Positions 1-64,000 of a stretch of 64,000 nucleotides of DNA are shown piece after piece; the first letter of the stretch is position 1; each line of letters opens with the position of its first letter. The notes under the pieces were generated by a model. The model was not told the origin of the DNA and did not search any database. It saw nothing but the letters and a program-made list of their open reading frames with translations. Location of the stretch: the NCBI GenBank assembly GCA_032768795.1, contig CP136498.1, positions 744,001 through 808,000 on the forward strand, given 5' to 3'. Source of the DNA: Tremella fuciformis (taxonomy: Eukaryota; Basidiomycota; Tremellomycetes; Tremellales; Tremellaceae). The position numbers and the translations under genes were made by a program.

Positions 1-1
1 C

Positions 2-85
2 GTGCACCCCCGGCACATTGCCCAGCTCAATCTCTCGACGCTCATAGACCGCGTCGACGGGTATCTCGGCGACTTCATTTAACGG
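2..85 (+). CDS. possible C-terminus of an unknown gene (cut by window edge)
   Basis: Frame 2 is open from the window edge to a TAA at 83-85 and reads as a soluble C-terminus ending GYLGDFI. The stretch is short and could be chance, but it has none of the low-complexity look of the frames that follow. No domain can be named from 27 residues. If real, the gene lies mostly to the left of this window. Confidence 0.22.
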
Positions 86-3000
86 ATGCAGACGTTGCAT
101 GACGGGAAGGCTGGTAAGGGGAGAGACCCCGGTCTGTTGCTCCAGGTCGGTTATTTCCTCTCTCTCCTCCTCCTACTGGTTGCCAAGGAAAAGAAGAGTT
201 GACGAACAGAGTGCAACCAACAAGCACCACCGTTACCTCACGGCGATGCTCAAATGCATTTCGCTGCTCTTGAATTCTAGCGATTTGAGTGGGTCAAGTG
301 GGATCGCGATCGCGGTCGAGGTCGATGCTTCCCGCAAGGTGATCAACGCGCTGGTGATATTGTTCTACAAGGCAGACCACGGGAGTTCTCTTTCTCTCTC
401 TCCTGCAGCTCTATTCCGCGCCGCGGTACTCCTTCACAGACCTCGCTGTCGCGCGCGCTCATGCTGATTGAACAGTCATGCTCGCATTGGACGTTCATCG
501 TTTCCGCCTACGAAATAGCAGTCGAGAAGTTGGAAGATGTGATCCATAAGCAACATACGCAATTCGAGCTTCAACTGAGCAAGGCAACGAGGGTGAACGA
601 GGCAAGTGCCCTCTCGCATCTTCTCCCTCTCATCTCTTGCATCAATCCCAAGTCCCTTTTTCTGGGTTTGAGCGTGTTTTTTCTTTTTGCTCGCTACCTA
701 TCATGTCATGTAGCCTTGCTGATCAGCATCAGGACCTCAACTGCCGGCTCATCCGGGCAGCCCAATCTGCGAGAGCCAACGGCCATTGCACCTCGACCGC
801 TATGAAAGCTGTGAAGCGGGCGATGGAGATCATGCGCGAGTCAGGGATTCCAGAACAAGTCGCTCAAATCGTAGAGCCGCTGGACCGGGCGGGTCCGTGG
901 TCTTTGCCTCCATTCCTTTCCCTACATCTAGTCTTCGTTCTTGACATGCATGCGACGCCGCAGCCGCAGCTTCGGAGCAGACATTGCGGGGCTGACGAGG
1001 TAGAGTGATATCGGAATAACGGTGGGATGTATACCGCGGAAGAACAACAATCTCGTCTGGTCCTCGCGACACACCCTCACTCGCGCATGAAGGCCCGGCC
1101 CGAGGAGGAAGAGGAGGCGGGGAAAGTAGACCGAGCACACGTCAACATGACCGTCCCTGCTGGCGCACCTGGCATACACTGGGCTCCCCGCCGGGTCAAG
1201 GTCAATGAAACGGTAGGGCGGGTCAAGGGGAAAGCAAGGGGCTAAGGCAAATGCCAAGGCGCTGCCGCTGTCTTGGCGGTTTCGGGAAGTGAGTTGGGCA
1301 TCCATACGTCCGTATCTTTGATCTTAACGCATGCATCGATCTATCAGGAGTGCTGTTGTTGCGGCCTGCTCTGCGGGTTTTTTGGGTATCGCGGGATGTC
1401 GTCTCTGGCAAGCAACCTTTGTCCCTTCAAGCTGGAAACTGTACGCAGTCGCCAAACAGTATTACTGTGTTGGTCGAGCAGCATCGTCAACATGATCCGG
1501 GAAGAAGGAAAGGCGACGACCGACGCCAATCAAGTCGACCCTTTCTCTCTGAGCCTCGTCGTCAGCCGTCCGCCCACGCTCCGGCAGATCATGATATGCA
1601 ATGCCCACCAAGCGATTGGGGCAGATCTACGGCAAACTGACTTGCGTCAGTCGAGCTATCCGCGGACGCTGCGGACCTCCCTCTTTGGAGAAGCCGCAGA
1701 TGTAAGGTATGCGCGCGGATGCTCGGCCTGTCGCCAATGCGCGGCTGCCTGGCGGCCGGGACGACACTGCCAGGGCATATCCGCCAGCGTTTGATGTTCC
1801 TTTTCCCTCTGATGCCTCGACTCCGGCCTCCAAAGTCTCCCAACATTGAACATCACTCAGGCCTGGAACTCTTCCCTCACTCCACTCGCGTCTCAACGCC
1901 GACAGATCGCACCTCCTAAGTTACACGACACTCGACAGCGTTGAAGATCAGCCGCCACTGCAGTGATCTGGAGAGACGAAACTGCATGTAGCCAGCACCT
2001 AGAGAGAGATAGTACGATGTATTCTCTGATCAGCTACGCAGTAACTTAGTCCGCGATTCGACAGACAGCCAACTAGGTAGATCGTGCAGGAAAGTGCGCG
2101 ATAGGGCGTAGCTCGTTATTTCAATTCTTTTTTAGCTCTGAATTTCTAATCAGGTATTCAAGTTATTGGTTCTCAGGCAATTTGGAAAACCTAATGCAAT
2201 TCCTTGTTCTTTGGTTCCGTTAGACATGGGGGGGTGGGACACCCCCCCAAGACCCCCCCTTGCGCCTAGCGGCGCAGCCATCGCAGCCCTTACGGGTCAA
2301 GCATCCGGCAAAGCCGGATGTACTGTAGAACATTGATTAGTTGCAAGCTAAAGCACTTCATCAAGAGATGCGCAAGTGCTTGTTGGGCATGCTAGGCTGA
2401 TCAGATGATCATAGGCATGCCAAGCTGGTCACAGGGGCTATGTCACAGCTGCCACCTGGCAAGCCTATTGCAGTCTTGTCAGACTTGCGCTATTGTAACC
2501 ATTTTGGTGCAATGATAGGGCAGGGTATGGCAGTAGCTATGTAGGCGATTGGTTCTGCTACAGAGATCATTCCATGCATCAGCCTCATGCATAGATCTTT
2601 ATTCTCTGATGAAAGGCAATTTGGCAAGGACACAATGCATATTAGGATTGTGCTGATGAAATCAGAATGGCCGGAATTTTCTTATTTAATTCCCCCATTT
2701 ACCGTTTTCGTTCCAGGGACACCCGCAGAAATTCGCCCCGTAAGAGCTACGCTGATGACGAATTTTCGAGCTTACGTAAGCTCAGAGGTCTCCCTACGAT
2801 GACTAGTCGAGTGTCTGGAGCGTTGATCGCTATCTTCCAACATACGAGTAGTACTCGTAAAACATTCGCTCTTATCCTTATCCTGCTCATACCGATGCGT
2901 GACGTTGGGATACACCTCTATGAGGATGATTTGTGCCCCAGCCCCTCCGTCTACCGACTGATCAGCCTCAATGGCAGCCATCGCCGATGTGATCCGCCAT

Positions 3001-3324
3001 CGACGACTATAGTCCCTGAACTATCATGCTTCCCCATCGCCATACGGGGGCACGCTCTGTCCCTGGCCCTGCCGCAGCTGTACCGCGACGCCTACTTCAA
3101 GATGTCTTTCTGGCCGAAATCCAAGCAGAACAAATCCGAGCTCGACATCGGCCCCGCCTCGCATCGCGCGGGATCACACCCGCGGCATATGCACATCGCG
3201 AACAGCAGCTCGAGTTCAGCACTGGGACCTCTATGATCCTCTCTGTCACAAACGCAGATGCAGACGCGAGGAGCGAGAGCGATACGACGGTGCGCGTGCG
3301 CCCCTTCCCCGCGACGACACAGGT
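86..3324. other. long stretch without a supportable gene
   Basis: Open frames occur on both strands (for example 1273-1794 plus) but they overlap each other, have atypical composition and match nothing I recognise. 1950-2700 is more AT-rich and non-coding in appearance. I see no LTR ends, TIRs or RNA gene here apart from the homopolymer and hairpin block listed separately. Confidence 0.5.
2228..2320. repeat. G7/C7 runs followed by a perfect 8-bp hairpin
   Basis: A run of seven G (2228-2234) is followed by two runs of seven C (2243-2249 and 2253-2259), able to fold as inverted repeats. About 40 bp further, CATCCGGC (2302-2309) and GCCGGATG (2313-2320) form an 8-bp stem with an AAA loop. Such a block could be the end of a mobile element (Helitron 3' ends carry a hairpin) but no CTRR terminus or partner end is visible, so it is only described. 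Confidence 0.4.
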
Positions 3325-5326
3325 ATGAGCGAGATTGCTGCTCTGTTTCTGGGCGCCGCCGGGCTCAGAGGGGTGATTGATGAGAGGCTGGAGATTGCTA
3401 CGACGAGTATCCGCGAGGGAGTGTCGCGCCGCCGCATGCCAGTGCCGGGCATTCCCGAGGCCGAGGAAGCGGGGCAAAGAGAGGGAGGGAGGAGAACAAT
3501 CCTACGACGAGTACCCTTCCAGAGGACGCCGACCGACACAAGAAGAAGAAGCAGAAGAAGAAGAAGCGGGTAGTGAGTAATCATGGCGAGCGTCTCTGCC
3601 CCAAGACTCGCTGCTGACGCCACAGGGGGATAACGAGGATCCTCGCGGAGGCCAGTTTGCGGAACATTGGTGGCGCAAGTACCGGAGCTTGCCCTCGAGA
3701 GATGATCCCGGACTAGCGGTGAGGCTAAAGGTAGACGTCGAGACTGAATCTGAATCCGACAGAGAGCCTGGATCTGAGCGATGGCTAGAGTCAACTCTAC
3801 TCGCAGGCCAGGCGCAGCGAATAGCAAAAGAGAAACAGCCAACGCTATGAGCAGCTCCGGAACGAGCACAAGCGCGGGCGCGACTGGTGGGGTCTGTGAA
3901 GGGTGCCAGCTCGAACCCACGAGCCTCGGTTTCGACATCGACGGAGGCGATTTCCCGGGAGAATGGTTCGCGCTCGCTGTCCAAGCCCCTGCAGAGCGCT
4001 GCCCCCTCGAGAGATTGTGGAGCGGGAACACTCCAAATTGGAGACGGCAGCCAAGGAGTCGACATGGATCCGTACCCGGGAGCCACCGCCTTGCAAAGCG
4101 GGGCGGATAGCCAGAGGGATCCCGGCGAAACGGTCCCCAAGGGTGATCTTTTCCCCATTCATCCTCCCGCCGCTTTTAACCCAGAAAGGGCAGTAGCGTG
4201 CCCAATTCTTCTGGAAACTTGTCGCAATAGCTCCCCCGCCCAGCGCACCGCCATCGCTAACGGGATACCGGAGGCATTGGCAGCGGCTTTATTGTCTCCT
4301 GCTCCCCTTTCTCGTCCTCCCGACGAGATGATGCCAACGTCTTCGATTGCCGCATCGACCGATGCCGCATCACCGCGGTCGATTGCTCGTCGCGAGCCCA
4401 CGAGCAAGGCTGTCACCTCTCCGAGCCGAGTCAATCCAACAGCCGAAGCCCTCGCGACCTCGAGCCGGGCCGGGAACATGGCCAGTATCAAGGCTGCCTC
4501 CTCATGTACTGCTACACTCTACGCCAAGGCGAAGTGCAAAGCTACGGCCGCTCTCGCCGCTCAGCCTGTCCCAGCACCTCTCGTATTGCCCCCGACGAGA
4601 CGATTGACAGACTCGCCCGGGCCTTAATTCATCCATCAGGAGGCGGATTCCTGTCCGGCCGCTGGACCATGTGTATCATGACCAACGAATACATGGACAC
4701 GGATTCTTTCCATCTCCTCGCAACGCGGTCGCCAGCACCAAGGTCGCGCTGACGCCAGCCCCCGACCGAGTCCGAATCCAACACTATCGGCGGAACGATC
4801 TACCCCCCATGTCCCTCGTCCACCAGCAAACGACCGATGGAGGTTCTGTTCATCATTCCCATCAGCCGGAGGTGCGTCGCGATCCTCTGCTCCCACCCTT
4901 CGAAGCGTTAGGGACCGATGGGACCGAGTACATTGCATCGTCGCCACTGATAGAGTGGGGCGAGTGGGATGTGGAATGAGAACCGGAAGCCGCTGGAGTG
5001 CATGCAAATTGTGACTGACGCTTCTGTTCCCTGTGGTCCAGTGCGATTGGGAGTCTGAGAATGTTGTGGCACTGCCGCCGGACTGACAGGCAGATCCTGT
5101 GGATGCACTGCAGCCCCTACCTCGGTGAGGAGCCTGGCGTGCTCCGGACGCCGATCAAGGGAATCATGCTCGGGTGAGTCGGCTTCACTATCCCCTGATG
5201 GACTGCGTCGCTGCTCTTTCACTTTGCTTCTCGAGCACGAGCTGAGCTGACGCCAGTCCCGGAACCGCCGACCTGCACCGTCTTTCCACCCTGCATGGGT
5301 TTGACCCAGACATGCTCTCCGACCTG
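3325..5326 (+). pseudogene. decayed multi-exon gene, function unknown
   Basis: Three good short introns lie on the plus strand: 3574-3626 (GTGAGT...CTGACGCCACAG), about 4963-5040, and 5173-5255 (GTGAGTC...CTGACGCCAG). Exon pieces between them read as acidic and charged protein: an E-rich stretch before 3574, then GGQFAEHWWRKYRSLPS and KLETAAKESTWIRTRE, and a last exon with PEPPTCTVFPP ending at TGA 5324-5326. At least two single-base frame changes, near 3500 and 3845, are needed to join the pieces. No domain is recognised. It is convergent with the minus-strand coiled-coil remnant at 5444. The splice signals are real-looking; the gene as a whole is an inference. Confidence 0.33.
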
Positions 5327-5443
5327 ATGCGCTGGCTTCGGATCCGTAGTCGCCTGCTCTCTCTTCTCTCGTATAGTTGTAACAGCATGTGTTTGGGTAT
5401 GAGTCATTTTGGGAGCATTGAGACATTCTGCCTTGCCCGCATA

Positions 5444-6583
5444 CTACAAAGATTTGTATGTAAATGGTTGTAGAGCCGATTCTAAAACCTTTGACCAACG
5501 GCGCCACTCATCAGCTCGCTTCTCCTCCTGATCGACCTCGGCCTGTAGCTTGACAATCTTTTCCTCGAGCCCCCTGTCGTATCTCCCCCACATGCCCATT
5601 TGCTCGGCATGTTTGGCCGCCGCTGCATCGAGTGTCTCTTCCATCTTCCCTTCTGCCATGTCCCTGTTGATTGATCTCCAGCTGCAGCCGACCATGGGCA
5701 TCCGTCGCCGCACCTCGCTCCTCTGTGACCCTACGAAGCGCATCTATTACCTCATCCCTCTCTCGCTCGAGTTGCCGCGTCCGAAGCCGCATTCCCGGGT
5801 TTGTCGCACGCTCTTCAGCCCTTGCGCAAGCGCTGATCGGCACTTTCGACCCTCGCTGGCAGCGTCCCGCAGGATAGTTTCAACCATGACGAACTCTTTT
5901 CTCACGCTGGCCAGGTGCAGTCCCAGTCGGCCATCCAGGTTGTTGAGCTCGGCGAGGACGAATGGTTAGTGCTGACAACGGTATCTGGCGATTCGAACGC
6001 CAGATCTCTGGCAGGTACAGTCGAGAGAGACTTCTGCTCCGCTGTATGTCAGCCCCCCGCGATGTACTCAGGGGATACCCACCAAGCGCCGCAGTATCTC
6101 CGGGCGAATCTTGCTCCTTGTTATCCCCCTCTTGTTCTGTCGACTCTCGGGCGAATAAGAGAACATCCACGCCCCCGAGTCCCTCGGCTGCTGCTCAATT
6201 GAGCTTGTCTCGTCTAACGCGTTTCGCCGCCGGAGGGCAGGGCAGCGGCCAGCTGCTTGCTCCGGTCTCATGGTTTTTGGACAAAGAACAGGGACGGAAA
6301 GAAGGCAAGGTATCATCCCGGCCTAGATCTGTGTCTCAGCCCGTGCTGCTATTGCAAGCGTCACCTCGGCAATATCGCTGACGATTTCCCTCATCTTCAC
6401 AAACAGCTTCTCGGGACCGCTTTGCCCCCTTGTCCTTCTCCGTCCCGTTTGGCGAGTTCTCCATCTCTTCCTCCCGCGAGATCTTAGTCCAAGCCCCGTG
6501 TCCACATCTGCTTCCAGCCGGGCTATTGCCAGCCGGGAGTGGGAGACGAGCCGGGGCAGGGTCTTTGAGCGGCAGAAAATCAA
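5444..6583 (-). pseudogene. decayed coiled-coil protein gene
   Basis: Reading the minus strand, coherent heptad-like helical sequence runs through three frames: LFVKMREIVSDIAEVTLAI near 6400-6330, LAELNNLDGRLGLHLASVRK near 5960-5870, ERERDEVIDALRRVTEERG near 5770, and MEETLDAAAAKHAEQMG...EEKIVKLQAEVDQEEKRADE near 5640-5510, ending at a stop at 5444. Junctions around 5800 and 5665 need frame changes without clear introns, so it looks broken. The product would be a long coiled coil rich in E, R, K and A. It could be the 3' part of a larger gene whose 5' part is the open frame at 6851-7288. Confidence 0.4.
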
Positions 6584-6850
6584 ACGGGCAGCTTCCCACT
6601 CCTACCGAACCCCAGAATTCCTACGAACGGCACAATTCGTAACCCCGTCCACTTTGCTGTGTGGGGCGTCCTCTATTGCGACGCAACAGCGGCGGCGGCG
6701 GTGCCATCGTCCCGAGAAGGTGCAGTCGGGAATCAAGACGAGACAATTACACCCAGTTCCTCCGTCTCATCCTCTGCCTTCCACTCCGCACTGTCCTCCG
6801 CAACATCAATCAGCGGACGAGGAAATTGCGAATGAAGTGGCACCTGACGC

Positions 6851-7288
6851 TCACAGGAACCCTGTGTCCACGACCTGCAGCGCTTCTGCGTGCAACGTAT
6901 TTATCATCGTGACCGCCATCACGCTCCTCTGAAGCCCTCGCCCTTTGACGACGATGACGATGATCTTGTTGTTGCCGTTGCCGTTGCTGCTGTTGTTGTT
7001 GCTGCTGCCACCTTGCTCGGCCGGAAGAGAAGCAGGGAGATACTCGAGCAGTGTGTCGAGAGGTGCGTCAGGCGGGTAGTCAGGGTCAGGTGTAAAGAGG
7101 GAGATGACGTTTAGTAATGCGATGGGCGGGTCGACTAAGCGGCTGGGGCCGGGAATCAGGTGACGTGTGAAGCTGAGGAAGCACTGCGAGGGAGGGCATA
7201 GAGAACGATGACAGTGAGAACAGAGTAATGAGTCCACAACAAAAGTCAAAATCACTTCTACCACGTGGACGGGTTGCGGGTTGCGCAA
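6851..7288 (-). CDS. open frame of unknown function, abutting the pogo-1 insertion
   Basis: A 145-codon minus-strand frame with a proline-rich middle (FTPDPDYPPDAPLDTLLEYL) and an N/G/S-rich run. It ends, on its upstream side, at the left TA target site of the pogo-1 transposon (7290-7291), so an original gene may have been cut there. It has the same strand as the coiled-coil remnant downstream and may have been one gene with it. No family is recognised. Confidence 0.25.
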   Translation of the reverse strand: MRNPQPVHVVEVILTFVVDSLLCSHCHRSLCPPSQCFLSFTRHLIPGPSRLVDPPIALLNVISLFTPDPDYPPDAPLDTLLEYLPASLPAEQGGSSNNNSSNGNGNNKIIVIVVKGRGLQRSVMAVTMINTLHAEALQVVDTGFL

Positions 7289-7291
7289 TTA

Positions 7292-7333
7292 CTCGTGATC
7301 ACGTGCCCTTCGATCGCAGACGCCCTTCGGTCA
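7292..7333 (+). repeat. pogo-1 left TIR (42 bp)
   Basis: Exact reverse complement of 9066-9107. It starts CTCGTGATCACGTGCCC and ends CCCTTCGGTCA. The TA at 7290-7291 precedes it. Confidence 0.95.
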
Positions 7334-7380
7334 CTTACATGAAGTCGTCTCTTATAGCTATATCTCTCTCTATCTTCACC

Positions 7381-8992
7381 ATGCATAACGCTCTGGCCCA
7401 GGCAGTCCGCGAGTACACCAACAGCCCCGAGAAGAGCCAGCGACAGGTTGCCAGAGAGTTCAACATCGCCCAAGCGACGCTGAATGACGAACTGACGGGC
7501 CGACACGTCTCTGACAACAAGGCGCCGAACCGGATCCTCTCAGTCCTACAGGAGACCGTCCTGATCGACAAGATCAACGACTACGCGTCCCGGGGCACCC
7601 TCTTGACACCTCGACACGTCCGCAGCCTTGCAGAAGGCCTTGCAGGCCGCCACGTCGACAAGGATTGGGTCGGGCGGTTCGTGCGACGACATCCCGACCG
7701 TCTCTGCAGCCGGTTCCACACCTACCAAGAGCTCTCACGCAGGCAGGCGGACACCCCAGAGACCAGAAGGGCTTGGTATAACCTCGTGAGCAGTCTGTGG
7801 TCGGTCTGAGAGTGGATGCTGACGCCTGCAGGTGAAGGAAGTGTATGATTCTGACCTCTACACGCCCGCGGGGATCTTCAACATGGACGAGACCTACTTC
7901 ACGCTGTCTGACACCCGCAAAGTCCGTCGCATTGGCCCCCCAGACCAGCCCCGCAACGCGCAGACCGCCCCAGGCCGCTCTGGGACTGGAGGGGAGCACA
8001 TCACTGTTGTCGCCGCCGTGGGGATCGACACCGCCTGCATCCCGCCGCTCGTTATCTACAAGGGCAAGTCTCTGCAGGAGCAGTGGTTCCCAGAGGCTGC
8101 GGATCGACGCCACGCGACCGTCACGGACTCGGGCTGGAGCAACAGCTACATCACCAAGCAGTGGGTGGAGAACTGCTTTGATCCTGCGACGCGTGAGCGG
8201 GTGCCGCCAGGCCGCCGCCGCCTGCTCTTTCTAGATGGTGCCGACGTCCACGACAAGGTCGACATCCTCGAGGCCTGCTGGGATCGCAACATTGTCGTCA
8301 TCATTCTACCCGCAAGTCTGACCGACAAACTGCAGCCCCTAGACGTCGACATCTTCAACCACGTCAAAGCAGCCTACTTCCGGCGGCTTGACGACTATCG
8401 GGTTGCAACAACCAATGAGAGCGCGCCCAAGGGTCGGTTTTGGGGCTGGTTCCATGAGGCCTGGAGTGAGGCGGCAACATCCAGGCAGATCCGCAGCGCC
8501 TGGAGGAAGGCTGGTCTCTGGCCGCTCGATGCGACAATCCTCATAGGTGCCGAGCAGCCCGAGCAACCCGTCACCCCGCCGCCACAGGCCCAAAGCGAGC
8601 TCAGGACGCCCCAGACGATCCGCACGCTTCGGTCTTACACGCGGCAACTGCGTCGCAGCGAGCTAGATCCCAAGGCGGTTGCAGAGAAAGCGCTCAAGGG
8701 ACTTGAACTTGTCATCGCCGACAGCAGTCTTGCGCGACGCGAGCTTGAGGCCGTCAGAGAGGCCCAGAGGCTGGATAAGGTGGCTAGGGGAAAGCGTAGG
8801 AAGGTCACCCACCCCCAGGGACAGCTGTATGACCTGGAGCATCGAGAGAGTCATGCTGCAGAGCTGGCGGACCGGCAGGCAAGGGAGACAGAGGCCAGGC
8901 GAAGGAGAAGGGCTGCTGCGCAGGCTACAGGCAACCGGCAGCCTCAAGAACCACACCAGGCATGCACACCGGGCCCATCTACAGCTGTGTAA
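7381..8992 (+). CDS. pogo-1 transposase (CENP-B/psq HTH plus DDE)
   Basis: Two exons, 7381-7785 and 7832-8992, separated by a 46-nt intron (GTGAGC...CTGACGCCTGCAG); the spliced frame gives about 521 residues from the ATG at 7381. The N-terminus has a psq-like helix-turn-helix (SQRQVAREFNIAQATLNDEL, about residues 18-37) and a second CENP-B-type helix region (LTPRHVRSLAEGLAGRHV, about 75-92). The DDE core shows NMDET (about 153), LFLDGADVH (about 265) and LQPLDVDIF (about 303), so all three acidic catalytic residues are kept. The C-terminal 150 residues are basic and helical. It should bind the element's TIRs and cut and paste the DNA. Length and motifs are normal for the fungal pogo group. 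Confidence 0.92.
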
Positions 8993-9065
8993 AGTCTCAT
9001 GGCCTCAGCATGCATACATCATGACTTCTGCTCATTGACGTTGACGGCGGCAACATCATGATAGC

Positions 9066-9107
9066 TGACCGAAGGGCGTCTGCGATCGAAGGGCACGTGA
9101 TCACGAG
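9066..9107 (-). repeat. pogo-1 right TIR (42 bp)
   Basis: Exact reverse complement of the left TIR, followed by the TA target duplication at 9108-9109. Confidence 0.95.
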
Positions 9108-9114
9108 TACTGTA

Positions 9115-9154
9115 CAGTCATCCACCTAGTTATGCATACCCCCCACTTATGCAT
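9115..9154 (+). repeat. pogo-2 left TIR (40 bp)
   Basis: Inverted match of 10955-10994 with one mismatch inside the C-run (CCCCCC versus the complement of GGGGTG). It contains two TTATGCAT-type octamers. Confidence 0.9.
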
Positions 9155-9233
9155 AGAGACGCGTGTCGGGCTGTCATTTACTCTTCTCTTACATTTGTCC
9201 ATAAGACCTCTTATGAGCTGCCGATAGGACATC

Positions 9234-10606
9234 ATGGAGGCCAAGAAGAGCGCTCTGGAGCTTGCAGTGGACGCCTACTACCTCCAGCTTGTTGCTGATC
9301 CCAATAGATCGCCCAATGTTGCCCTCATTGCCCACAACCACGGTGTTGTGCAGAGCACCCTTACCCGACGCGTCAAAGGCGGTGAAATCGGTCATGACCT
9401 CGCTCATGTTGCTCAACAGGCTCTGACACCTACAGAGGAGCTCACTCTGGTCAAGTACATACGCCGCATGGCCCACCTTGGTCTCTCTCTTGACATTGCC
9501 TTTGCACAAGAGCTTGTGGAGGCTATCCGCCAGAATTGCGTCATGCTGAACACGACCGCTGAACGTGTCAGACTTTGTCCTCTTGCCCGCAATTGGATCT
9601 ACAAGCTCCGCAGATGCTGGCCCATCATCAAGAGTGTCCTCACGCGCAATATGGAGGCTGCTTGCATCAATGGGGCCACGCCCAAAGCCCTGCAAGTCTG
9701 GTTTGACCAAGTCAAGGACAAGATCAACGCTCATGGGTATGACCCGTCTCTGATCTTCAACATGGACGAGACGGGTCATGCCATTGGAGCCACGCTCTCC
9801 CAAGAGGTGCTCGCGATCCATGAGAGGCCCGACAACATTCCCGGGAACGTCAAGCATGCAGGACGGAGAAAGACAGCGCATTCGTCACAGGCTGGCTCAA
9901 AGGCAATCTTGAAGACCGGACCCAGACAGGAACTGGTCACCATGATTGAATGTATTGGTGCCAATGGTTCTATTCTACCTCCTATGGTGATCTTCAAGAG
10001 CGAGTCAACCTTCTTCTTGGGCTGGTTGCCTGGTGAGATGTATTAGGAGCTGGCGGGCTGGCAATGGGCTACATCACCGTCAGGATGGACCTCCAACAAG
10101 ATCGCGGTTGACTGGCTCGATAAGATCTTTATCCCTCTCACTTGACCCCAGGAGCCACAGGAGTCATGTCACAACCAAATTCATTGCTAAATGCATGCAG
10201 AACGCCATTGACCTCATGGTCTTACCTGCGCATGCGTTGCACATTACCCAGCCCCTCAACGTTGGCCCCTCCGCGCCGCTCAAGATTGCAATGAGCAACC
10301 AAGCGCTCCGGGCAAATCGCTATGATCCTGGGCGTGTCCAAAAGGTCAATTTTGTCCGTCATCTTGTCCAGGCGCAACAGATAGGGATGACTGCCAACAA
10401 CATACGTTCCGCGTGGCAATCAAGCGGCCTATGGCCTTTCGCACCAATGTCGGTCATTCAACGGCTCAAGATACCTGCTACACACCAGCCCAGGAGGCCT
10501 TGCAGGTGATACCAACCACTTTCGGTCCTGCAGAGTCCCTGGCTGACAAAACTGCATCATTCCTGTGGCTTTATGCGACTCTCATGCGGACCCCGGTCAA
10601 AATCTG
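9234..10606 (+). pseudogene. pogo-2 transposase remnant
   Basis: The frame 9234-10046 starts MEAKKSALELAVDAYYLQL and encodes the N-terminal HTH region and the first DDE block (IFNMDETGHAIG, near 9760). It then meets stops at 10046 and 10145 and frame changes. Later pieces still show the family: SHVTTKFIAKC near 10160, HITQPLNVGPSAPLK near 10240 and IRSAWQSSGLWPF near 10400. In the last block the usual QPLD is QPLN, so the third catalytic Asp is lost, and the LILDG block cannot be read. The gene is dead. Confidence 0.85.
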
Positions 10607-10954
10607 AGTTCAAGAGATTTTGGTCCTAGCGGAGCGCTTGCAGTCCCAAAATCTGCTTCTTGAGCTTGAAATACAGCAATACAAGACCCGCAAGACACAG
10701 CGGAAGACGGCCTGACCCGGCCGAACGGTCTCATACTTTGGAACACACTTGGTTTTGACCAAAGAGGTGTATGAGAAGGCAGTCAAGCTCATGGCCGCTA
10801 GCTCAAGAAGGAAGAAGAAATCAAAGGATCCAAAGACACCAATCAATAGCGAGCTCTCTCCAGAGGAAGCCTTGTTCTGGCTAGAGAGCTATGCAGAGAA
10901 CTGCATGCATGAGGACGGATCTTGAGATATGTATATGGTGCGAGAAAGAGGAGA

Positions 10955-10994
10955 ATGCATAAGTGGGGTGTATGCATAACTAGGTGGATGACTG
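10955..10994 (-). repeat. pogo-2 right TIR (40 bp)
   Basis: Reverse complement of 9115-9154 with one mismatch, ending GGATGACTG just before TA. Confidence 0.9.
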
Positions 10995-11295
10995 TACAAT
11001 TGATACAACCGAAACGTCGCTCAAGCCCTGATCTGGACCACCTCTGCTTTGCCGTTGGACATTGTCATCACGACCACCAACTCGCTCAACATAGCCCGCA
11101 CGCCTCTGAAGCTCGGAAGCTTTGATCGACGCCTTTCCACCCCCACGCACGTTTGCCCCTTGAGAAAGGCTGACATTCTCTAGGATTGTCCTCCTGCAAG
11201 CCGGCGCCTCCCGCCCCCGGTCTGCACAACAAGCACCCCCTTATTTCGCCCCGTCCACCGCAAAACGTCCGCTATTTGCCTGCCAATCTCTCCAT

Positions 11296-13045
11296 ATGCC
11301 TCTCAAGTCCCAGAGGACCCCTGGGTCAAGCTTAATACGTCCCGGATCATCGCATGGTGAGTTGTCGCTGTCGTCACTTTGGTCTTTGTTGATATCAGAG
11401 GAACATTCCTTGTCGATTTCGATCACCCCTGCCTATCAGCTCCCCCCACCTTTGCCACCATTGAGCACCGGTCCGTTTCCGTTAACCTCTCGCTCTTCAA
11501 GACCGCCTCCTGACAGCAACTCAGACGCTCCATCCCTCTCATCGTTATCAGACGATCTTGACAACGTTTTTGAATCCAATACCCAGACCTATGAAGATGC
11601 CCCTTACACCTCTGAAAGCGTTTTCAACGACAGAGACAACATGTCTGTCCTCACCTACTGTCCCTATTGCCTGCTCGAGGGGATACAATTCCTCTCACGC
11701 TCATCTCTCCTAGCCAACATCCAGTCTTTTGCCAAAGCCCATGGATTTGATATTGCCCGGTTGAGCCACAAGAGGGTTGGCTACCAGTACACGAAGCCCA
11801 AATGTGTACATGGAGGACGGCCTGAGACCCATAGGGAGAACTATTCAAAAAGAGAGGAGGCGGATCATTTGGGCATGGCAAAAGAACTGCCCCTTCCTCA
11901 TCTACGCTTGGAATCATGGCCGTACGGAGATCTTTGGCATGCCTCATGAGGAAAACTGGCGGATTGACATAACCACCCAATGCAACACCCACAACCATCC
12001 TCCCACCAGGCCTATCGACATGCCCATCCACCGGACAGGCCTTGCTTGCCTCTCATGGGCCAAATCGGACTCAGAAATGTACCGCGGTGGACCCATGCCA
12101 ACCTTGTCCGCGAGTTCCCTTCAGTCCTCATTGCCCAACTTGATATCTACCACCCTCGCTTCCAACATCGATGAGCCAAGCGCAATGGTCACACGAGCAC
12201 CGAGGCCACATCAGCAATCTGCAGGGCAATGGAGAGACAGCTAGGGCCTGTGTGGACGACCGCTGCCGCTATGTCGGCTTGCTTTATCCCACTCGGATGC
12301 CCGTGCGCTCCCTCATCGCTTTGTCACTGCCTTGTCCGTCAACACAACTGTCCAGACCACCGCTATGGTAATTCCATATAACATATCGCCGGAACCACTG
12401 GCACGGGCCACACCTACCCCTCTGCTGTTGGCCTCATGCTCATCCAGACCACCAAACGGTATGAGCTGGATATCCAAGCCTATCTCGAATTTGTTCAGGT
12501 ACCAAAAGCCAATGACAAGATTGTCATGTCACCGATGGCAAGACGGCCTTCCACAATCCGCTTGGGGAGATTCTTCGGACGCCTAGCGGCTTCTCTGCCA
12601 CTGGCACCTCGTTGAGGATGTCAAAGGCAACACGGCCAAGTGTTTCAGCAAGCTGGCCAAACGGAAGCCCGACTGCGATCCGAACGAGCCGTCCAAAGCC
12701 CTTTGTTGAGAGTTGGAAGGTCAATATCGTCAAAGCCAAGGCCAAGGCTGCTATTGCTGCGGGCTTGACACCATCAAACCAGCCTTTCCAGAAACCAAGC
12801 TCGAGAAAGCCCACAAGTACCTGAAGGTGGTATAGGGCCATCGCAAGCATTTCATCGTGGCCTATATCGATCGCGATCAACACCTTGGTCAGCAAGCGAC
12901 CTCTCAAATTGAAGGGACTCATAAGCCCTGAAGGATCATATCGACAGCCATAGCGATGATCTCTACAAAGTCGTGCGCATTCTGAGACTGTTGTCCAAGG
13001 ATCAATGGGAAGCTAGGACGCTCAAATTTGGGAAGCACAGGAATT
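11296..13045 (+). pseudogene. decayed Mutator-like (MULE) transposase
   Basis: The order of MULE/FAR1-type blocks can be followed on the plus strand through several frames. First a FAR1-like N-terminal zinc region: SFAKAHGFDIARLSHKR, KCVHGGRPETHRENYSKR, then after a frame change NCPFLIYAWNHGRTEIFG and NTHNHPPTR (11720-12010). Then NLQGNGETARACVDDRCRYV (near 12220), CHWHLVEDVKGNTAKCFSKL (near 12597), and KHFIVAYIDRDQHLGQQATS followed by QIEGTHK (near 12845-12925), the block that carries the third catalytic Glu in MULEs. Internal stops and at least three frame changes show that it is inactive. No TIR or 9-bp target duplication was found. Confidence 0.7.
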
Positions 13046-13388
13046 TCTGACATTGGAGTTTCCAATGTGCTTGCTAATGTAGGCCAGCTCACATACATTA
13101 CATGCGCGTAGGCTGAGCTATAGGTCAAAGGTCGGGTCTCCTGGTCAGCGGTTGACCTCTTCAAGGCACAGCGTCCCATTGCTAGCAAGCTCACTGCCCC
13201 CAAGTCTTGAGGCAATCACATCTCCCCTTGCACCAATCATTTCCGTCGTTCATATGGCGTGCCCTGGCGGAGCCCAGTCCCAGTCTAAGTCCTGCCAGGT
13301 GCTGTTGACTGAGCGGTGTTGAGGATTGAGCGGCGTTGATAGCTTTGATGCGGTGTGTGATGTCCTATATGGCTTCAGGCGCTGGTGT

Positions 13389-13698
13389 TGTCGGGAGTGG
13401 CATTGTTACTGTGCTGAAGGCATAGATGAAAAGACGAGACGTCTGACGATGGCAAGCATAAACCCGCCAGGCATGCATCTCAGCTTTGACGGCCAAGTTG
13501 ATGCCTCTATCTCTCCATGTTTTCCGCTACAAGTAGTCTAGTCTGGTATGAAGTGAATGAGAGACATCTGCTTTGTTCAGAGGGCAGGACAAGCGATGCT
13601 ATGGACATGAGACACAGAGACACAGTCAGGGGAAATGAATGTGGCGATGTGGCAGTTTGGCAGTGTGGCACAGATCAGGATTGCTCACAATTCCGACA
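13389..13698 (-). repeat. candidate 3' LTR of copia remnant H
   Basis: On the minus strand a polypurine stretch (GAGTGGGAG) is followed at 13698 by TGTCGGAATTGTGAGC. The other end, 13389, reads TGTCGGGAG on the plus strand, giving TGTCGG...CCGACA inverted ends and a length of about 310 bp. The outer boundary rests only on these ends; no second copy is present for comparison. Confidence 0.5.
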
Positions 13699-13705
13699 CT
13701 CCCAC

Positions 13706-15900
13706 TCAATCTGATCTTTGCTGAACTCCAAGTAAATCCCTCAGTCCGTTGAATGTCTCTGCTGGGAGCGATTTTGTGAGGAGATCCGCCATGTTCTCAG
13801 CTGATGGGATGTGCAACAGTGACACTGTGTTGTCCTCCACCTTCTTTCTGACAAACTTGTGTCTCATGTCAATGTGTTTGGACTTGTCATGGTTGACTGG
13901 ATTTTTGGACAAGGCAATTGCTCCATTGTTGTTGTTCAGAATCGGTAGAGGCTGGTCCAAACCAAGCTGAAGATCACTGAGAAGCTGCCTGAGCCATATG
14001 GCTTGCCTGGTCGCTTCAGAAGAGGCCATAAGCTCAGCTTCTGTGGTGGAAAGCGCCACTGTGTTTTGCCACCAACTTTTCCAGGCAACCACACCTCCGT
14101 AGACCTTGGAGATGTTGTAGCCTGTGGTCGATCTCCTTGTGTCCAAATCGCCACCCCAGTCTGCATCTGCATAGCTCAGAGCAATTCTGTTGGAGTTTTC
14201 TTTGTTGAAGGTCTGAGAAAGGTCTGTGGTGCCTCTGATGTACCGGAGTAGATGTTTGGCCGCTTTCCAATGCTCTGTGTTGTACTTGCTGATATATCTA
14301 GACAGCAGAGAAGCTGGAAACGCGAGATCCGGTCTTGTAATTGTTGAAGCATATAGAATTGCTCCCACTGCTTGTGCAAATGGGTGATGTTTGGCCGCTT
14401 CAAATTGAAAGTCTGTTGCAGGAATAGGCCGGAATCTGGTTGGCAGAGGAGTTCTGGCTGAATTGCAGTCACTCGTACCAAATCGGCCAAGACTGACTCC
14501 CAGTAATGTTCTTGGGACATGAACAGCTTGTTCTGAGTGCGATCTTGACGTATATTGAATCCCAGGAAATAGGAAACCACTCCAGAGTCCTTGCACTCAA
14601 TTTCCGCATTTAGAGCAAATTTGAAGGCGTCCAAATAGTTTCCGTTGTTGCAGGCAATAAGTGCGTCATCCACATGAACAGGGAGCATGAGGAAATTGCC
14701 ATTTTCGGATTTGTAGTAAAGGCAGGGGTCTGCAGTTATTGGTCTGAGGCCTTGAGACCGCAACCATTTGTCTAGAGCTTTGTTGAAGCATCTAGGAGAC
14801 TGCTTGAGACCATAAAGCGATTTTCTAAGTCGCAAAATTTTGCCTGCAGGAATATTGGAGCCGTCTGGAGGTTCCATATATATTTCCTCCTCTAAATTGC
14901 CATTTAGGAAAGCGGCAATGATATCAACTTCCATGTTGAAATGATTGACCAAGGTCAGAAAGACTCTGATGGTGTCTTTGTGTGCAACAGAAGCCAAGAG
15001 TTCGTTGAAATCATGTCCTTCAATCTGGGAATAGCCCTTGGCAACAAATCTGGCTTTGTAGGTTGAAGGCTGACCGGTTTCACCATCGATTTTCCGAGTG
15101 TAAAGCCATTTGCCTTTGAGGATCCTTTGATTTGTGCCGTGCACAACATCCCAGACACCATATTTGTCCATTTTTGCAAGCTCAAAATCCATGCTGGATT
15201 TCCAAAGCTCCCACTTGCCGGAATTGCGCGCTCGCAAATAGGTTTGAGGGACGTTTGTTGCAAGGAGAGCGCTGCCAATATTTGCAGATTGAATTTCGTT
15301 TTCAATTTCTCCATCATCTCGCAAATTCAGCTCATCAGCGCTTTCTGAGCTTGATTCAGAGTCGGCATTATCGCCATTATTCCCTCCTTGCTGCGGTACA
15401 GCTTGGGCGGATGCGCGGCGTTTTGCAGCAATTTGGCGATAATTTTCTCTTTCAATCAATTTTGCAGCTTGTTTGTTGTTTTGTTGCTCATTTGCCGGAT
15501 TCCGGAAGAACTGTGCAACTTGCGGCATTCTGGGTTTCACAGGTGATAGAGGCATATGTAGACCATCGTCTTGCACAGTGACAGAATTACCGGACTTGAT
15601 TTGAGGCCGTGAAATTTTAATTTCCAATTATCCGGCAATGTAGAGAGTACCGGTCATATTGCAAGGCAATTGGGCGGAATTTCCAAAGCGAACTTGCATT
15701 TTCTGAACCGGTTTCAGATCCGCCAGCAATGCTCCATCATTGCACATGTGGTGAGCTGCCCCAGAATCGATAACAAATTCATTTTGGTCGCAATTTGCAT
15801 GATAGGCAGATGCGATTGCTGTGGCATGGAAAGCGGATGCGGGACCAATGTCTGTATCATTTTCAGCGCTGAGAAATGCGATTTCGGCCTTGTGTGTCAC
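13706..15900 (-). pseudogene. Ty1/copia pol remnant H, integrase deleted
   Basis: Minus strand. 15900-15628 encodes the aspartic protease (EFVIDSGAAHHMC). After one in-frame stop, 15627-14176 goes straight to the linker and reverse transcriptase (YKARFVAKGYSQIEG, KSLYGLKQSPRCF, LPVHVDDALIA). The GAG-pre-integrase and integrase domains, normally about 1.2 kb between protease and RT, are absent. A frame change near 14500 leads to RNase H ([45 protein letters not shown]) ending at 13706. Gag is missing because the LTR of element D lies directly upstream of the protease, at 15895. Confidence 0.88.
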
Positions 15901-16514
15901 GGGCCTGTCCCCACCAGACCTAGACTATACAAATGGAGAAAGGGGCGAATAAGACGGTTTAGCAAAGGGGACTTACCAAAGGAGATAAGTCCTGGGTGTT
16001 GATCAGTTGGACAACAAGTGATAGCTTGGAAGGATCGAGGGCAAGCTATCCAAGATGGATAGGTCTGTGGTGAAGTGACGAGAGCTTGATAGGGTAGGTC
16101 AAGGATAGTGCAAGGAGTATAAAAGATCCCACCAGCTGTAAGCTGTGTGAGAAAAAGGGAGGAGGGAGGGTACGATATCAAGCTATGGATATTTTTGATC
16201 CTTGGGAAGAATCAAACGAACTGCAAGAAGAAGGGGGTTTATATAGACAAAAGGGGTCGTCTGGTATCTGACTATACCATGTCTGTCACCTGTCCAGAAT
16301 CCGTCTAACTCCTAGTAAATCCCTTGTCCTGCATGGCTGGCGGGTGTCATGCGTGATGCTCATCTATGCATCCTGAAGCTAAGCCGGGTGTCTGACGGGG
16401 GATGGTCACTTGTCTGTCATCTCCCTCTGTAGCTAGAGACATGAGGAAGACAGATGCGACAGATAATTAGGACGATAATGCAATCTCAGTGATAGGATTT
16501 GCCAGGTCATGACA
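15895..16514 (-). repeat. 3' LTR of gypsy element D (620 bp)
   Basis: Ends TGTCATGACC (minus strand, at 16514) and GTGACA (at 15895) give TG...CA termini. Directly upstream on the minus strand is a G-rich tract (ATTGGGGGGATAC) fitting a polypurine tract. A TATATAAA box lies at 16238-16245 on the minus strand, with a pyrimidine-rich stretch after it, as in a U3/R promoter. It follows the antisense gene and chromodomain fragment of D in the order found in A-C, and it separates copia H from its gag. Confidence 0.6.
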
Positions 16515-16761
16515 GTATCCCCCCAATAAAGGGTGAGGTCCCTCGAACCTGAGATGGGTCTCGGCCCAGAGTAGGTACTCTTTGTCCTTTGTTCCGCATT
16601 CTGACGATGTCAGATGTTGACAGGTGTCTACGTTTCCGCACTATGTCAACGTCTAAGAGGGACAGAGGTCCACGGGAAGAAGGCTCTGTCTCATGTCGTG
16701 CGGTTTGCGTATATAAAGCAAGTTCTTTGTCGAGGCCGAGAGCTTTCATCCGTTGACTAAC

Positions 16762-17629
16762 ATGGCATCTCCCAGTGGTGACGAGCAAACTTGGGAAGAC
16801 ATCTTCGGTGCTATCACCCAGGCTGGGGGCCTGCAAGCAGTTCTTGGCTTTGTGAGCCGTTTTTACTTTTGTGATTGATGTTGACCACAGGCATTGGAAA
16901 GTCCTTTGGCTGGGGTTAGCCTTGAAGGTGTCGATGCAAGTGATGAGGCTCCCAATGTCCCGCATCCAGTTGCAGGTCACCTTGCATGTCTGCAGGTTGA
17001 CTCTCATGTCTCGGTGAGCCTTTGGGCGTTGTTTTACAGTTGACTGAGAAAAGGAGGCTGCGGCCAATCATGGCACACCTGAGGTGGATGGCCTGCAAGC
17101 AGTGCACGAGATGCTCCTTTCCCAGAGAGTAAGCCTTGGCCTCAAGCGCAAGGCTGATGAAATGCAGCAACGTGACAGACTGCATCAAGCTCGACGTATT
17201 GAGAATGCCCATCATCTCTTAAGACAATCCACCTTGGTGACGAGAGATGTGTGTGCTGTCAAGCAACTGTTCGTCCACGATACCCTTGCGTTCAGCTTGA
17301 ACCGGATCGTCCGTGCTTGAGGTGCATTCGAGGTGGTATGGGCTGCTCCTTCTCGATGGATGCAGCGGCAGAGAGGGCTAGGATTGGTGGGAAACATCGA
17401 CACAACATCCCTTGGGAGCATGGGGGGGGACAAGAGGTGAGTTTTGGGCGGTCTTGTAGAGTCTGTTGATCAGCAGAACATGATTGCCGAAGTCCCTGGC
17501 CTGCGTTTGGCTGTGGGATATGCTCGTCAGCTTGCTGAGGAATGGCAGCATGTTGAGCAAGCCCGGCAACAGAGGATGCTCCGACTGTTCCAAGGTATCG
17601 ATGGTATGTTACGAGGGCAGCAGCTCTGA
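16762..17629 (+). CDS. antisense accessory gene of gypsy D (Cys-rich, Zn-cluster-like)
   Basis: ATG at 16762. Three introns can be placed with good phase: 16852-16890 (GTGAGC...TTGACCACAG), 17014-17056, and 17437-17473 (GTGAGT...GATCAG). Exons read MASPSGDEQTWEDIFG, then ALESPLAGVSLEGVDASDEA, then HGTPEVDGLQAVHEMLLSQR with a charged helix (KRKADEMQQRDRLHQARRIE). A Cys segment follows, RPCLRCIRGGMGCSFSMD (C-x2-C-x6-C), and finally a helical C-terminus, RLAVGYARQLAEEWQHVEQA. One more intron near 17237-17290 is needed to reach the Cys frame and its ends are unclear, so the full six-Cys motif is not shown here. It lies opposite to and downstream of the chromodomain pol fragment, the place of the related genes in A, B and C. 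Confidence 0.55.
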
Positions 17630-17879
17630 GTGTCCCGTGTTGCGCTGTATGACTTGCTGAGTGCGTGTGGTTGGCAGTAGTTCTGTCAAAATGGTGCAGG
17701 GATGCACCTTGATCTCCGTGTAGGTATGTCATAGCAGAAAGGTCTTCCTATGCATGATTTATGTCGATTCAACAGTGGAGAGGCCATCAAAGGCAAGGCC
17801 AACAAGCCCGCTGGTGGGGCAAAAATTTGCAATTTGGGCAAAACCCCCCCTATTGGCTGGTGCGGAGCGGGTTGCTTAG

Positions 17880-18652
17880 TGTCAGGAAACCGACACGGCA
17901 TCCTGACCACGAGACTACCACGAGGCAGTTTCCGACGGAAACACACAGAGGATCCTACGAACCACGGAACGAGAGCAATGCGGAATCGTTGCTATTAGTT
18001 ACGGATAACTACGACTTGCTCTCGAAGGCGTTGGAACGAACTGGAGGATGATAGAAGAATCCATCTCAGTCTTCCATCGGCCGAGTCAAGATAGGAACGC
18101 ACACAAGGAGAAGAGTCAGGTCCACGATAACGGAGGATAGAGTTATCTCGCAGTCAGGGCCACGGGACGGAGGCCAACGACGATAAGGACGACGACGGGC
18201 ACGCAAGGAGATTAGATGCAAGCCAGCGCGGAGAGAAGACAATAGAAGAGAAGAGAGACGACGAGAGAATACTAGAGAGTATTGGAAACGAGTAGAAACG
18301 ACTAGGAGAACGAAGGAACGATCCACAAAGGACGACGCTAGAAGAATTGGAAAGAGAACGGAAGAGAGCAAATGGATACTTAAGACGGAAGATCGCAGAG
18401 GAAGATCCTCAGCGATCTAGTTAACTAGTCCTCTAGATAGAACGTCTACTTAGAGAATCGACCGTACCAGTGACGAGTGATAGATAAGTGAAGTGAGTTC
18501 TTGATCGCTCCTCACCCAGCTTGGTTCCACTCTACTCTTGTTCGTTACTATCTGTTACAAATAGTCGTTGATAGTTAGCAGCCTGAACCGATAGATTGAT
18601 TTAGGTGAGCTTTAGTTGGATCTAAAACAGGTCACCGGGTACAGGTCTGACA
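17880..18652. repeat. solo LTR (773 bp) with CTTAG target duplication
   Basis: TGTCAGGAAACC...GGTCTGACA, canonical TG...CA ends, flanked by CTTAG at 17875-17879 and 18653-18657. The 5-bp duplication shows that it is a complete LTR left by recombination between two LTRs. It sits inside the 3' region of element D and is therefore younger than D. Its family is not represented elsewhere in the window. Confidence 0.85.
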
Positions 18653-18785
18653 CTTAGCCCTTTTGCCGGTTCCATGATCCTTTCTGTACCTGCCAGCGTG
18701 CCAGCGGCGGTGCATTCTGCCAGGGCTTCTACACAGGTACTTCGGGAATTACACATCCAAGGGCTTCAAGCAAAAAGCTTTGCAT

Positions 18786-18858
18786 CAGCTGGGTTTTGAA
18801 CTCACAATCACCTGTTGGAATCCAAGAGCACTGATGTTACCACTAAGTCAGTAAGCAA
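18786..18858 (-). other. tRNA-like sequence (possible tRNA pseudogene)
   Basis: On the minus strand an A-box-like CTTAGTGGTAACATC is followed about 30 nt later by a B-box-like GAGTTCAAAACCC. The spacing and GTTCAAAACC core resemble a tRNA D-arm and T-arm, but a clean cloverleaf with paired acceptor stem could not be drawn. A similar A-box-like string (CTTAGTGGTTAACATC) occurs near 25755 on the minus strand. It could be a decayed tRNA or tRNA-derived element. Confidence 0.25.
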
Positions 18859-18936
18859 TGTGGATGTCTGGGAGATAAGATTGGGCCAGTATCAGAGTAG
18901 TGAGATCTGCAGATAGTCGAAGACGAGATTCTTGCT

Positions 18937-19521
18937 TTACTGCCCAGGCTGAATGTTGTTCTCCCGGTTGAACCTGTCGAGTAATGATTGGCAATGCTTG
19001 AGGTTTTCAGAGCCTTCCCAGGTTGTCTCATTGTAGCCAAGCCACTTGACCAGGTAACGGCGGGAGTCTGCAAATTGTTTATCAATCCTGCTGTCAAGGA
19101 TGGCTTCCACCTCATATTCGGTTTCACCTTCTATCTGGACTGGCGGAGGTGGTGGTTGCTGACGGTGCGGTATTGTATTGGCAAGGTATGGCTCAAGGAG
19201 GTGGACATGGAACACATCATGTATTCTCATGCCTGGTTTGAGCTTGAGACGGTATGCGTGACTTGAGATCTTCTCGGTGATCTTGAAGGGGCCAATGAAT
19301 CGATGGTCCAGCTTCTTTGATGGACGGTAGGTCTTGATGTATTCTGTTGAAAGCCATACCTTGTCACCAACATTGAAATCTGGTGCTGGCAACCGAGACT
19401 TGTCAAAATGCTTTGCTGCAGAGAGGTTGGCCTTCACCACCTCTGCTCTGAGATACTCATGCAGCTCTGCAAGATCTGCGGCAAAGCTCTGTGCATCAGA
19501 GCTAGTGGTGGGGCTGGACTG
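18937..19521 (-). pseudogene. gypsy D: integrase C-terminus with chromodomain (fragment)
   Basis: Minus-strand frame ending at 18937. It encodes the end of a Ty3/gypsy integrase (VGDKVWLSTEYIKTYRPSKK, HRFIGPFKITEKISSHAYRL) followed by a chromodomain (YEVEAILDSRI...RRYLVKWLGYNETTWEGSEN). It is cut at 19521 by the left LTR of copia E. The rest of pol and gag are not found on the far side of E (after 24498), so sequence was also lost. Confidence 0.85.
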
Positions 19522-19790
19522 CAACGGAAATAGGTGGTACGCTCACATGAGCTTGACTCATCTTCGAGCAACCTCGTTGAGGTTAGATCCTCGACGAGGT
19601 TGTGCCTCGACGAGGTTCACCCTCGACGAGGCAGAGAGGCTGCCACCAACGATAACGCCGCCTATAACGCCGACACCCTCGACGACCTTGTAGAATGCCG
19701 CCGCCTGTTGCCCTTCTCATCACTCATAGCAAGTGCTGAGCGGGCAACAGGTGACCGGAATCCCATTGCCTCAGAGCTAAGATTCCGTCG
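19522..19790 (+). repeat. copia E 5' LTR (269 bp, short subtype)
   Basis: Starts CAACGGAAATAGG and ends GATTCCGTCG. TGGTAACGTC, beginning with the TGG expected at a tRNA primer site, follows directly. It carries three CCTCGACGAGG palindromes plus one degenerate copy (CCTCGTTGAGG) at 19566-19640. It lacks the 46-bp segment found in the 3' LTR. Confidence 0.9.
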
Positions 19791-19800
19791 TGGTAACGTC
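19791..19800 (+). promoter_or_regulatory. copia E primer binding site
   Basis: TGGTAACGTC begins at the base after the LTR. TGG pairs with the CCA end of a tRNA; which tRNA is used cannot be told. It fixes the 3' end of the LTR at 19790. Confidence 0.6.
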
Positions 19801-19887
19801 TCGCTCGACAAGTCGCGGTAGATAGAACACGTCAACAAACTCGTCGACCTTGCCTACGCACCGCCAGCCTCGAAGTGGTCCTCTGTC

Positions 19888-22800
19888 ATGCCATCTGTGC
19901 AGACGGTGAAAGAAGAGCGGAAGCTCAACGGGCGCGACAACTACGCCCAGTGGGTGCGCGAGATTCGAGTCGTCCTCGGATCCGCCGGCCTCGTCCCACA
20001 CATCACCAAAGACGCGTCAGCGGTTCGGGCACTCGTCGAGGCTCGATATCCAGTGTCAAGTCCGGCCACAGCAGCCGAGACATCGAAGAGAGCAGTTGCT
20101 CTATACGAGCATGAGAAGGAGCAGTCCACCGCCCTCTCCACTCTCTACGGCAGTCTGACAGAGACTGTCCAGAATAAGCTTCCCTCGAGCCTGATCGACT
20201 TCGAGAATCCTCAACCGAAGGGGCTTTACGATCACCTGGTCCCCACCTACGGGGCCGACAACGGATCTCGCCTAGCCGAATTATGGTCATCGATATTTGG
20301 CGAGACCATCCCAGAGAATGAGGACCCCGAACCTCATCTCACAGCTATCCGGTCGCAACTGGCCGAAATCACCTCCTCCGCCATCACTTCCAAGCTCACC
20401 CTTGAGCAATTCGCCAACCAGATCGGCGCATACGCCGCCATCCGTCGCCTACCGTCCTCATACGGCCTCCTCGCATCGACCTTCTACTCAGGGACCTCGT
20501 CGAACAAGATCCATCTTGACGAGGTTATCGATAGGGTCGCCGATGAACATCGCAGACATCAACAAAAGGGCGAGAGCGCAAACGAGATGGGGATGCTCAG
20601 CAAATCTCTACCAAAACCGGCAGGCAAGAGATGCATCCACCATCCGGATCAGGGGAGGCACTCCACAGATGAGTGCTGGAAAGTAATTGGAGTGCCAAAG
20701 CACATCCAGGAGCAGAGGTCGGCCAAGGAAGCAGCAAAGGGAAGGAAGCAAGGAGGACAAGCGAAGAAGGCAAGGGAGCAGAGCGAGTCAGGAGATGACT
20801 CATCGAGCGAGAGCAAGAGAGGATTGTCGAGGGAAACAAAGGAGGAGGGGTACTACGCGACAGAGATCGCGCTACACGCCAACGACAATCTTCCATCCAC
20901 CTCCATCATCATCGACAGTGGTGCAACCAGTCCATTCATCAAGGACAAGCACCTTCTCTCACATCTCACCCAACTCGACAAAGCCGTCAAGATCCAAATC
21001 GGAGACGGATCGATTGTCGAGGCTACTCACTCCGGCCGCCTCACCTTCAACAACGTATGGTACAAGAACGCCCTCTACGTTCCATCATTCTCGCACAACC
21101 TCCTCTCAACACAACGCCTTGGTCCATACACTGGGACACACTGGTGTTTCTCGAAAGACTCGGCTACACTGATCGAGAAAGGAAAGGTCATCCTCCGAGG
21201 AAAGAAGCTCGGCAACCTATGGGTTGTAGATGACACACCGGTACGCACCACCTCGCGCATCCACCGAGCACTTCAGGCAAGAGAAAACACTGAAGCCAAA
21301 GACACTCGCCTCCTCACCTGGCACAAACGCCTAGGTCACTCGAACATGAGGAAGGTTTGGGAGCTCGGGAAAGAGGGGAAGCTAGGCGCACAATGGACAG
21401 GGTCATTTCGGAGAGTCGAATGCATGGATTGCCTGAAAGGAAAGGCAACGCGCTCGGCATCTCTACCTAATCCTTGTCGAGCCAGCAAGCCCCTCGTCGA
21501 GGTATCAGTCGATCTATGGGGACCAGCGACAGTCCAGTCGAGAGAAGGCTACCAATACTTCCTCACCTGCTATGACGACCATAGCAAATTCGTGCAGGCC
21601 ATACCACTCAAGAAGAAGTCGGATGCAGCCGAAGCACTTCAAGACTACATCAAGTTGGCAGAGAATCAGCTTGATCAAACAGTCAAGACCATCCGCTCAG
21701 ACCAAGGAGGCGAGTTCACAAGCAAGGAATTCAGCCACTGGTGTAAAAGCAAGGGAATTGAGCACACCCTCACGCCGACCGACGCACACAATCAGAACAG
21801 TCGGGTCGAGCGCGTCCATCTCACCATCCTCAATGACATCCGAACATGTCTTGCGGACTCGAACTTGCCAACTCAGTTCTGGGTAGATGCACTACGATAT
21901 GTAGTCTTCACTCGGAACAGGCTACCAGACTCCAAGGGAAAAGTCCCGATAACACTCTTCCAACCAAACCACGACATCGATCTGCAGTACCAAGGGATGC
22001 AGCCATTCGGCCACCACTGCATCTACCGAGTCGTGAGCCCCGCATCAAAGCTCGACGAGCGAGGGGATTGTGGTCGTCTTTTGGGATACACAGAAGGGAG
22101 CTGGGGCTACAAGATATTGACCCAGAACAACAGGGTCGTGGCAAGTCGGGACGTCACATTCACTACTGGCAAGAAGACAACACCCAGTTCAGACGAACCG
22201 CATCGGATCCAGGAGCTGCCTCAACCAGAACCTCGACAACCATCGACGAGCCTCGACGAGGATGACAATACATCCATCGAGCTGAACGAGATAGTCGAGA
22301 CAGGGGAGGCACCAGAAGAAGAGGAACAAGGGGAAGAGATGGACGATGTACCTCCCCAAGCCGTGCCAAGGCAAGGGAGAGGCTGGGCCAACGAATACAT
22401 CCGAGAAGATGCACCGAGCCCACAACCAAACCCCGACGACGGACCAGAGGAGCCCGATCGTCGACTAAACCAGCCCACAGAGGCTGATGCAGATGAACCA
22501 AGACGGTCGGGGAGACTTGCAGGCCAAGAGCCAAGTCATCACCCTCTGCACGACATCGACATGGACTATAACCGACTAGCCATAGAGCACGCGTTATCAG
22601 CCCAGTCAATCAACAACCCCCAGTCATACACCAAAGCTCGTCAAGCCGCAGACTGGGAGGACTGGAAATCGGCCATGGATGAGGAGATGGCAAAGATGGA
22701 GAAGTACGGAGTGTGGGAAAGAGTTCCCAAGGAGAATCACCGCACTCTTACAGGCAAATGGGTTTTCACCCGCAAGATCGACGGGGACACGGGCAAAGCA

Positions 22801-24180
22801 AGCCAACACAAGGCTAGATTTGTCGTGAGGGGATTCCAACAGGTCTCAGGACGAGATTTTGACAAACTCTTTGCTTCGGTCACCCACAAGTCATCATTCC
22901 GCCTATTTCTCACCATCGTCAACTACCTCAACTGGGAATGCGACCAAATAGACATCATTGGAGCATTTCTCAAGGCCAACATCGACAAGGACATCTTCAT
23001 CGAGCCACCAGAAGGCAGCGACATCGCCGCCGGACACGTCCTGCACCTTCGGAAGTCACTATACGGTCTCCGACAATCACCGCACTTGTTCAACAAGCGC
23101 CTCGACGAGTTCCTACGAGAGCTAGGCTTCAAACCGACCCTAGCGGATCCATGCATCTACTCGCTGCGACAAGGACACAAGCGGTGCATGATCTCAGTTC
23201 ATGTTGACGACATGCTCATAGCTGGCAATGATCGATCAACAATCGACGAGATCAAGCGGAGAATCAACAAGGAACTCGAGTGTAAGGATCAAGGACCGGT
23301 CTCATACTTCCTCGGTATCAACATCTACCGAGACAGGCCAAACAAGAAGATGTACCTGTCGCAAGAGCACTACATCGAGGCAGTTCTTCAACGCTTTGGT
23401 GAAACCGGCAAAGCCTGCAAGACGATCTTGCCCGACGCAAAGCTTGTCGAGGCTACGCCAAAGGAGGTCGAAGAGGCTCAAGACAAACCGTTTCCTGCAC
23501 TCGCCGGGTCAATCCTCTACATTGCCACAATCACCCGACCTGACATCGCCTACGCAGCCTCACTGCTTTGTCGCTTCATAAGCAAATGGTCACTCACACA
23601 TTGGAGGGCCGCAAAGCACCTATTGAGGTATCTTTGAGGAACGTCAGATCTCGCTCTCACCTTCGACGCTCATGGAGGAAGAAGAGCACTGCTAGGATGG
23701 GCGGACGCAGACTGGGGAGGATGCCTCGACACACGCCGCTCCACAACCGGCTATGTCTTCAACACCTACAGAGGCATCGTGTCATGGAGAAGCAGGCGAC
23801 AACCAACCGTCGCACTCTCGACGACACAGGCAGAACTCCTAGCGTCAACAGAAGCGGGCAAAGAGGCAATATGGCTCAGGCAATTATTGAACGACCTCGA
23901 CCTAGGCATAGATGGAGCAGTGCCCATCTACAACGATAACAATGGAGCCATTCAACTGGCCAAACATCAACACGGGTTCAAGCTGAACAAAGCATTCGAC
24001 ATGCGAGCCCAGTGGATACGAGAGCATCAAGCTGGTGGACTGCTTGAGCTCAAATACACACCAACGGACAGCAATCGAGCCGACATCCTGACCAAGACCC
24101 TTTCGGCCGAGAAGACAAGACAGCTCCGGCAGTTACTGGGATTGGGAAGACAAAAAGAAGGAGAGCAGATGAGTCAATAG
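19888..24180 (+). CDS. copia E gag-pol with one in-frame UGA before RNase H
   Basis: ATG at 19888. In order: gag ([15 protein letters not shown], about residues 11-25); a CIHH...H...C knuckle-like motif ([17 protein letters not shown], about 248-264); protease ([14 protein letters not shown], about 340); GAG-pre-integrase ([14 protein letters not shown]); integrase core with [19 protein letters not shown] and NSRVERVHL; reverse transcriptase ([42 protein letters not shown]); RNase H ([43 protein letters not shown]), ending TAG at 24178-24180. All catalytic residues look intact. The frame is interrupted only by TGA at 23635-23637, between RT and RNase H, after HLLRYL and before GTSDLALTF. The relative in copia H reads LLRYIRGTTDL there, so the stop replaces an Arg codon (CGA to TGA). 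Confidence 0.92.
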
Positions 24181-24190
24181 ACATGCCCAC

Positions 24191-24199
24191 GAGGGGAGG
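24191..24199 (+). promoter_or_regulatory. copia E polypurine tract
   Basis: GAGGGGAGG lies immediately before the 3' LTR (24200). It is the expected primer for plus-strand DNA synthesis and fixes the LTR start at CAACGG. Confidence 0.75.
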
Positions 24200-24498
24200 C
24201 AACGGAAATAGGTGGTACGCTCACATGAGCTTGACTCATCTTTGAGCAACCTCGTCGAGGCTAGAACCTCGACGAGGTTGTGCCTCGACGAGGCAGAGAA
24301 GCTGCCACCAACAATAACGCCGCCTATATCGCCGACACCCTCGACGACCTTGTAGAATGCCGCCGCCTGTTGCCCTCCTCATCACTCATAGCAAGTGCTG
24401 AGCGGGCAACAGGTAAGTCCGAATGCATCACTCATAGCAAGTGCTGAGCGGGCAACAGGTGACCGGAATCCCATTGCCTCAGAGCTAAGATTCTGTCG
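24200..24498 (+). repeat. copia E 3' LTR (299 bp, long subtype)
   Basis: CAACGGAAATAGG...GATTCTGTCG. Relative to the 5' LTR it has a 46-bp duplication around 24390-24460 (GCAAGTGCTGAGCGGGCAAC appears twice) and fewer CTCGACGAG palindromes. The LTR of element G shares the duplication, so this LTR is closer to G than to its own partner. Confidence 0.88.
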
Positions 24499-25862
24499 TG
24501 AGGAATAATATTCCAAAAGGATATTTGCGCCCCAAGTTCTGGATAATCCCTAACCTGAACTCGGTTTATCAAGGGTACCTTGCATGTGTCATGCCCATCA
24601 TGACAGCAGGGGTGCTGATGTGGTCATAGGAAGCATGGCTGACGTGACACCCAATTAGATGCTGAGCTCTCTTGGAACAGCTTCAAATATGCTGTACGGG
24701 ACCTGAAGCTGGAGGGCTCGAGCTGTACTTGGTGGATGAAGTTGATTGGGGACTGGGAGCACAACAGATCCACGGGAAATGGAAATTCTTTGTACAAACT
24801 TTAGTTGGAATGGCTGGAGCAGCTTGATTCTTGCGGTCCTTAGGCTGGAAGACTTCACCAGTACAAACAAGGGATGGTGGACACTGAGTGTCTTCCAATT
24901 TTGTGCACTTGTCATCACCCCTAATGTTCCTCTGCCACGTCTGCGGGTAGTCTGCAGTAGCTAGAGGTCTGCCTTGGGTACTGAATGGGTTTAGTCTCTG
25001 GCTTGTAGAGCTTGATGACTGCCTTAGGTACTGAGGTGACTGAAGTGTTGGGTTAAGACCAACTGAGTGACTTTGTGTGAAGAGAAGACACAAGATCCAT
25101 TGCTGGGGAAAAGACTTTGAAACCAGATGGGCCAGTCTTTTATACACTTCCGTTCTGCTCTAAGAGCGCGGACCGGGTGGCAAACATTTGTTTGTTCTGA
25201 CAACGTACGACAAGCACACAAAGAGTCTTATCTGAAGTGATGCTCTGAGAACTTTCTAAGAGTGTTTTACGTGCGTTCTAAGAGTATTCTCTTAGAGAAA
25301 ACTCTAAGAGTATTCTAAGAGTGCTCTGTGAGTGTTATACAAGCGTTCTTAGAGTATTCCTTATCTCTCTGTATCCAAGGTTTCAGGGTCTTGTTCCAAA
25401 AAGAGTTCTATTGTCTCAGCCTTGTCTCAGATTCCAGCCAGGCCCCATTCTATGTATTGAGTGTCATGACATCCTCACCTGCACTCATGTCCACTGTTCT
25501 GCCACTGTGTGTAGCCCCTCTTGGTCTTCCATGATCATGATGGGAGACTTGCCTGGCACGCCACCACAGTTATTGTTGAGGGGCTACATTTCCTCTCCCG
25601 CACACATGTTTACCTGTCTGGTAATGTGTGTAAAATTTCTTGGTCTCCCATGCTCCAGATCAGAAATCTGCGGAACATGACACTGTGATTTTGAGACCTG
25701 GTGTCACGACGGCGGAGCACAGTAAAAATGTGGAGCGTAAACTTGGAGGGTGTGATGTTAACCACTAAGCAAAATATGATTACGGCCTTGTTCTGGTTAC
25801 TAGAACTAGGAACTCAGCTATATAAGTACCTCTGTCATGTCATTCATGACACCTGGACTACT
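24499..25862. other. degraded repeat debris without a gene
   Basis: No supportable coding sequence. TGTCATG...GTGACA-like strings (24587, 24636, 25704, 25835) suggest fragments of gypsy-type LTRs, but none has matched ends. 25230-25360 holds about seven degenerate copies of TCTAAGAGTATT. 25467-25690 holds two diverged units built around CAYNCATGT...TGTGTGTAR...CTTGGTCTYCC; a third partial unit lies after the solo LTR at 26533-26600. Confidence 0.45.
25230..25360. repeat. degenerate TCTAAGAGT short tandem repeat
   Basis: TCTAAGAGT and its complement recur at irregular 10-20 bp spacing. It may be the remnant of an LTR enhancer array. Confidence 0.5.
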
Positions 25863-26527
25863 TGTTACGATCCGGTCACCGTTGCCACCCATACAGGCCC
25901 CCGACCGTCCGCCACCCGGATTGCAACACCCCAAGCTGGAATACTGGAAGGGTTCACTCTCCAAGCTGGAACACTGGAAGGGTCTACCGCCAGGTGACGC
26001 CAGGTGGAATCAGGGAACGCCAGGTGACGCCAGGAGAAGTCAGGTGACGCGAGGTGACCCCGAGTGGAACTAGGAACCCAGGCCGGCCCGTACTGGCGCC
26101 AAGGTGGCACCAGCCCGGAGTCAGGTGGAGTGAGTGGCAACTCCAGGTGAAGGAGTTGCGCACACGGATTTGCCACCCAGCCCGTAGACATATATAAAGA
26201 GCCTACTTCTTGATCCTTCTCCCCAAGGATCAATCTATCGCAAGTTACACCTAGTCTTAGAGCCTTGCACCAAGCCTCCCTTCGCTCGCTTCGTCTTTAC
26301 CTTCGCTCGCCACGACGCCTATCTCCGTGGGATCCTTCGAGCACTTCGACCATCGACATCCACACCGTGGCCTTTGTGGATTGCCAACTCTACTACGCCG
26401 TCCGACCAAGCCACAGGTTCAGTGGTTGTACCCCCTTCGCCTTCGGTGCAACCCGAGCTTGCCACATTACGACTACCGCCGTCTACTCGTCGCCGGACTT
26501 CAAGGCCGCCGGGTTCGAGTCGTAACA
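25863..26527 (+). repeat. solo LTR (665 bp) with CTACT target duplication
   Basis: Ends TGTTACGATCC and GAGTCGTAACA give 8-bp inverted termini (TGTTACGA/TCGTAACA). CTACT flanks both sides (25858-25862 and 26528-26532). A TATATAAAG box near 26190 followed by a pyrimidine-rich stretch indicates the U3-R promoter. Near 25930-26060 it has imperfect repeats of CAAGCTGGAAYACTGGAAGG and of a GCCAGGTGACGCCAGG-type unit. Confidence 0.88.
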
Positions 26528-26737
26528 CTACTTTTCCTCACACACACACACATGTCTACCAGTCTCCCAATGTGTGCAAGGTTCTCCATCAGACAGTGTC
26601 ACAAACAACACCAAAGCACAGCAGACTCAAGCCAAAGGATCCACCGAGGCAATTTGAGGTTATCAAGTCGCACCAAAGAACAACATTATCAACAATAGGT
26701 CACTTCGTCACAATAGCCCTTGCAATGAACAATGAGC
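26528..26737. other. non-coding stretch with a possible LTR start at 26597
   Basis: TGTCACAAACAACACCAAAG at 26597 closely resembles TGTCACGAATAACACCAAAG at 63831. Both begin like a gypsy-type LTR and may mark copies of one further family. The far end cannot be placed. Confidence 0.3.
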
Positions 26738-27235
26738 TCATCCATGCTTGCCGCCGAGCAATGATAGGTTTCCTTGACGCTTACTTCTCAACAAGGATGC
26801 GTAGCCATGAGGGCGGGGGCCGCTCAATGAGTTGCCTCTGACATGGGGACGGGGATGCAACAAGATCTCTTTTGGTCCAGTCGTGGTGGTGGTGATGCTG
26901 ATTGTCTCTACCTCTCCTTGTACGGCCGATTCATGTGACTCCTTGGGGGCATAGGAGAGGGACAGGCGGACCAAACGACGCGGATGAGAAGGAGACGTTT
27001 GGGAAGGGTTGTGATCTTCAATCGCCCGCCGTAAAGCCCCGTAGAGTTTTGTCTTTCGGTCCATGCTACCCGTCGCACTCGTGAGCGTGTGGCTCGGATG
27101 GGGAGTGGCAGGGGCAGGAGAGGACAGACAAGAAGAGGGACGCTCATTGTATGTAGACGGGACAAGTGGTGTAGAAGCGTGGATTGACACTGTGGCCGAA
27201 ATTGCCCTTTCCCTCCCAAGATCGTCACTCGACAC
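26738..27235 (-). CDS. open frame of unknown function next to the host gene
   Basis: A 165-codon minus-strand frame (SMDRKTKLYGALRRAIEDHN; then RLVRLSLSYAPKESHESAVQ). It has no transposon motif and lies in the part of the window that looks single-copy. It may be an exon of a host gene or non-coding. No start or splice site convinces. Confidence 0.28.
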   Translation of the reverse strand: MSSDDLGRERAISATVSIHASTPLVPSTYNERPSSCLSSPAPATPHPSHTLTSATGSMDRKTKLYGALRRAIEDHNPSQTSPSHPRRLVRLSLSYAPKESHESAVQGEVETISITTTTTGPKEILLHPRPHVRGNSLSGPRPHGYASLLRSKRQGNLSLLGGKHG

Positions 27236-27560
27236 ATTGTCTTGGTTCTACAGGCTTCTGGCTCGAGACCTGTTCAGTTCATAGGCTATTGGATGTAAGC
27301 TCACAGTCTCAGACCTGTAGCATAATCCTGAGAATCGCGCAAGAGCAGGCCGAAGTGTGAGGCAGATTTAGGCATGCAATCCTGACCTGCGGTTACACCT
27401 CTTTTTGTTCATGTCCATACCTTGTATCCTCTCTCATCCGCCCAGATGGACCGAGTAGGATCATCATCATGCCTCACCCCATCATCCGTCAAAGATCCGT
27501 CTGTCATCTACGTACGTGCATGAAATCGTCGTCAAAATAAGAGGCTGAACACTCGTCGCT

Positions 27561-28472
27561 CTATCGGTCCGCAGCAAGGACCAGACGATCCATAGTCGCA
27601 GGAGAGACCCAAACGACCATCGTCTCGAGCCTCTTCAACAAGCCATAAGCCATGGAGGTGTTCTTCCATTCATGCTCTTCTTCCTCCTCTTCCCCGTCTG
27701 GGTCGTCTCCTTGGGTCGTGTCGAGATCCTTGTCCACGGGACCCGCGTACGGGTACGACATCGTCGTCGACATTGCGCAATCCGATGTGCGGACAAGGTG
27801 TGGGTGTGTGAAATGAACGGAATCAGAGTGTTGGGTCGAGAGGAATTGCCGAGTGGACGAGAAGGGCAAGATCCAGGAAGAAGATGGCGAGGAGAAAGAG
27901 GAGGATGAACCAGACCAAGAGGATTCGGGTGTGTCGGCGGTCGTCCCGGATCCTCCTCGTCGGAGGCGGACATGATCATGATCATGGACGTGGACGTGCG
28001 CGTGGGCGTGGGCGTATGCGGATGATGGAAGATTGAACGGGTGCGAGTGCCACATTGGATGCGGATGGGGATCAAGAGGAAAGGGTGGGACTTCCACTGT
28101 CGCGTCAGCACGTACAAGGACGAGACAGGCGAGAGGGTAGGTTCAGCCCAAAAAAGAGTGAACAAAGACGACACGCACCCGTACCTAGATGAGTCAGATC
28201 GACAGAGACCATCTCGCAAATCTTTCCCTTGTCCTGTGCTTCATTGGCGTGCGAGATTCCCGTTCCCATTCCCGTTCCTCCACTTCGACCTTCTCCTTGT
28301 CCAGAGCTCGATCCTGCCCCACCGACCTGGTCATTTCCTCGACCTCCAGAGGGACCTTGCCCCCCGTTCCCCCCGCCGCCAGTCCCACCACCTCCCGACC
28401 CTCCTTGTTGCCCACCGGCGCCTCCAGGTCCAGGTCCAGGTCCATGTCCCAGCAGCCCGCCACCACCGTCTT

Positions 28473-28508
<36 letters not shown>

Positions 28509-30701
28509 TCTGCTCTTCCTCTTCATCTCCTTGTGCAAGCGCAAGCTCTGAACCGACACGGTTCGGACCGGAACTGACGGGCTCGAAAGGAAGAGCGTGT
28601 AGAGGACGGCCAGGCGGCTCCAGCTGCTGCTGCTGCTGCTGTCGCTCCTGTCTCTGCCGTGCTGCAAGGGCAGCTCGGAGTCTCTTCTGCCTCGCACTCG
28701 GACCGGTCGCTTGTATGATCATCTGGAGACCGTCCTCTTGCTCACGGACGGTGAAAGCCGCACCGGGCCTTTGGCTGTCGGCCATGGAGCGCAATTCAGA
28801 CCAGACGTCTTGTCCGTGTCCGTGTCCGCGTGCGTCTCCTTTGCGAGACAGATGGAAATGGGGATCCGTAGGATGGGCGAGGGGGGTGAGGGCCTGATCG
28901 ATAGCCAGGTCTTTGACTTGGTCGGCGGCTATCCGACAGGTTTCCCAGAGCGTCCGAGTGGCCGAAATGTCGAGTTTCTCCACAAGTTCACGAGGCCCTT
29001 GTTTGCCATGATCGGGGTAGAAACAGTGGGGGAGGTGTTCGAATGTACATTTGGTCAATAGGTCCTGTCGGTCAGCACTCGAGACCTTGACTCCTCTCCC
29101 CCTTGTGGCTGGTCAGTACTGGACGGGACAACGTCAAGAGGTGTGGACTTTCCTCTCCAAACAGACCGGTCGTTGTCCAAAGCTGTTCGCTTGTTGTTTC
29201 GACAGCCAGCACGTTGTCCTTGATCACGACCACCCTCGCGAACCTGTTGTGGATGAAAACGAGTCCTATCCAACATCCGCACATTTGGAAAGCCTTGAGT
29301 AGATAGATGCAGAGTTTTATCAATCCTGTGCGTCAGCCACGGACCCTTTACCTCGTTCCCTGGCCCTGCGCCTGCGCCTGCCCCTACCCCTACGGGCACG
29401 CCGCACGCCGAGGCTCCGCAGCCAAGCCAAGCCAGCTCGCTCTTGGCTTGCAAAACGGACGAAGACTCACCCTCTTTGGTCTGTTCCTTGTTCGGTTTGA
29501 CCTCACCGACGAGAAACATGAGCAGTGTCTTTCCCTTTTCCAGATTCGCCTTTAGTCGCATCGTGTTGGACGTCTCCGAGTCGGATGCCGTCTCCTTTGC
29601 GCTTTTGGCCTCAATCTCCTCCGTTCTCTGTTTTCTCTTGCCACCTTTGTCCTTGACTCGACTGACATCAAGCGGCAGCGGCAGGGGCGGCCACTGCGAC
29701 ATTGTTGGATCAGAAGACAGAGTGGACAAGATCGGAGGAGCACTGGTTTTACCGATACGGCTGTAGGCGTGGGCGTGGGCGCGGGGGTGAGCGTGGTCGT
29801 GAGCTTGGGACGACGACGATGACGACGAAGCCAAAGTCGGGGCCGCTGCGGGATGCGTCTCCTCTGATCCCCTGCTCCGACGAGTACGAGGTAAAGGCGG
29901 ACGAGGAAGAAGGTGCAGTAGGTCAGCCGATTGACCGGATACAGAGTGGGTGGATGACGATATTGACCTGGGCGGCCAGGTCGAGGAAGAAGAGCCGCCG
30001 CCAGATTGTCGTCTTTCCGATGATTCCACCGAAATGGGTTTCGAGGTTATAGAGATGACTATACCCATGAGGTCGGGCTTGATATTACCAAAGTTGTCGT
30101 TGACCGTTTGATTGGTCGTTGACGATTTACTCTTGGCCGACTTGGATTTCTTCTGCGCTGGGGCTGGGGCTGACGTCAAGGCATGGGTGACGTCGGGAGT
30201 GGGAGTAGTGTGGGTGGATGGATTGGGGATCAAAAGGTCAGGAGTAGCTGGTTCTGAGTTTGAGACCGGCGTCGTAGTCGTAGCCTTGATGGCTGCCGCC
30301 TCCGCCTCGATCGCCTTGCCAAGCTCGGACCGTCCTGACGTTGACCAGTGCTCCTCCCAGATGGTCAGGGGTAGCTCGGCGTACGTCTTGCCTCCTTTTA
30401 CGCAGACGTCTCGGAGCGTCTTGCCGCCCTCGTCACTGTCGATTCGAAAGGTGGCATCGGCGAACTGCTTCTTGGAAGAAGGGGGTACGAGCAACTGTAA
30501 AAAGGAGACAATGGCCCTGTTGATCGGTCCTTCGGCCTGTATACCGGAATGACTGATGTTATTCTCGCTGTACAGGGCGTTCCAGAGTGGCGTGTCTACC
30601 CTGTCGGTGATCGAGGGATCGAATGGGACGAGGACGAGGTGGGATGTGCTTGGATCAGCGTAGAGAATGTCCGCGTAAGCGGTATGCGTTGGAGAGGACA
30701 T
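27561..30701 (-). CDS. multi-exon host gene, unknown protein
   Basis: Minus strand, ATG at 30701 (MSSPTHTAYADILYADPSTS). The first long exon carries KTYAELPLTIWEEHWSTSGR and K/S-rich and S-rich stretches. Later exons read FARVVVIKDNVLAVETTSEQ, then after an intron at 29119-29065 (GTACTG...CTGACCGACAG) LLTKCTFEHLPHCFYPDHGK and TRTLWETCRIAADQVKDLAI, a Q run, a D/E run and a long Gly-rich stretch. After an intron at 28184-28097 (GTACGG...CTGACGCGACAG) comes a His-rich segment and the end LLKRLETMVVWVSPATMDRL. The change of frame between about 29350 and 29240 could not be tied to a clear donor, so one junction is open. No known domain is recognised. It lacks every retroelement motif, making it the best host gene here. 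Confidence 0.65.
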
Positions 30702-30824
30702 GACATGTAGATGATAGATGTAGATGGTGGACAGGACGTTGAGTGAGACTAGCCGACGAAACCGCTGAACGGTAGGAAACTAACGGAGTAGGATCACGTG
30801 ACAGATTGAGGAGCGCCGCTGCGC
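30702..30824 (-). promoter_or_regulatory. short upstream region of the host gene, cut by copia F
   Basis: Only 123 bp separate the ATG at 30701 from the end of the copia F LTR (30825). It holds ATCACGTGACAG (CACGTG core near 30795), a palindrome also used in the gypsy A LTRs. The original promoter has been displaced about 10 kb or more by nested insertions. Confidence 0.4.
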
Positions 30825-30947
30825 TGTTGGTTCGCGGACGAGCTGAAGAGAGAAATCATCGTACTATCTCTATGAGTGGTGGCTATATGTAGTTTCGTCT
30901 TTCTACGGTAATTCCCATAACCCCGCAGTGGCGGCTAACCTTCAACA
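30825..30947 (-). repeat. copia F 3' LTR (123 bp)
   Basis: On the minus strand TAAAGGGGAG (polypurine tract, 30948-30957) is followed by TGTTGAAGGTTAGCC, and the LTR ends GCGAACCAACA at 30825. TG...CA ends are present. The matching 5' copy starts at 35155. The length is very short for a copia LTR. Confidence 0.8.
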
Positions 30948-31173
30948 CTCCCCTTTAGACATCACTGCACCTCTGCACGCCATCAAGGCAGCCGTGCTCA
31001 CTGTGCCACATTTGCCACCCATCCATAACTCCTCGTAACTCCAGTCCCTGACTGGCGTCAACACGCCCACTCGACTCATCGCCGCCGTCTCTCTTTCTTT
31101 CTCCTCTCTACCGTCCAGTGATCCGGGGGTGAGGCCAGTGAATTCCCGGTTCCTCCCGGTGAGGAGCGGTGTC

Positions 31174-32873
31174 CTAGGCCTGACCCGCCGGCCTGCAATG
31201 GTCTCTCAGAGGCGGGATCCTATCGGGTGTTGGGACCTCGGTTGCGAGCGGGTTAGCACCCGGGGCGAACGCGGCGGTTTCAGAGTCTTCAACAGATTCC
31301 CGCTTAGCAAAGAAGTACACGCTTAACGCAACCGGGGATCTCTTGACTCGATGCTTCCTGCCGCCTTGTTCCGGAGTATGGTTCATGCGTGAGTCTCTTG
31401 CTCCGCCTTCCACTACTCCCAGCCCCTCTCGGTGTCTCTGATGAGCCGGTCCCGCCAAACCCTTTGTGAAGATGTCGGCCAGTTGATTGTCTGTTCTGAC
31501 GTATTCCAGATCATATCTGCCGCTCTTCTTGACGTCTTGGATCTGATGCCAGTATATGTCGATGTGATTGGTTGAGCAATGGTGAGCCGGATTCTCTACC
31601 AGGGCTATGGCCGACTGGTTGTCGAACCATATCATCACCCTTTCCGTGCTCTCCACTCCATACTCCATCAACGCCTTCTTTACCCATTCCACGTCCTTCC
31701 AGGTCTCCGTGAGGGCATAATACTCGGCTTCGGCTATTGATGATGCTCGACTCTGTTGCTTTTGTGTCGCCCAGCTGACAGTAGATCCTCGGAACTTGAC
31801 AATGAAGCCACTCGTTGACTTTCTGTCGGACAAGTCCCCAGCATGGTCGGCATCGCTCCATGCTTCCAGCACGGGTGTTCTCCTTTTGCCGCCAAGCTCT
31901 AATCCTAAGGCGTGTGTACCCTTCAAGTACTTCAACACCCTTTTTCCCATCTCCCAGTGCTCTTGTGTCGGAGCTGAGCAATGTCTTGCCAGTGCGCTGA
32001 CCGTAAAGGTAATATCTGGCCGTGTTGCCATTGCTGCCCACATCAAGCTCCCAACAAACTGCTGGTATCTTGCCACACCTTTGTGACATGGCTCTCCGTC
32101 TGGTTGGAGGTGGACGCACGCTACCCATGGGGTAGCAACAGGCTTGGCGGTTGTCATGTTGAATCGGTCAAGGATGGTGTCGATGTAAGCCGTTTGACTA
32201 AGATTGATTGTGCGTTTCTCTGTGTCTCGGCTGACCTTCAGTCCAAGCATGAACGTTACCTCCCCAGCATCCGTCATCTCCCACCGCCTTGCTAATTCCC
32301 TCTTGATCTCATCAACTGTCGCCTTGTCCTTTGCTGCTACCAGCATATTGTCCAGGTATACCACCAGATACACCGTCTTGCTTCCTTTTCTCACATACAC
32401 TCCCCAGTCCTGTGCACACCGCTCAAATCCGAGCTTTGCCAGATGCTTATCCAAAGCCTCCCACCAGGTTCGACCTGCTTGCTTCAATCTGTATAAGGCC
32501 TTGAGCAGTTTCACGCAGTTTGCCTTTCTGTTGGTCGCTTGGTAGCCAAGGGGTATCTCCATGTTGATTGGTATTGTGAGTTCTCCATTGAGAAATGCTG
32601 AAATGACATCGACCTGACCTGTTGCTAGGCCATCTGTTGCCACAATGGTGAAAGATATTTGAAGTGATGTGAGGCGTGCAACAGGTGAGTAGGTCTCCTC
32701 AAAGTCTTGTCCCGGAACCTGCGAGTATCCTTTGGCAACAATCCGAGCCTTGCGCTTGATGATTGCTCCGTCCTGATCTCGCTTTGTCTTGAACACCCAC
32801 TTGCACCCTACTATCCTTCTGCCCTCGGGCAACACCGCTTCTTCCCAAGTCCCAGCTTTCTCAATCACATGCA
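31174..32873 (-). pseudogene. copia F reverse transcriptase and RNase H
   Basis: Reads KAGTWEEAVLPEGRRIVGCK, ARIVAKGYSQVPGQDFEETY, KALYRLKQAGRTWWEALDKH, then YLVVYLDNMLVAA and RNase H (SDADHAGDLSDRKSTSGFI, IAEAEYYALTE, FDNQSAIALVENP, HIDIYWHQI). The RT active site, normally YxDDM, is YLDNM: the second catalytic Asp is Asn, so the enzyme should be dead. The frame is joined to the upstream part by removing the inserted LTR and one GCTTT copy. Confidence 0.88.
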
Positions 32874-32878
32874 GCTTT

Positions 32879-33147
32879 CAACGGAAATATGTGGTACGCT
32901 CACATGAGCTTGACTCATCTTTGAGCAACCTCGTCGAGGCTAGATCCTCGACGAGGTTGTGCCTTGACGAGGTTCATCCTCGACGAGGCAGAGAAGCTGC
33001 CACCAACGATAACGCCGCCTATAACGCCGACACCCTCAACGACCTTGTAGAATGCCGCCGCCTGTTGCCCTCCTCATCACTCATAGCAAGTGCTGAGCGG
33101 GCAACAGGTGACCGGAATCCCATTGCCTCAGAGCTAAGATTCCGTCG
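32879..33147 (+). repeat. solo LTR of the E/G copia family with GCTTT target duplication
   Basis: Starts CAACGGAAATATG and ends GATTCCGTCG; 269 bp, short subtype. GCTTT flanks it at 32874-32878 and 33148-33152. Deleting the LTR and one GCTTT restores the copia F frame across the site (VNAKLHVIEK), which proves the boundaries. The LTR ends are CA...CG, not TG...CA. It carries several CCTCGACGAGG palindromes, one decayed to CCTTGACGAGG. Confidence 0.93.
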
Positions 33148-35151
33148 GCTTTGCGTTCACCGCCTCCTCCCATTGTTTCTTGAGGGGTGACGCCATGGCC
33201 TGCTCATACGTCTTTGGGTCATTGTCCAAAGCTGCCATTGCTGACAGCATCCAGCCAAATATCTCGTCATTGCTTGCAATGTTGACCTTGCCATCGGCAA
33301 TCATTACTCGTGGCGCCCGGACTCTTTCACTGCGTCAAGGTTGGAATGGTACTGGCTCCGCAGGTACCGGTGCAGGTTGGTCTGCCTGAGCTTCTCCTGG
33401 CTTGGCTCCCCCTTCTTCTGCTACCACCTCGGGCTCTGCCCTCTCTTCCACCTCCTCTGTGACTTGCTCCCCTGAGCTTGGCTGATCGTCCAAAGATTCT
33501 ATTGGTACCGGCACTTGCTCAACTTGCTCGGTTACCTCTTCTCTTACAGGTGGATTTATGTCCGCTTGTCTTGTTGTCCTGAAAGTGACGTCCCGGCTGA
33601 AGATCACCTTTTGCGTGAGTGGAAGCCATATTGCCCATCCACTTGTGCCCGCTGGCAACCCCACCAGTCGTCCCTTCTCTGCTTTTGCGTGTGTCATATC
33701 CCCTTTCTCTCTGTTGGCCTCTGGGATCCTTACCCATGCCTCGCACCCAAAAGGATGTACATCCTCCATGCTTGGTTTGCGCTTCCACAGCACTTCCCGG
33801 GCGTCTTCCCATCCGAGCCAACTCTTGTCCTCATGTGCATGGCTTCCGTCCACTTCATTGCAAACACCCAATGTTCTCCTCCCATCTTTGCTCCAATGAG
33901 ATTTGCAGCTATCATCTCCTTCACCGTCCTGTTCATCCTCTCTGCTACTCCGTTGAGCTGAGGTGTGTATGCTGGGGTGATCTGGTGTACCAGACCTTTT
34001 TCCTGCGTCCACCTATCCCACCTCTCTCCCGAGTACTCCCCTCCATCATCAGTCCTCATGACTTTGGTTTTTGTGCTGAGGGCATTCTCAAGGAGGGCGA
34101 TGCTTTTCTGCAAGTGCCCAAGTACCTTGCTCTTCTTCTCCATTGCTCAGGGCAGAGTGATCTGGGTGAAGTTGTCTATGATTGTAACATAGTACCGCAT
34201 GTCGCTTGTGCTTGGCCTAACTGGGCCAGCCACATCGGAGTGAACAATCTCCAACGGTGTTCTGCCTCTGATGGACACGTCGTTGAACCTGAGTTGGGTC
34301 GCTTTGCTGATTTGGCAGCTCTCGCAGTTGCTTGTCTTGGACTCGAGGCCTCCCGTGATGGTGAGCCCAGTTACTCTCTCATCCCGTGCCAAATCCTTGA
34401 TGGTGGTCACTCCCAAGTGCCCCAGCGCCTCGTGCCACTCCTTCAACGTCCTTCCTCTTGTTGCTGATTCTCTGGGAGACTGAAAAACTGTGAGCGGATT
34501 GGGTGTAGGTGATAGGGAAGGGTCTCAATGAATGTTGCACACCGGGACTTGTTGAGTTCTGGTATGCCGGCTGCTGCCCCTCGTTCTGCTATCCCTCCAA
34601 ATTTCTCCAAGTGCTCTTTCATGTCTCCTTCCTCAGTCAGGAAGAGCGTCCCAACCTCTCTCCTAATCTCCTGCTTGTTTTCTGCCGACTCAAGGGGGTG
34701 AATCTCAATTAAGAGCTCCCACATCTCGAACACTGTCGTGCAGTTGAGGAGATCCAGTTGATAAGTTGTACTGACAAACCGTCGGATCTGGCCCATGGCA
34801 CGCTGATTCTTGGATTGGCAATCCAGGAGCTCTCTCCTTTTCTGGTCTGCCCCTATCCCCAAGGCTGACTTCAATTGTGCTGCTTGTAGTCGTAGCCCGT
34901 GTACTACTGACGTCAATGGTGGGTTCTCGTGCTTCGTCCACTGGCTCCGGCAGGTAGCCCAATGCTATGTCGTAACAACCAACCAAGTTGAACCAATCAA
35001 TCATGGCATTGCGCCACTGAAAGTAGTTGCCTAATCCCTTCAAAATAGGGACAAGGATGCTGATGGCAGTGCTGTTGACGGTGGTCTTGGCGGTCAACAT
35101 GATGGTGGTTGTTGTGCTCAGAGTTGCCTCTTTAGATATATCTGATTCCAA
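33148..35151 (-). pseudogene. copia F gag and integrase, protease deleted, frameshifted
   Basis: Gag at 35151-34443: LKGLGNYFQWRNAMIDWFNL, then after a frame change QIRRFVSTTYQLDLLNCTTV, an UBN2-type gag. It goes straight from FFSLPENQQQEEGR to WHEALGHLGVTTIKDLARDE (GAG-pre-integrase), so the knuckle and protease are missing. Integrase follows with NCESCQISKATQ, IVHSDVAGPVR, MRTDDGGEYSGE and NGVAERMNRTVKEM, broken by frame changes near 34145 and 33900. It then reaches the acidic, Pro-rich linker (33560-33335), and WLDAVSAMAALDNDPKTYEQ just before the inserted LTR. Confidence 0.85.
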
Positions 35152-35154
35152 ATC

Positions 35155-35199
35155 TGTTGGTTCGCAGACGAGCTGAAGAGAGAAATCATCGTACTATCT
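35155..35199 (-). repeat. copia F 5' LTR fragment (45 bp)
   Basis: Nearly identical to 30825-30869 (one difference: CGCAGACG versus CGCGGACG). It is cut at 35199 by the LTR of gypsy B. Confidence 0.85.
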
Positions 35200-35605
35200 T
35201 GTCACAGGGCCAAACCGGTGGTCAACTGATAGGCCCTCTCACACGTGCTCTCTGTTGATCTCTATCTCTGTCCTCCACGAGAAGGTATGTCCTACAGCCT
35301 CTCGTGCGTCGACAACACGGCTGCGCCGTTACTTCCTATCCATGGGACTCAATACCACGGTGCTAAGAACGGTCTACGGGTGAGGACTTGTATATATATC
35401 ACCCGTGCTCTCCTCTGCACCGCCTCGGGCTTACTCCTTGAAACACCATTGACGAGGCTCGAGCTCTAGAGTCGTTGAGGCTACACAAGGCTCGTTGAAG
35501 CTACTCAAGGCTCGACGATATGCTCACGTGCTTAGCAGGCGTGCTGGGCTGGAACAAAGGTTGTAGGCGTGCACTGGTGATCATGGAGGCGTGGCCGACG
35601 TGACA
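35200..35605 (-). repeat. gypsy B 3' LTR (406 bp)
   Basis: Plus-strand ends TGTCACAGGGCC and CCGACGTGACA, typical TG...CA. The conserved polypurine block lies next to it at 35606-35640. It carries GGCTCGACGAT- and GCTCGTTGAAG-type motifs around 35450-35530, and a TATATATA run at about 35390. Confidence 0.8.
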
Positions 35606-35640
35606 CTCTGCCTCCCTCTGAAATCAAGCTCCTGCGAGAT
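35606..35640 (-). promoter_or_regulatory. gypsy B polypurine tract and conserved upstream block
   Basis: On the minus strand TCTCGCAGGAGCTTGATTTC is followed by AGAGGGAGGCAGAG and then the LTR TGTCACG. The first part is shared with A and C although the surrounding sequence is not. Confidence 0.7.
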
Positions 35641-36107
35641 GGCGGGCAAGGTGGGGCAGCTTGTATGGCCTGGGCCTTTGCTCCCCCCTTGCGCTAGGCC
35701 GTATCTTTTGGTCATCCCTCGCAGGGCCGGACTCGAGGGTCTGTGGGTACTCAAGCAGAGTGTAGTCTTGTCGACAATCCGTCTTGTTCGCTCGAGGTCT
35801 CATGCCGCTGATGCCATCCTTCCAGGCATTGTTGGGGCGCAGGCTGGGTTGCCGATGTACAGAGGACGATGGGGTTTGTGTGTGTGTTGACCTCGAGTCG
35901 ACCTCGGCCACAAGGCCGGGGTCAAATCGCCCAATGCGGAAGTCGCCGCGAGATAACCGGTGTTTGCCGCTTTGCGCTACGCCCTTCTGTCGATCATGTT
36001 GCTTGTTGCCAGGCAACAAGCCGCCAGACTGTCGTGAAAAGTTGTGTTGCCTGCTCTTGTCCTCAACTGCCCTCCTGTTGCTTGTCACCGCCATGCCCTC
36101 TTCAAAT

Positions 36108-36129
36108 GATATAAGCTGTCCTCGTCGAG
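36108..36129 (+). promoter_or_regulatory. TATA-like box and CTCGTCGAG palindrome before the B antisense gene
   Basis: GATATAAG (36108-36115) lies about 60 bp before the ATG at 36175, and a CTCGTCGAG palindrome (36121-36129) lies just downstream of it. The antisense gene thus seems to have its own promoter inside the element. A regulatory role of the palindrome is inferred. Confidence 0.4.
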
Positions 36130-36174
36130 GCTACTCGTCCCGTCCAATCCAAACTCCCAACTTGTCAACGCCAC

Positions 36175-37966
36175 ATGTTCTCCAATTCCACCGACCCTAT
36201 TCTCAAGGTTGTTGTGAAGGGCAATCCGCTCAGACTGGTCACCATGACCAAATCCCCATCCCCTTGTCCCTCAACGCCGCCATCCTCTCCTCAGCCGGCA
36301 GTCCCCGCTCCCCCTCCTAGGCTGTTCCCTACCTGGGCAGTCCGTCCTTGCTCTCCAGAGCCCACACCAGTCGAGGAGATCGACGACCTCGTCGATGAGC
36401 TCGACTCGGACACCGCCAGTGTTGCGCTGAGCGGTAAGTGAATATTGAGCCACCATGCTGCTTGTGTTGACGCCCAGGGCGTACGGCAATCTTGCGCTCG
36501 GTTGCTGATATCCACGCCAAGATCCGCCGTTACCAGGGGGGGGGTCAGACCCGCTCGGGAGGGTAGCTGTGCTACCTTGTTGACATCAAGCGGTTATTTG
36601 AGCACGTCGCCCTCAACATCCGACGCGTCTTTTGCGGGCGAAAGACGCTATTGGATGGCGCAATCCTTGCCGTTCAAGCCGGTCTCGCCGCGGCCCCTTT
36701 GTCCCTACGTTGGTGGGGGGACTGGTTCCCCCATCGTTCCGCCGTTACCCCCCTATCCTTCCCGACCCCCTCGAGCCGCCCATCATCTCCCTGCCTTCCC
36801 CGTCTGTCCTTCCGCCGCCCCACGCACCGACACCGATGCCGGTCGTCACTCCTCGTTGCCGTCGACGAATTGACTCGCCCGATTTGCCAGGCAATACTCC
36901 TTTGCCGACCATCCCTCCTCCTCTCACCCCCGCCTCGAAGCGTCGCCGCACGTCTCCTTCCGGCGGCATGTACTCCTCGCGTCTGCGGTTGGCGTCCACC
37001 CGATATCTTGGAGTGGCCAACGTTGCCAACGCTCTGCCGGCTGCCGTGGATGACACGCCCTGAAGGGGGTGTAGGAGAAGGCGATGTCAAGGGGAGCATT
37101 TCGACGGGAGAGGGATCCGATGCGGGCAGCAAAGGATCCGATGGGGGGGGAGAGCGAGACCTTGTCAAGGGTTGTCGAGGCTGGTCCTCAAGTTTGGTGC
37201 AGGAACGCGCAGGACCGCGCCTATTTCGGTACGTGTGTTGCCTGCTGGAGGTCTCAACTCATTTTAAGGCCCGTTCTACCCGTCCATTGGCCGAGGCTCA
37301 AATCGGACGCTCCCGTGGGCCCTTGTGTGTTATCATCTTCTGTCCTTCCCAAGCTCGTCGCTGATCCTGTAGACCCAGGCAAAAGGCCGGCCCATTTGCA
37401 CTCTCACCGGCCGCCAACGATGCCAGAGGTGTCAAGCGGATGATTTGCCGTGCCGAGTCCTAGACGGTGGAGGGCCAAACGTGAAATGTTACACGTGTGG
37501 CACTGCCACGGGTTGCACTTCCAACCCCAGCACTACCCCTTGACAACCCGCCGGCTCATCCTTGACACCCAGTGCTCGCCGCGCCGTGAGTTTTGCGGAT
37601 GGCAGTCCGTCGTCACCGCTCCCCGTCGTCCGCCCATCTGCCTTTGCCGACCAACTGCGCCGGTCGGTTTGTCAACCCGTGCCGTCCCCGGCGCCACCTC
37701 TGGTGCAGCCGCCGACGCCGCCGCCGCCGCCGACTCCTGCCCGTCCATCCGTACCCGCTGCCTTATCGTGGACCCCCTCGACAAGGCTAGACATTGGTGT
37801 TTGTCAACATTATGTCACGCTGGCGCAGGCCAACCCAGCGGATAGGGCCTACCACGTCCAGGAGGCGAGGCATCACGCGGGGCTCCTGGGGCTGGATTCC
37901 AGGGCGATGGTGGGCCCGATGTTCGACAACGTGCCGGTGGCGAGCGGGTCGGGATTGCAAATGTAG
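36175..37966 (+). CDS. antisense accessory gene of gypsy B (Zn2Cys6-like)
   Basis: ATG at 36175. Exon 1 ends in an acidic segment (VEEIDDLVDELDSDTASVAL) at an intron 36434-36477 (GTAAGTG...TTGACGCCCAG). The next exon reads AILRSVADIHAKIRRYQGGG. The middle is Pro/Ser-rich with a basic patch (ASKRRRTSPSGG) and needs further splices or has frame errors. Then DRAYFG, an intron starting GTACGTG (about 37229), FYPSIGRGSNRTLPWA, another intron ending CCTGTAG (about 37374), and the cysteine motif CQRCQADDLPC...KCYTCGTATGC: C-x2-C-x6-C-x11-C-x2-C-x5-C. The C-terminus is helical (NPADRAYHVQEARHHAGLLG) with the stop at 37964-37966. It is convergent with pol, whose stop is 134 bp away. The exon pair around the Cys motif aligns with gene A. 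The middle exons are not fully solved. Confidence 0.62.
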
Positions 37967-38100
37967 ATAGTGTACATAGTTCTTTCTCAGCTCATGTTCA
38001 TACACCGTGTTCTTCATGTTGTACAGGGGATGCAGGAATTGGACTCAGCTTGGGTGACAAATCTCGATCCAGATCATCGTCACCGCCAGTAGTCCATGCG

Positions 38101-41100
38101 TCATATTCCTCTTGGTTTCCCGGGGTTTCTCTTGTGGAAGCTCTCGACGTTTTCAAGAACACCAGTAATGTTCTCAACTGGTTCCCAAGTCGTCTCCTCA
38201 TCTGTTCCTTCGTACCCCACCCACTCGACAAGGTACTGAACTTTCTTGCCCCTTTTTCTAGAGTCGACAACGTTCTTCACCTCATAGCTAGGGCCCTCGT
38301 CGTCTACTTCCACTGGTGGCGGAGGGTCGCAGGTCTGTCCAGGGATTGTCGGCGGGTGGTACGGTTTGAGGCGGAGGACGTTGAAGATCGGGCTCACTCT
38401 CATTGTCAATGGCAACTCCAGCTTGTACGTTGATGGCCCAGTCTTAGCGAGGATCTTGTATGGTCCCCCCCATTTGATGTCAAGCTTCTCCAAGGGTCGT
38501 CGAGTCTTGATGTTTTCCATCGACAACATGACCATCTCACCCACTTTCAAGACTGGCGCTTCCCTTCTCTTTGCATCGTAATACTTGGCGTATCGCTCAT
38601 TGGCTTGCTGTATGGCTTGCTGGCAAGATCGATGCACCTTGTCGAGGGACCCAAGCTTTTCCTTGACCGACGGTATCTCCGCGTGCTCGGCTCCCTCTCT
38701 CAGATCATCCGTCCATTGCGGCGGGTACCCAAAGTTTGCCTCGAACGGGCTCATCCTGATCGCAGAGTGCTGGGTGTTGTTATAGGCGAAAGCTGCACTC
38801 TGCAGGAGACTCGACCAGTTGTCCTGCTTGTGATTGCAGATTACCCGTAGGTACTGCTCGAGGACCTGATTAACTCGCTCTGTCTGCCCGTCGGTTTGAG
38901 GAGGGAAAGCCGTTGACAGGTTGATCTTGATGCCCAGGGCTCCACACAGCGCTCCCCATACTCGACTAGTGAACTTGCTCCCTTGATCAGATACAATGGA
39001 TCTCGGCAACCCATGCTGCGCGACGACGCTGTTGATGATGAGATCGACAAGTCCTGCCGTCGTGAGGCGAGTTGTAGTTGGCACAAAGATAGCCCACTTC
39101 GTCAATCGGTCTACCACGACGAGGATGGAGTTGAAACCCTGGCTGCCGGGGAGTTCCTCAATGAAGTCCATGGAGATCGCTTGCCACGGGCCTTCCGGGA
39201 CTTTGAGACTCTGGAGAAGGCCGTGAGGACGCTGCCGGCTCGTCTTCGTCCTCTGGCAGATGGCACAGCCCCTTACATAGGCCTCAACATCCCGTCGCAG
39301 CCCCAGCCAACAGACATCCCTCCTGAGCAACTCCAGCATTTTGGTGATTCCAGGGTGTCCCGCTAGTCCCCTCATGTCAATCCCGCATCGCCCGGAGTTG
39401 CCCATCGCCCTTGCTAGTGAGGTATAGCCATCCATTGAGTCGCAGGGCCCCGCCAACCTCTATCTGAGCCCGCGTGGGCTCGTCAAGGCCCATCCTTTGA
39501 GCCAGCCCAAACAACTTGGGAAATCCCATCGCATCAATCACCACCCCGTTCTCCTCTTTCTTGATCCTCTCCAACTCTTCTCCAGCATGCTCAAACTCCT
39601 CATCTTCCTCCCAGATGCCCCGAGTACCCGTCCGCGGATCCTCTTTTGCCTCTGGGTCTGGGCTCGATGAGGCTCGTCGAGGCTCCTCAATGAGTGCCCG
39701 AAGCATGTACCCCAGCGACGTCTCCACCATGCTTCCTTGGTCAAAACCAGGTAAGGCCTGCACTTGTTGCTCTTCCAGGTCTAGCCCATCAGGCTTATGA
39801 TCAGGTCTCCTTGACAGAGCGTCTGGGTAGGCCGCCTTGAGGCCAGGTCGATACACAATTCGGAAGGAGAACCCTGCCAGGGCGTCGACCCATCGGGCAA
39901 CCCGGCCACTCAGTTTCCTCGGCTCCATCCAGTAGCTGAGATTATGGTGATCCGTGAGGACCGTACAGCTCACTTGCAACAGGAGATGCCTCTTTCGCTT
40001 GAACACCATCACTATTGCCAGAAACTCCTTCTCTGTTGTTGTCCAATTCAGCTCTGCCCCGGAGAACAACCCAGATTCAATGGCCACTGGATGCTTGAGC
40101 CTCGTTGAGGGGTTGATTTGCGATATCACGAATCCGCATCCGTGGAGCAAGGCCTCCGTCTGCACGATTGTCTTGAATGAGGGATCGAAGTGGGCCAACA
40201 CAGGCGGCTCGCTCATTTGTCTCTTGATCTCCTCGAAGGCCCTTGCCTGCATATCTCCCCATCCAAACGGAACCCCTTTCTTCGTCAGCAGCACTAGGGG
40301 CAGCGCTACCTTGGCGAAGTTTGGTACGAAGCGGCGGTAGTAGTTCGCCAGACCCAAGAACCGACGTACTTCTAGTAGGTTGCTTGGTGCAGGGAAGTCG
40401 ATGACGCCTTTCACGTACCCCGGGTTCGCTTCTACGCCTTCTCGAGAGATGACAAAGCCCAGAAAGTCGACCTTCCTCTTCTCAAACTCGGATTTCGACC
40501 CTTTCACGTACAGTCCCGCCTTCTGCAGCGCCTCAAGTACCGCCTTTGTGAGGGAACGAAGCTTGTCGAGGCTCTTGGCGTGGACCAAGATGTCGTCGAT
40601 GTAGATGACCACTCCTTGCCCAACAAACTCTCTCAGTACCTCGTTAAGGAAGTGCTGGAAGACTGCTGATGCGTTCTTCAAGCCATCTCGCACAACCAAG
40701 GACTTGAACATCCCTAGAGGCGTCCTGAAGGCGGTATAGGCTTTGTGCCCTAACGCCATGCAAAGAAGCTGGTAGGCTCCCGGTAGGTCAAACTTGGTGT
40801 ACCACTCTGACTCCGCCAGATCGGCTGTGACTTGGGAGATCAGCGGCAAGGGATACGCGTCCGACACAGTCGCTTCGTTGAGCTTCCGATAATCCACCAC
40901 CATCCACCATTCCCCAGCAATCTTCTTGGGGACAAAGAAGCTCGGAGACCCATACGCCGCATTTGATGGCCTGATCTTGCCCGCCGCTTGTTCTCTGGCA
41001 AGGAGCTCCCTGAGTGCTCTCATCTGATCCGGCGACAGTTGATAAAGTGGTGCAACCCGCAGCTCCGCGCCTTCCTTCAGTCTAATGCGCAGGCCGTATA

Positions 41101-41839
41101 CTCAACTTGGCGGGAGCGTGTTGGCGGGTCGACGAGGATGGAACACATCGAGGAACTTGTGGTAGTACTCTGGAACAATCCTTTGCACCGCCTGGGATTC
41201 CTCCTCCAACAGGGTGTACTTGTCAGACCCTAGGTGCCCATCCAAACGCCTCACCACTTCCTTGAGCTCATCGGTGACAGTCCCCCGCAGCCGTTCTGCG
41301 GCGAGCCTGTTCTGCTCCCACCGGTTGATCCGCAGGGGAATGTGGTTTGGGGAGCGCCTACGAGGCTGCCCCGCTCGTTTTCCCCTTCCCGTGCTCCCAC
41401 TGGTACCCAAAATGGCCAGTTCACTTGTAGCAGCCTCGATGACCGTCGACGAGGCTATCCCTTTTTCTCTACGGGTAGCTTCCATGGTCCCCATGTCCAT
41501 GACTACTTTCTTTCCTTGCATCCAGTCGTACCCCAGCACAACGTCTGCGCCTGCAAGCCGCGTAACCGCTAGCCGTTCTTCGCTTGTTTCCCCAAGCGCC
41601 TCCACCAGAGCCACCACCTCATGGGTGATTTCTCCCGCAGATGACGGTTTGCCGCCGAACAAGAGGACCTTGCGGGGCCGGTCCAACCTCTGTTGGGCCA
41701 TGCCCTGGCCTTCTGCGTAGTCCTGGTCAATGAAGGTCCCGCCAGCGCCTGTATCTAACAGTATGCAGGCGGCCGTCCCATCCACTTTTCCTGCTACGAC
41801 AGCTTGATGCCTTCCTAGCCTGTAAGCCTCACCGCTCAT
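38101..41839 (-). pseudogene. gypsy B pol (PR-RT-RH-IN-chromodomain), inactivated
   Basis: Minus strand. Protease ILLDTGAGGTFIDQ near 41760. After IHPRR-like DVFHPRRPANTLPPS a TGA (41102-41104) breaks the frame before YGLRIRLKEGAELRVAPLYQ. RT: RPSNAAYGSPSFFVPKK, VVDYRKLNEATVSDAYPLPL, VIYIDDILVHAKS. RNase H begins QTEALLHGCGF where A has QTDASVYGWGF, so its first catalytic Asp is Glu. A frame change lies between 39456 and 39377. Integrase zinc region GHPGITKMLELLRRDVCWLG...CAICQRTK, core SMDFIEELPGS, DQGSKFTS, QTDGQTERVNQVLEQ, and chromodomain SYEVKNVVDSRKRGKKVQYL, ending at 38101. Confidence 0.9.
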
Positions 41840-41991
41840 GCATTCCTCAGCATCACTAGCACTCTGTACAGACTCCAGGTCCTCTGCTTTTTCTTCATGT
41901 CGGTCTTCCTCAACGAGGTAAGCGGACCCCGTCGAAGGTGGGTGAGAGGGCGATGGATTAGAGGATTTGAGAGGTGAAGTTGGGTGTTCAG
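41840..41991 (-). other. truncated upstream part of gypsy B pol/gag
   Basis: Coding-like continuation of B without a recognisable motif, ending abruptly at the copia G LTR. Confidence 0.45.
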
Positions 41992-42338
41992 CGACGGAAT
42001 CTTAGCTCTGAGGCAATGGGATTCCGGTCACCTGTTGCCCGCTCAGCACTTGCTATGAGTGATGCATTCGGACTTACCTGTTGCCCGCTCAGCACTTGCT
42101 ATGAGTGATGAGGAGGGCAACAGGCGGCGGCATTCTACAAGGTCGTCGAGGGTGTTGGCGTTATAGGCGGCGTTATCGTTGGTGGCAGCCTCTCTGCCTC
42201 GTCGAGGGTGAACCTCGTCGAGGCACAACCTCGTCGAGGGTGAACCTCGTCGAGGCACAACCTCGTCGAGGATCTAACCTCGACGAGGTTGCTCGAAGAT
42301 GAGTCAAGCTCATGTGAGCGTACCACCTATTTCCGTTG
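41992..42338 (-). repeat. copia G 3' LTR (347 bp)
   Basis: On the minus strand CAACGGAAATAGG...GATTCCGTCG, the same unusual ends as in E. It is the long subtype, and it carries an expanded array of six CCTCGWCGAGG palindromes (42197-42295), against three to four in the other LTRs of this family. Confidence 0.9.
42190..42298. repeat. expanded CCTCGWCGAGG palindrome array
   Basis: Six copies of CCTCGTCGAGG or CCTCGACGAGG, alternately spaced by GCACAA and GTGAA-type linkers. The copy number differs among the LTRs of this family (three or four in E and the solo LTR), so the array expands and contracts. Confidence 0.9.
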
Positions 42339-42357
42339 CCTCCCCTCGTGAGCATGT

Positions 42358-45300
42358 CTATTGACTCATCTGCTCTCCTTCTCCTTGTCTTCCCAATCCC
42401 AGTAACTGCCGGAGCTGTCTTGTCTTCTCGGCCAAAAGGGTCTTGGTCAGGATGTCAGCTCGATTGCTGTCCGTTGGTGTGTATTTGAGCTCAAGCAGTC
42501 CACCAGCTTGATGCTCTTGTATCCACTGGGCTCGCATGTCGAATGCTTTGTTCAGCTTGAACCCGTGTTGATGTTTGGCCAGTTGAATGGCTCCATTGTT
42601 ATCGTTGTAGATGGGCACTGCTCCATCTATGCCTAGGTCGAGGTCGTTCAATAATTGCCTGAGCCATATTGCCTCTTTGCCCGCTTCTGTTGACGCTAGG
42701 AGTTCTGCCTGTGTCGTCGAGAGTGCGACGGTTGGTTGTCGCCTGCTTTTCCATGACACGATGCCTCCGTAGGTGTTGAAGACATAGCCGGTTGTGGAGC
42801 GGCGTGTGTCGAGGCATCCTCCCCAGTCTGCGTCCGCCCATCCTAGCAGTGCTCTTCTTCCTCCATGAGCGTCGAAGGTGAGAGCGAGATCTGACGTTCC
42901 TCAAAGATACCTCAATAGGTGCTTTGCGGCCCTCCAATGTGTGAGTGACCATTTGCTTATGAAGCGACAGAGCAGTGAGGCTGCGTAGGCGATGTCGGGT
43001 CGGGTGATTGTGGCAATGTAGAGGATTGACCCGGCGAGTGCAGGAAACGGTTTGTCTCGAGCCTCTTCGACCTCCTTTGGCGTAGCCTCGACGAGCTTTG
43101 CGTCGGGCAAGATCGTCTTGCAGGCTTTGCCGGTTTCACCAAAGCGTTGAAGAACTGCCTCGATGTAGTGCTCTTGCGACAGGTACATCTTCTTGTTTGG
43201 CCTGTCTCGGTAGATGTTGATACCGAGGAAGTATGAGACCGGTCCTTGATCCTTACACTCGAGTTCCTTGTTGATTCTCCGCTTGATCTCGTCGATTGTT
43301 GATCGATCATTGCCAGCTATGAGCATGTCGTCAACATGAACTGAGATCATGCACCGCTTGTGTCCTTGTCGCAGCGAGTAGATGCATGGATCCGCTAGGG
43401 TCGGTTTGAAGCCTAGCTCTTGTAGGAACTCGTCGAGGCGCTTGTTGAACAAGTGCGGTGATTGTCGGAGACCGTATAGTGACTTCCGAAGGTGCAGGAC
43501 GTGTCCGGCGGCGATGTCGCTGCCTTCTGGTGGCTCGATGAAGATGTCCTTGTCGATGTTGGCCTTGAGAAATGCTCCAATGATGTCTATTTGGTTGCAT
43601 TCCCAGTCGAGGTAGTTGACGATGGTGAGAAATAGGCGGAATGATGACTTGTGGGTGACCGAAGCAAAGAGTTCGTCGAAATCTCGCCCTGAGACCTGTT
43701 GGAATCCCCTCATGACGAATCTAGCCTTGTGTTGGCTTGCTTTGCCCGTGTCCCCGTCGATCTTGCGGGTGAAAACCCATTTGCCCGTAAGAGTGCGGTG
43801 GTTCTCCTTGGGAACTCTTTCCCACACCCCGTACTTCTCCATCTTTGCCATCTCCTCATCCATGGCCGATTTCCAGTCCTCCCAGTCTGCGGCTCGACGA
43901 GCTTTGGTGTATGACTGGGGGTTGTTGAGTGACTGGGCTGATAACGCGTGCTCTATGGCTAGTCGGTTATAGTCCATGTCAATGTTGTGCAGAGGGTGAT
44001 GACTTGGCTCTTGGCCTGCAAGTCTCCCCGACCGTCTTGGTTCATCTGCATCAGCCTCTGTGGGCTGGTTTAGTCGACGATCGGGCTCCTCTGCTCCGTC
44101 GTCGGGGTTTGGTTGTGGGCTCGGTGCATCTTCTCGGATGTATTCGTTGGCCCAGCCTCTCCCTTGCCTTGGCACGGCTTGGGGGGGTACATCATCCATC
44201 TCTTCCCCTTGTTCCTCTTCTTCTGGTGCCTCCCCTGCCTCGACCACTTCGTTCAGCTCAATGGATGTGTTGTCATCCTCGTCAAGGCTCGTCAATGATC
44301 GTCGAGGTACAGGTTGAAGAGGCTCCTGTGACCGCTGTACTTCATTCGCAATAGGCTTGATCTTCGTGCCCGCGATGAATGTAACGTCTCGACTTGCAAT
44401 GACCCTGTTGCTCTGGGTCAATATCTTGTAGCCCCAGCTCCCTTCTGTGTATCCCAACAGGCGACCACGTTCCCCTCGCTCGTTGAGCTTTGATGCGGGG
44501 TTCACAACTTGGTGGATGCAGTGGTGGCCGAATGGCTGCATCCCTTGGTACTGCAAGTCGATGTCGTGGTTTGGTCGGAAGAGTGTTATCGGGACTTTTC
44601 CCTTGGAGTCTGGTAGCCTGTTCCGAGTGAAGACTACATATCGTAGTGCATCTACCCAGAACTGAGTTGGCAAGTTCGAGTCCGCAAGACATGTTCGGAT
44701 GTCATTGAGGATGGTGAGATGGACGCGCTCAACCCGACTGTTCTGATTGTGTGCGTCGGTCGGCGTGAGGGTGTGCTCAATTCCCTTGCTTTTACACCAG
44801 TGGCTGAATTCCTTGCTTGTGAACTCGCCTCCTTGGTCTGAGCGGATGGTCTTGACTGTTTGATCAAGCTGATTCTCTGCCAACTTGATGTAGTCTTGAA
44901 GTGCTTCGGCTGCATCCGACTTCTTCTTGAGTGGTATGGCCTGCACGAATTTGCTATGGTCGTCATAGCAGGTGAGGAAGTATTGGAAGCCCTCTCTTGA
45001 CTGGATTGTCGCTGGTCCCCATAGATTGACTGATACCTCAACAAGGGGCTTGCTGGCTTGACGAGGGTTAGGTAGAGATGCCGAGCGCGTTGCCTTTCCT
45101 TTCAGGCAATCCATGCATTCGACTCTCCGAAATGACCCTGTCCATTGTGCGCCTAGCTTCCCCTCTTTCCCGAGCTCCCAAACCTTCCTCATGTTCGAGT
45201 GACCTAGGCGTTTGTGCCAGGTGAGGAGGCAAGTGTCTTCGGCTTCAGTGTTTTCTCTTGCCTGAAGTGCTCGGTGGATGCGCGAGGTGGTGCGTACCGG

Positions 45301-45902
45301 TGTGTCATCTACAACCCATAGGTTGCCGAGCTTCTTTCCTCGGAGGATGACCTTTCCTTTCTCGATCAGTGTAGCCGAGTCTTTCAAGAAACGCCAGTGT
45401 GTCCCAGTGTATGGACCAAGGCGTTGTGTTGAGAGGAGGTTGTGCGAGAATGATGGAACGTAGAGGGCGTTCTTGTACCATACGTTGTTGAAGGTGAGGC
45501 GGCCGGAGTGAGTAGCCTCGACAATCAATCCGTCTCCGATTTGGATCTTGACGGCTTTGTCGAGTTTGGTGAGATGTGAGAGAAGGTGCTTGTCCTTGAT
45601 GAATGGACTGGTTGCACCACTGTTGATGATGATGGAGGTGGATGGAAGATTGTCGTTGGCGTGTAGCGCGATCTCTGTCGCGTAGTACCCCTCCTCCATT
45701 GTTTCCCTTGACGAGCCTCTCTTGCTCTCGCTCGATGAGTCATCCCCTGACTCGCTCTGCTCTCTTGCCTTCTTCGCTTGTCCTCCTTGCTTCCTTCCCT
45801 TTGCTGCTTCCTTGGCCGACCTCTGCTCCTGGATGTGCTTTGGCACTCCAATTACTTTCCAGCACTCATCTGTGGAGTGCCTCCCCTGATCCGGATGGTG
45901 GA
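42358..45902 (-). pseudogene. copia G gag-pol, with two catalytic Asp to Asn changes
   Basis: Same domain order as E. The protease active site reads IIINSGATSPF (Asp to Asn), and the integrase first catalytic Asp is lost (SVNLWGPA instead of SVDLWGPA). RT ([11 protein letters not shown]) and RNase H keep their motifs. The UGA between RT and RNase H is at the same codon as in E (minus strand, at 42901-42903, after HLLRYL). Since both protease and integrase are damaged, G cannot move by itself. Confidence 0.9.
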
Positions 45903-46046
45903 TGTCACGAAGGTGACAGCCACCGTACCCTATATGTACCAAAGACCGCGAGTCTAGCCGAGACTCGGGTCATCGTGACCCTTTTATGGTGCAGTGGTTT
46001 ACTGTGCGTCGCCCTATGCTATTTGGTAGGTATAGGCTTCGTGACA
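45903..46046. mobile_element. 144-bp element with perfect 10-bp inverted ends
   Basis: Begins TGTCACGAAG and ends CTTCGTGACA, exact reverse complements. Inside is a hairpin (CGAGTCT...AGACTCG, about 45949-45968). The ends resemble those of the gypsy A LTR (TGTCACGA...TCGTGACA). It could be a very short solo LTR of an unknown gypsy family or a MITE-like element. It sits at the truncation point of copia G, 6 bp before the next LTR. No duplication of flanking bases is seen. Confidence 0.6.
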
Positions 46047-46052
46047 TAATAC

Positions 46053-46469
46053 TGTCACGATGCTGCGCTCTCCCGTTGGCAGAGGCCCTCTCGCACAATA
46101 TCAGAGTCAAGAATAAGGGATAACAGGGTAGAAACGAGGATCTCGAAGATGGATCCTCGTCGAGGTTGGATCCTCGTCGAGGTTACAAGGTCGTCGAGGT
46201 AACAAGGTCGTCGAGGATACAGCGTGAGTGCGACTCAGCCACGCTGCGTGCCACGGAGAGAGTGAGATCGTCAATGATGATCCATGAGACTCAATCAGAG
46301 AGTGCTGAAGAACTACGACGGGCGCCCGGGGCATCCTATATGACTCTGCGCCTGCTTCCCGTTGTCGCGCGTTCATTCAACGTCTACTCCCTCGTCGAGG
46401 TTCTCCAGCCCGAGGTAGGTCAGGTGTCGGTCACGTGTATAGGTCGTCGAGGGCGTGGCCGTCGTGACA
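46053..46469. repeat. solo LTR of the gypsy A family (417 bp)
   Basis: Over most of its length it matches 48039-48473, with the same ends TGTCACGATGCTGCGC...GCCGTCGTGACA. It is about 18 bp shorter near its right end, where A has additional CACGTG boxes. Flanking pentamers (AATAC and GCATG) differ, so it is not a simple insertion followed by LTR-LTR recombination. Confidence 0.88.
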
Positions 46470-48038
46470 GCATGCATGCGACGCAGGCAAGGTGTCAACA
46501 CTACGATTTCATACTGTTAGGAAGGCCCCATGTCTGTCACCCGGTGGTGCCAGAGTGGGAGTTTGGTCGAGTCATGAGGCAGCTCCCCATACTCTTGGAC
46601 AACATCAAGTGGTCGAGCTGTGCCAGGGGAGGAGCTTCGGCACATGTGGACGGGAGACCGCCGTGTGATGCCCGTCCCATCGGAAGATGCTTGCGGGAGC
46701 TGTGAACGATTTCCCGGACGTCCGACAAGCGAGGAGGAGCTATCGGCCGAGGTTGCGGCCGTGGACGAGCATGTCCTGTTGGGACCACATGTTGTCCATC
46801 CCCCGTGGTGTTTTCCAGAGACGTGCTCACCTCGGGGTCTCCCGTACACGACGGTCAAGGCGGGGCATCATACAGCCGAGTGCGGCCTCACCGTTGTCAT
46901 CCACCGGATCGGGTCAGCGTGAGGTGCGGGATGAAAGCGGATAGGGGATGCACGGGGAAGAACGTCCGTCTTTAAACCTATTGTGTGTTAGGGTACAGGG
47001 GGGATGTGTCATACCAGATAGACTTCCACCTGGTCATACTTTTAAGAATCCTCATCATAGATATGGTTCCACTTTAGGGGAGTTTATAATCTTATGGTGT
47101 GGCATAAATGAGATCTGGTAGAGCTACATGTGGATCACTAAAGATTACATCAGGCGGATTGCCAGGATGACCTCTCCTGTCGTCCGCACGAGCCTCGTCC
47201 CAAGGGGCGAGGAGGCGATCGTCTTGTCGGTTGCGTTGTCAGAGGTGTTCGGGCAGCAATTGACCCTCGCAGGGATACTTCTGATTGGCGTGCAGGGGCA
47301 CATCGGACACCCAGCAGTCGCAAAGTGGTTCGGCTGGGATGGACCCCTGCAGGGGTACTTCAGGGTGGTTTGCAGGCCACTCCTGTAGACCCCGCGGATC
47401 TGAATGAAGCTGTTGGCATGCGTATCGGAATTCGACACTGGTGACGTGGAGCCGGCTGGGACGGTGTAGAGCCAAACCAGAGGATCGCGTTGCATTCCAC
47501 GTCACGGCATCGCAGGGGCACATTTGATACTCAGCAGATCGGATCGGAACTCGAGCTGCTGGGGGACTCGAGCGGCTGGCGGAGAACTTGAGCAGATCTT
47601 GATGAAGTTTTGGCTTGTAGCGGAACTCGACATTGGTGACGTGGGACGGCCTGGGACAGTGTGGGGCATCCCACGTCACCAACGTCGAGGTCGGAGGACT
47701 TTCCGGGGTCGACTGTCGAGATCAGGTAAGAGTGAGTGATAGGATGAGTTGAACACTGTCACCTCTCTTGTACGGGTGCACGCATGAGGGCAGGAGGGTG
47801 GGAACCGGCAGGGCAAATGGCACAGGAAGCCGTGAACGCGGGAAGAAAGGTGCCAACTGGCACAGAGAATGGCACGGGAGGCCGTGAACGCGGGAAGAAA
47901 GGTGCCAGCTCGCACGGAAAATGGCACGGAAGACCGGGAACGCGGGAAGAAAGGTGCCAACTGGCACGGAAAATGGGGGCCGCAGGATGAGAGGAGAGAG
48001 AAGCGCCCTGTGGGCTTGGATCACCCATAGGACGGGGC
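46470..48038. other. repeat-rich stretch without a supportable gene
   Basis: Open frames on both strands match nothing known. 47292-47680 holds a diverged duplication about 200-220 bp apart: GCAGGGGCACAT at 47292 and 47512, GATCTKRATGAAG near 47397 and 47596, CATTGGTGACGTGG-like strings near 47440 and 47630. A 52-bp tandem repeat follows. Confidence 0.45.
47819..47974 (+). repeat. 52-bp tandem repeat, three copies
   Basis: Units start at 47819, 47871 and 47923, each beginning GGCAC and sharing the core ACGCGGGAAGAAAGGTGCCA. They differ at several positions and lie just left of gypsy A. Confidence 0.92.
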
Positions 48039-48473
48039 TGTCACGATGCTGCGCTCTCCCGTTGGCAGAGGCCCTCTCGCACAATATCAGAGTCAAGAAT
48101 AAAGGATAAAGGGGTAGAAACGAGGTTGTCGAGGTAGGATCCTCGTCGAGGTTGGATCCTCGTCGAGGTTGCAAGGTCGTCGAGGTAACAAGGTCGTCGA
48201 GGATACAGCGTGAGTGCGACTCAGCCACGCTGCGTGCCACGGAGAGAGTGAGATCGTCAATGATGATCCATGAGACTCAATCAGAGAGTGCTGAAGAACT
48301 ACGACGGGCGCCCGGGGCATCCTATATGACTCTGCGCCTGCTTCCCGCCGTCGCGCGTTCATTCAACGTCTACTCCCTCGTCGAGGTTCTCCAGCCCGAG
48401 GTAGGTCACGTGTCGCTCACGTGAGAGGTGTTGGTCACGTGCGTAGGTCGTCGAGGGCGTGGCCGTCGTGACA
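48039..48473 (-). repeat. gypsy A 3' LTR
   Basis: Plus-strand ends TGTCACGATGCTG and CCGTCGTGACA. It contains two GGATCCTCGTCGAGGTT units, two AAGGTCGTCGAGG units and a further CCTCGTCGAGG, plus three CACGTG boxes close to the U3 end. Confidence 0.95.
48407..48441 (-). promoter_or_regulatory. three CACGTG boxes in the gypsy A U3
   Basis: CACGTG at 48407-48412, 48418-48423 and 48436-48441, within 35 bp, near the start of U3 in the transcription direction of the element. CACGTG is the usual core of bHLH factor sites in fungi. The same three are present in the other LTR (near 55998-56033). A role as an enhancer is inferred. Confidence 0.55.
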
Positions 48474-48507
48474 CTCTGCCCACCTTTGAAGTCGAGCTCC
48501 TGCGAGA
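48474..48507 (-). promoter_or_regulatory. gypsy A polypurine tract and conserved upstream block
   Basis: On the minus strand TCTCGCAGGAGCTCGACTTC is followed by AAAGGTGGGCAGAG and then the LTR (TGTCACGACGG). The purine tract primes plus-strand synthesis. The upstream block is shared with B and C. Confidence 0.8.
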
Positions 48508-48819
48508 CACGCGCTATCTCCATCCACTCCAGCCTTCATCCTCGTCCTCGTCCTCGTCCTCGTCGAGCACACCCGCATTGCCGATCCATGAGTCGAGATA
48601 GCAGTCGAATGACGTCGCTTGTAACGGGAGCGAAACTCTGGCGACAAGTCGTCGAGCGGTCGTCAAGGAAACGGTGAAAGGACTGCCAATCCGTCGTCGA
48701 GGTAGCCTCGTGTTGCTCGAGGGCGTCGCCATGTCGCGGGATGCTCGAAAACGACATAAACAGAGGGGGGAGAGGGCGTCAGCGCTCTCATCCCCACCAT
48801 CAACCTCAACTCACGCCTT

Positions 48820-50413
48820 ATGCCCTGGCTACACCTCTCGAGACCAAGAACACTCGACGCATCCACCTTCACCACAAGCTCGCCCCCTCCATCTCCCTAC
48901 ATCCTCTTCGACAGCAGTTCTCTAGACAACGCGCTGTCCTATCCTTCTCCTACAACCCCTACGGCAACTATAGACGAGGCATCTTCTGACTCAGACGGGT
49001 CAGTAACACTCTGCACAGAAACCGATTCTCGATTTGAGACTGTCAGTGTCGACTCGATGTCCAACCCATCCCCATCTCGTGCCGGCACCGCCCAACCCGA
49101 AGGCACCCCCTTCCCATCCCCCACGCAAGCCGCCTCGACTGCCGACATCCCAACAGTCGACGAGGCTGTTCCACTCCCCGCCGTCGGAGCCATCCCACCG
49201 CCCGACGAACAAGCTGCGGAGCTACTCAGCGATGCGCCTGCCGCGGCTGTCCCACAGGAAGAGGGGGAGGAGGAGTTGGATGTAGAGGCTGATGTGGACG
49301 AGCTAGCGCCCGACACTCCGGCATCGTCGAGCTTGTCCGAGGAGGAGATTTCTCCTAGCCGGCGATTTGACCCGCGAAATGCCTCCGAGGAGGCATACTA
49401 TGTGAAGAAGGGATGGGGACTGCCGGTCCCGGAGTCAGAGCCATTGGACCGTTCGTTCTTTGGTAAGTAAAGTCTGCAAGTTTCGCCCAAACTGATCAGT
49501 AGGCTCCCACTACCCCGACCGAGGACAACGGGGATACAACAGATCTCTGACATGGGCCCGGGTGAGTATTGTCAGCTACTTGGTATCCTCTGACATTCAG
49601 CAACAAGCGGGTTCACGGCCAATCCGGGTTCTAGAAGGGGATGAGCGATGTGAGGCGTGTGTCACCGACGACCTCCCGTGTCGCATCGTCGAGGAAGGCA
49701 AGAAAGTGAAGTGCCTAACGTGCGGCACCCTGGCCTGCTCGTTCGGCACGGTAACTCCTGGCCCCTCTTCATCGGCACGGCGCCGTCAGGTGTCTTTCGC
49801 TCGCGGCACGTCTCCCTCGCCCGTCACGCCAGGCATCCGACGCTCCGGCCGACTCGCCGCAGCCCGGTCCACGTCGACGACCTTGGCCGCCGGCCTCGCC
49901 AACATCGACCTAGCGGGCACGGTCAAGGCTTCTGGGAAGAAAGGGAAGGGAAAGGGAAGAGAGAAACGTCGGGCTCGCTCTTCGTCCTCGCCCATCTCAT
50001 CACCGTTGGCACACAAGAGGCTCCGTTTGGGGCATCCTACCTCGACGAGTAGGCTGAGCCCGCTCCCTCCCCCTGCTCCGGAACCGATGGGCGACGCTGG
50101 CACGGGTTGGCTAGGGGATGGCGGACTCGATCCGGTACCTCAAGCCGGACCGTCAAGGACTTCTCACTGGTCTCCACCCCCGCCCATGATGCAGCTACCG
50201 CCGCCAACACCACCACCACCCGCTCCAATGACCTCGACCTCTGCCCCAGACCGCCGGTGGCAAGAGTTATTTCAATTGAGTCACTTCGCTCGCCGGGAGA
50301 CTCAAGCACCGATGCGTACCTACTTTATCTCACGGGCGCGAGACATCGCAGGTGACTTGGGTGTTAACTTCGACGAGTTGACACTTGGGGAGTTTCTCGA
50401 GGAAAAATCTTGA
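48820..50413 (+). CDS. antisense accessory gene of gypsy A (Zn2Cys6-like)
   Basis: Three exons: 48820-49462, 49500-49561, 49601-50413. The introns 49463-49499 (GTAAGT...GATCAG) and 49562-49600 (GTGAGT...CATTCAG) keep the frame, giving about 505 residues. Exon 1 is Ser/Pro-rich with an acidic stretch (EEGEEELDVEADVDELAPD) and ends LDRSFFG. Exon 2 is SHYPDRGQRGYNRSLTWAR. Exon 3 opens QQAGSRPIRVLEGDERCEAC and carries C-x2-C-x6-C-x10-C-x2-C-x4-C (CEACVTDDLPC, KCLTCGTLACSF), then a basic linker (KKGKGKGREKRRARSSSS), and a helical end (FARRETQAPMRTYFISRARD; then GDLGVNFDELTLGEFLEEKS). The cysteine spacing resembles the Gal4-type Zn(II)2Cys6 cluster except for the short last loop. The stop is 120 bp from the pol stop on the other strand. 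An upstream start at 48731 is in another frame. A DNA-binding role is inferred. Confidence 0.75.
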
Positions 50414-50533
50414 CCGTAGCTTGTCTTGTCTTTGACTTCTTGCTTCTTGCTTCTTGCCGTCTTGACTCTTGTACCTTGCCGCATGTATGTTTCTCACCGC
50501 TCACTGCTTCTCAGCCTATGCTCTGTCGCTACT

Positions 50534-53500
50534 TCACTTAGGCCTGGTTGCTGTTTGGCCTCCTGGTTTCTCCGGGTTCTCCTTGTGGAACTTCTCAATG
50601 CTCGCCCAGGCTCCATCAATATTCCCTGCTGGTTCCCATGTCGTCGCCTCATCCGTCCCCTCATACCCAAGCCACTCCACCTTGTACTCCAATCGTCCTC
50701 TCCTTTTCCTCGAGTCAATGATCCTCTTCACCTCGAATGATTCCCCTTCCTCGTCGACTTCCACAGGCCCTGGCGGATCGTATGTTTGTCCTGGGAGCGT
50801 CGGAGGCTCGAATACCTTGAGTCGGTCCACCAAAAAGACTGGATTGACCTTCATCGTGTCGGGCAGCTCAAGCTTGTACGCGCTGCCCGCCTTCGCGATG
50901 ATTCTATAGGGTCCACACCATTTCAAGTCGAGCTTCTTCGAAGGTCGTCGAGTTTGTATGTTCTCCATCGACAGCATCACTTGGTCCCCTACCTTCATCT
51001 CGGGGGCCTCCTGATGCTTGGCGTTGTACCCTCTTGCATATGCCTCATTGGCGAGCTCGATGTTCTTCTTGCACAAGGCGTGCACCTCCTCGAGCGAGGC
51101 AAATTTCTCGACGACTGATGGGATCTCTCGAGCTTCTCCCTCGACGACGATGGATTCTGCCCACCTTGGGGCGTAGCCGAAGTTTGCTTCAAACGGCGTC
51201 ATCATGATTGCCGAATGCATTGAGTTGTTGTACGCGAACGCTGCCCGCTGGAGAAGGGTAGCCCAGTTGTCCTGCTTGTAGTCGCAGAAGATCCTCAGGT
51301 ATTGCTCGAGGGCTTGATTTGTCCTCTCTGTCTGCCCATCCGTCTGAGGGTGGAAGGCCGTCGAAAGGCTGACCTTGATGCCGAGGGTGCTGCACATTGC
51401 ACCCCAAAGCTTGCTGGTGAACTTGCTTCCTCTATCCGAAATGATGCTCGTGGGTAGCCCATGCTGCGCTACCACATTGTCGAGGACAAGGTCGACCAAG
51501 CCTGCCGTGTTGAGCCGAGTTGTCGTAGGGATGAAGATAGCCCATTTGGTGAGCCGGTCGACGACGACAAGGATCGAGTTGAAGCCCGAGCTGGCGGGAA
51601 GCTCCTCGATGAAGTCCATGGATATCGAGGACCATGGCCTGTCAGCAATCTCCAGGCTGTGTAACAGGTCATGGGGACGCTGACGCACCGGTTTGCACCG
51701 CTGACACACTGCACACCCTCTCACATACTTCTCCACATCCCGTCTTAGTCCCAACCAACAGTACTCCCTCCTAACCAGCTCCAGCATCTTCGCAACTCCA
51801 GGATGTCCAGCCAATTGCCCCTCGTGGTGATCTCGCATGACCTTTACTCTTGCCTGTTTGATGTCCGGGATGTAGAGTCGCCCGTTGATCCTGAGTAGGC
51901 CATCCTCGTCGAACTTGATCTTGCTTGCCTCGTCGAGGCCCAGTCTTTTTGCCAGTGACCATGCCCTTGGGTTCTCCTCCTTCGTAATCCTCTTCTCCTC
52001 TCTTAGCTCCCCAAGCTCCTCCAATGTATCCTTCAAGTCCTCATCTCCGCCCTGCCCTTCCTTCAATTCTCCTCGAGACAGTCCCCTCAATTCTCCTTCC
52101 TCGTCTTCTCCTTCTTCTTCGTCTTCTCCTCCTTCTTCGTCTTCCACCAACGCTCGCAACATGTAGCCCAGACTGGATGTGACCGTACTCTCCTCGTCGA
52201 AGCTTGGCAGGGCTTGAACTAGCTCTGGTTCTGCGTCCTTGCCCTGTGGGATGTAGTCGGCCCTCCTCGATAATGCATCCGGGTAGGCTGCCTTGGTTCC
52301 TGGTCGATAGACGATCTTGTATGAGAAGCCAGCCAGGGTATCCACCCATCTCGCAACTCGAGGGCTGAGTTTCTGTGGCTCCATCCAATATGTGAGGTTG
52401 AGATGGTCGGTCAAGATCGTCGAGGTAACCTGCAGAAGGAGGTGTCGACGCCGCTTAAAGGCCATAACGATCGCGAGGAACTCTTTCTCCGTGGTGGTGT
52501 AGTTGAGCTCCGCTCCTGAGAAGGCTCCCGACTCGACAGCAACAGGGTGTTCTTGTCCTGTCGAGGAGTTCACCTGCGAGATGATGAACCCCCATCCATA
52601 GACCGAGGCGTCTGTCTGGATGATAGTCTCGAACGTCGGGTTGAAGTGAGCGATCACTGGTGCTTCGCTCATTCGCCTCTTGATCTCCTCGAACGCCCAC
52701 TGCTGTCCGTCTCCCCAATGGAAGTCGATATCCTTCCTTGTGAGGTGCGAGAGAGGCCCAGCGAGCTTGGAGAATTGCGGTACGAAGCGTCGGTAATAGC
52801 TCGCAAGACCGAGGAACCGTCGAGTTTCGTGTAGGTTTCGAGGGGTAGGGAAATTGCGAACACCCTCGACATACCCACTGTCAGCCTCGACGCCCTCGTG
52901 CGAGATGATGAAGCCCATGAACTTCACCTTAGTCTGCTCGAACTCCGACTTAGACGCCTTCACAAACAGTCCAGCCTTCCGCAACGCCTCCAGCACCGCC
53001 TTAGTCAATCTCCTAAGTTCCTCGAGGTTCTCCGCATGGATGAGAATGTCGTCGATGTAGATGATGACCCCTTTTCCCAGGAATTCGTGCAGGACTTCGT
53101 TCAAGAAGTGTTGGAACACGCTAGGCGCGTTCCGAAGTCCGTCTCGCACCACCAGTGACTCGAACATTCCTCGAGGGGTACGGAATGCTGTGAACTTCTC
53201 ATGTCCAGGAGCCATCCGGAGCAGCTGGTATGCTCCCGGCAAGTCGAGCTTCGTGTAGTATCTCGACTTGGCTAGGTCGTCGGTCACTTGGGATATCAGG
53301 GGTAGCGGATACGCGTCTGGCACCGTCATCTCGTTGAGCTTGCGATAGTCGACAACCATTCTCAGTTCTCCTTGGGCCTTCTTTGGTACGAAGAAGCTTG
53401 GTGACCCATAGGGCGAGTTCGAGGGTCGAATCCTTCCAGCCTTTCTCTCTCGATCCAGCAACTTGTCGAGCGCATCCATCTGATCTGGGTTCAGGCTATA

Positions 53501-54616
53501 CAGCGGGGCCACTCGTAGATCGGCTCCAGGTTTAAGCGTGATGCGTAGGTCGTATTCTCTACTTGGAGCAAGCGTCTCTACCCCTCGTCGAGGATGGAAG
53601 ACCTCGAGGTATTCGTGATATCGCTCCGGGACAAGATGTTGCACGGCTGCTTCCTCTTCTGGGCTGAGTTCGTACTCGTCATAGTCGGGTAGGACGTCGA
53701 TATATGCCTCCTTCTTGCTCAACTCCTCGGTCACTGTGCCGCATAGCTCGACTGTATTTCCCTGGTTCTGCTCCCATCGGTTGAATGGGAGCTCAATGCT
53801 GTTCGCCTTCGATCGCCTGCTCCTTCGTCTACCTTGTCGCCTTTCCGCCTTGGTCTCCAATGTTCCTGATAGTCGAGAGACCTCGTCGAGGTTCTGTGGT
53901 CCGTTCTCCTGGTTCGTCTCTTTCCCGCCTGTCCTCTTCCTTGTCGCCTTCTTCCTTCCAGCATCCAATATCACACCGTTCTCCTTCATCCAGTCATATC
54001 CCAACACCACGTCCGCTCCTGCCAATGTTGTCACACCTAACTCTTCCCTTCCTTCACCGCCTAGGACTTTTACTGTTCCCGTCACTCCCTTTTCTACTTG
54101 TCCTGCTGAGCTTGGTTTACCGTCAAAGAGGAGGAGTTGCCGGGGTCGAGGGAGTGGGTAACAGGGGATGTGATGCCGTTCAACGAACACAGAGTCGACG
54201 AAGTTACCAGTGGCCCCGGTGTCGAGCAGCACCTTCACCCCGTCGACTTGATTGACGCTTCCTGACACGACAGCCTGCTCTCTGCCTAAACAGCAAACCT
54301 CACCACGAATGCATGCCTCCTCATCACTAGCTATTCCGTCCGTGGCAACCAGTGCCTTCTCATCTTTCGCTTCTTCGTCGAGGTTCGGGATTAAAGGTGA
54401 TTGTGATACAGGGGGGTTGGGAGGTGAATGGGGAGGGGAGGTGGCCGAGAGGATGTCTTGATGGGGCCGCTGGACCTCTCGTATGTTCTCAGCGTCCCTC
54501 AAGCTTTTGGGTCCTCCTGCTTGACGATAGGTCGGCCGGGTGCAGGGCTGCCTCGAGGAACGGGAGGTCGTTGCCCGGGAACACAGGCGTTGGCGAAATG
54601 ACCGACTCCGCCGCAT
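50534..54616 (-). CDS. gypsy A pol: protease, RT, RNase H, integrase, chromodomain
   Basis: An open minus-strand frame of about 1,360 codons without its own ATG at the front. It is reached from gag by -1 frameshifting at 54505-54511, after which it reads PKSLRDAENIREVQRP. Protease VLLDTGATGNFVDS (about residue 131). RT IRPSNSPYGSPSFFVPKK, VVDYRKLNEMTVPDAYPLPL, IYIDDILIHAENL. RNase H QTDASVYGWGF. Integrase zinc region GHPGVAKMLELVRREYCWLG...CAVCQRCK, core SMDFIEELPAS, SDRGSKFTSK, QTDGQTERTNQALEQY. Chromodomain FEVKRIIDSRKRRGRLEYKV, WLGYEGTDEATTWEP, ending NPEKPGGQTATRPK at 50534. All catalytic residues are intact. Chromodomains of this class usually direct integration to heterochromatin. Confidence 0.95.
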   Translation of the reverse strand: MRRSRSFRQRLCSRATTSRSSRQPCTRPTYRQAGGPKSLRDAENIREVQRPHQDILSATSPPHSPPNPPVSQSPLIPNLDEEAKDEKALVATDGIASDEEACIRGEVCCLGREQAVVSGSVNQVDGVKVLLDTGATGNFVDSVFVERHHIPCYPLPRPRQLLLFDGKPSSAGQVEKGVTGTVKVLGGEGREELGVTTLAGADVVLGYDWMKENGVILDAGRKKATRKRTGGKETNQENGPQNLDEVSRLSGTLETKAERRQGRRRSRRSKANSIELPFNRWEQNQGNTVELCGTVTEELSKKEAYIDVLPDYDEYELSPEEEAAVQHLVPERYHEYLEVFHPRRGVETLAPSREYDLRITLKPGADLRVAPLYSLNPDQMDALDKLLDRERKAGRIRPSNSPYGSPSFFVPKKAQGELRMVVDYRKLNEMTVPDAYPLPLISQVTDDLAKSRYYTKLDLPGAYQLLRMAPGHEKFTAFRTPRGMFESLVVRDGLRNAPSVFQHFLNEVLHEFLGKGVIIYIDDILIHAENLEELRRLTKAVLEALRKAGLFVKASKSEFEQTKVKFMGFIISHEGVEADSGYVEGVRNFPTPRNLHETRRFLGLASYYRRFVPQFSKLAGPLSHLTRKDIDFHWGDGQQWAFEEIKRRMSEAPVIAHFNPTFETIIQTDASVYGWGFIISQVNSSTGQEHPVAVESGAFSGAELNYTTTEKEFLAIVMAFKRRRHLLLQVTSTILTDHLNLTYWMEPQKLSPRVARWVDTLAGFSYKIVYRPGTKAAYPDALSRRADYIPQGKDAEPELVQALPSFDEESTVTSSLGYMLRALVEDEEGGEDEEEGEDEEGELRGLSRGELKEGQGGDEDLKDTLEELGELREEKRITKEENPRAWSLAKRLGLDEASKIKFDEDGLLRINGRLYIPDIKQARVKVMRDHHEGQLAGHPGVAKMLELVRREYCWLGLRRDVEKYVRGCAVCQRCKPVRQRPHDLLHSLEIADRPWSSISMDFIEELPASSGFNSILVVVDRLTKWAIFIPTTTRLNTAGLVDLVLDNVVAQHGLPTSIISDRGSKFTSKLWGAMCSTLGIKVSLSTAFHPQTDGQTERTNQALEQYLRIFCDYKQDNWATLLQRAAFAYNNSMHSAIMMTPFEANFGYAPRWAESIVVEGEAREIPSVVEKFASLEEVHALCKKNIELANEAYARGYNAKHQEAPEMKVGDQVMLSMENIQTRRPSKKLDLKWCGPYRIIAKAGSAYKLELPDTMKVNPVFLVDRLKVFEPPTLPGQTYDPPGPVEVDEEGESFEVKRIIDSRKRRGRLEYKVEWLGYEGTDEATTWEPAGNIDGAWASIEKFHKENPEKPGGQTATRPK

Positions 54617-55578
54617 CGGAAGCAGAGGCGCTGCTCGTTCCTCCTCTGACGTTCGGCAGGGTCGAGACCTCCAGGAGGCGTTGACCTGAAACCAGGCGGG
54701 CCACTAGGGGCTGGCGATGGACGCGTCGACGGGATCGGCGGGAGAGGTCGGTAGGTCGACGAGGCAGGGAGAGCAGCTTGCTGCTGGGTAGTCGGGGCTG
54801 GTCGTCGTCGAGCTTCTTCGTACCGCTTGACCTCTGCCTTCTTCTCAGCCTCCCTTGCTCTGAGCCTGTTGTCCAACTTGATGACATAGGACTGAAGCTC
54901 TCCGAAGGTCTCCAGCTCCACTGTGGTCCGAGCAACCTCGTCTCGAAGATTGTCTGAGAGGCCCTCGAGCGCCCTAGCTCTAGCTTGCTCGTTGGCTTCC
55001 CATCCCAAGACCGCCAGGTACTCCCTAAGCTTCGCGAAGTACTCTGCCGCTGATCCGGTCTGCTTCAAGTCGAAGTATCGCCTCTGAGCGGTCCCCTTGA
55101 TGTCGGGTCCTCCGAAGTTGTCCCTCAAGTATCTCGACAGCCTCTGGAAGCTACTGATCTTCTCGTCGAGCTCGTCTCCCGACGCGAGAGGTTGGATAGC
55201 GTCCTGAACGAATCCTCTGAGGAAGGAGATGGCGTAAATGACCTTGGACTCCTCTGTGAACTTCGAAGGCTGTAGCCGAAAGACGATGTTACATTGCATG
55301 AGGAATCCTTCGAGTTTCTCCGGCTTTGAGCCATCGAAAGTGTCGGGCGGGTTGGCCTTCGGCTCGCTCGATGATGCGCTGGTCGAGGGAGCGGGGGAGT
55401 TGGCTCGTCGAGCCTCGATGGCAACGAGCTGTTGCAGGATCTGAGCGAGGGAAGCCTGATCCGCCATGTTGTTGGGTGTGCTAGACCGGCTAGCAGGAGG
55501 AAGACGAAGGGACTGTGGTAAAGCTTGGTGCTCGTGGTTCGGGTTGAGTGATGTCGAACGTCGAGTCTCGATGGGCAT
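54499..55578 (-). CDS. gypsy A gag
   Basis: Minus strand, ATG at 55578 (MPIETRRSTSLNPNHEH); a second ATG starts MADQASLAQILQQLVAIEAR. The frame is open a little further upstream but the first ATG is taken. Capsid-like retrotransposon gag region: KFTEESKVIYAISFLRGFVQ, and GSAAEYFAKLREYLAVLGWE. A basic linker leads to one zinc knuckle RLCFRCGGVGHFANACVPG (C-x2-C-x4-H-x4-C). It stops with TGA at 54499-54501, overlapping pol by 118 nt. Confidence 0.92.
   Translation of the reverse strand: MPIETRRSTSLNPNHEHQALPQSLRLPPASRSSTPNNMADQASLAQILQQLVAIEARRANSPAPSTSASSSEPKANPPDTFDGSKPEKLEGFLMQCNIVFRLQPSKFTEESKVIYAISFLRGFVQDAIQPLASGDELDEKISSFQRLSRYLRDNFGGPDIKGTAQRRYFDLKQTGSAAEYFAKLREYLAVLGWEANEQARARALEGLSDNLRDEVARTTVELETFGELQSYVIKLDNRLRAREAEKKAEVKRYEEARRRPAPTTQQQAALPASSTYRPLPPIPSTRPSPAPSGPPGFRSTPPGGLDPAERQRRNEQRLCFRCGGVGHFANACVPGQRPPVPRGSPAPGRPIVKQEDPKA
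54505..54511 (-). other. gypsy A -1 ribosomal frameshift heptamer
   Basis: Gag codons GAC CCA AAA GCT TGA contain C CCA AAA, an X XXY YYZ slippery heptamer. A one-base back-slip gives CCC AAA AGC TTG AGG, which opens the pol frame (PKSLRD). The same arrangement occurs in gypsy C. Confidence 0.8.
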
Positions 55579-55609
55579 ATGCCCCGGGTGTGCGTGGTTG
55601 TGCGAAGAG

Positions 55610-55629
55610 GTAATAGCACTCTCTGATAC
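55610..55629 (-). promoter_or_regulatory. gypsy A primer binding site
   Basis: Immediately after the 5' LTR (minus strand) comes GTATCAGAGAGTGC. TATCAGAG resembles the widespread initiator-Met tRNA primer site, with the usual TGG offset or mutated. Confidence 0.5.
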
Positions 55630-56064
55630 TGTCACGATGCTGCGCTCTCCCGTTGGCAGAGGCCCTCTCGCACAATATCAGAGTCAAGAATAAAGGATAA
55701 AGGGGTAGAAACGAGGATGTCGAGGTAGGATCCTCGTCGAGGTTGGATCCTCGTCGAGGTTACAAGGTCGTCGAGGTAACAAGGTCGTCGAGGATACAGC
55801 GTGAGTGCGACTCAGCCACGCTGCGTGCCACGGAGAGAGTGAGATCGTCAATGGTGATCCATGAGACTCAATCAGAGAGTGCTGAAGAACTACGACGGGC
55901 GCCCGGGGCATCCTATATGACTCTGCGCCTGCTTCCCGCCGTCGCGCGTTCATTCAACGTCTACTCCCTCGTCGAGGTTCTCCAGCCCGAGGTAGGTCAC
56001 GTGTCGCTCACGTGAGAGGTGTCGGTCACGTGCGTAGGTCGTCGAGGGCGTGGCCGTCGTGACA
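55630..56064 (-). repeat. gypsy A 5' LTR
   Basis: 435 bp, 431 identical to 48039-48473. It contains the same CTCGTCGAG units and three CACGTG boxes. Confidence 0.95.
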
Positions 56065-56639
56065 GGCAGACCAAGTCAGCTGCCGAGCACTTCGCTAAGG
56101 TCAGGGAGCTTGTTGCGGTTGCTGGTTTCACTGATCAGGTCGCGATTGTGGACTGGGCCATCCATGGGCTCAAGTCTCATCTTAAGGACGAGATCGCTAA
56201 GCGCGGCGAGTTCTACTCGCTGACCGAACTCGTCGAGTTTATTGTGCCTCTAGACAATCGCCTCCGTCATCGCGAGGAGGAGAGGAAGCTGGAGGAGGCT
56301 GCTGCGGCGAAGGCTGAAAGGCACAAGCCGGAGTATGCCAAGGCTGAAGCGCCAGCGCGACGCCCATGGGCTGAGCGCTTGGGCGCGTCGCTCCCGCCTG
56401 CTCGCCTCAGCGAGCAGCGCGGCGAGTCCTCGGCGAGTTCGGGCCCTTCTGGGTCAGACTTGCTGAAGTCAACGCGCAACCCCGATGGGTCTCTGACGGA
56501 GGCCGAGAGGGAGCGCCGTTTGCACAGCGGGCTCTGCTTGCGGTGCGGGCAGGGCGGCCACCAGCTGGCTAACTGCCCTACCGCTAAGCCGAGGCCGCTG
56601 CCCCCGATTCCCGCCCAGGGACAGGCCCCAAAAGCCTGA
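56065..56639 (+). pseudogene. gypsy C gag, N-terminus missing
   Basis: Open from the junction: [40 protein letters not shown], then a charged linker and the zinc knuckle [17 protein letters not shown] (C-x2-C-x4-H-x4-C). It ends GQAPKA with TGA at 56637-56639. The first codons belong to the neighbouring LTR, not to a real start. Confidence 0.85.
56627..56633 (+). other. gypsy C -1 ribosomal frameshift heptamer
   Basis: GCC CCA AAA GCC TGA contains C CCA AAA in the gag frame. Slipping back one base yields CCC AAA AGC CTG AGG (PKSLR) and an open pol frame. Position relative to the stop and the peptide are the same as in gypsy A. Confidence 0.8.
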
Positions 56640-59600
56640 GGGATGGTGGACAACAGCTCGGCGAGCATCATCCCTTTCCGCATCGACTCGCCGCGACCGT
56701 GATCTCTGACTGTTCCCGTTCTCCTTCATCCCAGACCGATGATACCCGTATACCCGTGACTCACACTGATTCCCCACAAGGTTGGGCAGCCTCCGAGAGG
56801 CTCCTAGACAACCCCACGCACGCTGTTGTCGCAGGTCGCATCAGCGGGCATTCCGCGAAGGTCCTCCTGGATTCAGGAGCCTCCGCTAACTTCCTCGCCA
56901 AGTCGTTCGCCGAGCGACACCGCATTGCCCTCAATGCGTACGACAAGCCCGTCGGACTCACCTTGTTCGATGGAGTAGAGTCGTCTGATGGCCCGCTGAC
57001 TCACTTCTCTCGCGAGCGAGTCGAGGTGGGCCAGTTTGCTGGCACAGCAAGGTTCGAGCTCACGCGCTTGAATGGAGCTGATGCAGTGTTGGGCTACCCG
57101 TGGCTGCAAACTCGCCGAGTTGTCATCGACTTCGGCGAGGGAATTGTCACGGGAGCATCCTCGCAAGGTTGGGCAGAGCCCGTTCCCACTTCCAATGTCG
57201 CCGAGTCATCTCCCTCGTCCCTCTCTCACCCGCCGCCGCCGAGCTCCACCGTGTCCCCTGAATCCACCAAGTCCACCGAGTCCCCTGAAGTCGCCGAGTC
57301 TACCGAGTCCTCTACACCCGCTGCGTCCGCCGAGTCCCCTGTGCCCGTTGATCCTGAGCCCTGCTCTTTCCCTTGCCCCGCTGTCCCTACCGAGTCCGTT
57401 GATCCTGAGCTGTCCAACACCTTGCCTTCCCCCTGCTTGTCGACCAAGGATGATCGAGCAGGACGGTCGCCAAGCGCCGAGCCCTCGCTGAGGAAGCAGC
57501 AGCCGGGGAAGAGGCGAGTTAGAAAGAGGCAGATGGGAACAAAGAAACGCGCGTTCTCTCGCTCAAACTCCATCCCCGTGACTCTTCCCTGCCGCTGGCC
57601 ATTCGTTGCGGTTGCTGAAGAGCTGAAACTGTGCGCGGTATCCATAGACTCGCCGAGCTCGCTGAGGTTTGACCAGTTGGACGAGCTCAGCTCATGGCCC
57701 TCTTTCGAACCGCCCGCCGAACTCTCCGAGGCCGAGATTCAGCTGATCGCCGCCAGCGTTCCTGACCAGTACCTGGAGTTCCTCAACATCTTCCATCCCA
57801 GGAAGGGCGTCGAGACTCTTGCACCGCACCGAGCCTATGACATGAAGATCGAGCTGAAGGGGGGCAGCTCGCTCAAGCTTGCCCCGCTCTATGAGGTCGC
57901 CCAAGATCAGAAGGAAGCTATGAGGCAAATCCTCGAGCGAGAAGAAGCCGCGGGCCGGATCCGGCCTAGCAACTCGCCGTACGGCTCGCCGACTTTCTGC
58001 GTGCGTAAGACTGACGGCGTGAACTGGCGAATGGTGGTGGATTACCGACATCTGAACAGCGCCACCGTTCCTGATGCTTACCCCGTTCCGCTGATTTCTC
58101 AAGTCATCTCTGACCTTGGTGGCTCCGAGTGGTTCTCCTGCTTTGACCTGGTCTCGGCGTACCAGTTGCTCAGGCTCGCCAAAGGATTTGAGAGCCTCAC
58201 CGCCTTCCGCACGCCGTTTGGCATGTACGAGTCGCTGGTCGTGCGTGATGGGCTGCGAAACGCACCGGCCGTCTTTCAGCACTTCCTGAATGAGCTGTTC
58301 AGTGATCTCAGGCAGTGGGTCACGGTATACATCGACGACATCATCGTCCACGCCAAGACACTCGAGGAGCTTCGCCGAGTCACTCGGCTAGTTCTGGAGC
58401 GAGTGCGAGGAACCTCTTTGTTCCTGAAGGCGAGTAAGTGCCGGTTTGAGCAGAGATCCGTAAAGTTCCTGGGGTTCTTGATCTCCAAAGACGGCGTGGC
58501 GGCTGATCCGGGCTACGTCCAAGGGGTCCAAGAGGCTTCGAGGCCCAAGGATCTCCATGAGGTGCGGCGCTTTCTGGGAATGGCGAGCTATTATCGGCGA
58601 TTCGTTCCCCACTTCGCTAAGGTCGCCGGGCCGCTACACCATCTGACGAAAGCGTCGGTCGGGTTCCATTGGAATGAGGAGCAGGAACAGGCGTTCCAGG
58701 CGCTGAAGGAGAAACTGAGCCAGGCTCCGGTGCTCGCTTTCTTCAACCCGGAGTTGCCGACGATCGTGCAGACTGACGCATCAGCCTATGGCTGGGGCTT
58801 CGTCATCTCGCAAGTCAACTCGGCGAATGAGGAGCACCCCGTGGCCATTGAGTCGGGCTCGTTCAAAGGCGCCGAGTTGAACTACACGGTGACTGAGAAG
58901 GAGTTCTTGGCTATCGTTCACGCCTTCCGACGTAAGCGGCATCTGTTGTCCCAGGTTCATTCCACGGTCATCACTGACCACTTGAATCTTACTTACTGGA
59001 TGGAGCCGCGGCAGCTGAACCCTCGCCAGGCTAGATGGGTTGAGATCTTAGCTGGGTTCGATTACAAGATCGTGTATTGCCCTGGTAAGGAGGGCGAACT
59101 TCCTGATGCGCTCTCCCGGGACTCGGCGTATCTCCCAGGGCCATTGATGCAGCAGCCGCAGAACTTCATCCAGGCACTCCCCACCGCCGACTCTTCCTCC
59201 ATGGTCTCGTCCTCCCTCGGCCACCTCCTCCGTGCAGCAACACTCGGCGAGATCGGTGTCGAGGAGGAGGAGGAGGAAGAGGTCGGCGAGGAACGCGTTG
59301 AGGTTGCCGAGTTGTCCCCGGTCCTGGCTGAGTTAACCTCTGACGCGCCTACTCTCGCCTCAACTCACCCCGTCCTGTTGGGATTTTGCCGAAGGCTCGG
59401 CTTCTCTGGGGAAGCGCTCTTGCAGCGTGACCCCGAGGGAAGGCTGCGAGTCGACGGACGACTGTACGTGGAACCGGGGCCAGAACGGGTGCAGATCCTG
59501 AAGGGACGGCACGAAGCTATCCTCGCCGGACATCCGGGCGTTGCGAAGACTCTCGAGCTGGTGAAGCGGGACTATGCGTGGCTTGGCCTTCGGCGCGACG

Positions 59601-60844
59601 TGGAGGCCTTCGTTCGCGCATGCGCAGTATGCCAGCGGACCAAGACTGACCGTCACCGAGCTCACGGCTAGCTCCAGCCGCTGGAGAAAGCGGAGAGGCC
59701 TTGGGCATCCATCTCCATGGACTTCATCGAGCCCTTGCCGGTCTCTAACGGTTGTGACTCGATTCTGGTGGTTGTTGACAGACTGACCAAGTGGGCGATT
59801 TTCATTCCGACGACCACTCGGCTCAACTCGGCGGGACTCGCCGAGTTGATCATAGATCACGTGGTGTGTCAACACGGGCTTCCGCAATCCATCGTCTCCG
59901 ACCGAGGTTCCAAGTTCACCAGTAAGCTGTGGGCTAACTTGTGCAAGGCTTTGGGTATTAAGCTGTCCTTGTCCACGGCCTTCCATCCTCAGACTGATGG
60001 GCAAACTGAGCGGGTGAATCAGGTACTCGAGCAGTATCTCCGGGTTTTCTCGACCTATCAGCAAGACAACTGGGCTAAGCTCTTGCCATGCGCGTCGTTC
60101 TCGTATAACAACTGGAAGCACTCGGCTATCGAGATGTCTCCGTTTGTAGCAAACTTTGGGTACTCGCCGAGGTGGACGGAGAACTTGGTGAACTCGGAGA
60201 ACTCGGAGAAGGAGGGTGCGGATGCCGGTGAACGACTGGGGCTGCGGAAGGCAACAGAGCTGAGTGACCTGCATGAGCTCTGTCGGGCTAACATTGAGGC
60301 GGCGAACCGCGATTATGCGAGGCACTACGATGCTAAGCACTCGTCGCCGCCCAGCTTCAAGATCGGCGACTCGGTGCTCCTCTCGCTGAAGAACATTGAG
60401 ACTCGGCGACCGATGAAGAAGCTGGACCTCAAGTTCGGTGGACCGTTCGAGATCATCGAGCAGGTCAACCCGGTAACGTATCGCCTCGCTCTCCCTCCCT
60501 CCATGAAGTGTCACGACGTCTTTCACGTCAACCTCCTGAAACCCTTCCAGCAGCCTACCCTGCCCGGCCAGTCGTACGAGCCTCCCGACCCGGTGGAAGT
60601 GGACAGCGAGCTGGGGGAGAGCTGGGAGGTCGCGGCAATCCTGGATTCTCGAATACGCCGTGGACGCCTTGAGTACCTTGTTGAGTGGTTGGGCTTTGAG
60701 CTCACGGATGAGCGCGCGACTTGGGAGCCGCTAGCTCATGTGAGCGAGTCGGCCGCCGAGCTCGTCGCGGACTTCCACGCCGCCCACCCAGAGAAGCCGT
60801 CAAGTGCGCCAAAGCCTCGGCGAGGCGCTCGCCGAGCCGTATGA
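56634..60844 (+). pseudogene. gypsy C pol with a single in-frame TAG
   Basis: Continuous in the -1 frame from the slippery site. Protease KVLLDSGASANFLAK (near 56860; DSG instead of DTG). A Ser/Pro/Glu-rich linker. RT IRPSNSPYGSPTFCVRK, VVDYRHLNSATVPDAYPVPL, TVYIDDIIVHAKT. RNase H QTDASAYGWGF. Integrase zinc region GHPGVAKTLELVKRDYAWLG...CAVCQRTK, then TAG at 59669-59671 after DRHRAHG. The same frame resumes LQPLEKAERPWASISMDFIE, DRGSKFTSKLW, QTDGQTERVNQVLEQY, and ends with a chromodomain (WEVAAILDSRIRRGRLEYLV). Apart from the TAG nothing is broken, so only the integrase would be lost. Confidence 0.92.
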
Positions 60845-60935
60845 ACACTGCGTATTCCTGCTTGAATAATGCGTTCACGAGAATGATGCACAGAGCACTC
60901 TATAATCAACGACTATGAACACCCCCTCCCCTCTT

Positions 60936-62238
60936 CTAATGTCCTCCCGACCCACCGGGGGCCGGTCCCTCGCTGAGGTCGTCAAGACCCCACTCGCTCA
61001 GATCCTCCCCAAGCATGCGTCGCAGCTCATTGACGGCGTACTGACGCAGTCGGGGGTTGTCCGGGCTGCGCGCGAGCGCCGCGAGGCCCTGGGCGGCTGC
61101 AAAGTCGCCCGGGCCGATGTGGCGTGCCGCAGGCCGCTGAGGTGTCACGGGCGGCGCGTCGCGCCGCGGTGTCGCTGGGGGCTCGCCGTGCTGTGGCGTC
61201 CGCTCGGCGCTCGGCGAGCCGGACGGCGCCTCCCCATCCTTCAGGGTGCATCGACCGGTTGTGCAGGTGAAGCACTTTTGGCCTATTGTACCCGGCGGGA
61301 CGAGACAGCGGCGTCCCTCTCGTCTACACCGACGACACGGCCGCTCGGCGTCTACCGCGTCCTTGTGGAGGTCCTGCAGATGAGTATCTACCGCTGGTTG
61401 TGAACGGGCACTGACGAGGATCTTCGCTGGCGTCCGATTCTCATGTCGTCCGGCTCGGCGCGGGGTCGCTGGAGGCGCCGCCGGTCTTCGGGATGGTGTC
61501 GCGGCCGCAGGCGTCCGCGGCGCCGCTCGCGGTGTCGGTCTTCGCGCCCCCTCCCCCTCTCCCCTCCTCTCCCCCTCTCCCCTCCTCTCCCCCTCCTCCC
61601 TCCCCTTGCCCTTCCAGCCCATCGCCGCCTGCAGCGCCTCCATAGAGGCCTCCATTCTCTCGGCCGCCGCCTGCAGCGCGGCCTCAGCCGCCTCCTCCGC
61701 CTTCATGTCGACGTCGTCGACCCCGCTGACCCCGCTGACCTCCCTGACCTCGCTCACCTCGCCGCGCGGTCGGCGACTGGTTCGTGTGCGTGGCGGCGTG
61801 GGCAGGCGCTCGCCGAGGGGTAAGTCATGTACGACGGAGTAAACTACGTCGCACATCGGGGCCTCCGAATCGGGTCGGTCGAAGGGGTTGAGATAGGCGG
61901 TGGCACCAGCCCGCCAGGTTGCCTCGGCGTCAAAGACGCTATCGGTTCGTTCGAGCCCTGCCCGTCAGTCTCGTCTCTCCTTGGTATCGCCGCTGTGGCT
62001 TACGCCGGCGCTGCCCCATCCGCTCGCCCTCCCCTTCGTCCACCGGCAGAGCAGGCTCGAGCTCGAGCCTCTCCGCGCCGCCCTCGTCCACCTCCATCTC
62101 CTCGTCCTCCTGCTCGAGCTGCGTCAGCGGCGAGCTGCCGCCATCGTCCGCCTCCTCCTCCTTCCACTCCTCCTCCTCCTCCTCCTCCTCCTCCTCCTCC
62201 TCCCCCTCCTCCTCCCCGTCCACCACTCCCCTCATCAC
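60936..62238 (-). CDS. antisense accessory gene of gypsy C (Zn2Cys6-like)
   Basis: Minus strand, ATG at 62238. Exon 1: a Glu run, then QLEQEDEEMEVDEGGAERLE. A 46-nt intron (about 62012-61967, GTAAGCC...CTGACGGGCAG) leads in phase to exon 2: RLERTDSVFDAEATWRAGAT, LNPFDRPDSEAPMCDVVYSV, helical VDDVDMKAEEAAEAALQAAA, a basic repeat-like stretch (GERRGEGERRGEGEG), and the cysteine motif CRRCRREGRRC...KCFTCTTGRC (C-x2-C-x6-C-x10-C-x2-C-x4-C). Then Pro/Arg linkers and a helical end (NPRLRQYAVNELRRMLGEDL). The stop at 60936 is 91 bp from the pol stop. It has the same position, strand, cysteine spacing and architecture as genes A and B, but little sequence identity outside the motif. Confidence 0.72.
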
Positions 62239-62854
62239 CTCCCCGACAACCTCCTCCTCGCCGAGCTCTTCGATCTCGAGCTCGTCGCTTGCCGAGCGCT
62301 CTCGACGAGTGCCGCGCCCGCGACCGAAAGTCCGCTGGGTGCCGTCGAATCCTTCCCGTCAGCCCTGCATCTCCCTCTTCTCGGCCACTCACGTCGCGTC
62401 GGCTGCTCCTCTCGCCCCTCTCCCCCCCCCTCGCTCCGCCCCCTGGCCCTGCACAACCAGGGCTACCCTCGACGGCACGACGAATCGCCCGCCCCACCCT
62501 TCGCGTCAGCCACCAGTTCGCTCGCTCGGCGCGCTGCGTGCGCCGACTCACTGGTCTGCCCTTCCGCCTGGGCTCGTCGTCTCGCCGCGCTCGCCTTGCG
62601 CGTTGCCACTGGTGTTGTTGGGGCCATGTTGTTGCTGGCCGAGTGATGAGATAACGGAGAATGGAAAAGCTGAGTCCTCTGTCCACTTGTCCTCGGCCGT
62701 GTGTTTGGTTGCCCAGCAACTAGCGCGTCTCGCCGTTAACATCGTACCTGAAAGGACCTCGCTGACCGTCTCGCCGAGTCCCTCACCGAGCCCCTCGCCG
62801 AGTCCCTCGTCGACCTCGCCGACTCCGCCGCCGACTTCCACAACCACGACTATC

Positions 62855-62886
62855 TCGCAGGAGCTCGATTGTAAGGTTGGGCAGAG
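62855..62886 (+). promoter_or_regulatory. gypsy C polypurine tract and conserved upstream block
   Basis: TCTCGCAGGAGCTCGATTG, then TAAGGTTGGGCAGAG, then the LTR TGTCACGACGG. It matches the block in A and B although the elements are otherwise very diverged. Confidence 0.75.
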
Positions 62887-63357
62887 TGTCACGACGGACG
62901 TAGGGAGAGCACATGGAAGCCACGTGGGGAGACGGAGCTCGGACTCGTTGATTCAACGCATCACTCGCCGAGCTCACCGAGGGACGACGGATACTTAGGA
63001 AGACTGGGCGCGCGATACGTTCCGTAGTCTTCTCCCAATTGTTGTTCTCTGCAGACACGTAGACTGCCTGCTCCGTCCCGTCGCTTGGCTTGCCAGTGAC
63101 ACCGAGTCCCTCGCCGAGTTCCCCGTCTATCTCCCTCAACTCGCTTGCGCTCGTCGAGTTCAGCTTCCTGCTCGCCGAGTTCAGCGAGTCCCTCGCCGCA
63201 CCCCTCGCTCAACCCGTTCACCTCCTTGAGCTCGGCGAGTCCCTCGCCGAGCTCCTCGCCCAACTCGCTCATACCTATCGACGTCAACGACCCCCACGCC
63301 GACCGTTCGGAGTACGTGCCCGCCGGGCCCTGGGCAGAGAAGGCGGTCGTCGTGACA
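62887..63357 (+). repeat. gypsy C 3' LTR (471 bp)
   Basis: TGTCACGACGGACG...GGTCGTCGTGACA, TG...CA ends. It is rich in CTCGCCGAG/CTCGGCGAG units (63110-63270), the counterpart of the CTCGTCGAG units of A. One CACGTG lies near 62923. Confidence 0.82.
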
Positions 63358-64000
63358 GTCGCATTGTTGCACAGGTAAGACCCCTCACATGTCGAACAAT
63401 TATCTCATCATGTAGTCTTGTGGTAACTTTTTTTTGCATAATGTCTGATAATCAATCAATTTTACTGGCTTGAGTCAAAATAGGTATATATTCCTTCCGT
63501 CATCACACTGAGAAGTGCGCTTCATACCGTCTCCCTGACTTTCAAGCGCACAATTGACCCCGCACTATGGACACAGTGCATACGCCGGCTTGCAGCAGGC
63601 CAACCTGCCTTATACCACCTGACATAAAGTTGCGACTGTTCACTGCTTGCTGTCTGAAGCAATGAGTTTTGGATTGAGGGGATTGTGAGCCCTTAACCAA
63701 GTCGTGTTTTTCTGCCCCCTGTTAAGACTTTGAGACCGCAGCGGCCTTGTAGACGCTCTAGACATAGTGCCGTGCTGTAACAGGCTATCACTCACATGAA
63801 GACATTCACGCTCAAGAGACAATCACCCGGTGTCACGAATAACACCAAAGACCACAGCCTAGGACCACGTGTTGTGACCTGTCCCCGGTAAGGGGTAATC
63901 TGATCCAGAGACAGGATAGACTGCAGAGGTTTACAGCAAGCTTGGCCCAAGACTGACAGGGATGAGCCGTAGTGCCGGTCAAAAGGTCAACAAAAGAGTG
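63358..64000. other. right end of window, no gene seen
   Basis: AT-richer sequence without supportable coding capacity. TGTCACGAATAACACCAAAG at 63831 looks like an LTR start and resembles 26597. If so, another element begins there and runs out of the window. Confidence 0.4.

Follow-up and report, generated by a model that had tools for sequence, protein, structure and literature searches.

Does a fungal LTR retrotransposon carry a gene of its own on the strand opposite to gag-pol, and if so, what might the product do for the element? The question arises from a 64,000-nucleotide stretch of Tremella fuciformis (contig CP136498.1, positions 744,001 to 808,000; the window), which contains the elements A, B, and C. 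The pols of all three have RVT_1, RNase H, rve, SH3_Tf2-1, and Chromo domains, identifying chromodomain Ty3/gypsy elements, and each element has an antisense, intron-containing gene for a six-cysteine protein between pol and the 3' LTR (Table 1). Such antisense genes are also found in family D and in two more distant families, E and F, and LTR borders enclosing the gene are established for A, E, and F. The ORFs are antisense, inside the LTRs, downstream of pol, and present in most copies, and in this agree with the antisense accessory genes between pol and the 3' LTR (aORF-3R). The gaps between gene and pol given in the original prediction agree with the ORF ends: 120 bp in A (50413/50534), 134 bp in B (37966/38101), and 91 bp in C (60844/60936). 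This convergent spacing is 52-134 bp across families A-E and about 460 bp in F.

Table 1. Features of elements A, B, and C in the window.
Feature	Position	Strand	Remarks
A 3' LTR	48039..48473	-	pairs with 5' LTR at 99.1% identity; CTCTGCCCACCTTTG, next inward, is the polypurine tract on the element strand
Two of three CTCGTCGAG palindromes in A 3' LTR	48142..48167	.	third at 48377; inside 17-bp tandem units
TATA-like CATAAACA	48755..48762	+	65 bp upstream of A start codon
A antisense gene exon 1, acidic, Pro/Ser-rich	48820..49462	+	open frame; donor GTAAGT; dN/dS 0.15-0.31 for whole CDS
A antisense gene exon 2, SHYPDRGQRGYNRSLTWAR	49503..49561	+	intron positions and phases as in family B
A antisense gene exon 3, six-Cys core and C-terminal helical segment	49601..50413	+	
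A six-Cys core, C-x2-C-x6-C-x10-C-x2-C-x4-C	49649..49738	+	motif scan
A pol: protease, RT, RNase H, integrase, SH3, chromodomain	50534..54703	-	domain search
A 5' LTR	55630..56064	-	99.1% identical to 3' LTR
B antisense gene, degenerate window copy	36175..37966	+	
B six-Cys core, C-x2-C-x6-C-x11-C-x2-C-x5-C	37421..37516	+	motif scan
B pol, fragmented	38101..42001	-	protease 41102-42001, RT/RNase H 39377-41101, integrase/chromo 38101-39459
C pol	56588..60844	+	one in-frame stop where ORFs 56588-59671 and 59672-60844 meet
C antisense gene, last exon: six-Cys core (61337-61248) and C-terminal helical segment	60936..61376	-	
C antisense gene, middle exon	61416..61957	-	
C antisense gene, acidic exon	62004..62334	-	conserved upstream of the originally predicted start, 62238
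C 3' LTR	62887..63357	+	6 copies of CTCGNCGAG

The six-Cys motifs of the three genes lie where they were first placed. The window copy of B is broken, with 336 codons comparable in frame against the 556-codon family gene, while intact sisters elsewhere (such as L035) have 556 codons in four exons. In C, open and conserved sequence runs on upstream from 62238 to about 62334; the gene probably starts further upstream than 62238, and it is likely to have an additional 5' exon whose ATG lies near 62627. Two intron positions, with their phases, are common to the A and B genes, and one of these positions appears to be common to C as well. The six-Cys motifs at 37421 (+, B), 49649 (+, A), and 61337 (-, C) are the only matches to C-x2-C-x6-C-x8-11-C-x2-C-x4-6-C in the six frames of the 64 kb, and 60 block-shuffled windows have no match to this pattern. 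Spacings of 2-6-10-2-4 in A and C and 2-6-11-2-5 in B bear out the predicted C-x2-C-x6-C-x10-11-C-x2-C-x4-5-C; D has 2-6-8-2-4, E 2-6-8-2-6, and F 2-8-8-2-6. The helical C-terminal segment, noted from the start in all three, is similar in some pairs of families (C-D, E=6e-7; A-D, 0.001; B-C, 0.002), but the likeness is not convincing in others (A-B, 0.027; A-C, 0.20; B-D, 4.2).

The antisense genes of A, B, and C are under purifying selection. In the predicted frame dN/dS is 0.15-0.31 for A (6/6 comparisons), 0.19-0.36 for B (4/4), and 0.30 and 0.20 for the two diverged pairs of C. The overall range of 0.15-0.36, which covers the three families minus two near-identical pairs, is not near 1, as expected of the element-encoded antisense protein family first proposed, and the other two sense frames give 1.02-8.2 for A and B and 0.84-4.6 for the diverged C pairs. 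Frame and splice sites are kept in 16 of 17 tested A copies of at least 95% identity, and 12 of the 20 B sister copies tested are intact. Low dN/dS in the predicted frame, the introns common to A and B, and the intact A copies together argue that the antisense gene is real. Two diverged copies of family F have only 45.6% protein identity, yet all six cysteines are retained.

Presence of the gene is clade-wide. An A-D-type core lies within 5 kb downstream of pol at 64 of 74 A-D-type pol loci and is convergent at 63, while the next 20 pol loci have no A-D-type core (0/20) and a separate six-Cys gene in one. Nine other gypsy loci (L069-L077), one for each of nine pol types, were picked by eye: L073 and L077 are carriers, a six-Cys frame is absent from the 3.4-3.6 kb after pol in six, and L074 is classed as a non-carrier because its six-Cys frames sit outside its LTR. 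These non-carrier calls rest on the cysteine pattern, and antisense genes of another pattern are possible in L069, L070, and L076. One F-type element is missing most of the antisense region. When a profile of A and B was compared with decoys preserving the cysteines, the observed score was reached by 0/396 decoys for D, 7/402 for C, 20/422 for E, 2/398 for F, and 153/382 for F78.

The core had been likened to the Zn2Cys6 cluster of Gal4-type regulators, for which the consensus spacing is C-x2-C-x6-C-x5-12-C-x2-C-x6-8-C. The antisense proteins resemble these factors in cysteine order (C-x2-C-x6-C followed by C-x2-C-xn-C), in being fungal, and in having acidic and basic flanks; however, only E fits the spacing, the last spacer being too short (4-5) in A-D. 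Pfam PF00172 (Zn_clus) has no match to A (whole), B (core), or C (last exon) at E-values up to 1, or to D (last exon), family E, or family F at E-values up to 10. The basic recognition signature between the second and third cysteines (PS00463) matches 0/11 core sequences. The hhalign score against seven Gal4-type reference sequences, 18.3, was reached by 14 of 100 controls keeping only the cysteines; an earlier control run had been marginal (2/60), and the cleaner rerun gave no support. Membership in the Gal4 Zn2Cys6 family is therefore not supported by the spacing of A-D, Pfam, the basic signature, or the controlled profile comparison. No fold is recognized: an AlphaFold2 model from a three-row alignment (pLDDT 72) has no Foldseek match at E<=0.001, and the zinc-cluster protein PUT3, a weak match in a PDB search (E=1), is not significant.

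Scans for known protein families found no match for the antisense proteins. Among proteins in the database, the B core gave 673 candidates with none at E<=0.1, and the E protein 46 with none at E<=1. In a control search, the RT region of A pol retrieved 5161 of 7982 scored proteins at E<=1e-20. Among the 120 matches listed are sequences from Kwoniella shandongensis (64% over 80% of the query), Tremella mesenterica (66%), and Tremellales sp. Uapishka_1 (68%), which shows that the database does cover relatives of the host; the negatives for the B core and E protein are nevertheless weak because exact shared words are needed and short, fast-evolving, multi-exon proteins are perhaps unannotated. 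Protein searches of the host's own genome with the B and C cores gave no convincing host homologue; the strong matches are A-D-type sequence, with a few others at E 0.002-0.24. A match to a viral contig (29%, E 5e-5) was rejected, as the locus has 36% GC, short ORFs, and no six-Cys motif in the matched stretch. Pol queries found no relative among viral or prokaryote contigs.

Antisense genes at this position are already known in plants and in fungal Boty. Searches of an open-access library listed no paper recognizable as describing a six-Cys or zinc-cluster protein encoded by a fungal retrotransposon. The original statement that nothing of the kind is described in fungi is too strong: brtn, an additional antisense gene in the Boty element of Botrytis, has been published (Zhao et al. 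2011, cited in PMC7264820, PMC8365987, PMC4227169). In Boty-like Ty3/gypsy of Botrytis cinerea, as here, a fungal chromodomain gypsy element has an antisense gene between pol and the 3' LTR (PMC7264820, PMC4227169), but brtn, compared here by its description, is presented there with no mention of a cysteine cluster, introns, or clade-wide selection. The plant aORF-3R genes (Grande gene23, RIRE2, and Retand TRP28) are likewise antisense accessory genes; TRP28 represents a different domain, and Retand lies outside the chromoviruses, whereas the genes here combine short introns with a six-Cys core in a basidiomycete. HBZ of HTLV-1 is an antisense bZIP protein, and in this differs from a six-Cys protein. 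It resembles the present case in being a nuclear regulator encoded antisense at the 3' end of a reverse-transcribing element (PMC11963269), but the HTLV antisense promoter is in the 3' LTR (PMC7264820), while the TATA-like box of the gypsy carriers is internal. In four of the five families looked at (A-E), such a box precedes the start by about 65-122 bp, with TATAAA or TATAAG at -66 (B, L035), -68 (E, L077), and about -122 (D, L068); none was found upstream of the C gene.

The carriers also have short repeated sites. The CTCGNCGAG palindrome occurs 64 times in the window against 1.96 expected, and the next odd palindrome 8 times. The A-D carriers contain 29 over 20 kb, seven non-carrier gypsy loci 2 over 28 kb, and other window sequence 1 over 28 kb. 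The palindrome is crowded in carrier LTRs and some copia LTRs, and the genome as a whole has 5111 sites. E has an 18-copy array of a 10-bp GGAA repeat directly upstream of its antisense gene.

The antisense protein reads best as a zinc-binding nuclear regulator of its own element. The gene would be read from an internal promoter and spliced, giving an acidic-zinc-binding-basic protein with a helical C-terminus, in which the six cysteines would bind zinc and the C-terminus may mediate dimerization. Presumably located in the nucleus, it may bind short sequences repeated within the LTR and the 3' internal region, the candidates being CTCGNCGAG in A-D and the GGAA array in E, and so tune transcription or silencing of the element as well as expression of the antisense gene itself. 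These basidiomycete chromodomain Ty3/gypsy elements do carry an antisense accessory gene of their own; that its product tunes the element via repeated sites is about an even call. A more specific form is offered tentatively, as possible though doubtful: the A-D clade would encode a dimeric, sequence-specific six-Cys regulator together with its operator, CTCG-N-CGAG palindromes arrayed in the LTRs, and copia elements of the same genome with the same arrays would be in, or exploit, the same regulon.

It is rather unlikely that the protein serves the transposition particle or the integration complex (as a nucleic-acid chaperone, nuclear import factor, or chromatin tether) instead of regulating transcription. 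The protein is small, Cys-rich, and basic with a helical C-terminus, and retroviral accessory proteins, a comparison drawn in PMC7264820, often act there; however, the gene is opposite to the gag-pol strand and requires a separate transcript. A chaperone would not typically have an acidic N-terminus such as that of A exon 1 and the C exon, and the LTR palindrome clusters are left without a role. Conserved accessory genes of mobile elements often counter host silencing or restriction, and genes converging at such short range in A-E could produce double-stranded RNA that the element might need to neutralize; a factor that counters silencing through host chromatin or RNAi proteins, and not through LTR sites, is nonetheless improbable, given the wide gap in F and the lack of a family match. 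Double-stranded RNA-based copy control, with the protein as a by-product, would also follow from overlapping transcripts in A-E, and antisense RNAs of retroelements are known (PMC7264820), but this explanation is largely refuted by the coding constraint: selection acts on amino acids, the diverged F copies keep their cysteines, and young copies keep frame and splice sites. Passive carriage of a captured host Zn2Cys6 gene is disfavored and very unlikely, since despite the spacing of E and the match to PUT3 no convincing host homologue was found with the B and C cores and retention across the clade at low dN/dS is not passive.

In some plant lineages, LTR retrotransposons often have antisense accessory genes; one fungal case (brtn) is cited. 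The fungal clade here combines a compact protein of suggestive chemistry with coding sequence under strong constraint, numerous intact copies, and a palindrome that is a candidate for the cognate site. With these features, whether retrotransposons encode transcription factors of their own can be tested directly in vitro. Should the copia arrays share the operator, a regulatory link would join unrelated transposon families.

Elements A, B and C of the window are all typed as chromodomain Ty3/gypsy elements, and the original prediction that each holds a convergent gene on the opposite strand, between the pol stop and the 3' LTR, was confirmed. The six-cysteine pattern has three matches in the six frames of the 64-kb window, one per element, and none in 60 shuffled windows. 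The genome around the window comprises 28.1 Mb in 11 contigs, and among the matches listed the named relatives with the highest identity to the element A pol come from Tremella mesenterica, Tremellales sp. Uapishka_1 and Kwoniella shandongensis (64-68%), so that a tremellomycete host is probable. The genes of A and B have two predicted introns in common, with matching site and phase, one preceding "(S/P)xYP" and the other "xQA"; the site of the second also holds a predicted intron in C. The gene of C is present as had been proposed, but the start placed at 62238 on the minus strand falls within a longer conserved acidic exon, and an additional 5' exon is probable. Element A has LTRs that are 99.1% identical and flanks without an obvious 5-bp target-site duplication (GGGGC and GGCAG), possibly as a result of inter-element recombination.

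Predicted antisense genes and other features (window positions unless a contig or locus is named)
Feature	Coordinates	Remarks
Element A antisense gene, exons	48820-49462, 49503-49561, 49601-50413	504 codons; predicted splice sites
Element B antisense gene		window copy broken; intact sister L035 has 4 exons, 556 codons, introns of 44, 39 and 47 nt; predicted splice sites
Element C antisense gene, last three exons	62334-62004, 61957-61416, 61376-60936	predicted splice sites
Element A flanks	48034-48038, 56065-56069	
Palindrome crowding in copia LTRs	19521-24414, 32879-33109, 42076-45970	no six-Cys gene in these elements
Copia LTR array	42198-42287	six palindrome sites, 16-bp period
Copia pair	20634-24498, 41992-45904	spaced about 17.5 kb from each other in opposite orientations; 95.8% alike across 3.9 kb
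Transposase-like remnant	7823-8989	ORF with DDE_1 (DDE superfamily endonuclease) domain
Family E, identical LTRs	C10:338921-339619, within L077:1458-2156	
Family E, 10-bp array	L077:1004-1457	18 degenerate copies
Family E LTR, related 10-bp repeat	L077:1498-1570	
Relative of family F	G000:C3:1128395-1134663	two LTRs, about 92% identical to those of L073
Six-Cys frames outside a gypsy element	L074:1072-1767, L074:3184	

The association extends across the pol clade in this genome. An RNase H query found at least 150 gypsy pol loci, the best 94 of which were used, and 74 of these had at least 67% identity (A-D-type loci). The six-cysteine core lies no more than 5 kb downstream of pol in 64 of the 74, on the opposite strand in 63 and on the same strand in one. 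The A-D-type core was found in none of the next 20 loci among the best 94 of at least 150 (52-54% identity), one of which, L077, carries a separate gene (family E). Counted in reverse, a pol from the list lies upstream, in convergent orientation, of 63 of the 80 core matches used for pairing (from 87); one of the 17 others, in L068, has its pol split by a copia insertion. This locus represents family D, in which about 52 bp separate the end of the gene from the pol stop. Against a profile of A and B, D outscores all 396 scored cysteine-preserving decoys and C outscores 395 of 402, and the C-terminal segments are similar between C and D (E 6e-7), A and D (0.001), and B and C (0.002). No six-Cys gene was found inside the element in seven other gypsy loci (L069-L072 and L074-L076). 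Two more six-Cys frames lie just outside the non-carrier element of L074, and the one at 3184 resembles an ordinary Zn2Cys6 regulator motif.

Divergence between copies (Nei-Gojobori, predicted reading frame) shows that the gene is protein-coding and under selection, with dN/dS near 1 not being general. For A against six relatives (71-99% DNA identity) dN/dS was 0.15, 0.24, 0.15, 0.24, 0.31, and 0.24; for B, with L035 as reference against four relatives, 0.19, 0.36, 0.22, and 0.19; and for two diverged pairs of C, 0.30 and 0.20. Counting against this, two nearly identical C pairs gave 0.92 and 0.74, from 11 and 19 changes, with one shifted frame below the predicted one (0.28 and 0.47); changes after insertion would give such high values. 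The other two sense frames of A and B ranged from 1.02 to 8.2. One antisense reading, which has wobble positions in common with the gene, was also low (0.20-0.44) but gave a higher value than the predicted frame in all 10 comparisons made for A and B. In the intactness test, which covered A and B loci, the ATG, splice sites and frame were kept in 16 of 20 A loci (16 of 17 at 95% identity or more) and 12 of 20 B loci; two of the eight B failures (L034 and L040) are owed at least partly to trimming of the start in the analysis.

The protein had been likened to Gal4-type Zn2Cys6 regulators, and that label should not be used: it fails on spacing in A-D (classical Gal4 spacing is present in E only), on the basic signature in all, in Pfam, and in profile comparison with controls. 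Pfam assigned no credible family to A (whole), B (core), C and D (last exons), E, or F, and NCBIfam none to D, E, or F; a PDB sequence search with the E protein returned nothing significant, and AlphaFold2, run on few sequences, produced weak models with no convincing match to a known fold. We therefore use the name six-Cys, zinc-cluster-like protein, zinc binding being inferred from the cysteine pairs. Two more distant families, E and F, share the layout of A-D. The E gene is intronless, lies antisense between pol and LTR, and encodes 163 residues predicted to comprise six cysteines plus a probable coiled coil. Family F (L073) is bounded by identical LTRs and includes an antisense ORF of the six-Cys kind; in L078, a diverged copy with 45.6% protein identity across 103 residues, all six cysteines are kept. 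A relative of F that is missing most of the antisense region from pol to LTR is a natural deletion derivative. Since decoy-tested profile comparison did not establish that E and F are homologous to A-D, these two families represent either fast-evolving relatives or independent acquisitions.

TATA-like boxes lie upstream of the start codon by about 65 (A), 66 (B), 68 (E), and 122 bp (D), and none was found for C among the five families examined; these boxes suggest that the antisense genes are read from an internal promoter. Such a promoter is reported for Grande gene23 (PMC7264820). Carrier LTRs and 3' internal regions are dense in short repeated sites. The window contains 64 copies of the palindrome CTCGNCGAG, where 1.96 would be expected, and no other odd 9-bp palindrome comes near this frequency (the next has 8). 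Carrier sequence of A-D has 29 sites in 20.1 kb, whereas the seven non-carrier loci have 2 in 28 kb; the 28 kb of other window sequence, in which other copia remnants are included, has 1. The LTRs of A have about 7 sites per kb, versus 0.7 in pol, and the LTR of C about 13, versus 1.9 in pol; genome-wide there are 5111 sites versus 1428 for the reversed pattern. The centre base is mainly A/T in A, B and two copia elements, and mainly G/C in C. The palindrome is absent from E, which has a degenerate 10-bp array directly upstream of the TATA-like box of its gene, with GGAA recurring mostly at intervals that are multiples of 10 bp, the register of a helical turn; a related repeat occurs in the E LTR. 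Both kinds of site look like operator arrays, and would be candidates for binding by a dimeric protein.

Two copia elements bear the same palindrome, one in a 16-bp LTR array, and have no six-Cys gene; a host factor could thus be the reader, a strong counter-argument to reading by the element protein, and one reader may be common to gypsy and copia. Published antisense accessory genes, among them brtn of the Boty element of Botrytis, make the layout, an antisense gene between pol and the 3' LTR, a known one: nearly all Retand clusters are described with antisense TRP28 genes, for which DNA binding is suspected, and about half with tandem repeats nearby (PMC11963269). By term search, the word "antisense" is absent from the main text of two surveys of fungal LTR elements (PMC3248453 and PMC2864245), though a figure legend of the latter mentions an extra ORF whose function is unknown. 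In the open-access literature searched we found no description of the six-Cys protein type, its introns, clade-wide constraint in a basidiomycete, or the palindrome association. That the antisense gene is real, conserved and borne by the element can be stated with very high confidence. The best single explanation for it is that the protein regulates by binding DNA, a reading to which we give about an even chance of being correct.
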